Source: Devosia sp. SD17-2 (GTDB taxonomy: Bacteria; Pseudomonadota; Alphaproteobacteria; Rhizobiales; Devosiaceae). From it: a DNA stretch of 64,000 nt. The stretch lies in NCBI RefSeq assembly GCF_029201565.1, contig NZ_CP104002.1:2311001-2375000 (forward strand). The letters run 5' to 3'. Numbering within the stretch: the first letter of the stretch is position 1; each line of letters begins with the position of its first letter. The position numbers were made by a program, and so were the translations under genes. Positions 1-64,000 of this stretch are shown piece by piece. A model generated the notes under the pieces. It was not told the DNA's origin. It searched no databases and saw only the letters and a list, made by a program, of their open reading frames with translations.

Positions 1-2
1 AC

Positions 3-1211
3 GTCACGATCGCTACGCGAACGCATGTCCAGGACATCAAACCTGGTCGCAAGGGGTTTTCCGTCACTGCTGAGCACGCCAACACGACAGCGGTGCACGA
101 GTTCGACGCAGTTGTCATGGCCACGGGTCATTTGACCGGGCAGGTAAAATCAAGGCCGAGGGCAGGCCTCTATCGCTCACCCTATCCGGAGAAGAACCTA
201 GCTCTCGCCGATGACAGGGCAGGGCTTATTCTGGGGTCTTCGCTCAGTGCCATTGATGCTGTGGTGGCACTCGCGTTGCGCCACGGCGCCTTCAGCGGGT
301 CCGAACCGGACCTAACTTACAAAACGCATGACGAGAAACCGCTTCGCCTCTTCATGGCGTCCCGCAAGGGCGTTGTTCCTGACGCTGATTTCTTCTACCC
401 AATTCCGGAAGAGCCGCTTCTGATATTTACTCCTTCCCAGCTCGAACAGGTCAGAGGGAAGGGGCAAGCTGGTTTGCTGTCGAAGGCATTCCGACTCTTC
501 AAGCAGCAACTGGTCGCAGATGATGCCGACTTCGTCACGAGCCTGTCCCTGCCGCGTTTCACGCTGGAAGGTTTCTCTAATACCTACTTCGAAATGAGGA
601 AGCAGCGCCAAGGGTTTAAAGCCATGGCGGATGATCTGGCGGAAGCAAAATCTGGCTATCTCAATCGCCGTGTCTTGATGTGGCGCTATACGATGATGCG
701 CGCACATGAAGTTTTTGGCACCATTGTTCCTTTCCTCAACGACCGTGACCTTAAACGATTTGCGCACTATCTCGCTCCTGTCTTCGCCGACGCCTATGGC
801 TGCATCCCGCACCTGTCCATCGCGCGCCTGCTTGCTCTTCACCGCGCCGGGTGTCTTGATGTCGTGGCACTCGGTGAGGATGGAACCATCCGATATGGTG
901 CAGGTCGATTTGTCCTTGACGTCGATGGCCAGACACAGACGTTCAAGACGATGATCGATGCGCGCGGGCAAAACCCGGCAACGATATCGGAATTGGGGTT
1001 CCATAAGCTCCATGAAGCCCTTGCAACCCGAGACCTGCTTAAGCGCTCACATGGCCAGAGCGAGGATCACCAGTTTCGGCTTCGCCTCAACGGCCAGTCG
1101 GCAGCCGACATCTTCTGCATCTCTATCCCAGTCATGATGGAGCGCTATCCATTTGCCCAAGGACTGGTTGCCTGTTCGGAAGCGGCAGAAATAGTTGCTG
1201 CGGCGCTTTGA
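3..1211 (+). CDS. FAD/NAD(P)-binding protein, 5' end outside window
   Basis: The reading frame is open from the first bases of the window, so the gene starts upstream and about 402 C-terminal residues are visible. The fragment contains VVMATGH, a typical strand end of a flavin-binding Rossmann domain, followed by a second nucleotide-binding turn, LILGSSLSAIDAV. This arrangement is typical of the FAD-NAD(P)-binding family of putative flavoproteins rather than of a characterised enzyme. The C-terminus (FCISIPVMMERYPFAQGL) suggests the usual closing flavin-contact strand. It ends 11 bases before the next gene, so the two are probably co-transcribed. The substrate cannot be deduced. Confidence 0.7.
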   Translation, partial: VTIATRTHVQDIKPGRKGFSVTAEHANTTAVHEFDAVVMATGHLTGQVKSRPRAGLYRSPYPEKNLALADDRAGLILGSSLSAIDAVVALALRHGAFSGSEPDLTYKTHDEKPLRLFMASRKGVVPDADFFYPIPEEPLLIFTPSQLEQVRGKGQAGLLSKAFRLFKQQLVADDADFVTSLSLPRFTLEGFSNTYFEMRKQRQGFKAMADDLAEAKSGYLNRRVLMWRYTMMRAHEVFGTIVPFLNDRDLKRFAHYLAPVFADAYGCIPHLSIARLLALHRAGCLDVVALGEDGTIRYGAGRFVLDVDGQTQTFKTMIDARGQNPATISELGFHKLHEALATRDLLKRSHGQSEDHQFRLRLNGQSAADIFCISIPVMMERYPFAQGLVACSEAAEIVAAAL

Positions 1212-1222
1212 CAGGATCGGCC

Positions 1223-2020
1223 ATGGCTGAGTTCGTAATCGATCGCATACTGATCTACCCTGTCCGATCTCTCGGGGGGATGTCGATAATCGACGCTGAA
1301 ATTTCTCCGGGCGGCTCATTGCTCGGCGACCGGGAATGGGTGGTCGTGCGGCCTGATGGCAGTGTGCTTTGGCAAGGCGATATCCCACGCACGACGCTGC
1401 TCTCTGCCTTTCTCTCCAACGGTGAGCTTTCAGTGCGAGGGCATGACGGTGGGATTGGGCCAAGGCCCCGGGATGCTCAAGGAGGCGCTACCACGGTCAG
1501 GCAGGATGGTTATTCACTGTCAGGGGTCGATCAGGGTGAGGAAATTGCCCAATGGTTGAGCGACCAATTGAGGACTTCGTGCCGGCTGGTCCGTATCGGC
1601 GCGGAAGCGCATCGATGGGGTGGGCTTAACCCGATACACGCGGTTTCGCTCGTTTCGCTCGCGGCGCTCAATGAACGCCTGGCAGAGCAGGGGGCGGCGC
1701 CTGTCGAAGTGGAGCGCTTTCGACCGAATGTCGTCCTCTCTGGACGCCACAGTGCCTTTGACGAAGAGAGAGCAGAAGAAATACATTTTCCGGACGCTTC
1801 TCTGGTGCTCCGCGAGCCCTGCGTCCGATGCGAACTTCCAAATATCAGCCGCCTTGACGCCAGCCGTGGCAAGCAGCCGCTCAAAATGATCGGCACCATG
1901 AGCCGCACCCGGTCCTCCGCGCGTCCGGCCTCGTTCGGCGTGTATTGCACGGCAGAAGGCAAGAGTCTTCGAACGGGAATGGAAGATATGACCGGACATG
2001 TGGGCCAGTCGCGCCTCTGA
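1223..2020 (+). CDS. MOSC domain-containing protein
   Basis: This 265-residue protein has an N-terminal MOSC_N beta-barrel (DREWVVVRPDGSVLWQGD) and a C-terminal MOSC domain with the family cysteine region REPCVRCELPNI and the closing FGVYCTAEGKSLRTGM. MOSC proteins bind sulfur or molybdenum-cofactor intermediates; related YcbX and mARC proteins reduce N-hydroxylated compounds with a molybdenum cofactor. I chose the ATG at 1223, preceded by AGGATC; an in-frame TTG at 1208 would overlap the stop of the flavoprotein and is less likely. The neighbouring flavoprotein could supply electrons, but that is inference. Confidence 0.75.
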   Translation: MAEFVIDRILIYPVRSLGGMSIIDAEISPGGSLLGDREWVVVRPDGSVLWQGDIPRTTLLSAFLSNGELSVRGHDGGIGPRPRDAQGGATTVRQDGYSLSGVDQGEEIAQWLSDQLRTSCRLVRIGAEAHRWGGLNPIHAVSLVSLAALNERLAEQGAAPVEVERFRPNVVLSGRHSAFDEERAEEIHFPDASLVLREPCVRCELPNISRLDASRGKQPLKMIGTMSRTRSSARPASFGVYCTAEGKSLRTGMEDMTGHVGQSRL

Positions 2021-2412
2021 ACGGGGAGATATTTCTTTACCTTGGCTGGCATTTTGAAGATTGAGTCCCAGAGCACGCAAAGGATTTTGCGGCGCGTATG
2101 ACCGCGAAAGTGGTCGTTACGCCTCAAGAACCACAGGTTTCTCGCCTGTGGTCTAACAGCATTTCGCAATCTATGTGTTGTGTCGTCCAACCTTGGTTTG
2201 GCGGGAGTGACAATCCTTTCTATCTGAAAGGCCGGCATGCTGCATGACGCGCGCGTTCGCTACACCGTTTTGTTCCATAATATATATTATGCGAACAGCT
2301 GGTTGTGGGTGGTTTGAGCGTTTTAATTGGCCCGCTACCCCGTTTGTTGAGGCGCTGGCCCTTGGAAGGTCCAGCTATCGCGCCCTTGACGGAAGCCGCA
2401 ACGGCGCGGGCT
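2021..2412. other. Intergenic stretch between converging genes
   Basis: I see no convincing coding sequence here: the short frames lack ribosome sites and family features. The only structured element is the hairpin at 2130-2152, described separately. Both flanking genes point into this region, so no promoter is required. Confidence 0.5.
2130..2152. terminator. Hairpin between MOSC and XRE-cupin genes
   Basis: An 8-bp stem, ACCACAGG and CCTGTGGT, encloses a 7-base loop. There is no clear T tract on either side, so it would be a weak intrinsic terminator or a 3'-end stabilising hairpin. Confidence 0.4.
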
Positions 2413-2976
2413 CTACTCGTAGACCACTACCATCAAGGCTCGGGCTGGGTGTTTGCTGGCGTTGGCGATCTCATGGTCGACGTCTGCGCGATAGCGGGCC
2501 GTTTCGCCGGATCTGACGACGCGTTCTCCAAGCGAGGTCTTGACGCTCAGTCCTGGGGTATGGGCGGTCAGGTGCTCGATCGTGCCAGAAGCATGCGGCG
2601 CGCTAGCGAGTTTCATGCCTGGCGCGATCTCGACTTCGTACCATTCCACCCTGCCGGCCATGGCAGGTGGACTGAGGATGCGCAAGAGCCAATCGCCGTC
2701 AGGGCTCTTGATTTCCGGCGTATGCGCGACCGGAATGATCTCAATGGGTGTGCTGCGGTTTGGCGCGACGCCACCATCAATGAGGTCGCCGAGATCCATC
2801 TTCAGCGCCTGCGATAGTCCCCAGAGCACAGCGAGCGTTGGATTGGATTCGCCGCGTTCGATCTGGCTGAGCATGGAGCGCGACACACCAGACAGCTGTG
2901 ACAGGTGCTCAAGTGTCAGGCGTCTCGCCTTGCGCTCGCGCTGGATGATGGGGCCGATATCGGGTGCGTCCGGCAT
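2413..2976 (-). CDS. XRE-family regulator with C-terminal cupin
   Basis: The 187-residue protein has an N-terminal helix-turn-helix (about residues 8-65, with [22 protein letters not shown]) and a C-terminal cupin sensor (about 100-186). This two-domain type usually represses an adjacent amino-acid or amine catabolic operon and senses its substrate through the cupin. It is read divergently from kbl-tdh, and two CCG-N6-CGG sites lie just upstream of kbl, so it is the obvious candidate regulator of threonine degradation. That link is inferred from position only. Confidence 0.85.
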
Positions 2977-3064
2977 GTTGGAACTCTCGCAACGCCATTT
3001 TTCCCATCCCTACCCCGAAGAATTCAATCTTGCCAGTGAATTCCGATACATCTTGCATGTCGAT

Positions 3065-3093
3065 CCGTTATAACGGAATATCCGCTTTAACGG
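3065..3093. promoter_or_regulatory. Candidate operator pair upstream of kbl
   Basis: A perfect 12-bp palindrome CCGTTATAACGG (3065-3076) is followed by a near copy CCGCTTTAACGG (3082-3093), 17 bases start to start and so roughly on one side of the helix allowing for bending. The second copy overlaps the kbl ribosome-binding region (GGAGG at 3092-3096), a position suited to repression. The divergent XRE-cupin protein is the likely ligand. Confidence 0.55.
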
Positions 3094-3101
3094 AGGCCTT
3101 C

Positions 3102-4292
3102 ATGCCAAACAGTTTTCTCGACCACGCCCGGCAGACCCTGCAATCCATTGAAGACGATGGGCTTCTCAAGCGAGAGCGACTGATCAGCGGCCCACAGGGC
3201 AAGAAGGTCGACGTGGCCGGGCGCAGGATGTTGAACCTCTGCGCCAATAATTATCTGGGCCTCGCCGACAATCCGGAGATCATCGCAGCGGCGCGTGACG
3301 GGCTGGATCGGTATGGGTTCGGCATGGCGTCGGTGCGCTTCATCTGCGGCACGCTCGACCTGCATCGAGAGCTCGAAAAGGCAATTGCGCGCTATCTTGG
3401 CAAGGATGATGCCATCCTGTTCGCTGCCTGTTTCGACGCCAATGGCGCGCTGTTCGAAACCCTGCTCACCGCAGAAGACGCGATCGTCTCCGACAGTCTC
3501 AATCATGCCTCCATCATCGACGGGGTGCGCCTCAGCAAAGCGAAGCGCTATCGCTACGATACAGGCGATATGGAGGCGCTCGAAGAGCAGTTGAAGCAGG
3601 CCGTGGCTGACGGGGCGCGGTTCCGCCTGATCGCGACAGACGGCGTGTTCTCCATGGATGGTTATATCGCCAAACTGCCGGAAATCTGCGCTTTGGCGGA
3701 AAAGTACGGCGCCATGGTGATGGTCGACGATTGTCACGCGACGGGCCACCTTGGGCCACAGGGTCGCGGTACGCCTGCCCTGACGGGAACGCAGGACCGC
3801 GTCGACATCGTCACGGGCACATTCGGCAAGACGCTGGGTGGCGCCATGGGCGGGTTCATCGCGGCCGCGCAGCCCATTACCGACCTGCTTCGGCAACGGG
3901 CGCGCCCTTACCTCTTTTCCAATGCGCTATCGCCTTCGGTAACTGCGGGATCCCTGAAAGCGCTCGAACTGGCTGAAGGCGCGGACGACCTCCGCCGGCA
4001 GCTGATGCGCAATACCCAGCGTTTCCGGGCTGCACTCGGCCAGGAGGGCTTCGAACTGCTTCCCGGAGAGACGCCGATCATCCCCGTCATGCTTGGTGAA
4101 GCCCATCTCGCGCAGCGTCTTGCGGCGGCGCTGGATGACCGTGGCGTCTATGTCGCGGGCTTTTTCTATCCTGTGGTGCCCAAGGGCAAGGCCCGCATCC
4201 GCACTCAGATGTCCGCTGCGCTCGATGATGCGGACGTCGATCTTGCGGTCGCGGCCTTTGTCGATGCCGGCCGCGAAATTGGGGTGATCTGA
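3102..4292 (+). CDS. kbl: Glycine C-acetyltransferase (2-amino-3-ketobutyrate CoA ligase)
   Basis: The 396-residue product is a PLP enzyme of the alpha-oxoamine synthase family, converting 2-amino-3-oxobutyrate plus CoA to glycine and acetyl-CoA. The length matches the E. coli enzyme (398). Visible motifs are [11 protein letters not shown] near the N-terminus, [18 protein letters not shown] in the middle, and the PLP lysine in [13 protein letters not shown] (about residue 245). The frame continues upstream, but the ATG at 3102 has a GGAGG site and matches the family N-terminus. The stop overlaps the tdh start by four bases (ATGA), so both threonine-degradation steps are translationally coupled. 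Confidence 0.95.
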
Positions 4293-5317
4293 TGAAGGCG
4301 CTTTTGAAGGCAAAGGCCGAACCCGGCATCTGGATGGAGGAGCGTCCGGTTCCGGAAATCGGCCCGGAAGACGTCCTCGTCAAAGTGCGCAAAACCGGCA
4401 TCTGCGGCACGGACGTCCACATCTACAAATGGGACGACTGGGCGCAGAAGACCGTTCCCGTGCCCATGATCACGGGCCACGAATATTCTGGAGAGATCGT
4501 GGCTGTGGGGGCCGAGGTGCGCAATCTGCGGATTGGCCAGCGGGTTTCCGGAGAAGGGCATGTCGTGGGGATGAAGTCCCGCGCCAGCCGCGCCGGAAAA
4601 TATCACCTCGATCCGGACACCAAGGGGATTGGCGTCAATCTGCCCGGAGCGTTTGCGGAGTTTGTCAGGATCCCCGCTTTCAATATTGTGCCCCTGCCCG
4701 ACTCCATTGATGACGAGCTTGGGGCAATCCTAGATCCACTGGGCAATGCCGTTCATACGGTGCTGGCCTTCGACATCATCGGCGAAGACGTTCTGGTCAC
4801 CGGGGCCGGTCCCATCGGGATCATGGGCGCGGCGGTTGCACGCCATGTCGGAGCGCGTCACGTGGTGATTACCGATGTGAACCCGGAACGCCTGCAACTG
4901 GCGGGCGAAGTGGCTGATGTCGTGCCCGTCAATATCCGGGATCAGAACCTTCGGGAGGTCATGGACAAGCTGGGCATGAAGGAAGGGTTCGACGTCGGCC
5001 TCGAGATGAGTGGCTCGCCAGCAGCGCTAGATCAGATGACCGACCACCTTGTCATGGGCGGGCGGATTGCCCTGCTCGGGGTTCCAGCGCAGCCTTTCAT
5101 CTTTGATCTCAGCAAGATCGTTTTCCGAATGATCACGCTGCGCGGAATCTATGGCCGCGAGATGTTCGAGACCTGGCACAAGATGCTCGCCATGCTGGAG
5201 TCGGGCCTCGATGTCCGCAAGGTGATCACCCGGCGGATGCACGCAGCCGACTACGCTGAGGCATTCGAACGCGCTGCACACGGGGAGAAGGGCAAGATCG
5301 TGCTCGACTGGGGTTAA
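4292..5317 (+). CDS. tdh: L-threonine 3-dehydrogenase lacking the structural zinc site
   Basis: This 341-residue medium-chain dehydrogenase oxidises threonine to 2-amino-3-oxobutyrate with NAD+, feeding Kbl. Catalytic-zinc residues are present at canonical positions: C38 in GICGTDVH and H63-E64 in TGHEYSGE. The Rossmann motif is VTGAGPIGIMGAA, and FDVGLEMSG and GIYGREMFETWHKM are typical of Tdh. The lobe that normally holds a second, structural zinc keeps its length but has G93, S96, S99 and D107 where E. coli Tdh has four cysteines. The enzyme is probably active because the catalytic site is intact; stability or oligomerisation may differ. It overlaps kbl by four bases. Confidence 0.93.
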   Translation: MKALLKAKAEPGIWMEERPVPEIGPEDVLVKVRKTGICGTDVHIYKWDDWAQKTVPVPMITGHEYSGEIVAVGAEVRNLRIGQRVSGEGHVVGMKSRASRAGKYHLDPDTKGIGVNLPGAFAEFVRIPAFNIVPLPDSIDDELGAILDPLGNAVHTVLAFDIIGEDVLVTGAGPIGIMGAAVARHVGARHVVITDVNPERLQLAGEVADVVPVNIRDQNLREVMDKLGMKEGFDVGLEMSGSPAALDQMTDHLVMGGRIALLGVPAQPFIFDLSKIVFRMITLRGIYGREMFETWHKMLAMLESGLDVRKVITRRMHAADYAEAFERAAHGEKGKIVLDWG

Positions 5318-5328
5318 AAGACGCCCCA
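5309..5328. terminator. Short hairpin across the tdh stop codon
   Basis: A 5-bp stem (TGGGG and CCCCA) encloses a 10-base loop that contains the tdh TAA. It is weak and has no T tract, but it sits at the junction with the converging gene at 5340. Confidence 0.3.
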
Positions 5329-5339
5329 AGCGGCGGAGC

Positions 5340-5960
5340 CTAAACGCCGGCCCCTGCCCCGATAACCAGCGGCGCGATTAGGTTGAAAAGCGGCTGCAAC
5401 ACAAACCGGGTGATGCCCAATAGCGAGGCGAGAAGAAGAGCCCCGCCGACCCAAAGGCCGGCCGATGGCGGGAGGCGTATGCCGACAGCATTGAGGAAAT
5501 GTGCACCGGCAAGCGGCGGAAGCGGCAGTAGGGAGAACAGCGCCATCCACACCGCAAACGGGGTTGCGAAACGGAGGAAGGCTGCCGTGGTGAGCCCTGC
5601 CGTATAGGGCAGGACGGTGAGCGCCGGGATGATCAGCAGAGTCAGCAACCAAGCCAACAGCAGCAGGGCGGCGCTGCCGGCCAGAACGGTTGCGACAAGG
5701 GCCAAAGACCCGTGCCGCAACTGGGCCTTGTCGATATCGACCACCTTGCCCCAACCGAAACCGGACAAGACGATGGCGGCAAGCCCAAAAAGATCGACAT
5801 GGGCGGCAGGCGACAGGGTCAGGCGGCCGTCGTAGCGAGGTCCCTTGTCACCCAGCATGACTGCCATGGCGGCAAGCACGGCGCCGTGTATGGTCACGAC
5901 AATCAGTCCCGCCAGCAGGCGGGACACCATGGCCTGGATCGTGAAGTCGGCGTTCATCAC
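5340..5960 (-). CDS. Catalytically dead M50 (site-2 protease)-like membrane protein, locus A
   Basis: The 206-residue protein is mostly hydrophobic with several membrane segments. Residues 42-75 (RYDGRLTLSPAAHVDLFG then FGWGKVVDID) match the conserved GRLTLNP-HIDPxG-GWGKPV stretch of SpoIVFB/S2P-type M50 proteases. The catalytic parts are missing: the HExxH position reads H25-GAV-L29, and the NLLPxPPLDG motif reads SLLPLPPLAG (A151-G152), without the metal-binding aspartate. It should therefore not cleave peptides; a membrane scaffold or assembly role is a guess. It is the last gene of PQQ locus A, and a similar degenerate protein closes locus B. Confidence 0.7.
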   Translation of the reverse strand: MMNADFTIQAMVSRLLAGLIVVTIHGAVLAAMAVMLGDKGPRYDGRLTLSPAAHVDLFGLAAIVLSGFGWGKVVDIDKAQLRHGSLALVATVLAGSAALLLLAWLLTLLIIPALTVLPYTAGLTTAAFLRFATPFAVWMALFSLLPLPPLAGAHFLNAVGIRLPPSAGLWVGGALLLASLLGITRFVLQPLFNLIAPLVIGAGAGV

Positions 5961-6003
5961 GCCGGCTTTGCGATCGCGGGACTATAAAGGGATCGAACGC
6001 GCA

Positions 6004-6519
6004 CTACTCGATGATCATATTGTAGAGCGCGTCACTATCGGTTGGCAGGGCCTGACCGCTGGACGGAAAGCCGTTCCGCTGCAGGATATAGGCCATCATG
6101 TCGGCATAGGCTCCGGGGGAATACCGACCCGGGGCATCCGGCGGCATGGTGCCGCTCATGACGTCATAGAGCACGCCGGCAGGCGCACCATCGCCGAATT
6201 TGCTGAGGAAGTTGACGCCGCGCAGCGGCGGGCCACCCAGGAGGCCGCCGCGCAAATCCTCTCCATGGCATTCCACGCAATCCTTCTGGAATTGCGTTTT
6301 GCCGCGGTCGACCTGATCGGATGTAAAGGAGACAGGGACTTCAGTCGCGGCCTGGGCGAGCAGGATCCGTGTTTCAGATTTGGGAGCGGATACACCAAGC
6401 GTGCCTGCGCCCGGCCGTTCATAGCCGCTGACCATGCCAAGCGTCGCGAAAAGCGCCCCGCTCCCAGCCAGCACGCCAATCACGCTACGCAATAGTCGCC
6501 GTGAACCATCTTTGGTCAT
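6004..6519 (-). CDS. c-type cytochrome, PQQ locus A
   Basis: This 171-residue protein has a hydrophobic N-terminal segment (about 11-30) that could be a signal peptide or membrane anchor. A single heme site CVECH follows (C81, C84, H85), and the probable axial methionine is M125 in SGTMPPDAPG. The fold is a class I monoheme cytochrome. Its place among quinoprotein dehydrogenase genes points to a role as the direct periplasmic electron acceptor of the PQQ enzyme encoded at 10218-11942. A 135-bp gap separates it from the upstream binding-protein gene, enough for a separate promoter. Confidence 0.88.
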   Translation of the reverse strand: MTKDGSRRLLRSVIGVLAGSGALFATLGMVSGYERPGAGTLGVSAPKSETRILLAQAATEVPVSFTSDQVDRGKTQFQKDCVECHGEDLRGGLLGGPPLRGVNFLSKFGDGAPAGVLYDVMSGTMPPDAPGRYSPGAYADMMAYILQRNGFPSSGQALPTDSDALYNMIIE

Positions 6520-6654
6520 GAAATCCTCCTATACGATCAACGAGAACAGCGCTGTCGTCAGTTGAGTATGTGTCTAACGGAACGCACAACGCACGAGTTT
6601 GCAACAGTTCTTTTGGGGCGCCGAAGCAAAGAGCATTTGGCCCGGCGCATAGAT

Positions 6655-7446
6655 CTACTCAATTGAAGTCACATCGTATTTCTCCAGAATTGACGCGATT
6701 TTGCCATTGACGGAAAAGTCAGCGAAGGCGGCAGTGACGGCACGCTTGAGCGTGATATCGCCCTTCCAGAAGCCGAAGACGAGGTGATGGCGAGGCAAGC
6801 CTTCGCCGATCCATCTCACCGCCCAGCCATTTTCCCTGGCCAGCCCCGAGGCCATCATGGCTTCAGTCACTCCAGCATCCACCGAGCCATCGGCGATCGC
6901 TGCGACCAGCGCCTCTGGCGAAGTCATGACGCGCGCGGTGACGCCTTGGGCGCGGAGGTAACTGGCGAGCCCAATGCGGTCGAGGCCCGATACCAAGGCC
7001 AGTGTGCCCACCGTCAGCCCGCTAAGGGACTGCAGGGCTTGCTGCGAGACGAGAGCCCAACCCGTTTCGGCATATTCGGGTCCCGTCTCCAGAAAGGATC
7101 GTGTCTGGGCGGAGTTGACTACCCCGCCCGCCACGATCTGGCATTGCGCGCGGTTGAGGTTCCAGTTCCGTGGGTTGAAGTCGCGGCCCATGGCCTGGTT
7201 CTCGGCGATAATCATCGAGACGCCCATATGATCGGCCACGGCCCGCAGGAGCTCGATATCGACACCGGGGCGTTCCGGGTCGCCCGTGACAAGTGGCGGA
7301 TAGGTGCTAGGGACGCAGGCCCTAAGGGCCCCTACCCGCTCGATCTCGCGCAGCGAAGTGTCGGGCGGCAACAGGCTGACAGCGACCAGCAGCGCGACGA
7401 CCGCTCCAAAACTGATAACATTGCGCAACTTGCCGGGGTCGACCAT
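6655..7446 (-). CDS. Periplasmic binding protein family 3 (PQQ-associated), locus A
   Basis: The 263-residue product has an N-terminal hydrophobic segment (ISFGAVVALLVAVSLLP) and a solute-binding fold of family 3, beginning LRACVPSTYPPLV and containing GVDIELLRAVADHMGV. The stretch DFNPRNWNLNRAQCQIVAGGVV is nearly repeated in the paralog at 35735-36556. Binding proteins of this type accompany quinoprotein dehydrogenases, including MoxJ and XoxJ in methanol oxidation, where they may act in enzyme activation. I chose the ATG at 7446, five bases after the permease stop; the longer frame from 7503 would overlap the permease. Confidence 0.75.
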   Translation of the reverse strand: MVDPGKLRNVISFGAVVALLVAVSLLPPDTSLREIERVGALRACVPSTYPPLVTGDPERPGVDIELLRAVADHMGVSMIIAENQAMGRDFNPRNWNLNRAQCQIVAGGVVNSAQTRSFLETGPEYAETGWALVSQQALQSLSGLTVGTLALVSGLDRIGLASYLRAQGVTARVMTSPEALVAAIADGSVDAGVTEAMMASGLARENGWAVRWIGEGLPRHHLVFGFWKGDITLKRAVTAAFADFSVNGKIASILEKYDVTSIE

Positions 7447-7451
7447 TTCGG

Positions 7452-8291
7452 TCAGGCCCGCCGAAAATCGAGCAGAGCAATGGTGAAGAACACAACGGAG
7501 CACACCAGCATGACCGTGACCCCTGTCCAGACGCCGAATTGACTGTAGTTGATGAGCACGCTGCGCAGAGAGTCTACGGCGTAGGTCAGTGGATTGTATT
7601 GAACGATGGTAACGAGCCAGTCTGGATAGACGACGCGCGTCTGTGCCTGGCTGAGCGCCGGATCCAGCGGGAAAATCGAGCTCGAGGTGAAATAGAGCGG
7701 CAGGATGACGGCATTGGAGAAGATGCCGAAACCCTCAAAGCTGCGAATACGATTGGCGATGACAACCCCTAGCGAGGTCAGCGCGAAAGCCAGCAACGCC
7801 ATGAGGCCGAGCGCCTGCAGCGCCTGCATCGGGGTGAAGGTGACGTCGGCAAAGCGCGCGAGGATCAGAACCAGCGCTCCGTGCAGCACCGCGACAGTGG
7901 CGCCGCCCAGCACCTTCCCCAACAGCACCGTGCCGCGGGAGAGCGGCGACACCAGCACCTCGCGCAGATAGCCAAATTCGCGGTCCCAGATAACCGAGAC
8001 TGCCGATTGCACGGAGGTAAACATGATGTTGAGCGCGATGACGCCGGGGAAGATAAACTGCAGGTAGGTGAAAGGCACGACGAAGGTGACGCTGCCATAG
8101 ACTTCGCCGCGGAAGTAGGGATTGAGCCCGATGCCGAGGATGATCACCCACAATATGGGGCGACTGACACCGCCGATCAGCTGGCCCCGGTCGCGAAAGG
8201 CGCGTCGAACCTCGCGTAGCCAGAGGCCATAAAGGCCGCCCAGCTGCACCATAAACGGGTGCGGTCTTCTGATCGTCTCAACTTCATTCAT
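7452..8291 (-). CDS. ABC-2 type transporter permease, PQQ locus A
   Basis: The 279-residue integral membrane protein belongs to the ABC-2 permease family, the exporter class, with about six membrane helices. Landmarks are RDRGQLIGGVSRPILW, IWDREFGYLREVLVSP, the cytoplasmic loop signature of the class, and NPLTYAVDSLRSVL. It matches the PedC-like permeases associated with PQQ-dependent alcohol oxidation. Its start overlaps the ATPase stop by four bases. The permease of locus B is closely similar throughout, so the two arose by duplication. The cargo is unknown. Confidence 0.88.
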   Translation of the reverse strand: MNEVETIRRPHPFMVQLGGLYGLWLREVRRAFRDRGQLIGGVSRPILWVIILGIGLNPYFRGEVYGSVTFVVPFTYLQFIFPGVIALNIMFTSVQSAVSVIWDREFGYLREVLVSPLSRGTVLLGKVLGGATVAVLHGALVLILARFADVTFTPMQALQALGLMALLAFALTSLGVVIANRIRSFEGFGIFSNAVILPLYFTSSSIFPLDPALSQAQTRVVYPDWLVTIVQYNPLTYAVDSLRSVLINYSQFGVWTGVTVMLVCSVVFFTIALLDFRRA

Positions 8292-9295
8292 CGTGTGTGC
8301 TCCCCTCCCCGACGACCAAAGGACAGGGTCTGTTCCCGCGCACCGGCGGCCTGATCGCGGATCGCCCGTCCCGTCAGGGACAGGAACACGGTTTCGAGGC
8401 TGGGTTTTTCAACCTGCATGGCGGTAATGCCGGTGCCGAATTCTCCGAGGAGCGCAGCGACGAAGGCTTCGTCACTGTCGAGCAGCAAGTCTTCCCCCGC
8501 GCCCGGCGAAAGGCGCTCCGCATAGCGCTGGGAAATGGCAGAGCGAACAGCGTCATTGGCGGGGGTGAGGCGAAGGCGGGCGTGGCCATGGCCGGATTTG
8601 AGGCGGCCCGGTGTATCGAGCGCCAGCACCTTGCCGCCGTCGATTATGCAGACACGGTCGCAGCCTTCGACCTCCTCGATGTAATGGGTGGTAACCAGAA
8701 CCGTGATGTTCCGCTGCTGGCGCAGGCGATGGACATAATCCCAGATGCGGTTGCGGGTCTGTGCATCGAGGCCCACTGTCGGCTCATCCAGCATCAGAAT
8801 TTCGGAATCGTGGATCAGGGCTCTGGCAATCTCGAGGCGTCGCTTCATGCCAGAAGACAGGGTCCGCGCGACCTTGTCGGCCCATTGCGTCAACTCGACC
8901 AGCGCCAGCATTTCCTCGATGCGCTGGCGGCGCAAGCGGCGGGGTACGCCGAAGACCAGGCCATGGAGTTCAAGATTTTCCCGCACGGTGAGGCGGTCGT
9001 CGAGGCTCGGCTCCTGAAAAACAATGCCCAACCTTTGGCGGGCTTCCAGCGGATTTCGTACCACATCGACGCCGCCGATCCGTGCCGTGCCGCTGTCCGG
9101 GCGCAGAATGGTCGACAGGATATGCAGCAGCGTTGTCTTGCCCGCACCATTGGGCCCGAGAAGCGCAAACACCTCCTGCCTCTGGACGCTGAAGCTTACC
9201 TCATCGAGCGCGAGAACGCGGCCGTATCGCCTCGAGATCGCCTCGACCTCGATGGCCGGGACAACCGCCAAGGCAGCATCACTCGCGGTGCTCAT
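8288..9295 (-). CDS. ABC transporter ATP-binding protein, PQQ locus A
   Basis: The 335-residue ATPase has Walker A GPNGAGKTT (about residue 48), the signature LSSGMKRRLEIAR in place of the usual LSGGQ, Walker B EILMLDEPT and the switch histidine in TTHYIEE. A C-terminal domain of about 100 residues follows (ending EKPSLETVFLSLTGRA), typical of ABC-2 drug or lipid exporters. It pairs with the permease at 7452-8291. It overlaps the upstream binding-protein gene and the downstream permease by four bases each, indicating one translationally coupled unit. Confidence 0.9.
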   Translation of the reverse strand: MSTASDAALAVVPAIEVEAISRRYGRVLALDEVSFSVQRQEVFALLGPNGAGKTTLLHILSTILRPDSGTARIGGVDVVRNPLEARQRLGIVFQEPSLDDRLTVRENLELHGLVFGVPRRLRRQRIEEMLALVELTQWADKVARTLSSGMKRRLEIARALIHDSEILMLDEPTVGLDAQTRNRIWDYVHRLRQQRNITVLVTTHYIEEVEGCDRVCIIDGGKVLALDTPGRLKSGHGHARLRLTPANDAVRSAISQRYAERLSPGAGEDLLLDSDEAFVAALLGEFGTGITAMQVEKPSLETVFLSLTGRAIRDQAAGAREQTLSFGRRGGEHTR

Positions 9296-10140
9296 GGTAC
9301 GGCCCGGGCGGGAAAATCGTAGCTATCGATGATCTGCTGGAAGGTGCCGTCGGCGCTCAGGGCGGCAATGGCTTCGTCGATGGCATTCCGCAAAAACTTC
9401 TGATCGGACAGGACGATAGCGCCGACGCCAAGACGTGTCGGCGCGAGAGGCGTCGGCTCGATCGCATGCAATCCGGCATAGGCGGCGTCGGCGCGCTGCC
9501 TGGCCCAGAGGTTTGGCGCCCAGACAAGGGCCAGGTCCACGGACCCATTGAGCACGGACTCGAGCGCGGCGTCATTGGTGCTGGAGGGGAAGGCGCGCCA
9601 TCTCTGATCGGCCGGCAGAGCCCTGATGTAGGAGACCAGCAGGATGTGAGCCGAGGTGCCGATGGTGGCGCTGATCGTACTTCCCGCCGGGAGTTCGGCC
9701 AGCGAGCGCAAATCAGGATCGGCGGTGACAAAGACATAGTCGCTTTCGTAATAGGCCCGGGTAATGGCCAGCCAGTCGGCGTAGCCCTCGGGGATCAGCT
9801 TGAAACCGAGATAGAGGTCGCATTGCTCCAACATGAGCGCATAGACCTTGGTGATGTCTTCCTGAACGAACTGGCTTTCGACGACGTAGCGCTCCGGCTC
9901 CAGCAATAGGGCGGCGGCGATGGCGTCGGCGATCGTTTCGCCGATTTCCCAGTCGGCGTCCCGTGGATCGACGCAATATCGCAATTTGGATTCGTCGAAG
10001 CGCCGACCGATTTCCCACTGGCGATCGGCATAGGGAGTGTCGTTGAATTCTGGTTCCTGCGCAGGTGAAGCACCGCAAGCCAGCAGAGTCAGCGCAATGG
10101 CGCCAACGATCTGGCCGAAAGACGTGGATTTAGTCCGCAC
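9292..10140 (-). CDS. Second periplasmic binding protein, PQQ locus A
   Basis: The 282-residue exported protein begins with a signal peptide (GAIALTLLACGASPAQ); LLAC could be a lipobox, so it may be a lipoprotein. The mature part is a periplasmic binding fold like the quinoprotein-associated MoxJ/XoxJ-type proteins: LRYCVDPRDADWEIGE at the start, EQCDLYLGFKLI in the middle and LSADGTFQQIIDSYDF at the end. It lies 77 bases after the PQQ dehydrogenase, as in locus B where the counterpart also directly follows the dehydrogenase. A role in maturation of, or electron transfer from, the dehydrogenase is plausible but unproven. Confidence 0.75.
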   Translation of the reverse strand: MRTKSTSFGQIVGAIALTLLACGASPAQEPEFNDTPYADRQWEIGRRFDESKLRYCVDPRDADWEIGETIADAIAAALLLEPERYVVESQFVQEDITKVYALMLEQCDLYLGFKLIPEGYADWLAITRAYYESDYVFVTADPDLRSLAELPAGSTISATIGTSAHILLVSYIRALPADQRWRAFPSSTNDAALESVLNGSVDLALVWAPNLWARQRADAAYAGLHAIEPTPLAPTRLGVGAIVLSDQKFLRNAIDEAIAALSADGTFQQIIDSYDFPARAVP

Positions 10141-10217
10141 ACTACAACCTCAATAGGCACCCGGACGCGACCGGTATGGTCCAGTGCGTCCGGGCAATTC
10201 GACAAGGCGCCAGGCGC

Positions 10218-11942
10218 TTACTTAGCGTCGGGCAGTGCGAAGACGTAGAGCGAGACCGGATTGTTCGGCGGCAGTTTGACGTCCGGCGTCAGCGACTGCA
10301 GGCGACCAAGGCCGTTACCCCAGTTTGCAACCACGGCGATGTACTGCTTGCCGTTGGCTTCGTAGCTGATGGGGAAGGATTCAAGCGCGTTGCTCAGCTT
10401 GCCGCTCTCCCAAAGCACTTCGCCAGTTTCATCGTCGAATGCGAGGAGCTTACGGTCCAGCGTGCCGACGAAGACCAGACCGCCACCTGTTGGCAGGGTC
10501 GAGGTGGTGACCGGCGCATACTGGCGGTATTCCCACATGTCAGACTGGTCATCGAGCTTAACAGCACGGACCTGGCCAATATTGCCGTCGCTGTCTGGAT
10601 GCGGGACGCGGGAGAAAGTCTGCAGACCACCGCTGGTGTAGATCTGGCCCGGATCGAGCGGATTGACCGTCGTGTTGGAGCAGAACTCGACCATCGGCAG
10701 ATAGATGGCGCCGGTGCGCGGGCTATAGGAGGTCGCCTGCCAGGCGCGTGCGCCCGGGTCGGCCGGGCAGTTGAAGGTGGTTTCCCCAATGACTGGAATG
10801 ACTTCCGGATTGATTTCCTTCTCGCCTGTTTCCTGATCGATCGACAGAACGACGTTCTGGGGAACGGTCTCCTTTGCCCACAGCCACTTGCCGTCGGTGC
10901 GGTTGATCGCTTCGATGATGCCGAGCTTGCCGGTGGTGACGATCATGTCGTCAAAGATCATCCGCTCATAGACATAGTCCAGATCGAGCGAGTCCGTGGC
11001 CAGATACTGGTGGTACCACTTCAGCTCGCCGCTGTTAGGATCAATGGCGAGGGTCGAGTTGGTGTAGAGCGCCTCATTGGTGACATTGGGGTCGTCACTT
11101 GGCGGCACCAGCCCTGCAATTTCGGTGTTCCAGGGATAGACCTGACCGACGCCGGCAAACACCAGGTTCTGCTCAGGATCATACGAGCCGGAGATCCACG
11201 CGGACGCGCCATAGCGGTTCTCGAGCGGCACGCCGTTCCAGCTGTTCCCCTCAGGGGTATCGCCGCGGGCAATCGTATGCACGCGCCAAAGCTCTTCGCC
11301 GGTTTCCGTATCATGACCGGTGAAATAGCATCCGCCCGGTTGGGCATTGGAGCAGTTGGTCATGCCCTGGATGATGACGCCATTGGCGACGATCGGGCCA
11401 CTGGAATAGGCAAAACCCTTGCGGTGGTCAGCAACCTGCTGGTCCCAGACCAGACGGCCGGTCTTGATATCAAGAGCGATGATATGGGCGTCACGCGTCG
11501 CAACGATGAGCGTGTCACCATAGATGGCCTTCGACCGCTCGCCACCGGGGTTCACGCCTGTGGGCAACTCGTGCTGGTATTCCCAGATCAGGTCACCCGT
11601 CGCAGCATCAAGGGCCTGGATGCGGTGATCGGCATTCTGCAGGAACAGGACGCCATCATGCACCAATGGGGTTTCCTGGGTTCGGCCCGGGCTCATGCCC
11701 CATGACCAAACCAGCTCAAGCTCCCCCACGTTCTCCTTATTGATCTGATCGAGCGGGCTGTAGCCCCAACCGTCATAGGTCCGGCGCCACATCAGCCAGT
11801 CGCCGTCGGGCGGATTGGTCAGCATTTCGTCCGTAACGGTCGTGATGCTGTCGATGGGGTTTTCCTGGGCGACGGATGCCTGGAGCATCAATGCCGAGGC
11901 CGCGACCGTAACAAGGGCCGCCATCTTCAAGTTACTCTTCAC
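10218..11942 (-). CDS. PQQ-dependent alcohol dehydrogenase, locus A
   Basis: The 574-residue periplasmic quinoprotein starts with a signal peptide (LVTVAASALMLQASVAQ) and folds as an eight-bladed propeller, seen in repeated blade-end motifs such as LDAATGDLIWEYQ, HDTETGEELWR and FDDETGEVLWESG. It oxidises an alcohol and passes electrons to a cytochrome c. The catalytic-base region reads SLDLDYVYER: D320 is the likely catalytic Asp and D322 the additional Asp characteristic of lanthanide-dependent enzymes. The usual metal-ligand Asn is Q267 (GVGQ), and no vicinal Cys-Cys pair is present. The start is GTG, with a strong AGGAGGAGGT seven bases upstream. The substrate is unknown; deoxynivalenol-oxidising quinoproteins of Devosia are relatives worth comparing. 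Confidence 0.9.
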   Translation of the reverse strand: MKSNLKMAALVTVAASALMLQASVAQENPIDSITTVTDEMLTNPPDGDWLMWRRTYDGWGYSPLDQINKENVGELELVWSWGMSPGRTQETPLVHDGVLFLQNADHRIQALDAATGDLIWEYQHELPTGVNPGGERSKAIYGDTLIVATRDAHIIALDIKTGRLVWDQQVADHRKGFAYSSGPIVANGVIIQGMTNCSNAQPGGCYFTGHDTETGEELWRVHTIARGDTPEGNSWNGVPLENRYGASAWISGSYDPEQNLVFAGVGQVYPWNTEIAGLVPPSDDPNVTNEALYTNSTLAIDPNSGELKWYHQYLATDSLDLDYVYERMIFDDMIVTTGKLGIIEAINRTDGKWLWAKETVPQNVVLSIDQETGEKEINPEVIPVIGETTFNCPADPGARAWQATSYSPRTGAIYLPMVEFCSNTTVNPLDPGQIYTSGGLQTFSRVPHPDSDGNIGQVRAVKLDDQSDMWEYRQYAPVTTSTLPTGGGLVFVGTLDRKLLAFDDETGEVLWESGKLSNALESFPISYEANGKQYIAVVANWGNGLGRLQSLTPDVKLPPNNPVSLYVFALPDAK

Positions 11943-12253
11943 GAGTACCTCCTCCTAAGATTGCTTAAAATAGGCCCAACCCGGATCGCGCGTTGCCCGC
12001 GAATTGATCGGTTGGCAGTTTTTGACTCTCAACATCGTTGAGCTAAGCCCACCGGAAGAGGTGCGTCAAGTTGCCACACACATCTGCGCGTGATGGTGAT
12101 GAGATCAAACCCTCCACCGATGCCGATAAATTGGATTGCCTTGCTGTCGGCGCTGGTGGAACCTAGCGAAAGCGTCGGCTGTAGATCGGGGCAAAGGACA
12201 GCGCTCCACGCAAATGCCGAAGTGCTGACAGGCTTGATGCCGAGGAGAAATGG
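11943..12253. promoter_or_regulatory. Divergent promoter region, PQQ locus A / pseudoazurin
   Basis: This 311-bp gap separates the divergently read dehydrogenase and pseudoazurin genes and must hold both promoters. An operator-like inverted repeat CTCAAC-ATC-GTTGAG lies at 12028-12042. The dehydrogenase side carries AGGAGGAGGT just upstream of its GTG, and the pseudoazurin side GAGGAG at 12242-12247. I cannot assign promoter boxes with confidence and see no gene. Confidence 0.5.
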
Positions 12254-12715
12254 ATGTCTGGAATAACGAGACGCAAGTTCGTTGCAGGGACAGTCGCGAT
12301 GGTAGCCGCGCCGATCGCGCTATCTCCCATGCCCGCCTTTGCAGCCGAGCACGAAGTCGAGATGCTGAACAAGGGAGAGGCCGGCACTATGGTGTTCGAG
12401 CCTGCGCTTCTTCGGATCGCCAGCGGCGACGCCGTCAAGTTCGTACCCACCGATCCAGGCCACAACGCAGAGAGTATTCGTGACATGGCGCCCGAAGGCG
12501 CGGAACTGTTTAAGGGCGCCATGGGCAAGGAGGTCAGCGTGACCTTCACCGTCCCCGGTGTCTATGGCATCAAGTGTCTTCCCCACCTCGCGATGGGCAT
12601 GATCGCGCTCGTCGTGGTGGACGACCCCTCCCCCAACCTCGAGGCCGCCAAAGCCGTTCGCAACCCACCCAAGGCCAAGGAACGTTTTGACGCGCTTTTC
12701 GCCGAACTGGAATAG
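12254..12715 (+). CDS. Pseudoazurin (type 1 copper protein)
   Basis: The 153-residue protein has a twin-arginine-like signal (TRRKFVAGTVAMVAAPIAL, cleavage near AFA-AEHEV). The cupredoxin domain shows all four type 1 copper ligands in pseudoazurin spacing: H70 in PGHNAES, C108 and H111 in KCLPH, and M116 in MGM. It is a small periplasmic electron carrier. Pseudoazurin usually serves copper nitrite reductase, but no denitrification gene is in the window. Its place beside PQQ locus A suggests it may accept electrons from that dehydrogenase or its cytochrome, which is inference. Confidence 0.92.
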   Translation: MSGITRRKFVAGTVAMVAAPIALSPMPAFAAEHEVEMLNKGEAGTMVFEPALLRIASGDAVKFVPTDPGHNAESIRDMAPEGAELFKGAMGKEVSVTFTVPGVYGIKCLPHLAMGMIALVVVDDPSPNLEAAKAVRNPPKAKERFDALFAELE

Positions 12716-13077
12716 AGCCCCGGCCAAGACAAGCGCCTGCGTGGACGAGCGGGGCCGTCTGTCAGGATACCACCTCAACCCGACCAGACCTCGTGAGGGC
12801 CTGGTCCACATTAGGACACTGCGGGTCAATGACGCGGGCTAAGTGTCCAGGCGACATCTGCGCGATCGGCTTCGACGACATGCCGTCTTCGCCCCACCGG
12901 GTGCACCGGCCCCGGCTTAGGCGGACACTGCCTAGGACCTTTAGTAATCCTCACCTGGCTGCCCAAGACGATCCCTCACCCATCGAATTTCGGCATTCCG
13001 ACCAAGGTCCGGCCTTTTCGCGGCGTCCCATGAATAGGCCGCCAAGAGACGGCGGCGAAGGTTCAAGGAGATTGCGG
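12716..13077. other. Intergenic stretch after pseudoazurin
   Basis: This 362-bp stretch holds the leader of the next gene. A frame upstream of 13078 is open from 12793 but lacks a ribosome site and secretory features, so I do not count it. GCCCCG (12717-12722) could pair with CGGGGC about 30 bases later as a loose terminator. No other element stands out. Confidence 0.4.
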
Positions 13078-13803
13078 ATGGGCAGGGTTCGAAGCGTTTT
13101 AGCCGCATTGTTGGGCACAGCTTTTTTAGCGGTGCCCCTCACCGCAGCGGCGCAGGATTTCGGGATGGGTTTCTTCAATGACTCCATTGACCTCACGAAC
13201 GCCTATGTCGCCCAGTCGGCGATGGCGAGCGTCGCCAATGTCAGACCTCTTACGACGCCACCCCCGACCGCCATCGACAGGTCGGTGATGGAGTTCGAGA
13301 GAGATCTTGAAGTTTCAGCACGCGTCCGTGAGCGCTTCCGGGACCAGCTGATACGCTCCAATCCGGATCGGGCTGCGGATATCGCCACGGCGCTGGAACG
13401 GAATTGGCTGCGGGAATTCGCCTATGAGATGGCCCTGAATGGTCTCGATGCAGACAATCTAGCAGACGCCAACACCGCCTATCTCATTGCCAGTTGGGCG
13501 CTCGTCAACAATGTCGAGTTCCTCGACCCAAGGGCTATTTTGTCAGTGCGGAACAGTATGCGGGCGGCGATTTCAAATAGCCCGGACGTCATCGCCATGA
13601 GCAATGCGGACAAGCAGATAGCTGCCGAGACACTGATCTACAACACAGTCCTTGTGATGGCCAACAGAGTGCAGATCGCGGCGACCCGCGATAGCGCGCT
13701 GCACGCCGCTGCGGCAAAACACTATGGCGACGGGTTCCGCGAGTTGGGGATCGACCTCAAGGCACTCCAACTGACCAACCATACCTTCGTCAGCATTCGG
13801 TAA
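13078..13803 (+). CDS. Secreted protein of unknown function
   Basis: The 241-residue product has a clear signal peptide (RVRSVLAALLGTAFLAVPLTAAAQ, cleavage after AAAQ). The mature part is predicted mostly helical, with FERDLEVSARVRERFRDQLIRSNPDRAADI and LADANTAYLIASWALVNNVEF. It resembles exported proteins of the DUF6683 type as I remember them, but I cannot verify this. The ATG at 13078 is supported by AAGGAG seven bases upstream and by the signal peptide. Its stop codon nearly abuts the converging ankyrin gene, and a short palindrome spans both stops. Confidence 0.7.
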   Translation: MGRVRSVLAALLGTAFLAVPLTAAAQDFGMGFFNDSIDLTNAYVAQSAMASVANVRPLTTPPPTAIDRSVMEFERDLEVSARVRERFRDQLIRSNPDRAADIATALERNWLREFAYEMALNGLDADNLADANTAYLIASWALVNNVEFLDPRAILSVRNSMRAAISNSPDVIAMSNADKQIAAETLIYNTVLVMANRVQIAATRDSALHAAAAKHYGDGFRELGIDLKALQLTNHTFVSIR

Positions 13804-13817
13804 CGGCGCTTTTACCG
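13798..13817. terminator. Palindrome across two converging stop codons
   Basis: CGGTAA (13798-13803) pairs with TTACCG (13812-13817) around an 8-base loop. The left arm contains the TAA of the plus-strand gene and the right arm the stop of the minus-strand ankyrin gene. Confidence 0.35.
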
Positions 13818-14561
13818 CTCGGCCGTCGGGTCGAGCGGTATATTGCGCTCCCACAGGAAGGCGACGATCCGGTCGCGATCCGCTTTGGCGGACACGTTGA
13901 GAAGATCCGGGCGCGACTTGAAAATTCCACGTTGGAACGTTGATCCCAACCGGTTCTCAGCAAGAGGATCAGCCCCCAGTTGCAGGAAGCGCAGGGTGTT
14001 GTGAAAGTCATTGATCGCGGCAGCAACGTGCAGCGGGGTCTCGCCATTGCGATCGGCGAAGGCAAGACTGGCGCCGTGCTCGAGCAGAAAGTCGATGTTG
14101 TCCTGCCGATTGCTCATAAGTGCCGAGAAGAGCGGCGTGCGCTCCATCTTGCCATCGACGACGTCGACAGGAACACCTTTGGCAATCAGGGCCTTGAGGT
14201 AGATTGGGTTACTATACATGGCTGCGATGTGCATGGCCGTTTCGCCGCCCCAGCCGATAGCGGTCGGATCAGCGCCGAGGCGGAGGAGCTCTCTGAAGCC
14301 CGTATGCCCCTCTCGCAGGATTTCCCATTCAAGGAGCGTCATCCCATCCCTGCCAGTCCCATTCGGATCGGCACCTTCGGACACCAGACGATCCATCTCC
14401 TCGACATCGCCCTCCATCATGGCATTGGCCAGAGCGATCGACTGAGGGTCGGAGAACGTGTCCTCTGCGACCAGTTTTCGGCCATTCATTCCGAACATCG
14501 CAAAGATCATCAGGGCTGCAATCGCGAGCCCAGCAAAGAGACCAAGCCGCTTCAGTGTCAC
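13812..14561 (-). CDS. Membrane-anchored ankyrin-repeat protein
   Basis: The 249-residue protein has one N-terminal hydrophobic helix (about 7-26, LFAGLAIAALMIFAMFGM), followed by about five ankyrin-like repeats: SIALANAMMEGDVEEMDRLVSEGADPN, then TAMHIAAMYSNPIYLKALIAKGVPVD, RTPLFSALMSNRQDNIDFLLEHGAS and TPLHVAAAINDFHNTLRFLQLGADP. Ankyrin repeats bind proteins; small anchored versions often act as inhibitors or immunity-like partners. The gene start overlaps the upstream gene by four bases, so the partner may be one of the two upstream products. Function is unknown. Confidence 0.8.
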   Translation of the reverse strand: MTLKRLGLFAGLAIAALMIFAMFGMNGRKLVAEDTFSDPQSIALANAMMEGDVEEMDRLVSEGADPNGTGRDGMTLLEWEILREGHTGFRELLRLGADPTAIGWGGETAMHIAAMYSNPIYLKALIAKGVPVDVVDGKMERTPLFSALMSNRQDNIDFLLEHGASLAFADRNGETPLHVAAAINDFHNTLRFLQLGADPLAENRLGSTFQRGIFKSRPDLLNVSAKADRDRIVAFLWERNIPLDPTAER

Positions 14562-15019
14562 TCTTCCACCCTCTCGGCCGCGTAGCGCTGGAGGTAGTCG
14601 GCAAAGCGTGTGTCGTGGAGATGGCCATCCAGGCGGTAGGGAGGCTCATGGGAGAAAACGAATGAGAACTCGCCGCTCGCATTGATGACCAGGTCGACCA
14701 CGCTCCAATATGCGCCGTCACGAGCTTTCATCATCGTGGCCAGCTGTTGAAACAGGCTGTGACTGTTCTCCGAAAGCCGGAACGAGCTTTTTCGCAGCGA
14801 GCCGTCAGTCCCTTCGACCACACCAAAACTGATGACGCTAGTTTCCGTTTCGCTGCCGTCCCACCGCGCTTCGAGGTTGATGACAATTCGTTTCCATTGC
14901 ACGCCACAGTCGCTGGAATCGCGCGGGAATTTTGCGAGATCGGAGATGGCTGATCTGACGATCGCTTCTTGTAGTGCGGCGATGTCTGACAAGCCGCCGC
15001 TGTTGCTACCGGTCGCCAT
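14558..15019 (-). CDS. Small cytosolic protein of unknown function
   Basis: This 153-residue soluble protein has no signal peptide or membrane helix. The C-terminal half (DLVINASGEFSFVFSHEPPYRLDG then FADYLQRYAAERVEE) resembles the end of YezG/DUF600-type immunity proteins, a weak similarity judged by eye only. It lies between a secreted-protein gene and an ankyrin gene, abutting the former and overlapping the latter by four bases. The three are thus one operon and may act together. Confidence 0.6.
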   Translation of the reverse strand: MATGSNSGGLSDIAALQEAIVRSAISDLAKFPRDSSDCGVQWKRIVINLEARWDGSETETSVISFGVVEGTDGSLRKSSFRLSENSHSLFQQLATMMKARDGAYWSVVDLVINASGEFSFVFSHEPPYRLDGHLHDTRFADYLQRYAAERVEE

Positions 15020-16154
15020 TCAATCAACCGCGCCAATTTGGAGAACCGAGAATTGGCCGCGTATGTCCATCTCGAACAAGGCCTTGAAGATCGGGTTGAC
15101 CGATGAAGCCTCGCTGCTCCCGAAGACGGTCACGAGAGCGGAGCACAGGCCATTGACGCTGTCTCCTGAGGTTACTGTCATTTTTCCCTGCGCGGTTTCG
15201 GGCATGGTCTCTACCCATCTTTTGGCAATCGCCTCTGCGGCAGCACCAGCGGTCGTGCAATCAGGATAGACAAGAGCGATGGCGACACCAGGCCCATCCA
15301 ACTGAACGTCGGCAATGACGCCACCAAGATAGAACGGGATGCCCTTAGCGCTTGCTTCAAGGCTGGCCTCGATTTTCTCACGCATCTGGGCCGACGAGCC
15401 GCCGTCTGGGACCGTGAAACTGGAAAAATCGACCCTTCCCGCCCCGAAGGCTGGAGAGATCACCATCGCCTGGACAATCCAGCCGTCCCCGGCCGATTGT
15501 TCGAGCCCTGTGAGGGCGGTGGCGACGATAGTGTTCTCGGCGACGCTGCGCTGGCCGTCCATAAGGATCGGCAGGACTTCGGGTCGGGCGGCCTGCACGA
15601 CCGCATTGCCGTGGGTCATGACGAAGCTGGCCGCGCCGACCGCGCTGCGCCACGGATTAGAGGGATCACGGTTGCGCAGGTCGGGCACCATGGGTGTGCC
15701 GTTCCCAAGCGCGCCCTGTTCTCCCACTGGTGCGAAGCCGTCCGCGACAAGCGCATCGCGCAGGCTGTTAGCAGAGGTGTCGTCGGCCAGGGACCAGATC
15801 GCGACATTATCAGGTATGCTGCCAAATCCGGAAACGGAGCCGAGTTGGTCAAGCGGCACTCGCGATTTGGCTTCCCACGCGGCCACGCCGCCGGCATGCA
15901 GGGCTGCTATGGGCCGCAGCTCATAGCGAAGCTGAGTGCGCAAGAGGCCGTCTGCCCCAAGGGTCATCCCTTCGAAATCGGCAAGTGCCTTAAGGGCCCA
16001 GATGTCCACAAAGCTGAATTGAAACGCGCGCCGGCTGCACCAGCAAAGCCTCTGGCGCGTGTCGGAGGGCGCTGGTGAAGGCATCGAGATTTTGGGCAAG
16101 GGCGGGCCCACAAGCTGTGAACAGCAAGGCAGAGGCAAGAGCGGCGCGGCGCAT
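15020..16154 (-). pseudogene. Secreted protein of unknown function, frameshifted after signal peptide
   Basis: The main frame (15020 to about 16020) encodes roughly 340 residues with no recognisable enzyme motif, rich in small residues (IPDNVAIWSLADDTSANSLRDAL, ENTIVATALTGLEQSAGDGWIV). Its own upstream extension lacks a signal peptide. In another minus frame, an ATG at 16154, preceded by GGAG, encodes a perfect signal peptide (MRRAALASALLFTACGPALAQ) and about 25 mature residues before stopping. Removing one base from the AAA run at 16022-16024 joins the two as PARVQFSFVDIW. Either the gene is broken by a one-base insertion or the assembly has an error. The 3' end abuts the next gene of the operon. 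Confidence 0.65.
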
Positions 16155-16274
16155 TGTCAGGTCTCCGATCGGGTCTACTCAAAAGTGAGACGTCTGCCTC
16201 CGCCAGAAGCTTGGGCCAGATTTGAGAAGTTTATGCCGCCAGTTATGCGCTTTTGCCTTTGGCTGGTGCCTTCC

Positions 16275-16967
16275 CTATTGCTGGCGACGCTGGAGGTGTT
16301 CGTAGACCGACTGGAGATGGCGACGCATGGCGGCTTCGGCGGCGATGGGGTTGCGGTCTTCCAGGGCGACGATGATGCTTTCGTGCTCGGCAAAGACGTC
16401 CGAACGGCGGGACTTCGAAAAGGTATTCTGCCGGGCGACGCGCCAGTCGGCACGCCGCAACGTAGCGGTCGCCAAATCGTACATGGCCAGCAGCAGGATA
16501 TTGTTTGCACCAGTGGCGATGGAGCGGTGGAAGGCGAAGTCGGCGTTTTCGAACCCGTGAGCGGTGTCGGCATTGGCCACGAAGTTGGCTTTCTGACGAA
16601 TATCCTGGATCTGTTCGCGGGACGCCCGCAGAGCGCAGAGGCGGGTCATGATGGGTTCGAACTCGATCCGTACTTCCATCATCTCTGCCGGACTGGTTTC
16701 GGCAGCCTCTTCGAGGAAGGCCTCGGGACGCGGGGGGTGGATGGAGGAGATGAACGTCCCCTGCCCCTGACGCCGCCATATAATGCCCTCCGCCTCCAGC
16801 CGATCGAGAACCTGCCGCAGACCATAGCGGCCCACATCGAGACGCGTACATAAGTCTCGCTCCGGCAGCAGGCGCCCGCCCTCGCTGAGGTCACCTGCCT
16901 CAATGGCTTCGCGCAGCCGCTTTGAAATCTCCTCGCTGCTTGCGCGTTTGCCCGCCTTGCCAACCAT
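16275..16967 (-). CDS. FadR/GntR-family transcriptional regulator with FCD domain
   Basis: The 230-residue regulator has an N-terminal winged helix (about 10-75, including GGRLLPERDLCTRLDVGRYGLRQVLDRLEAEGIIWRRQGQGTF) and an all-helical FCD ligand domain (about 90-220) with family histidines in FHRSIATGANN and EHESIIVALEDRNPIAAE. Such proteins repress catabolic operons and are released by an organic-acid-like ligand. I chose the ATG at 16967 behind GGGAGGGG; the frame runs further upstream without family similarity. It is divergent from the peptide transport/gamma-glutamyltransferase operon, with paired TGGTT/AACCA sites between. Confidence 0.9.
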   Translation of the reverse strand: MVGKAGKRASSEEISKRLREAIEAGDLSEGGRLLPERDLCTRLDVGRYGLRQVLDRLEAEGIIWRRQGQGTFISSIHPPRPEAFLEEAAETSPAEMMEVRIEFEPIMTRLCALRASREQIQDIRQKANFVANADTAHGFENADFAFHRSIATGANNILLLAMYDLATATLRRADWRVARQNTFSKSRRSDVFAEHESIIVALEDRNPIAAEAAMRRHLQSVYEHLQRRQQ

Positions 16968-17033
16968 CGTACCCCTCCCGACGCAAATGTCTATGCGCAC
17001 CCCAATAATCGCCCTCAGCACCATGAAACATAC

Positions 17034-17149
17034 AAACCAATCTTGCAAATGGTTTTTTAATACACGGCTAATTGCTAACTTGACGCCCAGTTTCCGCCAA
17101 TGTTTTATCGGGTGGCAAATTGGTTGTAGAACCAATGGTCTTAATGGTT
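17034..17149. promoter_or_regulatory. Candidate GntR operator cluster
   Basis: A perfect inverted repeat ATTGGTT-GTAG-AACCAAT spans 17119-17136, a size and centre typical of FadR-subfamily operators. A second, wider pair AAACCA (17034-17039) and TGGTTT (17050-17055) lies upstream, and another TGGTT occurs near 17144. The cluster sits between the FCD regulator and its divergent operon, about 70 bases before the first operon start codon. Confidence 0.5.
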
Positions 17150-17206
17150 CGAAAATGCCATGGGGATGGCGTGAGCCGGAGGCCCTTGGTGGCAAGGGAA
17201 TTTCAG

Positions 17207-18715
17207 ATGACACACTACAAGACTGCGCTTTCTGCCGGCGTGTTGGCGCTGATGGTCAGCACTACGGCTTTCGGGTCCGACCTGCGCATTGGCATGCGCG
17301 ACGATCCCGGTTCGCTCGACCCGGCGACTAATGCGACCTTTGTCGGCCGCGTCTCGCTGCAGTCGATCTGCGACAAGCTCGTGGACATCGACGCCCAGGG
17401 CAATCTCGTGCCGATGCTGGCGACGGACTGGGCCTGGTCTGCAGACGGCACCGAAGTCACGCTGACGCTGCGCCAGGACGTGGTCTTCCACGACGGCACG
17501 CCGTTCAACGCTGAAGCCGTCAAGTTCACCCTTGAGCGGAACAAGACCCTCGAAGGCTCGCGCCGTGCCAGCGAAATCTCGGCCATCGACACCATTGAAG
17601 TGGCCGACGAGTACACGGTCGTCTTCAAGCTCAAAGCCCCATCAGTTTCGCTGCTCACCCAGTTGACGGACCGCGCCGGCATGATCATTTCGCCAACCGC
17701 AGCCGCAGCGGTTTCGGCTGAAGATTTCGCCAATGCGCCGGTCTGCGCCGGCCCGTATTCGGTGGCCGAATATCTTCCCCAGGAGCGTCTGGTCATCAAG
17801 AAGTTCGCCGATCACTGGCGCGCTGCTGACTATTCCTTCGAAACCGTGACCTATCTGCCGATCACCGACACCAATGTGCGCCTGCTCAACCTGCGCTCGG
17901 GTGACCTCGACCTCGCAGAGAACATTGCACCCAACGATCTGCCCTCGATCGAGTCGGATTCCTCGCTGCAGATCGCCGTCGGCGACCAGCCCGCATACGA
18001 GATGATCCTGTTCAATCTCAACGGTGAAGGCGCCAACCCCACGGTTGCCGAGAATGTTGCGGTCCGTGAGGCCTTCAACCTTGCCATCGACCGCGAAGCG
18101 ATCAACCAGGTCGTCTTCGGTGGCCGTTACGCTGCCGGCAACCAGCCCTTCCCGCCGACCAGCCCCTGGTACAACACGGACTTCCCGGTGCCAGCGCGCG
18201 ATGTGGAGGCTGCCCGTGCCAAGCTCGCCGAAGCCGGCGTCGAGAGCGTCGAGATCGATCTCATGATCTCGACCTCGCCGGAGCGCCTCGCTGTTGCCGA
18301 GATGATGCAGGCCATGCTGTCGGAAGCCGGCATCACCCTCAACATCCAGCCAACCGAGTTCGTGTCCATGCGTGAGCGTGCAACGGCCGGCCAGTTCGAA
18401 GCCTATGTGATCGGCTCGTCCGGTCGCGTCGATCCGGACCTCAACGTGTCGCTTGTCCTCGCCTGCGGCGCTGCCAACAACGCCGGCAAGTATTGCAACG
18501 AAGAGCTCGATGCCCTCTTTGCCGAAGGCCGCGCAAACTCGGACGATGCTGCACGCAAGGAGATCTATCGCAAGGTGATCGCGACCATCATGGCCGATAT
18601 GCCGGGCATCTATCTCTATAACCAGCGCGCTGCATACGCGATGACTGCCGATATCGCCGGCTTCACCGCCTATCCCGATGGCATCATCCGCCTCGACGGC
18701 GTCTCCCGCGACTAA
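17207..18715 (+). CDS. ABC transporter substrate-binding protein, family 5
   Basis: The 502-residue periplasmic protein begins with a signal peptide (TALSAGVLALMVSTTAFGS) and shows the family 5 (Dpp/Opp/Nik) layout: IGMRDDPGSLDPATNATF, LVPMLATDWAWSADGTEVTLTLRQDVVFHDGTPFNAEAVKFTLER, and C-terminal DALFAEGRANSD. It binds peptides, glutathione-like compounds or other oligomeric solutes. I chose the ATG at 17207 because the signal peptide begins there. It is the first gene of a long operon and is followed by a strong hairpin, which would keep the binding protein more abundant than the transporter subunits. Confidence 0.92.
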   Translation: MTHYKTALSAGVLALMVSTTAFGSDLRIGMRDDPGSLDPATNATFVGRVSLQSICDKLVDIDAQGNLVPMLATDWAWSADGTEVTLTLRQDVVFHDGTPFNAEAVKFTLERNKTLEGSRRASEISAIDTIEVADEYTVVFKLKAPSVSLLTQLTDRAGMIISPTAAAAVSAEDFANAPVCAGPYSVAEYLPQERLVIKKFADHWRAADYSFETVTYLPITDTNVRLLNLRSGDLDLAENIAPNDLPSIESDSSLQIAVGDQPAYEMILFNLNGEGANPTVAENVAVREAFNLAIDREAINQVVFGGRYAAGNQPFPPTSPWYNTDFPVPARDVEAARAKLAEAGVESVEIDLMISTSPERLAVAEMMQAMLSEAGITLNIQPTEFVSMRERATAGQFEAYVIGSSGRVDPDLNVSLVLACGAANNAGKYCNEELDALFAEGRANSDDAARKEIYRKVIATIMADMPGIYLYNQRAAYAMTADIAGFTAYPDGIIRLDGVSRD

Positions 18716-18722
18716 AGCCTCT

Positions 18723-18752
18723 GCCGGCGTGCCCAAGGGCGCGCCGGCTTTT
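18723..18752 (+). terminator. Intra-operon hairpin after the binding-protein gene
   Basis: GCCGGCGTGCCC (18723-18734) and GGGCGCGCCGGC (18737-18748) pair over almost 12 bp with one G-U wobble, followed by TTTTC. It lies eight bases after the stop. Partial termination or 3'-end protection here is the usual way to raise binding-protein levels. Confidence 0.65.
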
Positions 18753-18784
18753 CCTGCAGAACGCACTAGTGCCACGGGGCAAGC

Positions 18785-19774
18785 GTGACTGATCCAACTC
18801 AAACTCTGCTCGACGTGCGAAACCTCTCTGTCACCTTCGCCAAGGGAACGGAAGAGCAGTCGACCGTCGTCGATGACGTGAGCTTTTCCATCAGCCCGGG
18901 CCGCACGCTGGGCATCGTCGGCGAATCCGGCAGTGGCAAGAGCGTCACCTCGCTCGCCATCATGGGCCTTCTCGGGGGTGGCGTCGCTGTCGGCGGCTCA
19001 GCCGTATTCGACGGGATGGACCTGCTGCAGCAAAGTCCTGCCGACTGGCGGGATGTCCGCGGCAATCGTATCGCCATGATCTTCCAGGAGCCGATGACAT
19101 CGCTCAATCCAGCCTACACGGTTGGAATGCAGATCTCGGAGTCGCTGATCCGGCACAAAAATCTCGACAAGGATCAGGCGCGTACACGCGCCATCGAACT
19201 GCTCAAGCTGGTGCGCATTCCTTCGCCCGAGCGGCGCTATGACGACTATCCGCACAAGCTGTCCGGCGGCATGCGGCAGCGCGTTATGATTGCCATGGCC
19301 TTGGCCTGCGAGCCGCAATTGCTCATCGCCGATGAGCCGACGACTGCGCTCGATGTGACCGTCCAGGCACAAATTCTCTATCTCATCGGCAAGCTGCGCG
19401 AAGAAACCGGCGCGGCTATCGCCCTGATTACCCATGACCTGGGCGTAGTTGCCCAGGTCTGCGATGACGTCGTCGTCATGTATGCCGGCCAGGTGGTGGA
19501 ACAGGCGCCGGTGGAAGACCTCTTCGCCTTTCCGCAGCACCCCTACACGGTTGGCCTGCTCGGTTCGCTTCCCAAATTCGGTGAACGCAAGACGCGCCTG
19601 CCGGTGGTCGAGGGCGCGATGCCCGCGCCGAGTGCGCGTTCCGGCGGCTGCCGCTTTGCCGACCGGTGCCCGTTCCGGATCGAAAAATGCGACACCCCGC
19701 CGCCGCTGGTGAAGCTGTCCGAAACCCGCAACTCCCGTTGCTGGCGCACGCCCCTGGAGACACTGGCGTCATGA
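18785..19774 (+). CDS. Peptide-type ABC transporter ATP-binding protein (DppD/OppD-like)
   Basis: The 329-residue ATPase shows Walker A GESGSGKS, signature [16 protein letters not shown], Walker [13 protein letters not shown] and the switch histidine in [10 protein letters not shown]. The C-terminal oligopeptide/dipeptide domain contains cysteines in [12 protein letters not shown] and KCDTPPP, as in iron-sulfur-binding Dpp/Opp ATPases. The start is GTG, with GGGG a few bases upstream. It energises import of the ligand bound by the preceding protein and overlaps the next ATPase gene by four bases. Confidence 0.93.
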
Positions 19775-20838
19775 ACTTGCTCAAGGTGGAGAAGCTCTCC
19801 AAGGAATTCGTTGCCGAACGCACGATCTTTGGCCGTCCGCGGAAGACCGTCCGGGCTGTCGACGACGTTTCGTTCGAGATCGCGCGCGGTGAGACTTTGG
19901 CGCTGGTGGGCGAGTCAGGCTGTGGCAAGTCCACGCTCGGCCGGCTGATCATGCGGCTGATCGAACCGAGCGGCGGGACCGCCGAGCTTTCGGGGGAAGA
20001 TATTTCCACCCTTAGCGGCAAGGCGCTGCTGTCGCTGCGCAAGCGCGTGCAACTGGTGTTTCAGGACCCGTTCTCATCACTCAATCCGCAGATGACGGTC
20101 GGTCAGGCCATTGCCGAGCCGTTGATGCTGCATGATATCGTACCTGCTGCAGAGCGGCCTGCCCGAGTCCGGGAGCTGTTGAGTGCGGTCGGCCTTTCGC
20201 CCCAGCACATGCACCGGTATCCGCACGAATTTTCCGGCGGACAGCGCCAACGCATCGTCATCGCCCGCGCTCTCGCGTCCCAGCCTGAACTGGTGGTCTG
20301 TGATGAGCCGGTCTCGGCACTCGACGTCTCTATCCGCTCGCAGGTGCTCAACCTTCTGGCAGACCTGCAGAAGCAGTTCGGCTTCACCTATCTCTTCATC
20401 TCCCATGACCTCTCGGTGGTCCGGCATATCGCCGACCGCGTCGCAGTGATGTATCTCGGCCGGATCGTCGAGATCGGCGACACCGAGGATGTTTTCGTGC
20501 GGCCGCGCCATCCCTATACGCGCGCGCTGATAGCTTCGATCCCGCAACCGGATCCGGCGGGTCGAGACAATATGCGCCCGCTCGAAGGCGATATGCCGAG
20601 CCCGCTCAATCCGCCCTCGGGCTGCCATTTCCACACGCGGTGCGCTTTCGCGCAGGAGCGGTGCAAGCAGGAGCGCCCTGCCCTCGTGAGCAGCAATGGA
20701 CGCCAGCCGGCCGCCTGCCACTTTCAGGATGAGCTTCCGCCGCCCGACGATCTTGCCGGCGCAGCCCACGTGGACCCACGCCTCGAGCGCCTCTTTGCAG
20801 CCTTCCGCGCGGACAGCACGAAAGGGACAACCCCATGA
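19771..20838 (+). CDS. Peptide-type ABC transporter ATP-binding protein (DppF/OppF-like)
   Basis: The 355-residue second ATPase of the transporter has Walker A GESGCGKSTLGR, FQDPFSSLNPQ in the Q-loop region, signature FSGGQRQRIVIARALA and Walker B LVVCDEPVSALD. The C-terminal cysteine-containing extension reads SGCHFHTRCAFAQERC. The ATG at 19771 overlaps the previous stop by four bases, and this gene overlaps the following permease by four bases, so the subunits are translationally coupled. Confidence 0.93.
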   Translation: MNLLKVEKLSKEFVAERTIFGRPRKTVRAVDDVSFEIARGETLALVGESGCGKSTLGRLIMRLIEPSGGTAELSGEDISTLSGKALLSLRKRVQLVFQDPFSSLNPQMTVGQAIAEPLMLHDIVPAAERPARVRELLSAVGLSPQHMHRYPHEFSGGQRQRIVIARALASQPELVVCDEPVSALDVSIRSQVLNLLADLQKQFGFTYLFISHDLSVVRHIADRVAVMYLGRIVEIGDTEDVFVRPRHPYTRALIASIPQPDPAGRDNMRPLEGDMPSPLNPPSGCHFHTRCAFAQERCKQERPALVSSNGRQPAACHFQDELPPPDDLAGAAHVDPRLERLFAAFRADSTKGTTP

Positions 20839-21776
20839 TCCGCCTGATCGGAAAACGGCTTCTTGAAATCATTCCGACACTGCTGATCCTGTCGGTCATC
20901 ATCTTCCTGCTGCAACGCCTATTGCCAGGCGATCCCGCGATCGCCCTTGCGGGCGAAGAGGCCGGAGCGGAGCTGATCGAGCAGATCCGGCAGCAATATG
21001 GGCTCGACCGCCCCCTGCCGCTGCAATATTTCGACTGGATCGGAGGCGTCTTGCAGGGCGACCTCGGGCAATCCATGCGCATGCGCCGTCCGGTGCTTGA
21101 TCTCATCGCCTCGCGCCTGCCCGTGACACTGCAGCTCGCCGTTATGGCGATGGTGCTGGCGCTCGGCGTCGGGCTCGTCGCCGGCGTGATTGCCGCCGTC
21201 AAGAAGCGTAGCGCGTGGGATTACGGCGCCAATGTCTTCGCACTGGCCGGAATTTCGGTGCCTAATTTCTGGCTCGGCATCATGATGATCCTGGTGTTTT
21301 CGGTCACCCTTAACTGGCTGCCGGCGTCCGGCTATGTCAGCCCGTTCGAGGATCCCGCCCGATCATTCCTCAGCCTGCTGATGCCCTCCATCGTGCTTGG
21401 CAGTGCCATTGCGGGCGTCATCATGCGCCATACGCGCTCGGCCATGCTGCAGGCGTTGCAGAGCGATTATGTCCGCACGGCCCGCGCCAAGGGCCTTGAT
21501 GAGAAGACCGTGGTCATTCGCCACGCCATGCGCAATGCGCTGACCCCGATCATCACCCTTGGTGCGCTTGAGTTCGGCAGTCTTCTCGGCGGCGCCGTGC
21601 TCACCGAGCAGATCTTCAACATCCCGGGCTTCGGCAAGCTGATCGTCGATGCCGTCTACAACCGGGATTATGCCGTCGTTCAGGGCGTGGTGCTGGTCAC
21701 GGCGCTTGTCTACGTAATTCTGAGCCTCTTGGCCGACATCGGCTACATGCTCGCCAACCCCAAATTGCGGGGCTAG
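20835..21776 (+). CDS. Peptide-type ABC transporter permease (DppB-like)
   Basis: The 313-residue inner-membrane permease has about six helices. It starts with the DppB-type N-terminus (IRLIGKRLLEIIPTLLILSVIIFLLQRLLPGDPA), has QYGLDRPLPLQY in the periplasmic loop and carries the EAA-like ATPase-coupling loop in DYVRTARAKGLDEKTVVIRHAMRNAL. It forms the channel with the DppC-like partner. Confidence 0.93.
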   Translation: MIRLIGKRLLEIIPTLLILSVIIFLLQRLLPGDPAIALAGEEAGAELIEQIRQQYGLDRPLPLQYFDWIGGVLQGDLGQSMRMRRPVLDLIASRLPVTLQLAVMAMVLALGVGLVAGVIAAVKKRSAWDYGANVFALAGISVPNFWLGIMMILVFSVTLNWLPASGYVSPFEDPARSFLSLLMPSIVLGSAIAGVIMRHTRSAMLQALQSDYVRTARAKGLDEKTVVIRHAMRNALTPIITLGALEFGSLLGGAVLTEQIFNIPGFGKLIVDAVYNRDYAVVQGVVLVTALVYVILSLLADIGYMLANPKLRG

Positions 21777-21780
21777 GACC

Positions 21781-22656
21781 ATGACCAACGCAACCAGCCC
21801 CACCATGGCTGCCGATCACGAAAACCGGTTCGGCCAATTCGCCAAGCGCCTGTTCCGGCATAAGGGAGCAATCGTCGGCCTGTGCTTTATCGTCCTCGTC
21901 GTCCTCGCCGCGATCTTTGCGCCGATCGTCACCAGCTTTGATCCGAATGCGCAGGATTATACTGCCATCCGGCAGGGCCCGAGCCTGTTGCACTGGTTCG
22001 GCACCGACGAACTCGGACGCGACATGTTCGCCCGCATCATCTATGGCGCGCGCGCTTCGCTTCTTGCCGGGCTGATCTCGGTGGTGATCGCCATCGCCAT
22101 TGGCGTGCCCCTGGGTCTCATTGCCGGCTATTTCGGCGGCTGGGCCGACGTCGGCATCAGCCGCGTTGCCGACGCCATGCTGGCCATGCCGTTCCTGATC
22201 CTCGCGATTTCGCTGGCGGCTTTTCTCGGGCCCAGCCTCATCAACTCGATGATCGCGATCGGCGTGACGGCAGCCCCTCTCTTTGTCCGCCTGACCCGTG
22301 GCCAGGTGATCAGCGTCAAGTCCGAGGATTATGTGGAGGCGGCCCGCTCGATGGGCAATTCTCACGCGCGCATCGCCTTCCGGCACGTATTGCCCAATGT
22401 ACTGCCGGCACTGATCGTCCAGGCAACCCTCACCATCGCTGCGGCCATTATTTCGGAGGCGAGCCTGTCGTTCCTTGGCCTTGGTCAGCAGCCGCCGGCG
22501 GCATCCTGGGGTTCGATCCTCAACACTGCTCAGCGCTCGCTGTCTACGGCACCGTGGATCGCCGCCTGGCCGGGCATGATGATCTTCCTCACAGTTCTCA
22601 GTTTCAATCTCCTCGGCGACGGACTTCGGGACGCTTTCGATCCCCGTAGTCGCTGA
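21781..22656 (+). CDS. Peptide-type ABC transporter permease (DppC-like)
   Basis: The 291-residue permease shows the N-terminal cytoplasmic stretch and first helix of DppC proteins (RLFRHKGAIVGLCFIVLVVLAAIFAPIV), then WFGTDELGRDMFARIIYGAR and the EAA loop DYVEAARSMGNSHARIAFRHVLPNV. Its C-terminal GDGLRDAFDPRSR is typical. It completes the importer encoded from 17207. Confidence 0.93.
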   Translation: MTNATSPTMAADHENRFGQFAKRLFRHKGAIVGLCFIVLVVLAAIFAPIVTSFDPNAQDYTAIRQGPSLLHWFGTDELGRDMFARIIYGARASLLAGLISVVIAIAIGVPLGLIAGYFGGWADVGISRVADAMLAMPFLILAISLAAFLGPSLINSMIAIGVTAAPLFVRLTRGQVISVKSEDYVEAARSMGNSHARIAFRHVLPNVLPALIVQATLTIAAAIISEASLSFLGLGQQPPAASWGSILNTAQRSLSTAPWIAAWPGMMIFLTVLSFNLLGDGLRDAFDPRSR

Positions 22657-22675
22657 TTTTCTGAAAGGTATTCCC

Positions 22676-23776
22676 ATGCGTATCGTAGTTGTCGGTGCCG
22701 GTATCCTGGGCTCCAGCGCGGCTTACCACCTGAGCCAGCGCGACAATGTCGAGGTGACGGTCATTGATCAGGTGCATCAGGGCAAGGCGACCCTGGCCGG
22801 TGCAGGCATTGTCTGCCCTTGGGCCACAAAGGTCACTGACCCTGATTTTTACCGCTTCTATGCTGCTGGCGGCGCCTATTACCGCCCGCTGGTAGAAGGT
22901 CTTGCCGCTCGTGGTGAAACCGAGTTTGGCTACCGCCAGGTTGGCGCGCTGGTGCTGGCCGAAACCGAAGAGCAGCTGGCCGAAATCGAAGCGCGCGTCC
23001 TTCCGCGTGTTGCCGATGTTCCTGAAGCGGGCGCCGTCCGCCGGGTCAGCGCTGCCGAGACCAAGCAGATGTTCCCCCCGCTGCGCGATGGCCTGATGGC
23101 CCTCCACATTCCCGGTGGTGCACGCGTCGAAGCGCGCGCCATTGCGGGTGCGATGCGCCGCGCCGCTGAAGCCAATGGCGCGATTTTCCGCCAGGGTCAC
23201 GCCGACATCGAGAGCAAGGACGGCAAGGCAAGCGTGAGCCTCGATGGCGAGGCCATTGCAGCCGACATGGTCATCGTCACCGCCGGCGCATGGGCCAACC
23301 AGGCCCTGACCGCAATCGGCGCGACCATTTCCGTTGAACCGCAGCGTGGCCAGATCGTGCATCTGGGCGTCAAGGAAGAAACCATCGACTGGCCGGTGCT
23401 GCTGCCGCAGGTCTCGCACTACATGCTGGCGTTCGACGACAATCGCGTCGTTGCCGGTGCGACCCGCGAAAACGGCGTCGGGTTCGACTACCGCCTCACC
23501 GCAGGTGGACAGGCGGAAGTGCTCAACTTCGCACTCGATCTGGCACCTGGCCTTTCCGATGCCACCCATATCGAGACGCGCATCGGTCTCCGCCCGATGG
23601 CTGAAAACTACAAGCCGCTGATCGGCGCCCTGCCCGGCTTCGACAACGTGCTGATCGGCAACGGCCTGGGCGCCGGCGGCCTCACCATGGGCCCGCTTGC
23701 AGGCAAGCTGCTGACCCAGCTGGCCATGGGCGAAGCGACCGATATCGACCTCGCTCCCTACGCCGTGGGAGCCTGA
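22676..23776 (+). CDS. FAD-dependent oxidoreductase of the DAO family
   Basis: The 366-residue flavoenzyme has an N-terminal dinucleotide-binding motif (VVGAGILGSSAAYHLSQ) and a DAO fold (glycine/D-amino acid oxidase type). Family marks are GGARVEARAIAGAMRRAAEANGA in the middle, PQRGQIVHL in the substrate domain, and IGLRPMAENYKPLIGALPG with GNGLGAGGLTMGP at the C-terminus. It likely oxidises an amino or imino acid released from the imported compound. Codons here use more GGT and GTT than the neighbours, though still in genome style. The exact substrate is unknown. Confidence 0.88.
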   Translation: MRIVVVGAGILGSSAAYHLSQRDNVEVTVIDQVHQGKATLAGAGIVCPWATKVTDPDFYRFYAAGGAYYRPLVEGLAARGETEFGYRQVGALVLAETEEQLAEIEARVLPRVADVPEAGAVRRVSAAETKQMFPPLRDGLMALHIPGGARVEARAIAGAMRRAAEANGAIFRQGHADIESKDGKASVSLDGEAIAADMVIVTAGAWANQALTAIGATISVEPQRGQIVHLGVKEETIDWPVLLPQVSHYMLAFDDNRVVAGATRENGVGFDYRLTAGGQAEVLNFALDLAPGLSDATHIETRIGLRPMAENYKPLIGALPGFDNVLIGNGLGAGGLTMGPLAGKLLTQLAMGEATDIDLAPYAVGA

Positions 23777-23783
23777 CGCCACC

Positions 23784-25514
23784 ATGACACAATCGTCAGT
23801 CGCACCGCACCGCACGCGCCATATCGGCACCAGGCACATGGCCGCCGCCGGTCATTATCTCGCCGCGCAGGTTTCCCTGCAGGTTCTTGAGGCCGGCGGC
23901 AACGCCATCGATGCCGGCGTCGCCGGGGGCATCACCCTTGGCGTCGTGCAGAGCGAATACGTCTGCTTTGGCGGCGTCGCTCCGACCATGATCTATTGGG
24001 CCGAGACTGACGAGGTCATTTCGATCAGCGGGCTGGGCACCTGGCCCGCCCTCACCGATGCCAGCCTCTTTCGGACGGAGCACGGCAACAAGATGCCGCC
24101 GGGTCTGCTGCGCACGATCGTGCCGGCAGCACCGGATAGCTGGATCACCGCGCTTGAGCGCTATGGAACGATGTCGTTTGGCGAGTGTGCGGCCCAGGCC
24201 CTGCGCTTCGCCCGCGACGGTTTCCCCGTCCCCTCGCTGATGGCGGAGATCATCGCCGATCATGAGGAAGAATACCGTCGCTGGCCGGCCAATGCCGAGA
24301 TTTACCTGCCGGGTGGGAAACCGCCGAAGGCCGGCGATATCCTGGTGCAGTCCGACCTCGCCAACACCATTACCTATATGATCGACGAAGAGCGTGCTGC
24401 TGCTGCCAAGGGTGGCCGCGCCGCCGGGCTCAGCGCCGCTCGGAACGCGTTCTACAAGGGTGACATTGCCAAGGCGATTGTCTCCTACCACCGCGAGCAC
24501 GGCGGCTGGATGCGGGAAGACGATCTTGCCAATTTCCGCGTAGAGGTCGAGAAGCCTGCGGCGGTGCAGTTCGGCGACGCCGACATTTTTACCTGCGGCC
24601 CGTGGTGCCAGGGACCAGTGCTCGGCCAGACCTTTGCCATGCTGGACGGCATCGACCTGCGCGCGCTCGGTCACAACAGCGTTGAATACATCCATCTCCT
24701 CGTCGAGACGATGAAGCTGGCTTATGGCGACCGGCACGAACTCTATGGCGACCCCAATTTCGTCGACGTCCCGCTGGCAAAGCTGCTCAGCCCCGAGTAT
24801 GCCGCCGAGCGCCGCAAGCTGATCGATACGGAGGCTGCCCACCCCGGCATGCCCGAGGCAGGTCTGCCCTCGAACTGGGGCCGTAATCCTGATCCGGATC
24901 CGCGCAACGGCCGGCGCGATCCCGGTGAACTGGACACCTCCTATGTCTGTGTCGTTGACCGGCAGGGCAATGCCTTCTCGGCGACGCCGAGCGACGGCTC
25001 GGTGGGCGCGCCAGTCATCCCCGGTCTCGGCTTTGTCCCCTCGGCGCGCGGCGTGCAGTCGTTCCTTGACCCACGTGCGCCCGCCGTCGCCGGTCCCGGC
25101 CGCCGTCCGCGCCTGACCCCCGCCCCTGCGTTTGCCCGCAAGAAGGGGGAGTGGATCATGCCGATCGGTTCGCCGGGCAATGACGTCCAGCCGCAGGCGA
25201 TGCTGCAGACTTATCTCAATCTGCACGTCTTCGGGATGACCATGCAGGAGGCCGTGGACGCGCCGCGCTTTGCGACCTTCTCCTACCCCCGCTCTTCCAT
25301 TCCCCATTCCTATGACCCCGGGCTGCTCAAGCTCGAGGCCCGCATCGATGCGTCGGTCGGCGAGCAGCTGACGGCCATGGGACACGATGTGAAATACTGG
25401 AAGGATTGGGAATACGCCGCGGGCGGTGTCTGCTCGATCATCAAGAAATTCAACACCGGAACGCTCGAGGGCGGATCGGATTCACGCCGCCCGACGGCTG
25501 TAGCAGGGTGGTAA
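23784..25514 (+). CDS. Gamma-glutamyltransferase family protein, copy 1
   Basis: The 576-residue Ntn-hydrolase belongs to the gamma-glutamyltranspeptidase family, which cleaves itself into large and small subunits and removes gamma-glutamyl groups. The probable catalytic threonine that starts the small subunit is T385 in LDTSYVCVVDRQGNAFS. GSPGNDVQPQAMLQTYLNL corresponds to the usual GGSRI region of the active site but differs from it. No signal peptide is seen, suggesting cytoplasmic action on an imported substrate. It is directly followed, one base later, by a second family member. Confidence 0.85.
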   Translation: MTQSSVAPHRTRHIGTRHMAAAGHYLAAQVSLQVLEAGGNAIDAGVAGGITLGVVQSEYVCFGGVAPTMIYWAETDEVISISGLGTWPALTDASLFRTEHGNKMPPGLLRTIVPAAPDSWITALERYGTMSFGECAAQALRFARDGFPVPSLMAEIIADHEEEYRRWPANAEIYLPGGKPPKAGDILVQSDLANTITYMIDEERAAAAKGGRAAGLSAARNAFYKGDIAKAIVSYHREHGGWMREDDLANFRVEVEKPAAVQFGDADIFTCGPWCQGPVLGQTFAMLDGIDLRALGHNSVEYIHLLVETMKLAYGDRHELYGDPNFVDVPLAKLLSPEYAAERRKLIDTEAAHPGMPEAGLPSNWGRNPDPDPRNGRRDPGELDTSYVCVVDRQGNAFSATPSDGSVGAPVIPGLGFVPSARGVQSFLDPRAPAVAGPGRRPRLTPAPAFARKKGEWIMPIGSPGNDVQPQAMLQTYLNLHVFGMTMQEAVDAPRFATFSYPRSSIPHSYDPGLLKLEARIDASVGEQLTAMGHDVKYWKDWEYAAGGVCSIIKKFNTGTLEGGSDSRRPTAVAGW

Positions 25515-25515
25515 G

Positions 25516-27108
25516 ATGACCGAGTTTTCCTACACCACGCCTTATGGGGCACCCCGTCGACCCGTCATGGCGCGCAACATGGTGGCAACTTCGCAGCCCC
25601 TCGCCGCTCAGGCGGGCCTGGCAGCGCTGGCCAAGGGCGGCAACGCCATTGATGCTGCGATCGCCGCGGCCGCGACCCTGACTGTCGTCGAACCCACTGG
25701 CAATGGCCTCGGCAGCGACGCCTTCGCTATTGTCTGGGACGGACAGGAACTGCATGGACTCAACGCCTCCGGCCGGTCGCCTGCCGCCTGGACGCCGGAG
25801 CGTTTTGCCGGACAGGACCGCATGCCGGTTCGCGGCTGGGAAAGTGTGACCGTGCCGGGTGCTGTCTCGGCCTGGGTCGACCTCTCAAGCCGCTTCGGCA
25901 AGCTCGATTTTGCGGCGCTGCTCGCTCCGGCAATCGATTATGCTGAAAATGGCTTCGCCGTTTCGCCGACCATTGCCGAACTCTGGGCCAAGGGCGGCGC
26001 GCTGCTCAAGGACCATCCTGGCTTTGCCGAGACCTTCCTGCCCGCGGGCAAGGCACCGGGTCCGGGCGAAATCTTCCGCAACGCACCGCTCGCGGCGTCT
26101 CTGCGCGCCATTGCCGAGACGCGTGGCGAAGCATTTTATCGTGGGGCGCTCGCCGAACAGATCGCGGCGTTTGCGGCCCAGCATGGCGCTGCTATCACGG
26201 CGGCCGACCTCGCCAATCACCGCAATGACTGGTGTGGCACCATCGCGATGAACTACCGCGATGTCACCCTGCATGAGATCCCGCCCAATGGGCAGGGCAT
26301 CGTCGCGCTGATGGCACTGGGCATGCTTGAACACCTGCCCCTCGACGCCTTTGGCCCGGACAGCGCCCAGTCGTTCCACTACCAGATCGAGGCAATCAAG
26401 CTCGCAACGGCCGACGCCGAACGATTTGTCTCCGATCCGGAGACCATGCGGGTCCCGGTCGAAGCACTGCTCGAAAAGTCCTATCTCCAGTCACGCGCAA
26501 AGCTGATCGATCCCGCGCGCGCGCAGGATTTCGGAGCCGGAGCGCCCGTAGCGGGCGGCACGGTTTACATCACCACGGCCGACGCCAACGGGATGATGGT
26601 CTCCTACATCCAGTCCAATTATTCCGGCTTCGGGTCCGGCGTTGCGGTGCCGGGAACCGGCATTCACCTGCAGAACCGCGGTTCCGGCTTCACGCTGGAA
26701 GAAGGCCACCCCAACCAGATCGGGCCCAATAAGCGCCCGTTCCACACCATCATCCCCGGCTTCCTGATGCGCGACGGCGCGCCCCTCATGAGCTTTGGCG
26801 TCATGGGTGGACCAATGCAGGCCCAGGGCCATGTGCAGATGGTCGTCCGGACCCAGCTCAGCGGCCAGAACCCGCAAGCGGCGAGCGATGCCCCCCGCTG
26901 GCGCTTCGTCAAGGGCAAGAAGGTCGCCGTCGAGTGGACCATGGCGGCCGAAACCGTCGCGGAGCTCGAGGCCTTCGGGCACGAAGTGATGCGCGAGAGC
27001 CCGGATGAAAGCTTTGCCTTCGGCGGCGCCCAGCTCATCCACCGGCTTGGCGAGGGATATATCGGTGGCTCAGACCACCGCAAGGACGGCATGGCCGTCG
27101 GCTACTGA
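25516..27108 (+). CDS. Gamma-glutamyltransferase family protein, copy 2
   Basis: The 530-residue Ntn-hydrolase has the family N-terminus (MARNMVATSQPLAAQAGLAALAKGGNAIDAAIAAAA) and the probable catalytic threonine T349 in GGTVYITTADANGMMVSY, followed by QSNYSGFGSGVAVPGTGIHLQNRG and FGVMGGPMQAQGH. It differs clearly from copy 1, so the two are old paralogs rather than a recent duplication. No signal peptide is visible. With copy 1 it could remove gamma-glutamyl groups from different substrates or in successive steps. Confidence 0.88.
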   Translation: MTEFSYTTPYGAPRRPVMARNMVATSQPLAAQAGLAALAKGGNAIDAAIAAAATLTVVEPTGNGLGSDAFAIVWDGQELHGLNASGRSPAAWTPERFAGQDRMPVRGWESVTVPGAVSAWVDLSSRFGKLDFAALLAPAIDYAENGFAVSPTIAELWAKGGALLKDHPGFAETFLPAGKAPGPGEIFRNAPLAASLRAIAETRGEAFYRGALAEQIAAFAAQHGAAITAADLANHRNDWCGTIAMNYRDVTLHEIPPNGQGIVALMALGMLEHLPLDAFGPDSAQSFHYQIEAIKLATADAERFVSDPETMRVPVEALLEKSYLQSRAKLIDPARAQDFGAGAPVAGGTVYITTADANGMMVSYIQSNYSGFGSGVAVPGTGIHLQNRGSGFTLEEGHPNQIGPNKRPFHTIIPGFLMRDGAPLMSFGVMGGPMQAQGHVQMVVRTQLSGQNPQAASDAPRWRFVKGKKVAVEWTMAAETVAELEAFGHEVMRESPDESFAFGGAQLIHRLGEGYIGGSDHRKDGMAVGY

Positions 27109-27131
27109 CCAATCACACAAGGAGAATAGCT

Positions 27132-27473
27132 TTGGACCGCATCAAGAAGGGTAAGTCCCTGCACGCCGTGACCATCCACAACGGCGTCGTCTACACGTCT
27201 GGCCTGGGTGCCAACGACATCGACGTCGGCATGGAAGACCAGACCCGACAGATCTGCGAAAAGATTGAGGGTTTCCTCAAGGAAGCCGGCTCGGATAGGA
27301 CCAAGATCATTCGCGCCCAGATCTTTGTCACCGACATGACCAAGAAGCCCGACATGGACCGCGCCTGGCTTGCTTGGCTCGGGGAAGACCTCCCCTGCCG
27401 TTGCACCGTCGGCGTTGCCGATCTGGGCGACCCGCGTCGCCTGATCGAAGTCGTCATCACCGCAGCACTCTAG
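27132..27473 (+). CDS. Rid family protein (imine/enamine deaminase type)
   Basis: The 113-residue protein has the Rid fold marks: LHAVTIHNGVVYTSGLGA at the N-terminus and VADLGDPRRLIEVVITAAL at the C-terminus, with an arginine two residues before LIEV as in active RidA members. Such proteins hydrolyse reactive imines made by PLP or flavin enzymes. Its place after a DAO-type oxidase fits removal of the imino product. The start is TTG at 27132 with GGAG at 27121, unusual but without a better alternative. Confidence 0.85.
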   Translation: MDRIKKGKSLHAVTIHNGVVYTSGLGANDIDVGMEDQTRQICEKIEGFLKEAGSDRTKIIRAQIFVTDMTKKPDMDRAWLAWLGEDLPCRCTVGVADLGDPRRLIEVVITAAL

Positions 27474-27482
27474 GTACCTAAA

Positions 27483-28457
27483 ATGGCTCTGCAATCGGCC
27501 CTCAAGAAGTTCGGCATTGATGCCTATCTCATCATGCTGCTCGGTGTCGTCGTGCTTGCATGCATCCTGCCGGCGCGCGGGCCTTTTGCAGAGTTTGTCG
27601 GGCAGGCAGCCTATTATGCTGTCGCCCTGCTGTTTTTTGTCTATGGGGCCAAGCTCAAGTCCGAAGCGGTGATCGCCGGTTTTTCCAACTGGCCGCTTCA
27701 GCTCAGCATCCTCGGCTTGACCTATCTGGTCTTTCCGCTGATCGCGCTCGCCCTTGCGTTTGCCGGGCGCGAGTTCATCACCGACGAGCTCGCCATCGGC
27801 CTTATATATATCGGCATCCTGCCCTCCACGGTGCAGTCCTCGATTGCCTTTACCGCGCTCGCCAAGGGCAATGTGGCGGCCAGCGTCTGCGCTGCGGCAG
27901 TCTCCAATTTGCTGGGCGTCATTCTCACCCCGCTCCTAGCGACGCTCATTCTTCAGGCCGGTGACGGTGGCCTCAATGGCGCCGCCGTTCTCAATATCGC
28001 CATCCAGATCGTGTTGCCGTTCGGGCTGGGCCAGCTGTGCCGGCCGCTGATCGGCGAATGGATCAATCGCCACAAGCTGATCTCGCTGACGGTCGATCGC
28101 GGCTCAATCCTCCTCATCGTTTATGCAGCCTTCAGCGCTGGCATGGTCGCCGGCGTCTGGACACAGGTCGGGCTGCCGCAGCTGGCCGCCATCATGGTGC
28201 TTGTCTGCGTGATGCTGGCCGTGGTTCTGGCGCTTTCTGCCTGGTTCAGCCGCGCTGTCGGATTCCAGGACGCCGACGGCAAGTCGATGATTTTCTGCGG
28301 CTCCACCAAGAGCCTCGCCTCCGGCGTCCCCATCGCGAATATCCTTTTCGCCGGTGGCCCGCTCAGCCTCATCATCCTGCCGCTGATGCTCTACCACCAG
28401 CTCCAGCTCATCGTCTGCGCCATCATTGCCCAGCGCATGGCTTCCAAGCTCGACTAA
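27483..28457 (+). CDS. Bile acid:sodium symporter (BASS) family transporter
   Basis: The 324-residue membrane protein has about ten helices and BASS-family marks: GILPSTVQSSIAFTALAKGNVAASVCAAAVSN in the middle and FCGSTKSLASGVPIANILF in the second half, the two crossover regions. Family members move organic anions such as keto acids, pantoate or bile acids, usually with sodium. As the last gene of the operon it may export or import an organic acid produced by the pathway. The direction and substrate are not known. Confidence 0.88.
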   Translation: MALQSALKKFGIDAYLIMLLGVVVLACILPARGPFAEFVGQAAYYAVALLFFVYGAKLKSEAVIAGFSNWPLQLSILGLTYLVFPLIALALAFAGREFITDELAIGLIYIGILPSTVQSSIAFTALAKGNVAASVCAAAVSNLLGVILTPLLATLILQAGDGGLNGAAVLNIAIQIVLPFGLGQLCRPLIGEWINRHKLISLTVDRGSILLIVYAAFSAGMVAGVWTQVGLPQLAAIMVLVCVMLAVVLALSAWFSRAVGFQDADGKSMIFCGSTKSLASGVPIANILFAGGPLSLIILPLMLYHQLQLIVCAIIAQRMASKLD

Positions 28458-28520
28458 GGCCTGCGCGCGATCCTACGCGTGAGGCTCATTTGCGTGGTCC
28501 TGCGGACAATTGCAGCCAGG

Positions 28521-28569
28521 CTCCAGATCCCGATCAGAAAAACGAAACTGATGCGGAAGGGATCTGGAG
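28521..28569. repeat. Perfect 11-bp inverted repeat upstream of the sigma gene
   Basis: CTCCAGATCCC (28521-28531) and GGGATCTGGAG (28559-28569) are exact inverse complements with 27 bases between, and the inner bases ATCAG and CTGAT can pair too. It could terminate the upstream operon or form a leader structure; no T tract follows. Confidence 0.55.
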
Positions 28570-28582
28570 GTTCGGGCGTATA
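28555..28582 (+). promoter_or_regulatory. Possible ECF-type promoter of the sigma gene
   Basis: GGAAGG (28555-28560) and CGTATA (28577-28582) are separated by 16 bases, the pattern of many ECF promoters (GGAA near -35, CGT near -10). Transcription would begin only a few bases before the ATG at 28591, so the message would be nearly leaderless. This fits the lack of a good ribosome site there. It suggests autoregulation. Confidence 0.35.
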
Positions 28583-28590
28583 TTGGACCG

Positions 28591-29109
28591 ATGAGCAAGA
28601 CCTTCGCAAAAGTCGTCGATTATCTGGCAGATCTCAGACGCTATGCCCTGGCCCTCACCAGAGAACCGCATGATGCGGAGGACCTGGTGCAGGATACGCT
28701 AGCGCGCGCCTATGAGCGGCAGAGCACGTTTCGCGTTGGCAGTGCCCTCAAGCCTTGGCTGATGTCCATCATGCACAATTGCTTTGTCGATGGGCAGCGG
28801 AGCAAGGCCGTTCGCCGCCGGAATAGCCGCGAGCATTCCACTGACGCCAGCTACCCGGCCAGCCAGGACGACGCCGTGCGCCTCAGCGAGGTACGCCGCG
28901 CCTTCTTGGCCCTGCCGGATGAGCAGCGAGAGGCCCTTCACCTCATCGCCATTGAGGGATTGACCTATCCGGAAGCCGCACTGGTCCTGACCATACCGGA
29001 GGGAACCGTGCTCTCCCGCGTGTCGCGCGCCCGACAGACGTTGCGGGCCAACCAGCATTCCGCGCCGCCGAAGCGTTTCAAGATCGTTGGGAGTTCACAC
29101 GATGAATGA
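28591..29109 (+). CDS. ECF RNA polymerase sigma factor
   Basis: The 172-residue protein has sigma region 2 (about 12-75; EDLVQDTLARAYERQSTFRVGSALKPWLMSIMHN) and region 4 (about 105-155; ALPDEQREALHLIAIEGLTYPEAALVLTIPEGTVLSRVSRARQTLR), with no region 3, as in extracytoplasmic-function sigma factors. It overlaps the anti-sigma gene by eight bases, the usual arrangement for a membrane-held sigma factor. The regulon is unknown; its own upstream region contains a candidate ECF promoter. Confidence 0.93.
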   Translation: MSKTFAKVVDYLADLRRYALALTREPHDAEDLVQDTLARAYERQSTFRVGSALKPWLMSIMHNCFVDGQRSKAVRRRNSREHSTDASYPASQDDAVRLSEVRRAFLALPDEQREALHLIAIEGLTYPEAALVLTIPEGTVLSRVSRARQTLRANQHSAPPKRFKIVGSSHDE

Positions 29110-29854
29110 CCCTGTCACCGAAAAGGATCTTGCCCTCTATATAGACGGGCAGATCGACCCGACGCGCCGCCTCGCAGTCGAAAGGCACCTTGCCGGCAAT
29201 CCATCGCTCGCGGCCGAGGTCATTGACGAACTGCGGATCAACCACGAATTGCGCATGAGCATGGCTGACCTCGACAGCGCGCCTCAACCAGGGTCGTCTG
29301 AGCTGGCGCGACGGCTCCAGGGGGCGCTGGGAAGGCGCATATGGTTCGAAAGGCTTCGTCCCACTCTTGCGGCATTTTCCCTTCTCGTGATCGGAACGCT
29401 TACCGGTAGTTTGGCGACTACGGCGCTGACAAAGCCACCCGTCTTGCCCGAATATGTCGAGGCCGCCCTTCGCGCACACGAAGTCAGCATGGTCCGAGCG
29501 ATCATGGTTTCCCAGCCCGAGGCACCCGAGTACGACCGGGCGGAGCTCTTGTCCGCGACGGCGATCGTCATGCCGGCGCTTCCCGAAGACTGGGATGTTC
29601 GGGATGTGCAGGTCTATCCGTCGCGCTTCGGCCCCAGCGTCGAAATGGTGCTGCATAGCCCTGACCTCGACAGCATCTCGATTTTCGCGGCGCGTCCTGG
29701 TGATTTCGATGTGCACCAGCCCAGCGTCGTCAGCCACGCAGGGTCGGCTCTCGCCTATTGGCAAATCGGCGAGATCGCTTACGCCATCGTCGGTTCGGCC
29801 AGCGAACCCGAAATTCTAAAGGCAGCGCAAACGCTTGCCGATACTCTTTATTGA
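29102..29854 (+). CDS. Membrane anti-sigma factor
   Basis: The 250-residue product has an N-terminal cytoplasmic part (EKDLALYIDGQIDPTRRLAVERHLAGNPSLAAEVIDELRINHELR) like anti-sigma domains but without the zinc HxxxCxxC motif. One membrane helix follows (about 86-107, LAAFSLLVIGTLTGSLATTAL), then a periplasmic domain of about 140 residues that senses the signal. I chose the ATG at 29102; an in-frame TTG at 29087 is less likely. The overlap with the sigma gene supports partnership. Confidence 0.85.
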   Translation: MNDPVTEKDLALYIDGQIDPTRRLAVERHLAGNPSLAAEVIDELRINHELRMSMADLDSAPQPGSSELARRLQGALGRRIWFERLRPTLAAFSLLVIGTLTGSLATTALTKPPVLPEYVEAALRAHEVSMVRAIMVSQPEAPEYDRAELLSATAIVMPALPEDWDVRDVQVYPSRFGPSVEMVLHSPDLDSISIFAARPGDFDVHQPSVVSHAGSALAYWQIGEIAYAIVGSASEPEILKAAQTLADTLY

Positions 29855-29868
29855 ACGGAGACTATTTG

Positions 29869-30591
29869 ATGTCGTCACAACCGAACCTGCGCTGGGGCAC
29901 CACTGGCGCAACAACGACGGGCGCCGCTTTCGACGAAGGCCTTCGCCAGCATATGCTGCGGGTCTACAACTACATGGGCCTCGGCCTTGTAATCACCGGC
30001 CTCGTCGCCTTCTTCGTTGGCACGACACCGGCTCTCTATGTGCCGATCTTCGCGTCGCCCCTCAAATGGGTGGTGATGTTCGCTCCGCTCGCCTTCGTGA
30101 TGTTCTTCTCGTTCAAGATCAACACGTTGTCGGCCGGCGCGGCGCAAGCGATGTTCTGGGCGTTCTGCGCCGTGATGGGCCTGTCCATGGCCTCTATTTT
30201 CCTGAATTTCACCGGCGCCAGCATCGCGCGTACATTCTTCATTTCGGCGGCCATGTTTGGCGTAATGAGCCTCTACGGCTACACGACCAAGGCAGACCTC
30301 TCGAAATTCGGCTCCTTCCTGATCATGGGCCTGATTGGCGTCGTCATCGCCTCGATCGTCAACATTTTCCTCGGCTCGAGTGTGCTTCAGTTCGCCGTTT
30401 CCATCATCGGCATCCTGGTGTTCCTGGGCCTGACCGCTTGGGACACCCAGACCATCAAGTCCGAATATGCCGAGCACAATGGCTCGGAAGGCAATCAGAA
30501 GCTGGCTGTCATGGGCGCCCTGTCGCTCTATCTCAGCTTCATCAACATCTTCCAGCTGCTCCTCAGCCTCACCGGCCAGCAGGAAGACTAA
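29869..30591 (+). CDS. Bax inhibitor-1/YccA family membrane protein
   Basis: The 240-residue protein has about seven hydrophobic helices and the family C-terminus GLTAWDTQTIKSEYAEHNGSEG. Members of this family form pH-sensitive calcium channels or leak pathways; in bacteria YccA also modulates the FtsH protease. The ATG at 29869 has CGGAG nine bases upstream. It follows the sigma/anti-sigma pair by 14 bases and may share its transcript. A strong hairpin follows the gene. Confidence 0.9.
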   Translation: MSSQPNLRWGTTGATTTGAAFDEGLRQHMLRVYNYMGLGLVITGLVAFFVGTTPALYVPIFASPLKWVVMFAPLAFVMFFSFKINTLSAGAAQAMFWAFCAVMGLSMASIFLNFTGASIARTFFISAAMFGVMSLYGYTTKADLSKFGSFLIMGLIGVVIASIVNIFLGSSVLQFAVSIIGILVFLGLTAWDTQTIKSEYAEHNGSEGNQKLAVMGALSLYLSFINIFQLLLSLTGQQED

Positions 30592-30597
30592 TGTGTT

Positions 30598-30628
30598 GGC
30601 GCTAGCGGGCGTGGTACCCGTTAGCGCC
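30598..30628 (+). terminator. Hairpin terminator after the Bax inhibitor-like gene
   Basis: GGCGCTAGCGGG (30598-30609) pairs with CCCGTTAGCGCC (30617-30628), 12 bp with one wobble and a 7-base loop. No T tract follows, which is common for terminators in this group. Confidence 0.55.
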
Positions 30629-30651
30629 GCCTTGAAGGTGAGGACCATTCC

Positions 30652-31302
30652 ATGCTGAGCGGGCATTCCAGCGGGCAGTCGGACGGCGACGGCGATGAAG
30701 ACTACAGTTTATCTGCGGCCCTGAGCCGTATCGCGTCGCGACCAGATCGGGACCGCATCCATATTCGTGACCTCTTGGCCGAACTGGATCAGCGCGCCAT
30801 TGCCGCGATGCTTTTCGTCTTTGCCGTCCCGAACACTATTCCGGTGCCGCCAGGGGTATCCGGGGTTCTGGGCGCGCCCCTGCTGTTTCTCGCAGCGCAA
30901 CTGATGCTCGGCCGCCCGCCGTGGCTACCCGGGATCATCGCCGACCGGTCCTTTGACCGGACCGACTTCGAGCGAATACTGCATAAGGTCGGACCGTGGC
31001 TGCAAAAGGCGGAACGCCTGATGCGGCCTCGCCTGACAATCCTCACACGTCCACCGCTTGAAAATGTCATCGGCGCAATTGTGCTGTTGCTCTCTATCGT
31101 GCTCTTCCTGCCCATTCCGCTCGGCAACATGCTCCCGGCCATCGCGATCTGCATTCTCGCGCTGGGATCGCTGCAGCGCGATGGGCTCTGGATCATCTTC
31201 GGGACAGTGACTGCGATCGTGTCGATGATCATCGTCTCGGGCGTCATTGCCGCATTCGCCTACGCTGGATGGCTTGCAATCGGCGCCTTATTGAATGGAT
31301 AG
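30652..31302 (+). CDS. ExoD family membrane protein
   Basis: The 216-residue protein starts with a soluble stretch (LSAALSRIASRPDRDRIHIRDLLAELDQRAIAAMLFVFAVPNTIPVPPGVSGVLGAPLLFLAAQLMLGRPPWLP) typical of ExoD. Three or four membrane helices follow. ExoD was described in rhizobia as affecting exopolysaccharide production and alkali tolerance; its molecular activity is unknown. It appears to be a single-gene unit. A weak hairpin (CTCGG/CCGAG at 31313-31330, followed by ATTTTG) may end it. Confidence 0.88.
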   Translation: MLSGHSSGQSDGDGDEDYSLSAALSRIASRPDRDRIHIRDLLAELDQRAIAAMLFVFAVPNTIPVPPGVSGVLGAPLLFLAAQLMLGRPPWLPGIIADRSFDRTDFERILHKVGPWLQKAERLMRPRLTILTRPPLENVIGAIVLLLSIVLFLPIPLGNMLPAIAICILALGSLQRDGLWIIFGTVTAIVSMIIVSGVIAAFAYAGWLAIGALLNG

Positions 31303-31423
31303 CCACCGGCCGCTCGGCACGGCGACCGAGATTTTGCTGAACAAAGTCCCGACCACAGGCATTAGCGCTGTTTGAGGGTGACATGACACTGCCGCTGTCA
31401 CAGCGCGCATCAGGCGAAACGCA

Positions 31424-32785
31424 ATGATTGAACCAATTCTCTACCTGTTGCTCGGACTTGCGATCATCCTCGTGATCATCGCCGTCGGCGGCTATTTCGT
31501 CGCCCAGGAATTCGCCTATATGGCGGTCGATCGCACCAAGCTGGCGGCGCAAGCCGCACAGGGTGACAAGGCTGCTAAGCGCGCTCTGTCCGTCACCAAG
31601 CGGACAAGCTTCATGCTCTCGGGCGCGCAACTCGGCATTACCGTTACCGGGCTTATGGTTGGCTATGTTGCCGAGCCGCTGGTGGGTGGTGCACTGGGCA
31701 GCCTGCTTGGCGGCATCGGCATCCCCACCGAGATGGGCATAGCGGCGGGAACAATCCTGGCGCTGCTTTTCGCTACCGGCGTGCAGATGATCTTCGGGGA
31801 GCTCTATCCGAAGAACCTCGCGATCTCCAACCCAGAGCCTCTGGCAAAAATGCTGGCGAGCTCTACGCTGATCTATCTCAAACTGATGGGCTGGCTGATC
31901 AGCTTCTTTGACATGTCGGCCAATGTCCTGCTTCGCATGCTGCGCATCGAGCCCGTGCATGACATCGACGTCAGCGCTTCGCGCGAGGATCTCCCGCGCA
32001 TTATCGCGGACTCCCGCAACAGCGGCGACCTGCCCGTCGAGCTCGCCTGGATGATGGACCGAATTGTCGATTTTCCCGAGCAGGACGTCGAGCACGCCAT
32101 GGTACCGCGCACACAGGTGGACTGGATTGGCCCGGAGGCCACAATCGGCGAGGTCCGCGAGATGATGGCCCGCGCCCACACCCGCTACCCGGTCGTTGAC
32201 GAGGAAGAGGGGCCAATCGGCGTCGTCCACCTCTCCGATCTGCTGCCGCATCTCGATACGGCCGACCTGGCCGCCTCCGTCACCACCATCATGCGTCCAG
32301 CCATCGTCGTGCCAACGTTGATGGCCTTGCCCGACGCCTTCGAAAAGCTCGTCAGCTCTGGCAACCACATGGCGTGCGTGATTGACGAGTATGGCGGGTT
32401 TGCCGGCGTCCTGACCCTTGAGGATATCGCCATGGAGATCGTCGGCGAAATCACCGATGAGCACGACATCGAGGAACTGCATGCGGTTACACCCGAAGGT
32501 GACGGGGTCTGGCTGATGGATGGCGACGTCCACCTTGATGAGGTGGAGCGCACTATCGGACGGCCTCTGGAGCGCGGTGACGTCGAGACCATCGCCGGAC
32601 TGCTGATCGCGGAAACCGGTATGCTACCAGAGGTGAATGAGATCATTGTCATTGCCCTGCCCGACGATCAGGCGGAGATCGCCGCCGACGTGCGGATTGA
32701 GCGCAAGCTGACAGTGACGGTCCTCGAAATCGAACGCCATGTGCCGACAAAAGTCCGCGTCGCCCTTCTGGAAGTGGCGGAGTAG
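31424..32785 (+). CDS. CNNM/CorC-type transporter protein with CBS pair (DUF21)
   Basis: The 453-residue protein has an N-terminal DUF21 membrane domain (about 1-195; FVAQEFAYMAVDRTKLAA, GAQLGITVTGLMVGYVAEP, FGELYPKNLAISNPE), a CBS pair (about 225-345; VPRTQVDWIGPEATIGEVREMM and CVIDEYGGFAGVLTLEDI) and a C-terminal CorC_HlyC domain. Proteins once called hemolysins are now linked to magnesium or cobalt efflux. It is five bases upstream of a shorter relative, so the two may form one transporter. Confidence 0.9.
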   Translation: MIEPILYLLLGLAIILVIIAVGGYFVAQEFAYMAVDRTKLAAQAAQGDKAAKRALSVTKRTSFMLSGAQLGITVTGLMVGYVAEPLVGGALGSLLGGIGIPTEMGIAAGTILALLFATGVQMIFGELYPKNLAISNPEPLAKMLASSTLIYLKLMGWLISFFDMSANVLLRMLRIEPVHDIDVSASREDLPRIIADSRNSGDLPVELAWMMDRIVDFPEQDVEHAMVPRTQVDWIGPEATIGEVREMMARAHTRYPVVDEEEGPIGVVHLSDLLPHLDTADLAASVTTIMRPAIVVPTLMALPDAFEKLVSSGNHMACVIDEYGGFAGVLTLEDIAMEIVGEITDEHDIEELHAVTPEGDGVWLMDGDVHLDEVERTIGRPLERGDVETIAGLLIAETGMLPEVNEIIVIALPDDQAEIAADVRIERKLTVTVLEIERHVPTKVRVALLEVAE

Positions 32786-32790
32786 GCCCG

Positions 32791-33798
32791 ATGAAAGATC
32801 CCATTTTCGTACTCGTCGCCACCTTTCTTCTGATTGCGCTGAGCGCCTTCTTCGTCATCATCGAATTTGCCCTACTTGGTGCACGTCGCCGCCAGCTCGA
32901 GGAGAAGGCCCCGCAAAGTGCAGCTGCGCGGGCAGCTATCCGAGGCATGAACGATCTGACGCTGATGCTGGCTGGTGCCCAGCTTGGCATTACCCTCTGC
33001 ACCTTCGCGCTCGGCGCCATCACCAAGCCAGCCGTGGACGCCTGGCTCGGGCCGGTGCTGACTGGCTGGGGTGCGCCTTTCTGGCTGGCCGACAGCGCCG
33101 CCTTCCTATTCTCGCTTTTCTTCGTCACCTTTCTCCACCTAGTGGTCGGCGAGATGGCGCCAAAATCCTGGGCTATTGCTCATCCCGAGCGGGCAGCCAC
33201 AGCGGTCAGTCTCGCCGCCGAAGCCTATATCTGGCCGCTTCGTCCTCTGCTGCGGGTGATCAACCGGATTGCCAATAGCCTGGTAAAAGCGTCAGGCGTC
33301 GAGCCGGTCGAGAGTGCTGCTGTGGGCGGTCAGGACATTGCCACCATTCGACAACTCGTCGAACACTCGGCGAAAGTCGGCGTCCTTGAGGAAGAAGTGC
33401 GGCAGCAGCTTTCTGGCCTGATCGACATGGGCACCACCCCAGTCAGCAGCCTGATTTCTCCGGACAGCGCGCTGGCCTCGGTGCAACCCGACGCCAGCGT
33501 GGCTGATGTTCGGCGTCTGGCACAACAGACGGGCCACATGCGTATCCTGATGCTGGGAGAAGGCTTGCCCATGCCGAAAGTCGTGCATGTGCGCGACACG
33601 CTCCTGCTCACAGGCGAAGCCCCTGCGATCGAATGCGCACGCGACGTCTTTGTCGTCACCGAGGAGACGCCCGTTTATGAGGCGCTGGCCCGGATGCGCC
33701 GGGAAAGCGAGCAACTCGCGCTCGTCACCGGCCCCCATGGCGTGCGTGGCGTGGTCACTCTCGCCGACATCCTCAAGCGTGTCCTGCCGAATGCCTGA
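32791..33798 (+). CDS. Shorter DUF21/CBS membrane protein
   Basis: The 335-residue protein repeats the DUF21 layout of its neighbour (FFVIIEFALLGARRRQLEE, GAQLGITLCTFALGAITKP, VGEMAPKSWAIAHPE) and carries CBS sequence (about 210-330; LALVTGPHGVRGVVTLADILKRV). It ends without the CorC_HlyC domain. Paired long and short forms are common and may assemble as heteromers. It begins five bases after the preceding stop. Confidence 0.88.
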   Translation: MKDPIFVLVATFLLIALSAFFVIIEFALLGARRRQLEEKAPQSAAARAAIRGMNDLTLMLAGAQLGITLCTFALGAITKPAVDAWLGPVLTGWGAPFWLADSAAFLFSLFFVTFLHLVVGEMAPKSWAIAHPERAATAVSLAAEAYIWPLRPLLRVINRIANSLVKASGVEPVESAAVGGQDIATIRQLVEHSAKVGVLEEEVRQQLSGLIDMGTTPVSSLISPDSALASVQPDASVADVRRLAQQTGHMRILMLGEGLPMPKVVHVRDTLLLTGEAPAIECARDVFVVTEETPVYEALARMRRESEQLALVTGPHGVRGVVTLADILKRVLPNA

Positions 33799-33954
33799 TC
33801 TTGTCAGCACCGTGGGAGACTGAGGCGAAGAATGGTTTGCCCAAAGCATCGCGGCGTTTTGGCGTACCCACTATCGGAGACTGGCAAACGAGGCGTTCGG
33901 CTGATAGCAGCCTTGTGACGTGTATCCTGAAGCTGCAGCGTGGGAATTGGATCA

Positions 33955-34929
33955 ATGGATAGTCTTGAGCGATCTGGGATCATGCTCGCGGGCATCACCC
34001 ACGCCTATTCAGGGCGCAAGGCGCTAGACGATGTGTCACTTACGCTTCCGCTTGGACAGAGCATGGCGCTGCTTGGGCCAAACGGCGCTGGCAAGTCGAC
34101 ACTGCTCAATATCCTTTGCGGCCTAGTCAAACCGACCGCGGGCACCGCATTCCTCGCCGGTGTCGATATCAGAAAGCACTCGGACCTGGCGCGACGTCAG
34201 ATGGGCGTTGTGTTTCAGGACGACAGTCTTGATGACCGCCTGAGTGCCTGGGAAAATCTGGAATTTCACGGGCTCGTCTATGGCATGGACAGGCCCAGTC
34301 GAGTCCGGCGGATCGACGAGGTGCTGGAGCTTGTGGAGCTCACGGATTGGGCCGAAAACCCTGTTCGCACCTTCTCTGGTGGTATGAAGCGGCGGCTCGA
34401 AATCGCCCGCGCGCTGATGCATGAGCCAAAAATTCTGATCCTCGACGAACCCACCGTCGGCCTTGATGCGCAGACCCGCGCAAAGATCTGGTCCTATCTC
34501 AACCAGCAGCGACGAGACCGGGGACTGACCGTCTTCGTCACCACGCATTATATCGAGGAGGCGGAAAGCTGCGATCTGATATGCGTCATCGACCGTGGAC
34601 GCATCCAGGCGATCGACACGCCAGCTGAGCTCAAGAGCCAGTTTGCCAAGGGGCTCATCCGTTGCCTGCCGCGCGACGCGGAAACGCGGCGGCGCCTGCT
34701 TGAGAAGTGGCCCGAGGCCCAAATGCTTGCGGATGATCGGCTGGGCATCACCATCGAGAGCAAAGCCATGCTCGACGAACTGCTCATCGAATTCGGCACC
34801 TCCCTCAAAGAGATACAAATCGACGAGCCCAGCCTCGAAACGGTGTTCCTTGCGATTACTGGCCGCGAAATGCGCGAACGCGAAGAAGTAAACCCTAAGG
34901 GCCGGGCGAAACGGAACAAGCGGATATGA
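33955..34929 (+). CDS. ABC transporter ATP-binding protein, PQQ locus B
   Basis: The 324-residue ATPase is the counterpart of the one in locus A: Walker A GPNGAGKST, FQDDSLDDRLSAWENLEFHGLVYG, signature FSGGMKRRLEIARALM, Walker B ILILDEPTVGLDAQTR and TTHYIEEAESCD. The C-terminal domain ends DEPSLETVFLAITGREMRERE. The ATG at 33955 is preferred to an in-frame GTG at 33940. It overlaps the permease gene by four bases and starts locus B. Confidence 0.9.
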   Translation: MDSLERSGIMLAGITHAYSGRKALDDVSLTLPLGQSMALLGPNGAGKSTLLNILCGLVKPTAGTAFLAGVDIRKHSDLARRQMGVVFQDDSLDDRLSAWENLEFHGLVYGMDRPSRVRRIDEVLELVELTDWAENPVRTFSGGMKRRLEIARALMHEPKILILDEPTVGLDAQTRAKIWSYLNQQRRDRGLTVFVTTHYIEEAESCDLICVIDRGRIQAIDTPAELKSQFAKGLIRCLPRDAETRRRLLEKWPEAQMLADDRLGITIESKAMLDELLIEFGTSLKEIQIDEPSLETVFLAITGREMREREEVNPKGRAKRNKRI

Positions 34930-35738
34930 CCAATTTCTCCATTCTCCGCCGCGGTATCTACGCCATCTGGCTACGCGAAATCATGCGGTCTTTCCGTGAC
35001 CGCGGGCAGCTGATCGGCGGTGTCTCCCGTCCCATAATCTGGCTTCTCATCCTCGGCATCGGGCTAAATCCCTATTTCCGCGGAGAGGCCTATGGTGAGG
35101 TAAGGTTCGTAATCCCCTTCACCTATCTGCAGTTCCTGTTCCCGGCGGTGATCGTCCTCAACATCATGTACACCTCGATCCTCTTCGCGGTGTCGATGAT
35201 CTGGGACCGGGAGTTCGGCTTCCTGCGCGAGGTGCTGGTATCCCCCCTTCCCCGCTGGGCCATTCTGCTCGGCAAGATCCTGGGGGGCAGCACCGTGGCC
35301 ACGATGCATGGCTTCCTGGTCCTCATCCTGGCGCGGTTCGCCGACGTGACACTGGGATGGGATCAGGCCGCCATAGCCTTGGGGCTCATGTTCCTGCTGT
35401 CCTTCGGGCTCACATCCTTCGGGGTGATCCTTGCAGCGCGCGTGCGCAGTTTCGAGGGTTTTGGTGTCTTCTCGAACACCATTATCCTCCCGCTCTATTT
35501 CTGCTCCTCGTCGGTCTTTCCGCTCGATCCGTCGCTGACGCGCACGCAAATGGCCGCCACCTATCCGGAATGGCTGGTGTTGCTGGTGCAGATCAACCCG
35601 ATCACCTATGCGGTCGATGCGCTGCGCGGAGTATTGATCAACTACAACCAGTTCGACCCCCTCCTCGGGCCCGGCATCATTGCGGCCGGCGCGGTGCTGT
35701 TCTTCACCATCGCCCTCGTGGATTTCAAAAGACAATGA
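34926..35738 (+). CDS. ABC-2 type transporter permease, PQQ locus B
   Basis: The 270-residue ABC-2 permease is a close relative of the locus A permease, sharing RDRGQLIGGVSRPI, LGIGLNPYFRGE, IWDREFGFLREVLVSPL and TYAVDALRGVLINYNQF. About six membrane helices are expected. Association of this exporter-class permease with PQQ alcohol oxidation is known from Pseudomonas ped-type loci; the cargo is not established. Its stop overlaps the start of the following binding-protein gene (ATGA). Confidence 0.9.
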   Translation: MTNFSILRRGIYAIWLREIMRSFRDRGQLIGGVSRPIIWLLILGIGLNPYFRGEAYGEVRFVIPFTYLQFLFPAVIVLNIMYTSILFAVSMIWDREFGFLREVLVSPLPRWAILLGKILGGSTVATMHGFLVLILARFADVTLGWDQAAIALGLMFLLSFGLTSFGVILAARVRSFEGFGVFSNTIILPLYFCSSSVFPLDPSLTRTQMAATYPEWLVLLVQINPITYAVDALRGVLINYNQFDPLLGPGIIAAGAVLFFTIALVDFKRQ

Positions 35739-36556
35739 GTTCCCGTCCGGTCCGACCCAGGAGGCGATGGAAGACGGTGGGTCTGAACCTGCTCGGCGCC
35801 AGCGCCGTGCTCTTTGCGCTGACCTTCCTGCCGCCCGACAATTCTCTGGCCGAGGTAGAGAAATCGGGGGTGCTGCGCGTCTGCGTCCCGCCGTCGATGC
35901 CGCCACTGGTGACCAATGACTCTGCGATGCCGGGCTTTGATATCGAGCTTTTGGGGCTGATCGCGGAAGAGCTCGGCGTCCGTCTTGTGGTCAACCACAA
36001 CGCTGCGATCGGCGCAGACTTCAATCCCCGAAACTGGGGCATCACGCGGGCACAATGCCAGATTATTGCCGGTGGAGTCGTGGCCAACGAATCGACGCGC
36101 GGGTTTCTGGAACTGTTGCCAACGGGGATAAAGACCGGTTGGGCGATGACGGACGCGGCGGACACATTGTCGCATGCAGACACTCGCGCGGCAGTTTTTC
36201 CGGGACCAACCGCGCTCGATAGACTTGCACTAAGCCGCTACCTGCGATCAAAAAAAATTCGAATACTGCCGGCATCTTCAGTTCAGAATCTTGTCGATCT
36301 CTTACAGCGCGGCGAGGCCGATATTCTGATCAGCGATAGACAGACGTTGACGTCACTCAACCTGCCAAGCTCAAGTGTTCATTGGGTTTCCGAGGCTGAT
36401 CTGGGCACCTTTGATTTGTCTATCGGGCTATGGAAGGGCGATGCCACCCTCCTCCGTGCGGTGAAAAAAAGTTCACAAAATCTGCACCAGCTGGGTGTAG
36501 CTGGGCGCTTGGCCACGCGCTATAATGTGCACGTGGACGCAAATCTTCGCCCCTAG
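35735..36556 (+). CDS. Periplasmic binding protein family 3 (PQQ-associated), locus B
   Basis: The 273-residue protein has an arginine-rich N-terminus and one hydrophobic segment (LNLLGASAVLFALTFLPP), then a family 3 binding fold with LRVCVPPSMPPLV, GFDIELLGLIAEELGV and DFNPRNWGITRAQCQIIAGGVV. These features parallel the locus A protein at 6655-7446 in order and wording. The ATG at 35735 overlaps the permease stop. The 3' portion (from about 36180) is less GC-rich than its surroundings. A role with the dehydrogenase rather than in import is suspected. Confidence 0.75.
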   Translation: MSSRPVRPRRRWKTVGLNLLGASAVLFALTFLPPDNSLAEVEKSGVLRVCVPPSMPPLVTNDSAMPGFDIELLGLIAEELGVRLVVNHNAAIGADFNPRNWGITRAQCQIIAGGVVANESTRGFLELLPTGIKTGWAMTDAADTLSHADTRAAVFPGPTALDRLALSRYLRSKKIRILPASSVQNLVDLLQRGEADILISDRQTLTSLNLPSSSVHWVSEADLGTFDLSIGLWKGDATLLRAVKKSSQNLHQLGVAGRLATRYNVHVDANLRP

Positions 36557-36709
36557 CGCTAGCTCCCTTGGAAGAGAATTCCTCCAGGGAAGGTCGGCAT
36601 AGGTATTATTGCTATTCCCGAGCGTCCGATGCAGCTTCACGACCGCATGCTCGATGAGCTGCTGGACGAATAGTTCACGAATGGCGTTTTCAACGTCTTG
36701 GAGGAAATT
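36557..36709 (+). promoter_or_regulatory. Leader region of the cytochrome c/dehydrogenase B pair
   Basis: This 153-bp gap may carry a promoter for the cytochrome and dehydrogenase. An imperfect hairpin can form around 36565-36594. A 14-codon frame (36629-36673, MQLHDRMLDELLDE) is present but has no ribosome site and no recognised homolog; I do not call it a gene. Confidence 0.3.
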
Positions 36710-37222
36710 GTGAGACACAAATCTCCGCGCTTTGCCCTCGGCATGGCGGTCGCCCTGTCAGGCATCCTGATGGCAGCTACCCCCACTCAGGCTCAGGTGT
36801 TCACCCAGGCTCAGGCCGATCAGGGTGAGAAGGACTACGGCGGTCAGTGCGCAATGTGCCACGGCGCCGAACTGCTGGGCCCAGATGCTCCGGCGCTTGT
36901 CGGCACTGAAGTTATGCATAACTTCAGCACCGGTGCAGGCCTTTATGACTACATCTCGGTAGCAATGCCCCCGCAGGCCCCCGGCCTGCTGGACGAGGAA
37001 GTTTATGTGAACATCCTCGCCTACATCCTTGAGGCCAACGGTGCTCAGGCTGGCGATACCGCGCTCGACGCCGATCCGGTCAAGCTCGCCGCCATCGATC
37101 TGGCCGCAGTTACGGCCGTTGCTCCTGGCGCAGCAACCGATGCTCCGGCTGTAGATGCGGCTCCGGCCGTTGTCGTTCCTCAGGCTTACACCTGGGGCAA
37201 GACCCTGCCGTCGATCAAATAA
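36710..37222 (+). CDS. c-type cytochrome, PQQ locus B
   Basis: The 170-residue protein has a signal peptide (FALGMAVALSGILMAATPTQAQ), heme motif CAMCH (C47, C50, H51) and probable axial M86 in VAMPPQAPG. After the cytochrome domain comes an Ala/Pro/Val/Asp-rich linker (about 125-158) and a terminal YTWGKTLPSIK. The tail could be a flexible arm for docking to the dehydrogenase encoded 62 bases downstream. The GTG at 36710, behind GGAGGA, is preferred to the upstream TTG. Confidence 0.88.
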   Translation: MRHKSPRFALGMAVALSGILMAATPTQAQVFTQAQADQGEKDYGGQCAMCHGAELLGPDAPALVGTEVMHNFSTGAGLYDYISVAMPPQAPGLLDEEVYVNILAYILEANGAQAGDTALDADPVKLAAIDLAAVTAVAPGAATDAPAVDAAPAVVVPQAYTWGKTLPSIK

Positions 37223-37284
37223 GTTGAGAATTGCTTTGGACTGCCTCAGCCAATCGGCCTCGGCAGCTAAAGTGGAGGTTTAAG

Positions 37285-39045
37285 ATGACAAAGACCTATC
37301 TGAAGGCCGCTCTCGCACTCGCCGTCAGCATGACGACGCTGGTGAGCGTCGCTCAGGCACAGGGCGTCCGCGAAAACTACGCACCCGTGACCGATGACAT
37401 GGTGCTGAACCCACCGGCCGAGGAATGGCTGAGCTGGCGCCGCACCATCGACAACCAGGCTTTCAGCCCGCTCGACAGCATCAACCGCGACACCGTGGGC
37501 GATCTGGAGCTGGCATGGGCCTGGCCGATGGCAGACGTCGGTATCCAGGAAACCGCACCGCTGATGCACGACGGCGTGTTGTTCCTTCAGACCAACAACA
37601 ACATCGTTCAGGCGATGGATGCCAAGACCGGCGATCTGATCTGGGAATACCGCCCGGCTCTGGCCAAGGTTCCTGCTGAGTGGGGCTACCAGCTCTACCA
37701 GTCCCGCCGCCAGAAGAACTCGATCGCGCTCTATGAAGACACCGTGGTCCTGACCACTGTCGACGCGCGCATCATCGTGCTCGGCGCCAAGGACGGCAAG
37801 GTGATCCGCGAAGTCCAGGCGTTCGACGTCAACAAGGGCTACAGCTACACCGTCGGTCCGATCGTTGTGAACGACACGATCATTTCGGCCATCTCCGGCT
37901 GCTCGATCGCCGGCACCGCCGGCGGTTGCTACATTGTAGCACACGACTTCAACACGCTTGAAGAAAAGTGGCGCTTCAACACCATCGATGATCCGAACAA
38001 CCCGGAACAGCAGGCCAGCTGGGGCGATGTCCCGCCGGAAAACCGCTGGGGCGGTACGCCTTGGGCAACCGGTTCCTATGATCCGGAAACCAACACCACC
38101 TTCTGGGGTGTCGGTATGCCTGCACCTTACGCCGAGCTCATCCGTGGTTCGGAAACTGGCGACGTTCTCTACACCAACTCGACCCTGGCAATCGATGCCG
38201 ATACGGGCGAGCTGAAGTGGTACTACCAGCACCTGCCGCGCGATAACTGGGACCTTGATAGCCCGTTCGAACGCGTCCTCGTTGACGTTGAAGAAGGCGG
38301 CGAAACCAAGAACCTGATCGTCTCGGTTCCGGGCAAGAACGGCATCTTCTTCGCTCTCGACCGCAACACGGGTGAATACCTGTGGTCGCAGGAAACCGTT
38401 GTCCAGAACGTCGTCTCCAAGATCGACGAAGACGGTACGGTTCACCTGAACGAAGAACTGATCATGACCGCCCTCGGCGAAGCGCCGATGGTCTGTACCT
38501 CGGTTTCCGGTGGTAAGCTCTGGCAGGCTGGCGCTTACAGCCCGGTGACCCAGCAGTTCTACGTGCCGCTGACCGAAGCTTGCAACACGACCGAAGCCAC
38601 GCAGTCCGAGTTCACCGCTGGTAACGCTACCGGCGCCATGAAGTTCGGCCCGCGCGTCCTTCCCGAAGGCATCACCGAGGCTGGCCTCGTTGACGCCATC
38701 AAGGTCGGCGTTGAGAAGTCCGAAGGCGAAGGCTGGAAGGCTCGTTCGCGCGCTTCGATGACCTCCTCGCTGCTGGCAACCGCCGGTGGTCTGGTGTTCG
38801 GTGGTGACGCTGGTCGCTACATCAAGGCCTGGGACGACACCACTGGTGAAGTTGTCTGGCAGCAGCGCCTGAACGCCCCGATCGGTGGCTATCCGATGAC
38901 CTACGCGCTTGATGGCGAGCAGTACCTCGTCGTTCCGACCGGCTTCAGCGCCGCAGCCGGTTCGATCGCATCGGCTTTCCCGGAAATCCCGCTTCCGTCG
39001 GGTACGGGCAACTCGATCTTCGTCTTCAAGCTGCCCAAGCAGTAA
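37285..39045 (+). CDS. PQQ-dependent alcohol dehydrogenase, locus B
   Basis: The 586-residue periplasmic quinoprotein has a signal peptide (LALAVSMTTLVSVAQAQ) and eight-bladed propeller motifs (MDAKTGDLIWEYR, IDADTGELKWYYQ, WDDTTGEVVWQQR). The catalytic region NWDLDSPFER has D323 (likely base) and D325, the extra Asp typical of lanthanide-dependent enzymes. The Asn metal ligand of the family is replaced by M278 (GVGMPAP). The usual Glu ligand is not seen where expected (CSIAGTAGGCYI). No vicinal disulfide is present. Codon use (many GGT, GCT, GTT, AAC, GAA) suggests high expression. The start ATG has GGAGG nearby. Confidence 0.9.
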   Translation: MTKTYLKAALALAVSMTTLVSVAQAQGVRENYAPVTDDMVLNPPAEEWLSWRRTIDNQAFSPLDSINRDTVGDLELAWAWPMADVGIQETAPLMHDGVLFLQTNNNIVQAMDAKTGDLIWEYRPALAKVPAEWGYQLYQSRRQKNSIALYEDTVVLTTVDARIIVLGAKDGKVIREVQAFDVNKGYSYTVGPIVVNDTIISAISGCSIAGTAGGCYIVAHDFNTLEEKWRFNTIDDPNNPEQQASWGDVPPENRWGGTPWATGSYDPETNTTFWGVGMPAPYAELIRGSETGDVLYTNSTLAIDADTGELKWYYQHLPRDNWDLDSPFERVLVDVEEGGETKNLIVSVPGKNGIFFALDRNTGEYLWSQETVVQNVVSKIDEDGTVHLNEELIMTALGEAPMVCTSVSGGKLWQAGAYSPVTQQFYVPLTEACNTTEATQSEFTAGNATGAMKFGPRVLPEGITEAGLVDAIKVGVEKSEGEGWKARSRASMTSSLLATAGGLVFGGDAGRYIKAWDDTTGEVVWQQRLNAPIGGYPMTYALDGEQYLVVPTGFSAAAGSIASAFPEIPLPSGTGNSIFVFKLPKQ

Positions 39046-39065
39046 TTGAAACTGATACTCTGGGA

Positions 39066-39093
39066 GGGGGCCATTCGGCCCCCTTCTGCTTTT
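39066..39093 (+). terminator. Intrinsic terminator after dehydrogenase B
   Basis: GGGGGCC (39066-39072) pairs with GGCCCCC (39077-39083) around ATTC, extendable by one or more pairs, followed by TTCTGCTTTTC. It lies 20 bases after the stop and before the next binding-protein gene, so that gene is either read through or separately expressed. Confidence 0.75.
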
Positions 39094-39109
39094 CTAGCGA
39101 GATGATCCG

Positions 39110-39934
39110 ATGTCCCAGATGAAAAAGATTGGCGCCCTGGTTGGCCTGATGATGGTTTCTGCAACGGCGGTGGAGGCACAGGTGCTTCCCCCACAGCTGC
39201 TGAGCCCGGAACGACCATTGCAGGGCAATTCGATCCGCGCCTGCGTCGATGACTACAGCGCCGGCGGCAAGCTCGACCGCGCGGTGGTTCAGGCGATTGC
39301 CGATGCATTGTTTCTGGACGTCGTATTTGTAGAGGCGCTGCGCGGCTTCCCGCTTGATGGCGACGGCTATCTCGCTGAGCTGCAGGTGCAACTCAACAAT
39401 GACTGCGACCTCTTCATGGGCATTGTGGTGCAGCCGAATATGCCCTTCCCGGACTGGGCAACCGTGACCCGCCCCTATGCCGAAATTCCCTTCGTGCTGG
39501 TCACGGACAAGGACTATCAGTCCCTCGCCGACATCCCCTATGGGAGCACTATCGGCACCGCGCTGGCCAGCCTGGGCGAACGTGTCTTTGCCACCAGCGT
39601 CGCACAGCGCCCGGAAGACCAGCGCTGGAAGCGCCTGCCCTATGCAGACTTTGCGCTGATGACGACGCGCATGCGCGAGGGCAAGCTGGCAGCGATGCTG
39701 CTGTGGCAGCCGTCTCTGCAGCAGCTTGCGGAAACCGACCCCAGTGTCGAGCAATTGCGGATCATCGCGACAGACCCTGTGCCGACTGCCAGTGTCCCGA
39801 TTGGTGCGCTCGTATCGACGCGCAACACATTTTTGCGCACCCAGGTGGACCAAGCCATCTCCGAACTATCGGCCGACGGCACGCTCGACGCCATTCTCTC
39901 GGAACTGGGGATCATGGGCGCGGCGGCGCAATAA
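39110..39934 (+). CDS. Second periplasmic binding protein, PQQ locus B
   Basis: The 274-residue exported protein (signal peptide IGALVGLMMVSATAVEA) has a periplasmic binding fold: IRACVDDYSAGGKLDRAVVQAIADAL, NNDCDLFMGIVVQP, and LSADGTLDAILSELGI at the end. It corresponds to the locus A protein at 9292-10140, and in both loci it is the gene after the dehydrogenase. It belongs with MoxJ/XoxJ-type quinoprotein partners rather than with a classic importer. Its stop is adjacent to the stop of the converging membrane-protein gene. Confidence 0.75.
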   Translation: MSQMKKIGALVGLMMVSATAVEAQVLPPQLLSPERPLQGNSIRACVDDYSAGGKLDRAVVQAIADALFLDVVFVEALRGFPLDGDGYLAELQVQLNNDCDLFMGIVVQPNMPFPDWATVTRPYAEIPFVLVTDKDYQSLADIPYGSTIGTALASLGERVFATSVAQRPEDQRWKRLPYADFALMTTRMREGKLAAMLLWQPSLQQLAETDPSVEQLRIIATDPVPTASVPIGALVSTRNTFLRTQVDQAISELSADGTLDAILSELGIMGAAAQ

Positions 39935-39944
39935 TCAGTTGCGC
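39926..39944. terminator. Palindrome at abutting converging stops, locus B
   Basis: GCGCAA (39926-39931) pairs with TTGCGC (39939-39944); the 7-base loop holds the stop codons of both converging genes (39932-39934 and 39935-39937). No T tract is present. Confidence 0.4.
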
Positions 39945-40543
39945 ATCAGCCACGGGGCCAGAATAGCGCCGAAATCCGGCCACCAGCCCAGAACCAGCAC
40001 GATGATCAGTACGGCATAGACCGCCGGCACCGCTCTTTTGAACTGGCGTCGTCTCTCCGGCCAGGCTGCCAGCAAAAGCAGCCCGCCGGTGAGGCCGGGC
40101 AAGGGCAAGAGGTTGAGCGGGACCGAAGCCAGGGCGATCTGCTGGGTCGCCTGAATAAGCTGCAAGGCAGCATAACCGAGGGTGCGCGGCAGACCGTCCG
40201 CGGCGAGCGGTCGTAAAAGGTCGAGCAGCGGCACAATTGCCAGTCCGGCAAGGGCAGTCGCGATCACCATGACCACCAGCCCCCAGGAGCCAGGCCGAAG
40301 CGTTTTCGGATCGAGGTCGCGGTACCGCATCCAGGTCGTCCGGAACAAGATGGCCATCGCGAGCGCAGGCATCGACAGGTGCGTCAGCGGGTTGGCCGAG
40401 AACGAGAATTCATACTCCGCATCGGGCCGCCGCATCAGCTGGGCACAGAGCGTCAGGACGCCGCCGCTGATCGCGACAAAGATCAGCGTTCCGAAAATAC
40501 GCGAAAAAATCGCCTGCAGCGTCAAATCGTTGAGCAAACTCAA
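39935..40543 (-). CDS. Degenerate M50-like membrane protein, locus B
   Basis: The 202-residue hydrophobic protein has the same outline as the locus A protein at 5340-5960: N-terminal helix, FSFSANPLTHLSMPALAM where the GRLTLNP-HID stretch is expected, and PLNLLPLPGLTGGLLL where NLLPxPPLDG is expected. The HExxH site is S26-GGV-L30 and the DG position is T152-G153, so no zinc protease activity is possible. It is more divergent than the A copy. It closes locus B on the opposite strand. Function is unknown. Confidence 0.65.
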   Translation of the reverse strand: MSLLNDLTLQAIFSRIFGTLIFVAISGGVLTLCAQLMRRPDAEYEFSFSANPLTHLSMPALAMAILFRTTWMRYRDLDPKTLRPGSWGLVVMVIATALAGLAIVPLLDLLRPLAADGLPRTLGYAALQLIQATQQIALASVPLNLLPLPGLTGGLLLLAAWPERRRQFKRAVPAVYAVLIIVLVLGWWPDFGAILAPWLMRN

Positions 40544-40678
40544 GGCGTGCCTCCGGGCCTATGCTTGAGGCAGGCGTTAGCACATTTGCGGTTCTTTCGC
40601 TGCCAAAATTGGGTCTCGGACACAGCTCCCGCTGGGCCGGATCGGCCCGAACCCGATCCCGGCAGAGCGCCGAGCGGC

Positions 40679-40694
40679 CAATCTTGCAAGATTG
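40679..40694. repeat. Perfect 16-bp palindrome
   Basis: CAATCTTGCAAGATTG is exactly self-complementary and lies 50 bases before the start codon at 40744, in a 200-bp gap between divergent genes. It could be an operator for a dimeric repressor. Confidence 0.5.
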
Positions 40695-40743
40695 CGGGCA
40701 ACCTACATGCTTTCACGCGGTTATTGCCGCAAGGAGGAAGAGC

Positions 40744-40953
40744 ATGGCCACACTTGTTCGACTAACCCAGGAGCAGATCGACGAGCTCTTCGTCGAAGCG
40801 GATCGGCTGGAAGAGGCGCTGAAGTCGTTGCACGAGGAATTCGACGGTTTGGGTATCCCCGATGCGAGCCTCGCGCGTCTGGCCAATTTTCATGACCGCT
40901 TCACGAGCGCGATTGCCTATCTGAAAAAGCAGCGCGAGCTCGGCGGCTCGTAG
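40744..40953 (+). CDS. Small acidic protein of unknown function
   Basis: The 69-residue protein (MATLVRLTQEQIDELF at the start) is predicted all-helical and acidic, with heptad-like leucines in EADRLEEALKSLHEEF. A strong AAGGAGG at 40731-40737 fixes the start. No domain is recognised. It sits between PQQ locus B and the Ku genes, 57 bases before the first Ku gene, and a perfect palindrome precedes it. Confidence 0.7.
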   Translation: MATLVRLTQEQIDELFVEADRLEEALKSLHEEFDGLGIPDASLARLANFHDRFTSAIAYLKKQRELGGS

Positions 40954-41010
40954 CACTTTTGGAACAGCCGACACCCTTGCCGCGTTGCTTGGCAATCGGG
41001 AGGTAAAATC

Positions 41011-41838
41011 ATGGCTGGTCGCGCGTACTGGAAAGGCTATCTCAAGCTGCTGCTCGTGACCTGCGCCGTCACCCTGACCCCTGCCACGACAGACGGCGGC
41101 AAGGTGCGCTTTCACACGATCAACAGAAAGACCGGCGAGCGCATCCGGACGCGATACGCTGACTCCGGCTCCGGCAAGCTGGTCGATGATGATGACGTGG
41201 CCAAAGGCTATGCCAAGGGGGAGGACGACTATCTCATCCTGGAAGATGAGGACCTTGATGCCGTCCAGCTAGAGAGCACACGGACGATCGACATTGGCGA
41301 GTTCGTCCCCGAGGACACCATTGAATGGGTCTACTACGACAGCCCCTACTTCGTCCTTCCCGATGACGAGGTTGGCGAAGAGGCCTTCATCGTCATCCGC
41401 GAGGCGATGGCCGCGAGCGGCGTTGTCGGTATCGCGCGGCTTGTGCTCGGCAACAGGGAACGTGCGGTCATGCTGCAGCCATCGGACCGGGGCATCGTCT
41501 TGTGGACCCTACGCTTCGGCGATGAGGTACGCGATGAGGACGAGTATTTCGAGACCATCGATGAGCACAAGCCGGACAAAAAAATGCTCGGCATGATCGA
41601 GAAGATCATCGCCGACCGGACCACCACGTGGTCTGACGAGCTGATGCAGGATTCGGTGCAGGACCGGCTGCTCGACATCATCAAGTCCAAACAGAAGCCG
41701 AAGCGCGCCAGCAAGGCCAAGGCGCAGCCGAAGTCCGAGAGTAACGACGCTCCGGCTAACAATGTCATCGACCTGATGTCGGCGCTCAAAAAGAGCCTCG
41801 AGGATAAGCCAGGAGGCAAGAAAGGAAAGGCCAGCTGA
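41011..41838 (+). CDS. ku: Ku protein, copy 1 (non-homologous end joining)
   Basis: The 275-residue protein begins MAGRAYWKGYLKLLLVTCAVTL, the conserved bacterial Ku N-terminus (WKGxxK). It continues with the Ku core (FHTINRKTGERIRTRYADSGSGKLV, DDVAKGYAKGEDDYLILEDEDL, TIDIGEFVPEDTIEWVYYDSPYFVLPDD). The C-terminal tail is lysine-rich (SKQKPKRASKAKAQPK). Bacterial Ku forms a homodimer ring on broken DNA ends and recruits LigD. It converges with a second Ku gene three bases away, and rhizobia often encode several Ku proteins. LigD is not in the window. Confidence 0.95.
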   Translation: MAGRAYWKGYLKLLLVTCAVTLTPATTDGGKVRFHTINRKTGERIRTRYADSGSGKLVDDDDVAKGYAKGEDDYLILEDEDLDAVQLESTRTIDIGEFVPEDTIEWVYYDSPYFVLPDDEVGEEAFIVIREAMAASGVVGIARLVLGNRERAVMLQPSDRGIVLWTLRFGDEVRDEDEYFETIDEHKPDKKMLGMIEKIIADRTTTWSDELMQDSVQDRLLDIIKSKQKPKRASKAKAQPKSESNDAPANNVIDLMSALKKSLEDKPGGKKGKAS

Positions 41839-41850
41839 TCATCAGCTGGC
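41830..41850. terminator. Palindrome across the stop codons of the two Ku genes
   Basis: GCCAGCTGAT (41830-41839) and ATCAGCTGGC (41841-41850) are perfect inverse complements around a single base. Both stop codons lie within it, and because of the symmetry both proteins end in Ala-Ser. Confidence 0.45.
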
Positions 41851-42708
41851 GCGCCGGCGCTCCGACTTTCCAGTGTCTGCCGCCTTTTTAGTGGCAGGCT
41901 TTTTGGCCGTGGACTTCTTGGTTTCCGCCGTGTCCTTGTTCCCGGCGCTCATGCGCAAAGCTTCCAGGAGATCGTTCTTTTTGGTCGGCTCAGGCCGACG
42001 CAGCGGCACGACTTTTCGGCCCGCAATCTTGGCGCGCACCATCTCGGCCAAAGCCGTTTCGTAGCGGTCATCGAATTTTTCCGGGGCGAACTTTCCGGAC
42101 TTGGTCTTGATGATGTGTTGCGCCAGTTCGAGCATCTCTGGCTCGACCTTGTGCTCACCGATGGACTTGAAGGCCTGCTTCGCCGAGCGCACCTCGTAGT
42201 CGAAATTCAGCGTCGTCGCGATCAGCCCTTTGTCGCGCGGGCGGATCAAAACCGGACGAAGGCGGCGGAAGAGCACTGCGTGGGCTATGGCCGCAACCTT
42301 CTGCTTGCGCATGGCCTCACGGACGAGGACAAAACTCTCCTCATTGGCATCGGATGCGGGCAGCAGATAATACGGCCTGTCGAAATACGTGGTTTCGATG
42401 CGGTTGCAGGCGATGAAGGCTTCTACCGTCAGGCTCTTGTCACTGTCTGGTACCGCGGCCGCAATCTCTTCTGGCTCGAGAATGATGTACGAGCCGTCAT
42501 TGGTTTCGTAGCCCTTTACCTGATCGTCGCTGTCGACGGGCTTTCCCGACTTCTCGTCGACATACAGCCGCTTGAGCCGGTTGCCGGTTTCGCGGTTGAC
42601 CATGTTGAGCGCGATGCGCTCGGATGTGGTCGCTGCGGTGTACATCTTCACCGGACACGCAAGTTCGGCGATTTTGATGACGCCTGACCAGACTGCTCGT
42701 GGTGCCAT
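41842..42708 (-). CDS. ku: Ku protein, copy 2
   Basis: The 288-residue Ku homolog has MAPRAVWSGVIKIAELACPVKMYTA at the N-terminus, LNMVNRETGNRLKRLYVDEKSGKPVDSDDQVKGYETNDGSYIILEPEEI in the core, and a lysine/alanine-rich tail (KSTAKKPATKKAADTGKSERRRAS) likely to bind DNA. It differs from copy 1 in most positions, so the two are ancient paralogs that may form a heterodimer. Its start is 47 bases from the end of the helicase gene on the same strand, so the helicase and this Ku are probably co-transcribed. Confidence 0.95.
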   Translation of the reverse strand: MAPRAVWSGVIKIAELACPVKMYTAATTSERIALNMVNRETGNRLKRLYVDEKSGKPVDSDDQVKGYETNDGSYIILEPEEIAAAVPDSDKSLTVEAFIACNRIETTYFDRPYYLLPASDANEESFVLVREAMRKQKVAAIAHAVLFRRLRPVLIRPRDKGLIATTLNFDYEVRSAKQAFKSIGEHKVEPEMLELAQHIIKTKSGKFAPEKFDDRYETALAEMVRAKIAGRKVVPLRRPEPTKKNDLLEALRMSAGNKDTAETKKSTAKKPATKKAADTGKSERRRAS

Positions 42709-42754
42709 GATATCCCTCCAACCACATTCAACGAGGTCAGGGGCACAGCGTTCC

Positions 42755-44818
42755 CTACCACATGCCGCGCATTTTGGCAGCGATGTCGATTACCGCGGTT
42801 TGCCCCGGCACAAGATCGGGCCGGATCGGCGACACAGGCGGCCAGAGTATGTCCTCGAACAGGGTTGTCATCGGCCGCGGGATGAAACGGGTGCGCTGGG
42901 CGTAGAGGTGGCGGTCGCCATTGCGGGTCTGCTGGGTCACATAGAACCTCTGAGGGACGAGCAGATGGAGTTCGTCCCTCGCGCGCGTCATTGCCACGTA
43001 AAGCAGACGGCGCTCCTCCTCGAGTTCATGCGCACTGCCTGTCCCCAGATCCGAGGGGATACAGCCATCGACAACGTTGAGGACATGCACCGATTTCCAC
43101 TCCTGTCCCTTTGCGGAGTGGATGGTTGAGAGAATGAGGTAGTCCTCATCCCGCAAGGGCACCCCCGCCTGATCGCTGGTCGCATCGGGCGGATCAAGCG
43201 TCAGTTCGGTGAGGAAGCGCTCCCGGCTGGGGTAGCCGGAGGCGATCTGTTCGAGCTGCACGATATCGGCGGCGCGCGTCTGCGCGTCCTCATAGCCGGA
43301 CTCGAGAAGAGGCTCATACCAGTGGCGGACATAGGCGAGCTCAAGCGGCCAGGACGTCTCGCGACCGGAGAGGCGAGAAAAGAGCTCCACCATATTCGTC
43401 CACGCCTCCCCGGCCCGGCTCGGCGGCGGCACTTCTTTCAGTGCCCAGACGGGATCGGTCGCGGTGACAAGAACATCGAGAACCCGACCGGCGATGCCGG
43501 GGCCAATCCCCGGCAGCAGCTGCAGGACCCGAAAACCAGCCACACGGTCGCGCGGATTTTCAACCCAGCGCAGGATCGACAGCACATCCTTGATATGGGC
43601 GGAGTCGAGGAATTTCAGGCCACCGAATTTCACGAAAGGAATTTTCCGACGGGTGAGTTCGATCTCCAGCGGGCCCGAATGGCTGGAGGTCCGGAACAGC
43701 ACGGCCTGCTGCTTTAAAGGCACGCCTGTCTCGCGCGCCTCGAGCACGGACTTGGCCACATAGCCGACCTGGTCGGCCTCATCCTTGACGGTCACGAGGC
43801 GCGGCTTGATGGCCGAGGTCCGTTCGGTCCACAGATTCTTGGTGAAGCGCTCTTCCGACTGCTCGATGACCGCGTTCGCGGCCTCAAGGATAGGCTGGGT
43901 CGACCGATAGTTCCTATCCAGCGTGACGATCGCCGCCGGAGGCGTGAAGGCCGTCGGGAAATCAAGGATATTGCGCACAGTGGCGGCTCGGAACGAGTAG
44001 ATCGACTGCGCATCGTCGCCGACCACGGTCAAGCCATTCCCGTCGGGCCGCATTGCCAGCAGGACTGCGCTCTGGAGCCGGTTGGTATCCTGATATTCAT
44101 CGACGAGGATATGGTCGAAACGATCAGAAATCTGCCGCACGATGGATGGCTCCGACATCATCGACGCCCAGTAGAGCAGCAGGTCATCGTAATCGAGAAC
44201 GTTCTGCTGCTGCTTGGCCGCGACATAAGTGCCGAAGAGCTGCCGCAATTGGACCGACCACATCGCGCACCACGGGAACGCCGTTCTCAGCACTTCATCG
44301 AGGTCAGACTGCGAGTTGACCGCCCGCGAATAAATCGCGAGGCATGACCCCTTGGTCGGAAACCGGCTCTCCGACTGGCTGAATTCGAGCTCATGCCGAA
44401 CGAGGTTCATCAGGTCGGCGGAGTCCTCGCGGTCGTGGATGGTGAAGGCCGGATCGAGCCCGATCTGCTGGGCGTGGAGGCGCAGGAGCCGCGATCCAAT
44501 GCCATGGAAAGTGCCGGACCACTCGAGGGCCCCTGTCACCGCCCCTGCCCCAACACCGAGGATCTGGCCGGCAATCCGCTCGACGCGTCGGCTCATTTCA
44601 GAGGCGGCACGACGCGAGAAGGTGAGAAGCAGCATCCGGCGCGGATCAGCGCCGTTGACGATGAGATGAGCCACCCGATGGGCCAGGGTGTTGGTCTTGC
44701 CCGAACCGGCTCCTGCAATAACGAGCAGTGGACCGGCATCAGCCTTGCCAACGCCATGCTCGACTGCCTGACGCTGGTTGGAATTGAGCGCGTCGAGATA
44801 GGCAGCAGAAGCGGGCAC
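42755..44818 (-). CDS. UvrD/PcrA-type ATP-dependent DNA helicase
   Basis: The 687-residue superfamily 1A helicase shows the Q motif LNSNQRQAVEHG, Walker A AGAGSGKTNTLAHRVAHLI, motif Ia LTFSRRAASEMSRR, motif II DHILVDEYQDTNRLQ, motif III VVGDDAQSIYSFRAA, motif IV LDRNYRSTQPILEAAN, motif V LSTIHSAKGQEWKSVHVLN and motif VI LLYVAMTRARDELHL. It unwinds DNA 3' to 5' in repair. Neighbouring Ku genes suggest a role with end joining. The start codon is GTG. Confidence 0.92.
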   Translation of the reverse strand: MPASAAYLDALNSNQRQAVEHGVGKADAGPLLVIAGAGSGKTNTLAHRVAHLIVNGADPRRMLLLTFSRRAASEMSRRVERIAGQILGVGAGAVTGALEWSGTFHGIGSRLLRLHAQQIGLDPAFTIHDREDSADLMNLVRHELEFSQSESRFPTKGSCLAIYSRAVNSQSDLDEVLRTAFPWCAMWSVQLRQLFGTYVAAKQQQNVLDYDDLLLYWASMMSEPSIVRQISDRFDHILVDEYQDTNRLQSAVLLAMRPDGNGLTVVGDDAQSIYSFRAATVRNILDFPTAFTPPAAIVTLDRNYRSTQPILEAANAVIEQSEERFTKNLWTERTSAIKPRLVTVKDEADQVGYVAKSVLEARETGVPLKQQAVLFRTSSHSGPLEIELTRRKIPFVKFGGLKFLDSAHIKDVLSILRWVENPRDRVAGFRVLQLLPGIGPGIAGRVLDVLVTATDPVWALKEVPPPSRAGEAWTNMVELFSRLSGRETSWPLELAYVRHWYEPLLESGYEDAQTRAADIVQLEQIASGYPSRERFLTELTLDPPDATSDQAGVPLRDEDYLILSTIHSAKGQEWKSVHVLNVVDGCIPSDLGTGSAHELEEERRLLYVAMTRARDELHLLVPQRFYVTQQTRNGDRHLYAQRTRFIPRPMTTLFEDILWPPVSPIRPDLVPGQTAVIDIAAKMRGMW

Positions 44819-44982
44819 GAATCATACCTTTGGTCGCACAATTGCGACCTTCAGGATATTCCCCTTTTGTTCGCCTGGTCCAGCCTTGCGAACGCAATGG
44901 TCAAAACTCGGAGCGTTGCCGCCATCGTGCCTCGTCATTTGCTATTGTGCGCGGAACGATTCCCCACATTCAGGGTGCCTCA

Positions 44983-45792
44983 ATGCAGCCGTCCCGCGAC
45001 ATCTCCCGGCTTATCGAAATCATGGCGGCGCTCCGCGACCCCGTTTCCGGCTGCCCTTGGGATCTCGACCAGGATTTCTCGACCATCCGCAACTACACGA
45101 TCGAGGAGGCTTATGAGGTCGCCGACGCGATCGAGCGCGAGAACTTTTCCGACCTGCGCGAAGAGCTCGGTGATCTGCTCCTGCAGCCAATCTACCACGC
45201 GCAGATGGCCAAAGAGGCCGGGCATTTCGATATCGGCGACGTCATTTATGGTATCACCGAAAAGCTGATCCGCCGACACCCGCATGTATTTGGCGACATA
45301 ACCGAAGTCGGGGCCGCCGCTGCTCAAGGCCGTTGGGAAGCGATCAAAGCCGAAGAGCGCGCAGCCAAGGCAGCCAAGGTTGGCGTCACGGCGCCGTCCC
45401 TGCTGGACGATGTACCTCAGGTTCTCCCGGCCCTGGCGCGTGCCGAAAAACTCACCAAGCGCGCGGCAAAGGTCGGCTTCGATTGGCCCGACTTTCCGTC
45501 GGTGCGCGCCAAGGTCCAGGAAGAGCTCAACGAGGTGTCCGAGGCGCATGCGTCAGGCGATGAGGAAGCGGTGAAGGAAGAAATCGGCGACCTGCTGTTC
45601 GCGGTGGCCAATCTGGCGCGCAAGGCGGGTGTCGATCCAGAGGCCGCCCTGCGGGATGCCAATTCCAAGTTTACCCGTCGCTTCCACTATGTCGAAGCGC
45701 GGTGTCGTGAAGAGGGAATTGCCCCGGCGGAGGCGGGTCTTGATCGCCTCGATGGCTACTGGAATGAGATAAGGGCCGCCGACAAGCGCTAG
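44983..45792 (+). CDS. mazG: Nucleoside triphosphate pyrophosphohydrolase MazG
   Basis: The 269-residue all-helical enzyme has two MazG domains. The first (about 10-115) holds the metal-binding EExxE pattern in IEEAYEVADAIERENFSDLREELGDLLLQ, the second (about 165-245) VQEELNEVSEA and VKEEIGDLLFAVANLARK. It hydrolyses non-canonical NTPs and modulates ppGpp pools. The ATG at 44983 matches the family start. It is read alone, divergent from the helicase and convergent with hflX. Confidence 0.95.
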   Translation: MQPSRDISRLIEIMAALRDPVSGCPWDLDQDFSTIRNYTIEEAYEVADAIERENFSDLREELGDLLLQPIYHAQMAKEAGHFDIGDVIYGITEKLIRRHPHVFGDITEVGAAAAQGRWEAIKAEERAAKAAKVGVTAPSLLDDVPQVLPALARAEKLTKRAAKVGFDWPDFPSVRAKVQEELNEVSEAHASGDEEAVKEEIGDLLFAVANLARKAGVDPEAALRDANSKFTRRFHYVEARCREEGIAPAEAGLDRLDGYWNEIRAADKR

Positions 45793-45815
45793 GCTCATCG
45801 CCCCGCAAAAAGCAT

Positions 45816-45842
45816 TCGGACCGCAGGCATCCTGCGGTCCGA
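45816..45842. terminator. Bidirectional terminator between mazG and hflX
   Basis: TCGGACCGCAGG (45816-45827) and CCTGCGGTCCGA (45831-45842) form a perfect 12-bp stem with a 3-base loop. TGTGTTTT follows on the plus strand and ATGCTTTTT on the minus strand, so it can end both converging transcripts. Confidence 0.85.
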
Positions 45843-45849
45843 TGTGTTT

Positions 45850-47214
45850 TCAGAGATCGGAAATCGCGATCCGCCCGTTGAAACGCTCCAGGAACGTCGC
45901 CTTGTGGCGCGGGTCAACACGAACCACGAAATCCTGGCCATTTTCATCCGGCAGGCCGCGCTCGATGACCTCGGCATGGCTGTGGAGCCAGCCGATGTCG
46001 CTGCCAGCGCTGTGCGGCACGTGGACATTGTAGGTGCGGCTGCGATCGGCAAAAGCCATTTCGATCGCCAGCTTCAAGTCATGAAGCCCCTGCCCGGTCT
46101 TTGCAGAAACCGGAACGCTGTTCGCAACCTTGCCCGCCGGCGTGGCTGCCGCCATCAGATCGCTAGTGGGATCGAGCATGTCGACCTTGTTCCACACTTC
46201 GATGATGGGCGTTGTCTCACCCGAAACGCCAAGGTCAGACAGAACCTTGAGCACGTCGGTCGCCTGCGCCGGGTGATCCGGATTGGCAATGTCGCGCACA
46301 TGCAGGACCACGTCGGCATCAACGACTTCTTCAAGCGTTGCGCGGAACGCCGCCACCAGATCGGTTGGAAGATCGGCAACAAAACCCACGGTATCGCTGA
46401 GCATGACCTCGCGGCCATGCGGCAGCTCCAGCCGACGGATCGTGGTATCGAGCGTTGCGAACAGCAGGTTTTCGGCGAACACCCCTGCGCCCGTCAGAGT
46501 ATTGAAAATACTCGACTTGCCGGCGTTGGTGTAGCCAACCAGCGCAACGATCGGGAATGGGGCTCGGTCACGCTGGCGTCGCTGCTGGGCGCGCGTGCGT
46601 TTGACCTTTTCCAACCGCTCCTCGAGCAGAACGATGCGCTCGGTGATCTGGCGCCGGTCGCTTTCGATCTGGGTTTCGCCGGGGCCGCCCATGAAACCCA
46701 TGCCGCCGCTGCCGCGCTGGCGTTCAAGGTGGGTCCAGGACCGGACAAGCCGGCTCTTCTGATAATTGAGATGGGCCAGCTCTACCTGCAGCACACCCTC
46801 TCGGGTAGCCGCACGTTCGCCGAAAATTTCCAGAATCAGCGCCGTCCGGTCCAGCACCTTGGTGCCGGTCTCCTTTTCGAGATTACGCTGCTGGATGGGG
46901 CTGAGCGCCGCGTCGACAAGGAGGAGATCGATGTCCTCTTCCTTGACGCGTCTGGCCAGTTCCTCGACATGACCGCCGCCCATGAAGGTCGCGGGCTTTA
47001 TCTCGCGGACCTTGATGGCTTCGGAAAAGATGATGTCGAGACGAATGGCGCCTGCCAGACCCTCGAACTCAGCCTGCCGCGCCTCGATGCTGCGGTGCAT
47101 CCCGACGCCACGCACTTCGGGGCAAATCAGGCCCGCGCGGGTCGGATGCTCGCGTTGGTCGATGAAGGCCTTGGGTCCACCCAGGCCGTCTTCGTCCTCG
47201 TCAAAATGATCCAT
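45850..47214 (-). CDS. hflX: GTPase HflX
   Basis: The 454-residue ribosome-associated GTPase has the HflX N-terminal domain (about 35-200; KVREIKPATFMGGGHVEELA, then the coiled LVRSWTHLERQRGSGGMGFMGGPGETQIESDRRQI). The G domain carries G1 GYTNAGKSS, G3 DTVGFVADLP and G4 NKVD. HflX splits stalled 70S ribosomes under stress. It follows hfq by nine bases, the usual hfq-hflX operon. An acidic start (MDHFDEDEDG) is retained as the most upstream plausible ATG. Confidence 0.95.
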   Translation of the reverse strand: MDHFDEDEDGLGGPKAFIDQREHPTRAGLICPEVRGVGMHRSIEARQAEFEGLAGAIRLDIIFSEAIKVREIKPATFMGGGHVEELARRVKEEDIDLLLVDAALSPIQQRNLEKETGTKVLDRTALILEIFGERAATREGVLQVELAHLNYQKSRLVRSWTHLERQRGSGGMGFMGGPGETQIESDRRQITERIVLLEERLEKVKRTRAQQRRQRDRAPFPIVALVGYTNAGKSSIFNTLTGAGVFAENLLFATLDTTIRRLELPHGREVMLSDTVGFVADLPTDLVAAFRATLEEVVDADVVLHVRDIANPDHPAQATDVLKVLSDLGVSGETTPIIEVWNKVDMLDPTSDLMAAATPAGKVANSVPVSAKTGQGLHDLKLAIEMAFADRSRTYNVHVPHSAGSDIGWLHSHAEVIERGLPDENGQDFVVRVDPRHKATFLERFNGRIAISDL

Positions 47215-47223
47215 ATAGTTCCG

Positions 47224-47475
47224 TCAGTCGTGGTCGGTGTTTTGCTCGGGATCGAACAACTGGATGGGCGCGCCCGGCATGATGGTCGAGATAGCGTGCT
47301 TATAAACCAGTTGCGACTGAGCGTCACGACGCAGAAGCAAGCAGAAGTTATCGAACCAGGTGATCACGCCCTGAAGTTTTACGCCGTTTACGAGGAAAAT
47401 CGTAACCGGGACCTTCTGCTTGCGAACGTGATTGAGAAAGGAGTCCTGCAGGTTTTGCTGCTTTTCACTAGCCAT
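47224..47475 (-). CDS. hfq: RNA chaperone Hfq
   Basis: The 83-residue protein has both Sm motifs: [35 protein letters not shown] and [13 protein letters not shown], with the YKHA signature of Hfq. It forms hexameric rings that pair small RNAs with messages. The ATG at 47475 fits the family start ([11 protein letters not shown]); the longer frame is not used. The C-terminal tail is short, as usual in this class. It lies in the ntrX-hfq-hflX order conserved in rhizobia, 182 bases after ntrX. Confidence 0.97.
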
Positions 47476-47657
47476 TTTTGGCCTCTTTTGCCGCGGCATT
47501 GATTGTCGCTGTTGTCGTCGCAATTTCTTGCGCCCTGGCCGATGAAGAACTGCCGCCCAGCCCCTCAAAACCCGGATTTATCGTACCAGACACAATATGG
47601 CACACATGGCGGGCGCTGCCTACCCGCGCAAAATGTCTCCCTCATGGCAATTTGGCG

Positions 47658-49040
47658 TTAGAGGCCAAGAGATTTTATCTTCCGATGCAAGGCGCTGCGC
47701 TCCATCCCGACGAACTCGGCCGTCTTGGAAATATTTCCACCGAAGCGCTCGATCTGGGCGAGAAGATATTGCCGTTCAAACACTTCGCGGGCGTCGCGAA
47801 GCGGCAGACTCATCAGGTGCGCCGACGCGTCGGCGTCCCCGACTGTGGGCAGAACCTCGCCGATATCCGAAGGCAGCATATTCGCGGTGATGACGCCGTT
47901 CTCCGGCTGCTGGTCCTTCATCAGGATGAGCAGACGCTCGATGGAATTGCGCAACTGGCGCGCATTGCCGGGCCAGTCCTGCGCCTGAAGCACCGCGATG
48001 GCATCGTCGCCGATCTCCACCCGCGGCAGGTTGTGCATGCGGCACACCTGTTCGATGAAGACATTGACCAGCGGGGGCACGTCTTCACGCCGCTCCTTGA
48101 GCGGGGTCAGCTGCACCGGGACAATCGCGAGGCGATGGAAGAGGTCGGACCGGAACTCGCCCAGTTCGGTCTGCGAGGCCACGTTCTGCGAACTCGATGA
48201 GATGATGCGAACGTCGATCGGCACAGCCTGGCTTCCGCCAACACGCTGGAACCGATTCTCGACCAGTGTGCGCAGCAGCGCCGTCTGTACTTGCTGGGGT
48301 AGCGTCGTTACTTCCGAGAGATAAAGCGTTCCGCCATGGGCGCGTTCCAGCGCCCCAACCTCGACCTTGAGCAGCCCGGTCTTTTCGCGGGCTTCCCGGC
48401 CAAACAGCACCACCGGAACTTCCTCGGGCGCATAGAGGGAGGCGTTGATCTCAACGAAGGGCGCGTCGGCGCGCGGGCTGCGCTGGTGGATCAGACGAGC
48501 CACCAGCCCCTTGCCTGCACCGGATGGTCCGGAAATAAAGATGCGCGAATTGGTGGGTGCGGATTTATCGATCAGTCCACGGATCTGCTGCAAAGCCGGC
48601 GAGGCACCGACCATGTCGGCGTTCTTGGCGGCGGACCGCTCCTTGAGCTCGGCCACCTCATTGCGCAGGCGCGTCGCTTCCATGGCCCGCTGGGTGACGT
48701 GGAGCAGCCGGTCGATCTTGAAGGGCTTTTCGATATAGTCGTAAGCGCCACGACGGATAGCGGAGACAGCGGTTTCCACATTGCCATGACCCGAGATCAT
48801 CACCACCGGCATGTCCGGGTGCTGGCTCTGGAACACGTCGAGCAGTTGCAGCCCATCGAGGCGCGACCCCTGCATCCAGATGTCCAGGAACACAAGGCTC
48901 GGCCGCCGCCGCGCGATCTCATTCAGCCCGCTGTCGGCGTCATGCGCCTGGCGCGCCTCATAGCCTTCATCTTCAAGGATGCCCGCAATCAGATCGCGGA
49001 TATCGTCCTCGTCGTCGATGATCAGAATATCCAGTGCCAT
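47658..49040 (-). CDS. ntrX: Nitrogen response regulator NtrX, with altered ATPase motifs
   Basis: The 460-residue regulator has a receiver domain (about 1-120; DDEDDIRD, phosphorylated Asp in LVFLDIWMQGSRLDG), an AAA+ domain (about 145-385) and a C-terminal helix-turn-helix (GNISKTAEFVGMERSALHRKIKSLGL). Walker A is GPSGAGK. The GAFTGA loop that contacts sigma-54 is absent (FGREAREKTGLLKVEVGALE), and Walker B reads GGTLYLSEV, with Ser for the usual Asp. It probably acts without classical sigma-54 activation. Its start overlaps the ntrY stop by one base. Confidence 0.93.
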   Translation of the reverse strand: MALDILIIDDEDDIRDLIAGILEDEGYEARQAHDADSGLNEIARRRPSLVFLDIWMQGSRLDGLQLLDVFQSQHPDMPVVMISGHGNVETAVSAIRRGAYDYIEKPFKIDRLLHVTQRAMEATRLRNEVAELKERSAAKNADMVGASPALQQIRGLIDKSAPTNSRIFISGPSGAGKGLVARLIHQRSPRADAPFVEINASLYAPEEVPVVLFGREAREKTGLLKVEVGALERAHGGTLYLSEVTTLPQQVQTALLRTLVENRFQRVGGSQAVPIDVRIISSSSQNVASQTELGEFRSDLFHRLAIVPVQLTPLKERREDVPPLVNVFIEQVCRMHNLPRVEIGDDAIAVLQAQDWPGNARQLRNSIERLLILMKDQQPENGVITANMLPSDIGEVLPTVGDADASAHLMSLPLRDAREVFERQYLLAQIERFGGNISKTAEFVGMERSALHRKIKSLGL

Positions 49041-51367
49041 TATTTATGAACAACCGCCAATGAGAGCGGCTCCTCTTGTTCGGATGGTTGGGAACCGGTA
49101 TCGGCCGCCACATCCTTGTCGTTGTTTCTGGTTGGGGCGTTGAGCGGCAGCGTAAAGGTTACGCATGCGCCTGTTCTTCCCTGCCCGTCCGGTTCGGCAT
49201 CGATCAATTCAACGATGCCCCCGTGCTGCTCGATGATCCTGGCGACGATGGCCAGGCCCAGTCCGGTCCCCTTGTCCCGGGTGGTCATATAGGGTTCCAG
49301 AAGGCGCTGCCTGTTTTCCTTGGGCCAGCCTTTTGCGTTGTCCGAGACTGAAACCCGGGCACTATTACCTTCGATATGAGCTTCTACCTTAATGATTGGT
49401 TGCCAGTCGGGTGCGAGCGGCAGCCCCTCGTAAGCCTCGACGGCGTTCTTGATCAGGTTCGTCAGCGTCTGGGCGACCAGACGGGTATCGAACCAGGCAT
49501 AGATGACGTCGTCCGGCAGTTTTGTGACAATATCGATTTCCGGGAGCCGAACGCTCTCGAGAAACACGGCCTGCCGGATTGTATCCGTGAGGTCCGCGCG
49601 CTCCGGAGCCGCTTCGGGCATGCGGGCGAAGGCCGAGAATTCATCGACCATGCGACCGATGTCACCGACCTGGCGCACGATGGTATTGATGCATTTGTCG
49701 AAGACTTCGCGATCATCCTCGAGCTTGCTGCCATAGCGCCGACGCAGGCGTTCGGCGGAAAGCTGAATCGGTGTCAGCGGGTTCTTGATTTCATGGGCGA
49801 TACGCCGCGCGACGTCGGCCCAGGCGCTGGTGCGCTGCGCTGACTCGAGCTCAGTGATGTCGTCAAAGGTCAGCACATAGCCCTTCGACTCCGTGATCGT
49901 GCCCTCGCGGGTCAGCTGGATCTGGTAGATGCGCCGGTCCGTTTCATTGCCCAGCTGGATCTGGTCGCGCACCTGCCCCCGCCGCGCCGAACGCGCTTTC
50001 TCCATGGTCGGAGCGATCTCCGGCAGCACGGCTTCCATGCGCTCGCCCATCAGTTCGAATTCACTGCGCCCCAGCATCTGGCAGGCTCGCGCATTGACCA
50101 AGGTCACCGCGCCAAAGGAATCAAGACCGATGATCCCTGCAGACACGCCTTCCACCACGGCCTCGGTAAACTGGCGGCGTTTCTCGTTGACCTCGTTGGC
50201 CGCAAGCAGCGCCAGCCGTTGCTGCAACAATTGCTGGGTCATGCGGTTAAAGCCGTTCGAGAGGTCGCGCAGGTCACCGCGCCCCTCCTGAACCGGAACC
50301 TGCACATCGAGATCGCCGCTACTGACGCGCCGTGATGCGACCATCAGATTTCGGATCGGGTCGACGAAGCGGTTGGCCAGGGCAATTCCGATCCACAGCG
50401 CCGCCAGCAACAGCACGACGGCCATACCGACATACATGATGGTGAACGTAATCTGGAAGACGAGACGATTAGAAGCGTACTCACGATATTCCGTTATATT
50501 CTCGTCAGTTAGCCGCATATATTCAAGCACTTCGGCATCCACCGGACGTGCCACGAACAGGTAGATATCGTCGTAGCCGCGCAGCTTTACGACGGAGCCG
50601 ACGAGGTTGGTGCTGCCGGGCGCGATAGCCGTCGGCACACCCTCGATGACGCCTTGGGTGATCCCCTGCGGCAGTTTCGGAAATCCGCCTGCAGCATTGA
50701 TCTGCGCCCGCATCAGAAGCTGGCCGTCGATATCGATGAGCGAGGTAAAGGGCAGCGACCGCGTCACCGCCAGCGCCGTCAGGATTCGCTCGAAGCGCTG
50801 CGGCTCATTGAGATAGGTGTTGTGCGCCTGCTCCAGTTCGGAAGCCACCCAGATGATGTCGTCGCGCAGCACCTGTGCGTGCTCGAGCATGTAGGAGCGT
50901 GCGACCAGGCGGGAGCTTTCCACCATGGCGCGGGTCCGCTCGGAAAACCACTGGTCGAGGCCCTGGTTGAGAGCAATGGTCGCCACGACAGCCACCAGCG
51001 CTGCAGGGAATGCGGCCACAAAAGCGAACATCCCTACCATTCGGATCTGCAAAGCGGCGCCGGGCTGGCGGGCCATCCGCGCCTGCACCAGCAGCACGGC
51101 TTCTGTCACCACCAGCGCCAGCACCAGCAGCACAAGGATACCGGTCACGATCCAGATCGCGGTCCAGATCGCGGGAGACGGCTCGATATTGGTCGTACCC
51201 GAAAGGATCAGGAACGAGATAAGCGACATCAGGACCGAGGCGAACACCACCACGAAGCCGAGCACACGGAGGGGGCGATTCCCCTGATTGGAGAAAAGCG
51301 AACGGCGCTGCGGTGGCGCAACCGAAGTTCCGTGTTGCGCCGCGATTTCGCTAACCGCGTCGGTCAT
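49040..51367 (-). CDS. ntrY: Nitrogen sensor histidine kinase NtrY
   Basis: The 775-residue membrane kinase has about three N-terminal helices and a fourth near residue 340 that frames a periplasmic loop. A HAMP segment follows (FVDPIRNLMVASRRVSSGDLDVQVP), then a PAS domain (EAVVEGVSAGIIGLDSFGAVTLVNA), the dimerisation/phosphorylation motif [23 protein letters not shown], and ATPase boxes (NLIKNAVEAYEG, DNAKGWP, TTRDKGTGLGLAIV). It phosphorylates NtrX. I chose MTDAVSE at 51367; a start at 51442 is also possible and neither has a strong ribosome site. Confidence 0.92.
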   Translation of the reverse strand: MTDAVSEIAAQHGTSVAPPQRRSLFSNQGNRPLRVLGFVVVFASVLMSLISFLILSGTTNIEPSPAIWTAIWIVTGILVLLVLALVVTEAVLLVQARMARQPGAALQIRMVGMFAFVAAFPAALVAVVATIALNQGLDQWFSERTRAMVESSRLVARSYMLEHAQVLRDDIIWVASELEQAHNTYLNEPQRFERILTALAVTRSLPFTSLIDIDGQLLMRAQINAAGGFPKLPQGITQGVIEGVPTAIAPGSTNLVGSVVKLRGYDDIYLFVARPVDAEVLEYMRLTDENITEYREYASNRLVFQITFTIMYVGMAVVLLLAALWIGIALANRFVDPIRNLMVASRRVSSGDLDVQVPVQEGRGDLRDLSNGFNRMTQQLLQQRLALLAANEVNEKRRQFTEAVVEGVSAGIIGLDSFGAVTLVNARACQMLGRSEFELMGERMEAVLPEIAPTMEKARSARRGQVRDQIQLGNETDRRIYQIQLTREGTITESKGYVLTFDDITELESAQRTSAWADVARRIAHEIKNPLTPIQLSAERLRRRYGSKLEDDREVFDKCINTIVRQVGDIGRMVDEFSAFARMPEAAPERADLTDTIRQAVFLESVRLPEIDIVTKLPDDVIYAWFDTRLVAQTLTNLIKNAVEAYEGLPLAPDWQPIIKVEAHIEGNSARVSVSDNAKGWPKENRQRLLEPYMTTRDKGTGLGLAIVARIIEQHGGIVELIDAEPDGQGRTGACVTFTLPLNAPTRNNDKDVAADTGSQPSEQEEPLSLAVVHK

Positions 51368-51628
51368 AGAGGGTTCTGCATCCTTTTGGTTGAGCCGCTT
51401 ACCGGTCTCTAGAACAAGCGTTTCGCCAGCACGATGCGGCATTGAGGGTAAGCCTGACCCAATTCGGCGGACCCTTCAAGATAAATGTTGCCAAAATGTG
51501 ACACCTCGCTGCTCGGGGCAAAACCCCTGTGGCCGATATCTGTGGCATAGAGGTCCACCCCAAGGCGCATCTGGACATTCTGAGCGACGAGGCGCACACA
51601 CGGTCGAACTCTCTAAAGCGCGTCAGTC

Positions 51629-52528
51629 GTGTCAAATTCCCCCACAAAAATCATCGAAGTGGCCAGCCTTCGCGGCATGGCTATGGGTATAGCGGCCTAT
51701 ACCCTGTTCTCCTTCCACGACGTGTTTGTGAAGGCGCTGGTCTACACAATGCCCTCCGCGCAGATCCTGTTCATGCGCAGCATCGTGATCATCGCGCTTT
51801 GCTTCGCCTTTGACCGTCGACATCTGGTGCGTGATCTTCTCCAGTCGGACAACCGCCTGCTCATTCTTGGCCGTGGGCTGCTGACCCTTGCGGCCTGGGT
51901 CATGTACTACACGGCCGCGCGCGACCTGCAGCTGGCAGAACTGACGACGCTCTATTACTTCGCACCAGTCCTCACCACGATCCTCGCCGTGATCTTCCTC
52001 AAGGAACAAGTGACACTGGCGCGTGTCGGCGCGGCGTCTATCGGCTTCTTCGGGGTGATCGTTGCGGCCAATCCAGCCGGGTTTGCCCTGAGCTTGCCGG
52101 TCGTCCTCGTCCTGATGGCAGCGCTGAGCTGGGCGATCGCCATGATCCTCATGCGAAAGATCTCGAAGAAGGATCGCGCGATCGTTCAGGTGTTTGCGCA
52201 AAACCTCATTCACGCATTCGCCATGGGTCTGTTCAGCCTGCCCTTCTGGCAAGGCATGACGGCGCTCGAGATCTGCCTTTGCATTGGCGCCGGGATTGTC
52301 GGGGGCATGGGGCAGTTTCTGCTCGTCGAAACAGCCAAGGTCGTACCGGCCAGCGTCCTCGGCACGGTCGAATATGGCGCCCTCATCTGGGCCTTCGTCT
52401 TCGGCTACATATTCTTCGGCGAGATCCCGGGCCAGTCGGTCTACACCGGCGCCGTCCTCGTCGTTCTCGCAGGCTTCCTGTTGGCCTGGACGGAACACCG
52501 CAGCAGGAAAGAGCTGCTGCGGCGCTAG
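51629..52528 (+). CDS. DMT-family (EamA) transporter
   Basis: The 299-residue protein has ten membrane helices in two EamA repeats (AMGIAAYTLFSFHDVFVKAL to YTAARDLQLAELTTLYYFAPVLTTILAVIFLKEQ, and VLVLMAALSWAIAMILMRKISKK to PASVLGTVEYGALIWAFVFGYIFFGEIP). Family members export metabolites or amino acids. The start appears to be GTG at 51629. It lies on the opposite strand between ntrC and ntrY, which are normally adjacent, so it interrupts the nitrogen regulatory cluster. Substrate unknown. Confidence 0.9.
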   Translation: MSNSPTKIIEVASLRGMAMGIAAYTLFSFHDVFVKALVYTMPSAQILFMRSIVIIALCFAFDRRHLVRDLLQSDNRLLILGRGLLTLAAWVMYYTAARDLQLAELTTLYYFAPVLTTILAVIFLKEQVTLARVGAASIGFFGVIVAANPAGFALSLPVVLVLMAALSWAIAMILMRKISKKDRAIVQVFAQNLIHAFAMGLFSLPFWQGMTALEICLCIGAGIVGGMGQFLLVETAKVVPASVLGTVEYGALIWAFVFGYIFFGEIPGQSVYTGAVLVVLAGFLLAWTEHRSRKELLRR

Positions 52529-52538
52529 TGTCGAAACA

Positions 52539-52561
52539 AGCCGCCGCTAACTGCGGCGGCT
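52539..52561. terminator. GC-rich hairpin between DMT transporter and ntrC
   Basis: AGCCGCCGC (52539-52547) and GCGGCGGCT (52553-52561) form a 9-bp stem with a 5-base loop; the stop of ntrC (52547-52549) overlaps the left arm. On the minus strand it is followed by TGTTTCG. It can end both converging transcripts. Confidence 0.6.
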
Positions 52562-53995
52562 GTGCTTGATGATCTCGATGCTGTGCGTGCGGATCTTCTT
52601 GCGCAGAGTATTGCGATTGAGCCCCAGCAGGTCCGCCGCCTTGATCTGATTGCCCCCGCAAGCGTTGAGCGCCATGGCGATCAACGGCGCCTCAACCCGG
52701 TCAATAACGCGCTGATAGAGGCCTGCCGGCGGCAGGTTCGGCTCGTGTTCGCGCAGCAACTGGCCAACGTGGCTTTCGACGGCGGTGGACACATCCACAG
52801 GACCCGTATTGCCACTGACCGCAGGGCGATCAACGATATTGAGTTCGTTCTGGACGATTTCGGCCGAAACACTCTCGTCCGCGTAAAGCGCCGAAAGGCG
52901 CCGCACCAGATTTTCCAACTCGCGAACATTGCCCGGCCAGGAGTAATTCTGCATGAGCCGGATGGCTTCCGGGGTCAGCGTCTTGACGGGCTCGCCCTCG
53001 CGCTGTGCGGCGCGCAGAAAGTGCTGGGTGAGATCGGAAATGTCGTCGACGCGTTCGCGCAGCGGCGGCAAGCGGATCGGAACGACATTCAGACGGTAGT
53101 AGAGATCTTCCCGGAAAAGGCCCTGCCGGATCATCTGGCTGAGATCGCGGTGGGTCGCCGCAACGATGCGCACATTGGTCTTGATGGCGCTGCGGCCACC
53201 AACCATGGTGTATTCGCCCTCCTGCAAAACACGCAGCAGGCGGGTCTGGGCATCCATCGGCATGTCACCGATTTCGTCGAGGAAGAGCGTTCCGCCTTCG
53301 GCCTGCTCAAACCGGCCCGAGGAGCGCGTATTGGCGCCGGTGAAGGCCCCCTTCTCGTGGCCGAACAGTTCCGCCTCGATCAGATCGCGCGGGATAGCGG
53401 CCATATTGATGGCGACGAACGGCCCATTCCGCCGCTTGCCGAAATCGTGCAGTGCCCGCGCCACCAGTTCCTTGCCGGTGCCGCTCTCGCCGGTGATCAT
53501 CACCGTCAGATCGGTCTGCATCAGGCGCGCCAAGGCGCGGTAGATTTCCTGCATCGCAGCAGAGCGGCCCACCAGCGGCATGGTATCGCCGGCATCGTCC
53601 TCGCTCTTGCGCTCCTCGTTGCTGGGCTTTTTTGCGTCAGCGAGGGCCCGCGACACCACTGAAAGCACTTCTGTGATATCGAAAGGCTTCGGTAGATACT
53701 CGTAGGCGCCGACCTCCGAGGCACGGATGGCCGTCATGAACGTGTTCTGGGCACTCATGACGATCATGGGCAGGTCGGGCCGTACCTTCTTGATCTTGGG
53801 CATCACCTCGAAGGCATTGCCATCGGGCATGGCCACATCGGTGATCAGAACATCGCCCTCACCCCGGCTCACCCAGTTCCACATGGTGGAGATATTGCCG
53901 GTTGGACGAACTTCATAGCCGGCACGGGTCAGCGCCTGGTTGAGCACCATGCGGATGGCTGCGTCATCATCGGCGAGCAAAACGACATGGCTCAT
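52547..53995 (-). CDS. ntrC: Nitrogen regulator NtrC (sigma-54 activator)
   Basis: The 482-residue activator has a receiver domain (about 1-120; DDDAAIRM, phosphorylated Asp in [14 protein letters not shown]), an intact AAA+ domain (Walker A GESGTGKE, sigma-54 loop [10 protein letters not shown], Walker [10 protein letters not shown]) and a C-terminal Fis-type HTH ([27 protein letters not shown]). It turns on nitrogen-scavenging promoters when phosphorylated by NtrB. Its start overlaps the ntrB stop by four bases. Confidence 0.97.
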
Positions 53996-55125
53996 TTGTA
54001 AGGCACCTCATCGGCAGGCATTTGGAAAGCGCCGCTGGCCACCGGCAGCAGGATACGGAAACGGGTTCTGCCCGGTCGGCTATCGCAGTCGATCACCCCG
54101 CCATGATCGCCAACGATCTTGGCGACGAGCGCGAGACCCAGGCCCGAGCCATTTGGCTTGGTGGTGACGAAGGGATCGAAGAGAAACGGCAGGATATCCG
54201 GCGGCACGCCGGGCCCGTTATCCTCGATGACAATCTCCAGCGGGAGCGAAATGCGCTCGGCCACGCCAGCGACGCTGATGCGGATGCCCGGGCGAAAAGC
54301 CGTTGACAGTTTGATCTCAGGTTTCTGAGTTCTTTCAAGGGCTTCTGCTGCGTTCTTCACCAAATTCAGGAAGATCTGGATCAGCTGATCGCGGTTGCCG
54401 AACACCGGCGGAAGCGACGGGTCATACTCTTCCGAGAAGAGGACATTTCGGGCGACGCCATTGCGCGCGAGCAGCTTCACCCGGTCGAGTACGATGTGGA
54501 TATTGATCGGCTCGCGCTCCAGCGGCCGGTCGTCGCCGAACACTTCCACCCGGTCGATCAGACCGACAATGCGGTCCGTCTCTTCCCGGATCAGACGCGC
54601 CAGCGGGATTTCTTCCGCAGGCACACTCTGCTCGAGCAGCTGGGCCGCGCCGCGAATGCCGGACAGCGGGTTTTTGATTTCATGAGCCAGCATGGAGGCA
54701 AGGCCGGTCACCGAGCGCGCAGCGCCGCGCGACACCATCTGGCGGTCGATCTTGTCGGCCATGGTGCGCTCCTGAATGAGCACGGCCACCCGGCCATCGA
54801 CGTCTGAAATCGGGCTCGCGAACACGTCCGCGATGCGCTCGTCTCCGAAGCGGGAGGAGCCGATGCTCACGCGATATTCGGTCATCGGCGCCCGGCGGGA
54901 CACCACGGTTTCGACGAGCGAGATGATTGGGGAGCCAAAGGCGATCAGATCATCGAGACGCTGGCGGGTCAGAACGCTCAATGACCCACCGAAAAAGGCC
55001 TCGGCCGCATAATTGACGAAGAGGATGTGCCGCGCTTCATCGAGCATGATGATGGGCTGCGGCAGTGCCTGCAACATTGCCTTTGCAGGCACGAGATCGT
55101 CGGCAGTCATCGCTGCAGCGCTCAT
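53992..55125 (-). CDS. ntrB: Nitrogen sensor kinase NtrB
   Basis: The 377-residue soluble kinase has an N-terminal PAS domain ([28 protein letters not shown]), the phosphorylated histidine in [22 protein letters not shown] and ATP-binding boxes [18 protein letters not shown] and [22 protein letters not shown]. It phosphorylates or dephosphorylates NtrC according to PII signalling. Four-base overlaps with dusB upstream and ntrC downstream show a coupled dusB-ntrB-ntrC operon. Confidence 0.97.
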
Positions 55126-56135
55126 GCCGCCGCTCTCCAGTCATCGGAAAAGAGTGTCGCGATCAGCGCCAGCACCTGTGCAGGCTGATCATTGTCGAGG
55201 AGAGACCGGCGCGTCGGCTTGTCGAGGTTCAGCCCCGCGGCTTCGCTATACCAGTCGAGGTGTTTTCGCGCTGCGCGCAGACCCACTTCAACGCCATATT
55301 CACTGAGCATGTCTTCGTAGTGCGCCTGGATGAGTTCAATGAGCGCCTTGCCGGTCGGAGCAGCCACAGGCTCCTCCCCGGCCAGTTCGGCACCGATCTG
55401 GGCCACGCGCCAGGGCCGCCCCTGCGCACCGCGGCCGAGCATGACGCCGTCTGCACCGGACTCCGCCAATGCGGTCAGCGCCGCTTCCGTATCGACAATG
55501 TCGCCATTGACGATGACAGGGACCGAGACCGCCTCCACCACTGAGCGCACCAGCGACCAGCGGGCGTGTCCCTTATAGAATTGCTGCCGCGTACGACCAT
55601 GAACAGTAATCATCTGCGCACCGGCGCCAACCGCCAGCTTCGCGATCTCCGGGGCATTGAGACTGTCGTCATCCCAGCCCAGCCGCATCTTCACCGTTAC
55701 CGGAAGGCTCGTCGCCCCCGCGACAGCTTCGACGATCGCCAGTGCCTGGTCCGGCACGCGCATCAGCGCTGAGCCGGCGTAGCCATTGGTGACGCGCTTG
55801 GCGGGGCACCCGAAATTAATGTCGATGATGTCCGCGCCGGCGCTCTCAGCCATGCGCGCGCCTTCAGCCATCCAACGGGATTCGCAACCGGCGAGCTGGA
55901 CCATATGCGGCAGCGAACCGGCCCGACCGAGCTTTCGGGCCATGCCCTGATGACCCGTACCCAGCGCGGCGCTGGCGATCATTTCCGAAACCACCATCCC
56001 CGCGCCAAAGCGTTCCGCGATCTCGCGGAAGGGACGGTCGGTGATGCCGGCCATGGGTGCCAAGAAGGCGCGATTGCGTACAGCATGGCCCCCGATGCTC
56101 AAGGGGCAGGCAGTATCGGTCAACATGTGCTCCAT
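55122..56135 (-). CDS. dusB: tRNA dihydrouridine synthase DusB
   Basis: The 337-residue flavoenzyme reduces uridines in tRNA with FMN and NADPH. Marks are FLAPMAGITDRPFREIAERFGAGMVVSEMI, the catalytic cysteine in INFGCPAKRVTNGYAGSALM, ITVHGRTRQQFYKGHARW and VIVNGDIVDTEAALTALAESGADGVMLGRGAQGRPW. I take the ATG at 56135 (MEHMLTD); 56126 is an alternative, and the longer frame to 56303 does not fit. Its place before ntrB is the standard alphaproteobacterial arrangement. Confidence 0.95.
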   Translation of the reverse strand: MEHMLTDTACPLSIGGHAVRNRAFLAPMAGITDRPFREIAERFGAGMVVSEMIASAALGTGHQGMARKLGRAGSLPHMVQLAGCESRWMAEGARMAESAGADIIDINFGCPAKRVTNGYAGSALMRVPDQALAIVEAVAGATSLPVTVKMRLGWDDDSLNAPEIAKLAVGAGAQMITVHGRTRQQFYKGHARWSLVRSVVEAVSVPVIVNGDIVDTEAALTALAESGADGVMLGRGAQGRPWRVAQIGAELAGEEPVAAPTGKALIELIQAHYEDMLSEYGVEVGLRAARKHLDWYSEAAGLNLDKPTRRSLLDNDQPAQVLALIATLFSDDWRAAA

Positions 56136-56293
56136 AAATGACCAGCTCGAGAGCGGTGCCTGCACAATAATCAATTTGGGGGGCTGCGCAACACCCAAAC
56201 GCGGTGTTCGCACCGCTGGTCTGCACTGCACTTGCCGCATAGGAGCGCGGCGGCTAGACCTGACCTGTCTGGTTGGAAAGTGCCTATAGCGAC

Positions 56294-57484
56294 ATGCGTC
56301 CAAAATCCATAGCCGTCATCATCGTAGCCGCTGGAAAAGGCGAGCGCGCCAGGAGCGGCACCTACGCTGATCCCAAGCAATATCAAGATCTTGCAGGACG
56401 TCCGGTGCTGTCGCGCACGATTGCGGCTTTTCTGGCGCATGATGCGATCAGCCATGTCGTTCCGGTGATCCACGCCGATCATGCAGAGCGTTTTTCGGCG
56501 CTGGGCCTGAGCGACGACCGACTGCTCTCCCCCGTCGTTGGCGGCGCCTCACGACAGGCGTCTGTCCTCGAAGGACTCAAGGTGCTAGCGCCGATGCGAC
56601 CAGACCTGGTTCTCATCCACGACGCAGCGCGTCCCTTTGTCAGCAACGCCCTCATCACCTCCGTGATCGACGCCTTGGGCGAATTCGACGGCGCGCTCCC
56701 GGCCGTTCCGCTCACCGACACCATCAAGCGCACGCTCGATGGTCGGGAGGTCGTCGCTACCGAAGACCGGCGCCTGCTTGCCGCGGCGCAAACGCCCCAA
56801 GGTTTCCGGTTCGGCCAGATCTTTTCGGCCCATATGCGCGCCGGCACGGTTCGACGCGAATTCACCGATGACGCAGAGATCGCCGAATGGGCGGGTCTGC
56901 GCGTCGCCCTGGTCGCCGGCGACCGCGACAATCTCAAAATCACCCATCCGGACGACTTTGCCCGCGCCGAGCGTATCCTTGGAGACAGCATGAAAACCGA
57001 GACCCGCATCGGCACCGGATATGACGTCCATTCATTTGTACCCGGCGACCACGTCTGGCTCGGTGGCGTGAAAATCCCGCACCATTCGGGACTTAATGGC
57101 CACTCTGACTCGGACGTTGCCCTTCACGCCCTGACAGACGCCATGCTCGGCGCAATCGGCGAAGGCGATATCGGCGTTCACTTCCCGCCCAGCGACCCGC
57201 AGTGGAAGGGGGCCGCATCGACGATTTTCCTCCGCCATGCGGGCAATTTGATCGCACAGCGTGGTGGCCGGATCGTCAATCTTGACGTGACAATTGTCGC
57301 GGAAGCGCCGAGGATTGCAGTCCATGCACCAGCCATGTGTGCTGTGATTGCCGAAACCCTCGGCATTTCAGCTGATCGCGTGGCGGTGAAAGCGACCACC
57401 AACGAAAAGCTCGGTTTTCTCGGGCGGGAGGAAGGCATCGTGTCTATGGCAAGTGCAAGCGTGGAACTTCCGAGGATCGACTAG
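56294..57484 (+). CDS. ispDF: Bifunctional IspD/IspF of the MEP isoprenoid pathway
   Basis: The 396-residue fusion has an IspD cytidylyltransferase domain (about 1-230; AVIIVAAGKGERARSG, IHDAARPFVSNALI, VATEDRRLLAAAQTPQGF). An IspF cyclodiphosphate synthase domain follows (about 236-396; TRIGTGYDVHSFVPGDHVWLGGVKIPH with metal-binding Asp and His, then GHSDSDVALHALTDAMLGAIGEGDIGVHFPP). Such fusions are common in alphaproteobacteria. The ATG at 56294 is preferred to the TTG at 56273. The gene is divergent from dusB and directly abuts cinA. Confidence 0.96.
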   Translation: MRPKSIAVIIVAAGKGERARSGTYADPKQYQDLAGRPVLSRTIAAFLAHDAISHVVPVIHADHAERFSALGLSDDRLLSPVVGGASRQASVLEGLKVLAPMRPDLVLIHDAARPFVSNALITSVIDALGEFDGALPAVPLTDTIKRTLDGREVVATEDRRLLAAAQTPQGFRFGQIFSAHMRAGTVRREFTDDAEIAEWAGLRVALVAGDRDNLKITHPDDFARAERILGDSMKTETRIGTGYDVHSFVPGDHVWLGGVKIPHHSGLNGHSDSDVALHALTDAMLGAIGEGDIGVHFPPSDPQWKGAASTIFLRHAGNLIAQRGGRIVNLDVTIVAEAPRIAVHAPAMCAVIAETLGISADRVAVKATTNEKLGFLGREEGIVSMASASVELPRID

Positions 57485-58027
57485 ATGGCACCAAAAGCCT
57501 TGCCCACAATGGGCAAACAGATCATCGACATCCTCTCCGAAACAAAGCGGACCATTGTAACCGCCGAAAGCTGCACGGGCGGAATGATCGCTGCAGCGTT
57601 GACGGACATCCCAGGGGCCTCGGCGGCCCTTTACGGCGGCTTTGTCACCTATTCCAACATCGCCAAGGACAAGATGATCCACGTCCCGCCTCGGGTCATC
57701 GAGGACTATGGCGCTGTGAGCAATCAGGTCGCCCGCGCCATGGCCGACGGCGCCCGCAATACCGCCCGCGCCGACATCGCGGTTTCGGCTACCGGCATTG
57801 CCGGGCCTGACGGCGGTAGCGAGAAGAAGCCAATCGGCCTCGTCTATGTCGCTGTCTCGTCAGAGTTGGCCACGGTCGTCATTGAGCATCGTTTCGGTGA
57901 CATTGGCCGCGATGCCATACGCAAGGCAACGGTCGACGCAGCGTTGGAGCTGGTTTTCCAGGTCATCACCAGCGACCTGCCGGACGAGCTGAACTATCTC
58001 ACCGCGGTGCCGAAGAAGGCTCCGTGA
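57485..58027 (+). CDS. CinA C-terminal family protein (NMN amidohydrolase, PncC type)
   Basis: The 180-residue protein consists of the CinA C-terminal domain only: TIVTAESCTGGMIAAALTDIPGASAALYGGFVTYSNIAKDKMI, and ADIAVSATGIAGPDGGSEKKPIGLVYVAV. E. coli PncC with this architecture deamidates nicotinamide mononucleotide. The ATG immediately follows the ispDF stop, so the two are co-translated. Its 3' end overlaps the converging monooxygenase-like gene by 29 bases. Confidence 0.92.
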   Translation: MAPKALPTMGKQIIDILSETKRTIVTAESCTGGMIAAALTDIPGASAALYGGFVTYSNIAKDKMIHVPPRVIEDYGAVSNQVARAMADGARNTARADIAVSATGIAGPDGGSEKKPIGLVYVAVSSELATVVIEHRFGDIGRDAIRKATVDAALELVFQVITSDLPDELNYLTAVPKKAP

Positions 58028-58298
58028 TCACAATGTAGTCCCGAGCGATATCTCGGGTTTCGCGCGCCCAGACGGAGGCCCTCGTGCGCTCCTGATGGGC
58101 GCCGAAAGCCGCCTGATCGGCAAAACGCTCTTCGACCGTCCAGACCATCGGATCGTCCTCGCGCTGAACCACCTCGAAAGACAGGCACCCCGGCTCCAGC
58201 CGGGTCAGACGAATGTGCTCGGGCAAATGCTCGATCACGGAACGCAGCTGCTCGTCCGATGTGCAGGTCAGCGATCCCGCCAGACGCACAATCATCAT
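57999..58298 (-). CDS. Antibiotic biosynthesis monooxygenase (ABM)-like small protein
   Basis: The 99-residue protein fits the ferredoxin-like ABM/DUF dimeric alpha-beta-barrel family: IVRLAGSLTCTSDEQLRSVIEHLPEHIRLTRLEPGCLSFEVVQREDDPMVWTVEERFADQAAFGAHQERT. Family members oxidise aromatic or heme-like compounds without cofactor, or are uncharacterised. The start codons at 58298/58295 lie just after the stop of the START-domain gene, so it is last in the lipA operon. It overlaps the converging cinA end; the palindrome CACCGCGGTG (58000-58009) includes bases of its stop codon. Confidence 0.75.
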   Translation of the reverse strand: MMIVRLAGSLTCTSDEQLRSVIEHLPEHIRLTRLEPGCLSFEVVQREDDPMVWTVEERFADQAAFGAHQERTRASVWARETRDIARDYIVITEPSSAPR

Positions 58299-58299
58299 C

Positions 58300-58743
58300 T
58301 CAGCTTCCGAAGCGCCGATCTGCCTCGTCGGAAAAGGCGCGCATAATCTCTTCCTGCTTGGCCGCAAAAGCCGGTTCGGCCACGGCGGCGATAAAGGGGT
58401 TAGAGATCTTGAAGTCGATCTCGAACCGCACCCGCGTTCCCATACCCTCAGGCTCGAAGCTCCACACGCTGTCGAGATATGCGAACGGCCCATCGACCGC
58501 CTTGGCGCGGATCGTCAGCGCCTGTGCGTCGCGGGTCACGCGGCTGGTATAGGCCTGCGTGATGGGTCCGAAATAAAGCGTCATGCGCGCCAGCTGCACG
58601 TCAGCCCCGTTCGCAGCCGGATCAGGCCGCACCTCCATGGCCCGACAGTTCGGGATGAAGCGCGGATAATCCTCTAGGTCAGCGACAATGTCGTACATGC
58701 GCTGCGGAAGATGGGGCACATGCCGTTCGAAGAAACGCTTCAT
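58300..58743 (-). CDS. START/COQ10-type ubiquinone-binding family protein
   Basis: The 147-residue protein is a polyketide cyclase/START-like protein of the COQ10/RatA family: KRFFERHVPHLPQRMYDIVADLEDYPRFIPNCRAMEV, and WSFEPEGMGTRVRFEIDFKISNPFIAAVAEPAF. Mitochondrial COQ10 binds ubiquinone; E. coli RatA was reported to affect ribosome association. In alphaproteobacteria it regularly follows lipA. The start overlaps the lipA stop by one base. Confidence 0.92.
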   Translation of the reverse strand: MKRFFERHVPHLPQRMYDIVADLEDYPRFIPNCRAMEVRPDPAANGADVQLARMTLYFGPITQAYTSRVTRDAQALTIRAKAVDGPFAYLDSVWSFEPEGMGTRVRFEIDFKISNPFIAAVAEPAFAAKQEEIMRAFSDEADRRFGS

Positions 58744-59696
58744 CAGTGCCCCAGCTTTGCCAGACGGGCGGACTTGAGCTGGGCGAAATCCTCACCCGCG
58801 TGATGCGATGAGCGGGTCAGCGGGCTCGACGAGACGAGCAGAAAACCCTTGGCCGTGGCCACGGTGGCGAACGACTTGAATTCCTCGGGCGTCACGAAAC
58901 GCTGCAGCGGATAGTGCTTCTTGGTCGGCTGTAGATACTGGCCGATGGTGAGGAAATCGACCTCGGCCGAGCGAAGGTCATCCATCAGCTGGAGCACTTC
59001 GTTCCGCTCTTCGCCCAGACCCACCATGATACCGGACTTGGTGAAGATGGTGGGGTCGAGTTCCTTCACCCGCTGCAGCAGGCGGATGGAGTGGAAGTAG
59101 CGCGCGCCGGGCCGAACCTTAAGGTACTTCGACGGCACGGTTTCCAGATTGTGGTTGAACACGTCCGGCTTGGCCGCAACGACGATCTCCAGTGCGCCGT
59201 CCTTGCGGAGGAAATCGGGCGTCAGGATTTCGATCGTGGTGCGGGGATTGCGGGCACGAATGGCCAGGATCACATCGGCAAAATGCTGGGCGCCGCCGTC
59301 TGCCAGATCATCGCGGTCGACAGAGGTGATGACCACATGTTCCAACCCAAGCTTTTCGACCGCCTTGGCGACGTTCTCCGGCTCGAACGGGTCGAGCGGC
59401 CCTGGCATGCCTGTGCGCACATTGCAGAAGGCGCAGGCGCGGGTGCAGATCTCGCCCATGATCATCATGGTCGCGTGCTTCTTGCTCCAGCACTCCCCGA
59501 TATTGGGGCAGCCGGCTTCCTCGCAAACCGTAACGAGATTGTTCTCGCGAACGATCTGCTGAGTTTCCTTGTAAACCGGAGAACCCGGCGCCTTGACGCG
59601 AATCCAGTCCGGCTTGCGCAGCACGATACTGTCGGGCCGGTTGGCCTTTTCGGGGTGCCGCGGACGGGCAATGGAATTGTCGATGAGCGTAACCAA
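58743..59696 (-). CDS. lipA: Lipoyl synthase
   Basis: The 317-residue radical SAM enzyme inserts two sulfurs into octanoyl groups to make lipoyl cofactors. Both iron-sulfur clusters are visible: the auxiliary site [12 protein letters not shown] and the radical SAM site CTRACAFC. The C-terminal [15 protein letters not shown] matches the family closing serine motif. It serves the pyruvate dehydrogenase subunits encoded a few genes upstream (pdhC, lpdA). Confidence 0.97.
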
Positions 59697-59742
59697 TTTC
59701 GGTCCTGACTGGGCGTTCGCCCGTTATATCGCTCCCTTGGGC

Positions 59743-59776
59743 GGCCGGTTCAAGCCGGCCGACAGTCTTGGTCGGC
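59743..59776. repeat. Overlapping hairpins between glsB and lipA
   Basis: GGCCGG (59743-59748)/CCGGCC (59755-59760) and GCCGAC (59758-59763)/GTCGGC (59771-59776) share bases and are mutually exclusive. A third stem, GGGCG/CGCCC, lies at 59711-59722. They are in the leader of lipA on the minus strand and may end the glsB transcript or attenuate lipA. Confidence 0.35.
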
Positions 59777-59786
59777 TGCCATGCGT

Positions 59787-60044
59787 CTAGCGCGCAATGA
59801 TCCTGGCGAGCGCGATGACCACTATGGCGCCGATGGTGGCGGTAATGATCTGGCTGATCAGGAGATTGTCGATGGGCAAGGTGACACCGACAGCGCTCAG
59901 CAGCCATCCCCCCACGAACGAGCCGATCACCCCAACGATAAGGTTACGGATCAGCCCGCCGCCGCCCAGCAGCAGACCGGCCAGCCATCCGGCGACCAGC
60001 CCGATGGCCAGAAAGATAAGCAGTTCCTGCGTGCCGATGCTCAT
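59787..60044 (-). CDS. GlsB/YeaQ/YmgE family membrane protein
   Basis: The 85-residue protein has three hydrophobic helices with glycine-rich turns: LIFLAIGLVAGWLAGLLLGGGGLIRNLIVGVIGSFVGGWLL. This is the Transgly_assoc family of stress-induced small membrane proteins of unknown mechanism. Its start overlaps the stop of the upstream oxidoreductase gene by four bases. It often sits near lipA in related genomes. Confidence 0.9.
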   Translation of the reverse strand: MSIGTQELLIFLAIGLVAGWLAGLLLGGGGLIRNLIVGVIGSFVGGWLLSAVGVTLPIDNLLISQIITATIGAIVVIALARIIAR

Positions 60045-61081
60045 GCCATGACCTCTGCAATTTCGACCCAGTCCCCTCCGCGGGCGGCGGACAGGATGGT
60101 CGCCTGGACCAGCGCCAGGGAATGGAGATTATCCTCGCCCGAACTGAAGCGCGCCGGAACAGTGCCCGTATCGACGACCTTGGCGACGGCGGCAAGTGTG
60201 CCGACCCGGTCGGTGTGATCGATCACCGGCATGTCCTGCGCTTCCGGTGTGCCATCAAGCGCGCGGAGCCACAGCTTGTCCGGGCTCGACTTGCCCATGA
60301 AATGGTCGCGCGAGCTCCAGATGATCTCGCCCTCCGAGCAATCCATCACCCATTCGCCCGACCAGGGCGTCACCGGGCCCGAGCTCATCCAGCTGCCGCG
60401 ATAGGACACGATCGTGCCCTTCTCGAACTCCAGCGTCGCCACACCGATTGGATTGTGGCCAAAGGGACTTGCCGGCGAATTCCAGGTCCGACAAGACACC
60501 CGCTTGGGCTCATCCCCGAGGACCATGCGCATGAGGTCGAAGTGGTGGATCGACATGTCCGCCAGCAGCGGGTCCGGCATGTCCCAATAGCGATAGCCCT
60601 GTGTTGGCGCGTGACGCCGAAAATCGATGGAGACAAGGTTCACCGGCCCGAAACGCTGGGCACCAATCAACTCCGCCGCCAGGATCGGTGCTGGCTGGAA
60701 ACGGTAATTCTGGCTGACCATCAAGACCCGGCCGCGCTCCTGCGCCAGGGCAACGAGTTCCTTTGCCTCGGCAATCGTGCTCGCAAAGGGCTTTTCAACG
60801 ATGACGCTGAGCCCCTGCTCAAGGCAAGCCTTCACGACCGGATAGTGCGCCTCGGTTCTCAGGGTGCAGATGGCGAGTTGGACCTCGCGCCCTTGGGCCG
60901 CCTCTTCGAGGCTCGTGAAGCAGAGGGCTTCCTCGATACCGAGTTCGGTCTGGGCGTTCCTGAGGGCATCGGGATTGGAATCCACATAGCCCACCATTTC
61001 AACAGTGGGAACTTTGGGTATAACGTCACGCGTCCAACTGAAACCCCAATGTCCCAGCCCGATCTGAATTGCCTTGACCAT
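60041..61081 (-). CDS. Gfo/Idh/MocA family oxidoreductase
   Basis: The 346-residue NAD(P)-dependent dehydrogenase has the Rossmann start KAIQIGLGHWGFSW and the family lysine motif VIVEKPFAS, followed by VSQNYRF and DMSIHHFDLMRMVLGDE in the substrate domain. The family acts on sugars, inositols or related polyols. No transporter or sugar kinase lies nearby, so the substrate is open. The ATG at 61081 has GAGGAG eight bases upstream; the frame to 61138 is not used. It interrupts the usual lpdA-glsB-lipA neighbourhood. Confidence 0.9.
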   Translation of the reverse strand: MVKAIQIGLGHWGFSWTRDVIPKVPTVEMVGYVDSNPDALRNAQTELGIEEALCFTSLEEAAQGREVQLAICTLRTEAHYPVVKACLEQGLSVIVEKPFASTIAEAKELVALAQERGRVLMVSQNYRFQPAPILAAELIGAQRFGPVNLVSIDFRRHAPTQGYRYWDMPDPLLADMSIHHFDLMRMVLGDEPKRVSCRTWNSPASPFGHNPIGVATLEFEKGTIVSYRGSWMSSGPVTPWSGEWVMDCSEGEIIWSSRDHFMGKSSPDKLWLRALDGTPEAQDMPVIDHTDRVGTLAAVAKVVDTGTVPARFSSGEDNLHSLALVQATILSAARGGDWVEIAEVMA

Positions 61082-61206
61082 GTGGAAAACTCCTCTGGTT
61101 TTGTGCTCCCCACCCTCAATGCACCCGGGGCGCGCCAAAGTTGCCCTGGAGATGGTACTGCCTCACAAAACCTCGGGAAGGTCCCGGCCTGTGCGAGGCA
61201 GCCAGA

Positions 61207-62646
61207 TCAGATGTTCAGCGCACGTCCATAAGCGTCGAGAACGCTTTCCTTCATAGACTCGCTGAGGGTCGGGTGCGGGAAGATTGTGTGGATGAGCTCT
61301 TCCTCTGTGGTTTCGAGGTTCATTGCCACCACGAAACCCTGGATCAGCTCGGTGACTTCAGCACCAATCATGTGCGCCCCGAGAAGTTCCCCGGTCTTGG
61401 CGTCGAAAATCGTCTTCACGAGGCCATCCGGCTCACCCAGCGCGATCGCTTTGCCGTTGCCCACGAAGGGGAAGCGGCCGACCTTGATCTCGCGTCCGGC
61501 TTCCTTTGCCTTGGCTTCGGTCAGGCCCACGCTGGCAACCTGCGGCTCGCAGTAAGTGCAGCCTGGAACCTTGGACTTGTCGAGGCCATGAACCTTGAGC
61601 CCGGCGATCTTTTCGACGGTGATGACCGCTTCATGCTCGGCCTTATGGGCCAGCATGGGCGGGCCGGCGACGTCGCCAATGGCCCAGATGCCCTCGACGT
61701 TGGTCTTGCCATAACCGTCGATGACAATGGCGCCGCGCTCGGTCTTTACCCCAACAGTCTCAAGGCCGAGGCCTTCGATATTGCACATCACACCAACAGC
61801 CGAGATCAGCTTGTCGCCGGCGATCTCTTGTGTCTTTCCATCCTTGGTCTCGACATGGGCAACAATGCCGTTACCGGTCTTTTCAACCTTGGCGACCTTG
61901 GCTTCCGTCAGAAACTTGATACCGCGCTTTTCGAGGCGCTTGCGGGCAAGCCCGGAAATCTCGGCATCCTCGACCGGCAGGATCTGCGGCAGAAGCTCGA
62001 TCACCGTCACCTCGGCGCCAAACGAACGGTAAAAGGAAGCGAACTCGATGCCGATGGCACCCGAGCCCATCACCACCAGCGACTTGGGCATTTCGGCCGG
62101 CTTCAGCGCCTCGAAATAGGTCCAGATCTTGTCGCCATCCGGCTCGATACCGGGCAGCACGCGCGGACGCGCACCGGTGGCGATGATGATGTTCTTGGCC
62201 TTGTAGGTGCCTTCGCCCAGAGCATTCTTGGGCACCGGGCCCTGCGGCTCGACAATCTTCTTTTTGGTTGGGGAAACCTTCACCTCACCTGGCTTGGTGA
62301 TGGTGGCCTCGCCCCAGATGATGTCGACCTTATTCTTTTTCATCAGGAACTGGACGCCATTGTTCATCTGCGCCGCGATAGCGCGCGAACGCATTACGAT
62401 GCCGTCGAGCTCAAAGCCGAATTTCTCGGCTGTCAGTCCATAATCCTTGGCGTGGCTCATATGGCCGTAGATTTCCGCCGAACGCAGCAGCGCCTTCGTC
62501 GGGATACAGCCCCAGTTGGAGCAGATGCCAGCCATGTGCTCGCGTTCGACAATGGCCACCTTCATGCCCAGCTGCGCGCCACGAATGGCTGCGATATAGC
62601 CGCCGGGGCCGGCGCCGATGACGAGAAGATCGTATTGGTCAGCCAT
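61207..62646 (-). CDS. lpdA: Dihydrolipoyl dehydrogenase (E3)
   Basis: The 479-residue flavoenzyme regenerates lipoyl groups of the pyruvate dehydrogenase complex. It has the FAD motif LLVIGAGPGGYIAAIRGAQLG, redox cysteines in GICSNWGCIPTKALL, a second nucleotide motif SLVVMGSGAIGIEFASFY, WAIGDVAGPPMLAHKAEHE, and the active-site histidine in HTIFPHPTLSESM near the C-terminus. It lies downstream of pdhC with one hydrolase gene between. Confidence 0.97.
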   Translation of the reverse strand: MADQYDLLVIGAGPGGYIAAIRGAQLGMKVAIVEREHMAGICSNWGCIPTKALLRSAEIYGHMSHAKDYGLTAEKFGFELDGIVMRSRAIAAQMNNGVQFLMKKNKVDIIWGEATITKPGEVKVSPTKKKIVEPQGPVPKNALGEGTYKAKNIIIATGARPRVLPGIEPDGDKIWTYFEALKPAEMPKSLVVMGSGAIGIEFASFYRSFGAEVTVIELLPQILPVEDAEISGLARKRLEKRGIKFLTEAKVAKVEKTGNGIVAHVETKDGKTQEIAGDKLISAVGVMCNIEGLGLETVGVKTERGAIVIDGYGKTNVEGIWAIGDVAGPPMLAHKAEHEAVITVEKIAGLKVHGLDKSKVPGCTYCEPQVASVGLTEAKAKEAGREIKVGRFPFVGNGKAIALGEPDGLVKTIFDAKTGELLGAHMIGAEVTELIQGFVVAMNLETTEEELIHTIFPHPTLSESMKESVLDAYGRALNI

Positions 62647-62676
62647 ATTTGGCCTCCACTTGGTCTGTTGGGGTCG

Positions 62677-63318
62677 TCAGAGACCCAGCATTTGTTTGAC
62701 GAGCGGGGCGAGCCCCTCACCGATGGCCCGGGTATTGGCAGGGTCAAGATGAACGCCGTCGCGCGGATCGGCGACGGCAACGCTGGCCGAGTTGAAATAG
62801 CCGACGCCCAGCTCCTGGGCGATGCGGCTGTAATAGAAGTCGAAGAGCTTGGCTTCGTCGGCGCGCGGCGCAAACATCGGATGCAGATCCGCATGATTGG
62901 TTTCGACCGTCAGCGGCGGCGCCACAATGATCACCTGCGGAACCGCCATGCCCGGATCATAGGGATGGGTCTTGATGATCTGCACGAGGCGCTTCATCCC
63001 CATGGCCGCTCCAAAGGCGGTCCCATTGAGATAGATCTTAAGGTCGTTCGTCCCGAGCATGATGATGACGAGATCGAGCGGCTTGTGGCTGTCGAGCAGC
63101 GTCGGCAGCAGCCGGACACCATTGCGATCGCCCGGCGCGGAGAAGTCGTCGAAGGCGGTGGTGCGACCACCCAAGCCTTCAGCGACAACCCGCACCTGGC
63201 CGGCCAACGAGGCCTCAATAACCGAAGGCCAGCGATCTTCATAAGCGTGGCGTGGCCCACCCTGCTCAGGGTTGGAACCAAACGTCAGGCTGTCGCCATA
63301 GGCGAGAATGGTCTTCAT
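62677..63318 (-). CDS. SGNH/GDSL hydrolase (arylesterase-like)
   Basis: The 213-residue esterase-type hydrolase shows block I AYGDSLTFGSNP, block III MLGTNDLK and block V DPRDGVHLDPAN, giving a complete Ser-Asp-His triad with the Gly and Asn oxyanion residues. Enzymes of this type cleave aryl esters, acyl esters or lactones. It has no signal peptide. It is set between pdhC and lpdA, an arrangement repeated in rhizobia, but no role in pyruvate oxidation is known. Confidence 0.92.
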   Translation of the reverse strand: MKTILAYGDSLTFGSNPEQGGPRHAYEDRWPSVIEASLAGQVRVVAEGLGGRTTAFDDFSAPGDRNGVRLLPTLLDSHKPLDLVIIMLGTNDLKIYLNGTAFGAAMGMKRLVQIIKTHPYDPGMAVPQVIIVAPPLTVETNHADLHPMFAPRADEAKLFDFYYSRIAQELGVGYFNSASVAVADPRDGVHLDPANTRAIGEGLAPLVKQMLGL

Positions 63319-63333
63319 GCGCCCTGCCCCTTC

Positions 63334-64000
63334 TTAGGCCAGCATCATCACCGGATTTTCGATCAGGCCCTTGAATACGCCGAGCACTTCCGCGCCGAGC
63401 GCACCGTCAACGGCACGGTGATCGCAGGAGAGCGTGGCGGTCATGAACTGCCCAATCTTGATCTGCCCGTTCTCGGGATAGACGCGCTCTTCACCCGCCC
63501 CGACCGCGAGGATCGTGCCATGCGGCGGGTTGATCACGGCCGCAAAATGCTTGATGCCGAACATGCCCAGATTGGACACGGACGAAGCACCGCCCTGATA
63601 TTCATGCGGCGCCAGCTTCTTGTTGCGAGCGCGGGTCGCCAGATCCTTCACTTCCTCGGAGATCTCGCGAAGGCTCTTCGTATCGCAGCTTTTCACGACC
63701 GGGGTGAAGAGGCCACCCGGCACAGACACGGCAACCGCCACGTCGGACCGCTTATGGTAGAGGATCGAGTCCCCGGCCCAGGTCGCATTTGCCGCCGGCA
63801 CGCGTTGCAGCGCAATCGCCCAGGCCTTCATGATAAAATCATTGACAGAGAGCTTGAAGGCCGGCTTGCCGTCCTTGCCCTTGGGCGCTGAATTATTGAT
63901 CTGCTCGCGCGCGGCCATCAGCGCGTCGATCTTGCAATCGAGCGTGAGGTAGAAGTGCGGAACGGTCTGCTTACTCTCGGTGAGCCGCGCGGCCACCACC
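63334..64000 (-). CDS. pdhC: Pyruvate dehydrogenase E2 (dihydrolipoamide acetyltransferase), 5' end outside window
   Basis: About 221 C-terminal residues are visible and the frame stays open to the window edge, so the lipoyl and E1/E3-binding domains lie outside. The catalytic acyltransferase domain is clear: TVPHFYLTLDCKIDALMAAREQIN, KLSVNDFIMKAWAIALQRVPAAN, and the active-site histidine and aspartate in SCDHRAVDGALGAEVLGVFKGLIENP. It transfers acetyl groups from lipoamide to CoA. LipA and lpdA downstream serve the same complex. Confidence 0.95.
   Translation of the reverse strand, partial: VVAARLTESKQTVPHFYLTLDCKIDALMAAREQINNSAPKGKDGKPAFKLSVNDFIMKAWAIALQRVPAANATWAGDSILYHKRSDVAVAVSVPGGLFTPVVKSCDTKSLREISEEVKDLATRARNKKLAPHEYQGGASSVSNLGMFGIKHFAAVINPPHGTILAVGAGEERVYPENGQIKIGQFMTATLSCDHRAVDGALGAEVLGVFKGLIENPVMMLA

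Follow-up and report, generated by a model that had tools for sequence, protein, structure and literature searches.

What a protease-like membrane protein without catalytic residues would do beside a periplasmic quinoprotein and an ABC transporter is the question raised by two gene clusters of Devosia sp. SD17-2. Both lie in the window, the whole stretch of 64,000 nucleotides analyzed here (contig NZ_CP104002.1, positions 2,311,001 to 2,375,000). Even for Pseudomonas there is no settled account of how PQQ and metal are delivered to periplasmic quinoproteins, or of what the adjoining ABC transporters do. With a second quinoprotein-ABC system, one that has a dead protease as its constant partner, these questions could be addressed cleanly by genetics in soil bacteria.

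Two seven-gene loci are built of homologous pairs

All 14 open reading frames of loci A and B were confirmed in the window sequence; identities are to the locus A counterpart.

5340..5960, minus strand: pseudo-site-2-protease, locus A (predicted M50 fold; HExxH and D-G lost; motif count, model and structural matches)
6004..6519, minus strand: monoheme cytochrome c, locus A (CVECH; PF00034, E 1.5e-7)
6655..7446, minus strand: binding protein SBP1, locus A, N-terminal membrane segment and juxtamembrane LPPDTSL (PF00497, E 3e-8; motif survey); the start at 7446 is our choice, the listed frame opening at GTG 7503
7452..8291, minus strand: ABC-2 permease, locus A (P0004; PF01061, E 1e-23)
8288..9295, minus strand: ABC ATPase, locus A (P0003; PF00005, E 6e-36; Walker A GPNGAGKTT, Walker B LMLDEP)
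9292..10140, minus strand: binding protein SBP2, locus A (P0002), XoxJ/MxaJ/PedG-like periplasmic protein (TIGR03871, E 2e-9, far below cut-off)
10218..11942, minus strand: PQQ dehydrogenase, locus A, L-sorbose-dehydrogenase type by sequence (PF01011, E 4.5e-50; best PDB relatives 4cvb, 9m2c, 4mh1; metal-site D-x-D, LDLD, in alignment)
33940..34929, plus strand: ABC ATPase, locus B (49% identity)
34926..35738, plus strand: ABC-2 permease, locus B (69% identity)
35735..36556, plus strand: SBP1, locus B, N-terminal membrane segment and LPPDNSL (40% identity)
36698..37222, plus strand: monoheme cytochrome c, locus B (CAMCH; PF13442, E 4e-8; 38% identity)
37231..39045, plus strand: PQQ dehydrogenase, locus B, sorbose-dehydrogenase type by sequence (WDLD; best PDB relatives 9m2c, 4cvb, 7wmd; 41% identity)
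39110..39934, plus strand: SBP2, locus B (P0013; 30% identity, E 1e-30)
39935..40543, minus strand: pseudo-site-2-protease, locus B, convergent with SBP2 (PF02163, E 0.0028, below cut-off; 33% identity, E 3e-11)

The initial annotation had stated that the full seven-gene set occurs twice. A blastp comparison found the seven homologous pairs, with identities from 30% (SBP2) to 69% (permease) and E values from 1e-136 to 3e-11; judged by these alignments, the likeness is far beyond chance.

The M50-like protein has a predicted site-2 protease fold and no catalytic residues

The M50-like protein had been described as degenerate, and this was borne out: HExxH was kept in none of 151 M50-like sequences, and 96 of 98 have Gly in place of the catalytic Glu. 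It differs in both respects from active site-2 proteases of family M50 (RseP, SpoIVFB, MjS2P). What it has in common with them is the fold, according to the model (pLDDT 86.5; the top six structural matches are site-2 proteases), and the family motifs GD, GR, NP, W and P, which are kept across 98 non-redundant sequences. The protein is thus predicted to have a site-2 protease fold with the catalytic residues lost. iRhoms, the rhomboid pseudoproteases, likewise retain an intramembrane protease fold with catalysis gone, though they belong to an unrelated family and have a eukaryotic role; the module protein adds a bacterial example of such a fold kept for an apparently non-cutting role.

We considered whether the protein itself might still act in catalysis or electron transfer, for instance at a new metal or haem site. 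Two histidines could be read in this way, His54 (82 of 98 sequences) and His154 (109 of 121 members of one subgroup). His54 is, however, equally present in ordinary M50 proteins (47 of 48), His154 is absent from all 30 members of the other subgroup, and no histidine pair conserved throughout the M50-like proteins was seen. Such a role is therefore highly improbable.

A hitchhiking pseudogene is ruled out by the structural motifs kept in the non-redundant set. Also against it, four related genomes retain the M50-like gene apart from the module. All four have it at one shared position, which points to a single event, and in two of them it is apart only in being on another contig of a draft assembly. 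Around one lone copy (L133) are sugar-binding, carbohydrate-kinase, GMC oxidoreductase and biotin-carboxylase genes, none of these neighbours having a known PQQ link.

The module genes occur together across genomes

Among 136 genomes of the window's family 48 carry the M50-like protein; the module permease is present in 47 of these 48 and a sorbose-dehydrogenase-type quinoprotein in at least 47, the dehydrogenase counts being lower bounds from at most nine candidates scored per genome. With nearness taken as the distance between match starts, M50-like genes were found mostly beside PQQ dehydrogenases rather than away from them: 71 of 82 lie within 15 kb of one of the sorbose-dehydrogenase type, and 11 have none within that distance. 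Among the matches listed, the module permease is within 15 kb of 67 of 98 sorbose-type dehydrogenases, and none of 46 PQQ dehydrogenases scoring below 300 bits has an M50-like gene nearby. All seven families are present in 65 of 92 non-redundant loci having an M50-like gene together with a PQQ dehydrogenase or permease; most of these loci were fetched via the M50-like gene, so that its own share among them is set by selection. That the dead protease tracks the transporter from genome to genome suggests a working part of a machine that serves the enzyme. Its membership in the module is well supported. We found in the literature no published description of a constant pseudo-protease partner of this quinoprotein/ABC module.

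Twenty open reading frames without HExxH have no PQQ dehydrogenase in the locus. Five are outside Alphaproteobacteria (L051, L063, L065, L067, L077), five come from short contigs or from the end of a contig (L006, L156, L161, L182, L184), five have ABC genes in the locus (L020, L059, L142, L174, L181) and five stand by themselves (L133, L134, L137, L144, L180).

A class-wide survey covered 385 genomes of 277 genera, drawn evenly, with at most 8, 6 and 3 candidates scored per genome. Within it, the module permease was found at E 1e-70 in its own genome only, sorbose-type dehydrogenases at E 1e-120 in at least nine other genomes, and M50 matches in other genomes with E values of 1e-15 to 1e-20, the latter by similarity alone, whatever the state of HExxH. 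The best 80 of 405 relatives place module genes in Devosia, Pelagibacterium, Arsenicitalea, Propylenella, Bauldia, several Rhodobacterales and Beijerinckiaceae MAGs.

The module separates into an enzyme arm and an envelope arm

The module splits into an enzyme arm (dehydrogenase and XoxJ-like SBP2, with or without cytochrome c) and an arm of ABC transporter, apparently anchored SBP1 and pseudo-protease. Genes of the enzyme arm also occur without the remaining genes. Of 24 dehydrogenase loci without an M50-like gene, four lay near the permease and one, on a short contig, was set aside; the 19 stand-alone loci thus picked for having neither M50-like gene nor permease within 15 kb contain SBP2 in 19 cases and cytochrome c in 15. 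In distance correlations the M50-like protein is tied to SBP1, less to SBP2 and the transporter, and not to the dehydrogenase; the identity of its partner within the module is moderately supported. Since the correlation with SBP2 (0.22) is as high as that with the permease (0.17), the two arms are not sharply delimited. The difference in copy number is borderline (bootstrap P 0.04). The suggestion that the parts work as a unit thus holds in that they recur together, and fails in that the unit is not indivisible.

Both binding proteins had been called MoxJ/XoxJ-like. For SBP2 there is at most a weak likeness: its profile matches XoxJ (6onp, E 1.6e-7) and MxaJ (9ism, E 2.8e-4), with amino-acid-binding proteins matching as well or better, and the locus B protein matched no MoxJ model. 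SBP1 is a relative of amino-acid-binding proteins, with no MoxJ/XoxJ match in family-model searches or among the best 60 of 83 profile matches. From its sequence SBP1 looks anchored in the membrane. An LPPD motif is found in 61 SBP1 proteins; in 20 of these a loosely defined signal-peptidase-like pattern lies close to the anchor, which makes anchor retention only putative.

Two binding proteins in one cluster, and an extra NMT1-type importer in some loci (permease cluster in 40 of 96, binding-protein cluster in 25 of 96), would fit a module that moves the substrate or product of the dehydrogenase, or an unrelated compound, the tie to the enzyme being metabolic. A substrate transporter is expected to diverge with its enzyme, yet the A and B permeases are far more alike than the dehydrogenases (69% against 41% identity). 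The apparent anchoring of SBP1 and the ABC-2 type, which is unusual for uptake, also speak against this explanation, and we regard it as decidedly unlikely.

Sorbose-type dehydrogenases and the metal site

In PDB sequence searches with the two dehydrogenases, 4cvb, 9m2c, 4mh1 and 7wmd matched with E values no worse than 5e-90, followed by other quinoprotein alcohol dehydrogenases at E 1e-63 (locus A) and 5e-61 (locus B). The best solved relatives are L-sorbose dehydrogenase-type enzymes (4cvb, 4mh1, 7wmd), with about 560 residues aligned for locus B. Sequence comparison thus assigns the module enzymes to the sorbose dehydrogenase type rather than to methanol or ethanol dehydrogenases. Where 4cvb has D-S-E, alignment reveals D-x-D, a predicted lanthanide site, in both loci.

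This site bears on the proposal that the ABC arm brings lanthanide or another metal into the cytoplasm, either to be sensed or to provide cofactor, a function suggested for Pseudomonas putida PedA1A2BC, with the pseudo-protease as an uptake accessory. D-x-D, taken as lanthanide-binding, is present in 78 of 92 module dehydrogenases, and PMC11996626 predicts sorbose dehydrogenases that depend on lanthanide. The other 14 module enzymes have D-x-E, however, and D-x-D is also present in 31 of 36 dehydrogenases whose loci lack both permease and M50-like gene; the motif thus fails to track the module. Metal type is also insufficient as a reason for the module, both kinds of enzyme having it. We consider metal import unlikely, the more so as the transporter is not PedBC by curated models and lacks a PedA2 counterpart among annotated families (see below).

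The transporter differs from PedBC

The P. putida ped cluster (PedE/PedH, PedF, PedG, PedA1A2BC) likewise groups a PQQ alcohol dehydrogenase and its cytochrome c with a binding protein of the PedG/XoxJ kind and with an ABC transporter that has its own binding protein (PMC12997753), and the module ABC genes had been taken as ped-type. The scores did not bear this out. The locus A permease reached 173 bits with drrB, below cut-off, and 128 bits with the PedC model TIGR03861; permease P0009 scored 116 bits against the TIGR03861 cut-off of 241.35. The module permeases listed scored 105–129 bits, apart from one contig-end fragment (54). True PedC proteins of the same bacterial family score 324–379 bits; they are present in 29 of the Devosiaceae genomes surveyed, in none of them near an M50-like gene. 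For the locus A ATPase the closest NCBIfam model is drrA (304 bits, below cut-off), and TIGR03864 gave 234 bits against a cut-off of 302.25.

Besides these scores and the dehydrogenase type, the module differs from the ped cluster in its pseudo-protease, none being mentioned for ped in the available text of PMC12997753. No PedA2-type beta-propeller was found among the annotated recurrent families of 96 loci (all except clusters 12–14 and 17–22); apart from the dehydrogenase, these families include a single beta-propeller, a Kelch protein, which occurs in 8 of the 96 loci.

Most ABC-2 permeases act in export, which would suit a transfer of cytoplasm-made PQQ to the periplasmic enzyme, and one genome (G030) has pqqC some 4 kb away from its M50-like gene. 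Nevertheless, pqqC, the sole pqq gene searched, had no match in the window's own genome and was found in just 18 of 48 module genomes, so most of them probably do not produce PQQ of their own for export. PQQ export is accordingly very unlikely.

Proposed mechanism

We propose a two-arm periplasmic oxidation unit in which the pseudo-protease would serve as a structural subunit in an ABC machine by which the cofactor of the quinoprotein is matured or supplied; we hold the chances of this as about even. Its contacts and cargo we infer from the observed parts, loss of catalytic residues, predicted fold, co-occurrence and two-arm pattern. The dehydrogenase would oxidize an alcohol or sugar in the periplasm and pass electrons to the monoheme cytochrome c, with SBP2 as its own XoxJ/MxaJ-like helper, judging by family and linkage. 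The envelope arm would comprise the ABC-2 permease and ATPase, membrane-anchored SBP1 and the dead protease, whose intramembrane fold may grip a client transmembrane helix without cutting it, most likely to keep the SBP1 anchor beside the transporter. Driven by ATP, this arm might supply or insert the dehydrogenase cofactor, PQQ and/or a metal ion, which is the weakest step, and one envelope arm may serve several enzyme arms per cell. Speaking against this scheme are the M50-like genes found apart from the module or with no such dehydrogenase within 15 kb, the blurred border between the arms, the borderline copy-number difference, the signal-peptidase-like pattern in some SBP1 proteins and the Deinococcus cousin described below. 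A more specific version is tentative and rather doubtful: in it, dead site-2 proteases would have become an integral part of an ABC machine of a new kind, other than PedABC, which loads PQQ and/or metal into sorbose-dehydrogenase-type quinoproteins and has the anchor of its binding protein held as an uncut substrate.

Variants of the module

All seven genes are also present on plasmid pAMI5 of Paracoccus aminophilus JCM 7686. A cousin on Deinococcus aetherius plasmid pDAETH-2 comprises dehydrogenase, SBP2, ATPase, permease and SBP1 with LPPDNSL. A search of the plasmid alone found no M50-like protein, so the ABC-SBP1 pair is probably functional without it.

At 3.62–3.64 Mb the Devosia sp. SD17-2 genome has a third copy of different composition, with two PQQ dehydrogenases (3624.7–3628.4 kb), the M50-like gene (3629.4 kb) and the permease (3641.1 kb). 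Cytochrome c was not detected in the fetched locus (L113), which ends short of the permease. The maturation genes of the mxa operon encode MxaR/MoxR, MxaS/DUF58 and VWA proteins. MoxR, DUF58 and BatA/VWA proteins, which were not found in loci A and B, join the third architecture, a feature that it would share with the mxa operon.

The seven-gene module in the window and its genome

The genome containing the window is a single contig of 4.23 Mb. Three copies of the module were found in it:

5340–11942: locus A, seven genes, all on the same strand
33940–40543: locus B, the identical seven families in a different gene order; M50-like gene and SBP2 are convergent
3.62–3.64 Mb of the genome: third copy, with two tandem PQQ dehydrogenases, SBP2, an M50-like gene and the ABC pair, and additionally a MoxR ATPase, a DUF58-cluster protein and a BatA/VWA-cluster protein of 1393 residues

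The presence of the full set twice in the window, claimed in the initial annotation, was borne out, since all seven A/B pairs are homologous. A protein identity of 30–69% marks them as old paralogues, not products of a recent duplication. In locus A, the genes from SBP2 through SBP1 overlap or are separated by few bases at all three junctions. The M50-like gene, which encodes a pseudo-site-2-protease without catalytic residues, is 99% identical to a copy in the MAG Devosia sp. N26CT. In the third copy, the stretch read (L113) yielded no cytochrome c. Genes for the BatA/VWA protein (about 1390 residues), MoxR and DUF58 accompany the module in L113 and in relatives (19–26 of 96 loci) and look like a dedicated chaperone set. 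At many loci (e.g. L019, L122, L157 and L187) an NMT1/SsuA-type ABC importer is located between module ATPase and permease.

The nearest solved relatives of both dehydrogenases are sorbose-dehydrogenase-type enzymes (4cvb, 9m2c, 4mh1 and 7wmd); the two are not of the methanol or ethanol type. Both carry D-x-D as the metal-site motif, compared to D-S-E in 4cvb. The two binding proteins had been considered MoxJ/XoxJ-like; only SBP2 shows such a resemblance, as a probable XoxJ/MxaJ relative that amino-acid-binding proteins match equally well. SBP1 belongs to another kind of binding protein, and 61 of its 71 non-redundant members have LPPD after a membrane segment. The best models for permease and ATPase were drrB and drrA, both with scores under model cut-offs.

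Co-occurrence of the M50-like gene with the module

We surveyed 136 genomes of the window genome's own family, termed Devosiaceae after its named relatives. Excluding weak matches (E ~1e-4, mostly proteins of ~390 residues deemed RseP-like), 82 M50-like genes were listed in 48 genomes. Module permeases (73, weaker matches of 145–186 bits excluded) and sorbose-type dehydrogenases above 480 bits (at least 98) were each listed in 47 genomes, every one of which contains an M50-like gene; these counts are uncorrected for genome kinship, and module presence is patchy inside the window's genus. The M50-like genome without module permease is G118; the one without such a dehydrogenase, G061, has a match of 381 bits. 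As proposed, the M50-like gene keeps company with PQQ dehydrogenases: a sorbose-type enzyme lies within 15 kb of 71 of the 82 genes, and a module permease within 15 kb of 65. Conversely, an M50-like gene is found at this distance from 65 of 73 permeases and, among matches listed, from 74 of 98 sorbose-type dehydrogenases, but near none of the PQQ dehydrogenases listed at 300–480 bits (0/6) or below 300 bits (0/46).

Two arms of the module

Partial correlations were calculated from distance matrices of 64 non-redundant loci, with the loci bootstrap serving as a guide only because distances are non-independent. The M50-like protein was correlated most strongly with SBP1 (0.36), followed by SBP2 at 0.22, permease at 0.17 and ATPase at 0.13; its values for dehydrogenase and cytochrome c, −0.04 and 0.06, show no tie. 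SBP2 was tied to dehydrogenase (0.72), and ATPase to SBP1 (0.50) and permease (0.32). The module can be split into dehydrogenase, SBP2 and cytochrome c on one side and ABC pair, SBP1 and M50-like protein on the other, with the M50-like/SBP2 correlation spanning the border. Gene content agrees with this split: 19 dehydrogenase loci picked for lacking both M50-like gene and permease contained SBP2 in 19 cases, cytochrome c in 15 and SBP1 in none (stretches of ~12 kb, one of just 4 kb). The seven parts, initially regarded as a unit, do co-occur across the family, but SBP2 and cytochrome c also occur without M50-like gene, permease and SBP1. M50-like copy number tracks permease (r 0.88) better than dehydrogenase (r 0.70), a borderline difference (bootstrap P 0.04).

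Relation to the PedC-type system and occurrence beyond the family

According to PMC6839425, PedA1A2BC is a lanthanide importer required for PedH-dependent growth when La is low. PedG/XoxJ/MxaJ are believed to aid cofactor insertion (PMC12997753). True PedC permeases (over cut-off) were found in 29 of the 136 genomes, with another PQQ dehydrogenase within 15 kb of at least 19. None of the 29 was near an M50-like gene or module permease, which contradicts the ped-type assignment of the module's ABC system and indicates two separate quinoprotein-ABC systems in the family, the pseudo-protease being part of one. By genome, PedC and the M50-like gene are weakly associated (both in 15 genomes, Fisher p 0.05). 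No M50-like partner for quinoprotein/ABC systems was named in the literature searched, most subscription papers being outside its reach; the word M50 did not occur in the accessible text of PMC12997753 and PMC11996626, the latter of which predicts lanthanide-type sorbose dehydrogenases from the ocean.

Paracoccus aminophilus JCM 7686 has all seven genes on its plasmid pAMI5, with M50-like and SBP1 genes annotated as hypothetical proteins and an importer, NMT1-type by annotation and analogy to other loci, between ATPase and permease. A distant cousin was found in a different phylum:

5715–11553 of Deinococcus aetherius plasmid pDAETH-2 (L188): Rieske 2Fe-2S protein, PQQ dehydrogenase, SBP2, ATPase, permease (54–55% identical) and SBP1 with LPPDNSL

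Its annotated neighbours include no cytochrome c, and no M50-like gene was found on the plasmid, the latter being the chief result against an obligate role of the M50-like protein.

Proposed function and PQQ supply

We adopt a model in which an enzyme arm would be accompanied by an envelope arm of ABC transporter, SBP1 and dead protease. The dead protease is probably a transporter subunit, the best supported of the new claims. Cofactor loading is a possible job of the envelope arm. More tentatively, the dead protease might contact SBP1 and hold its anchor. The alternative, export of self-made PQQ, is disfavoured, since no pqqC match was found in 30 of 48 module genomes, own genome included. 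Separately, in genome G030 (contig 1, 434–439 kb) a locus-A-type module has pqqC at a distance of ~4 kb from its M50-like gene.

Other genes in the window

In the following stretches, ORFs encoding 153–552 residues had no Pfam match at E 0.001, and some may be spurious antisense frames:

14558–16138, minus strand
17642–18802, minus strand
45844–47502, plus strand

At 28591–29854, the gene for a sigma-70-family factor precedes one whose product weakly matches the zf-HC2 zinc finger, just under cut-off; the two are perhaps a sigma/anti-sigma pair. A Ku protein gene stands beside a UvrD-type helicase gene (41011–41838 and 42755–44818), a possible end-joining repair locus.
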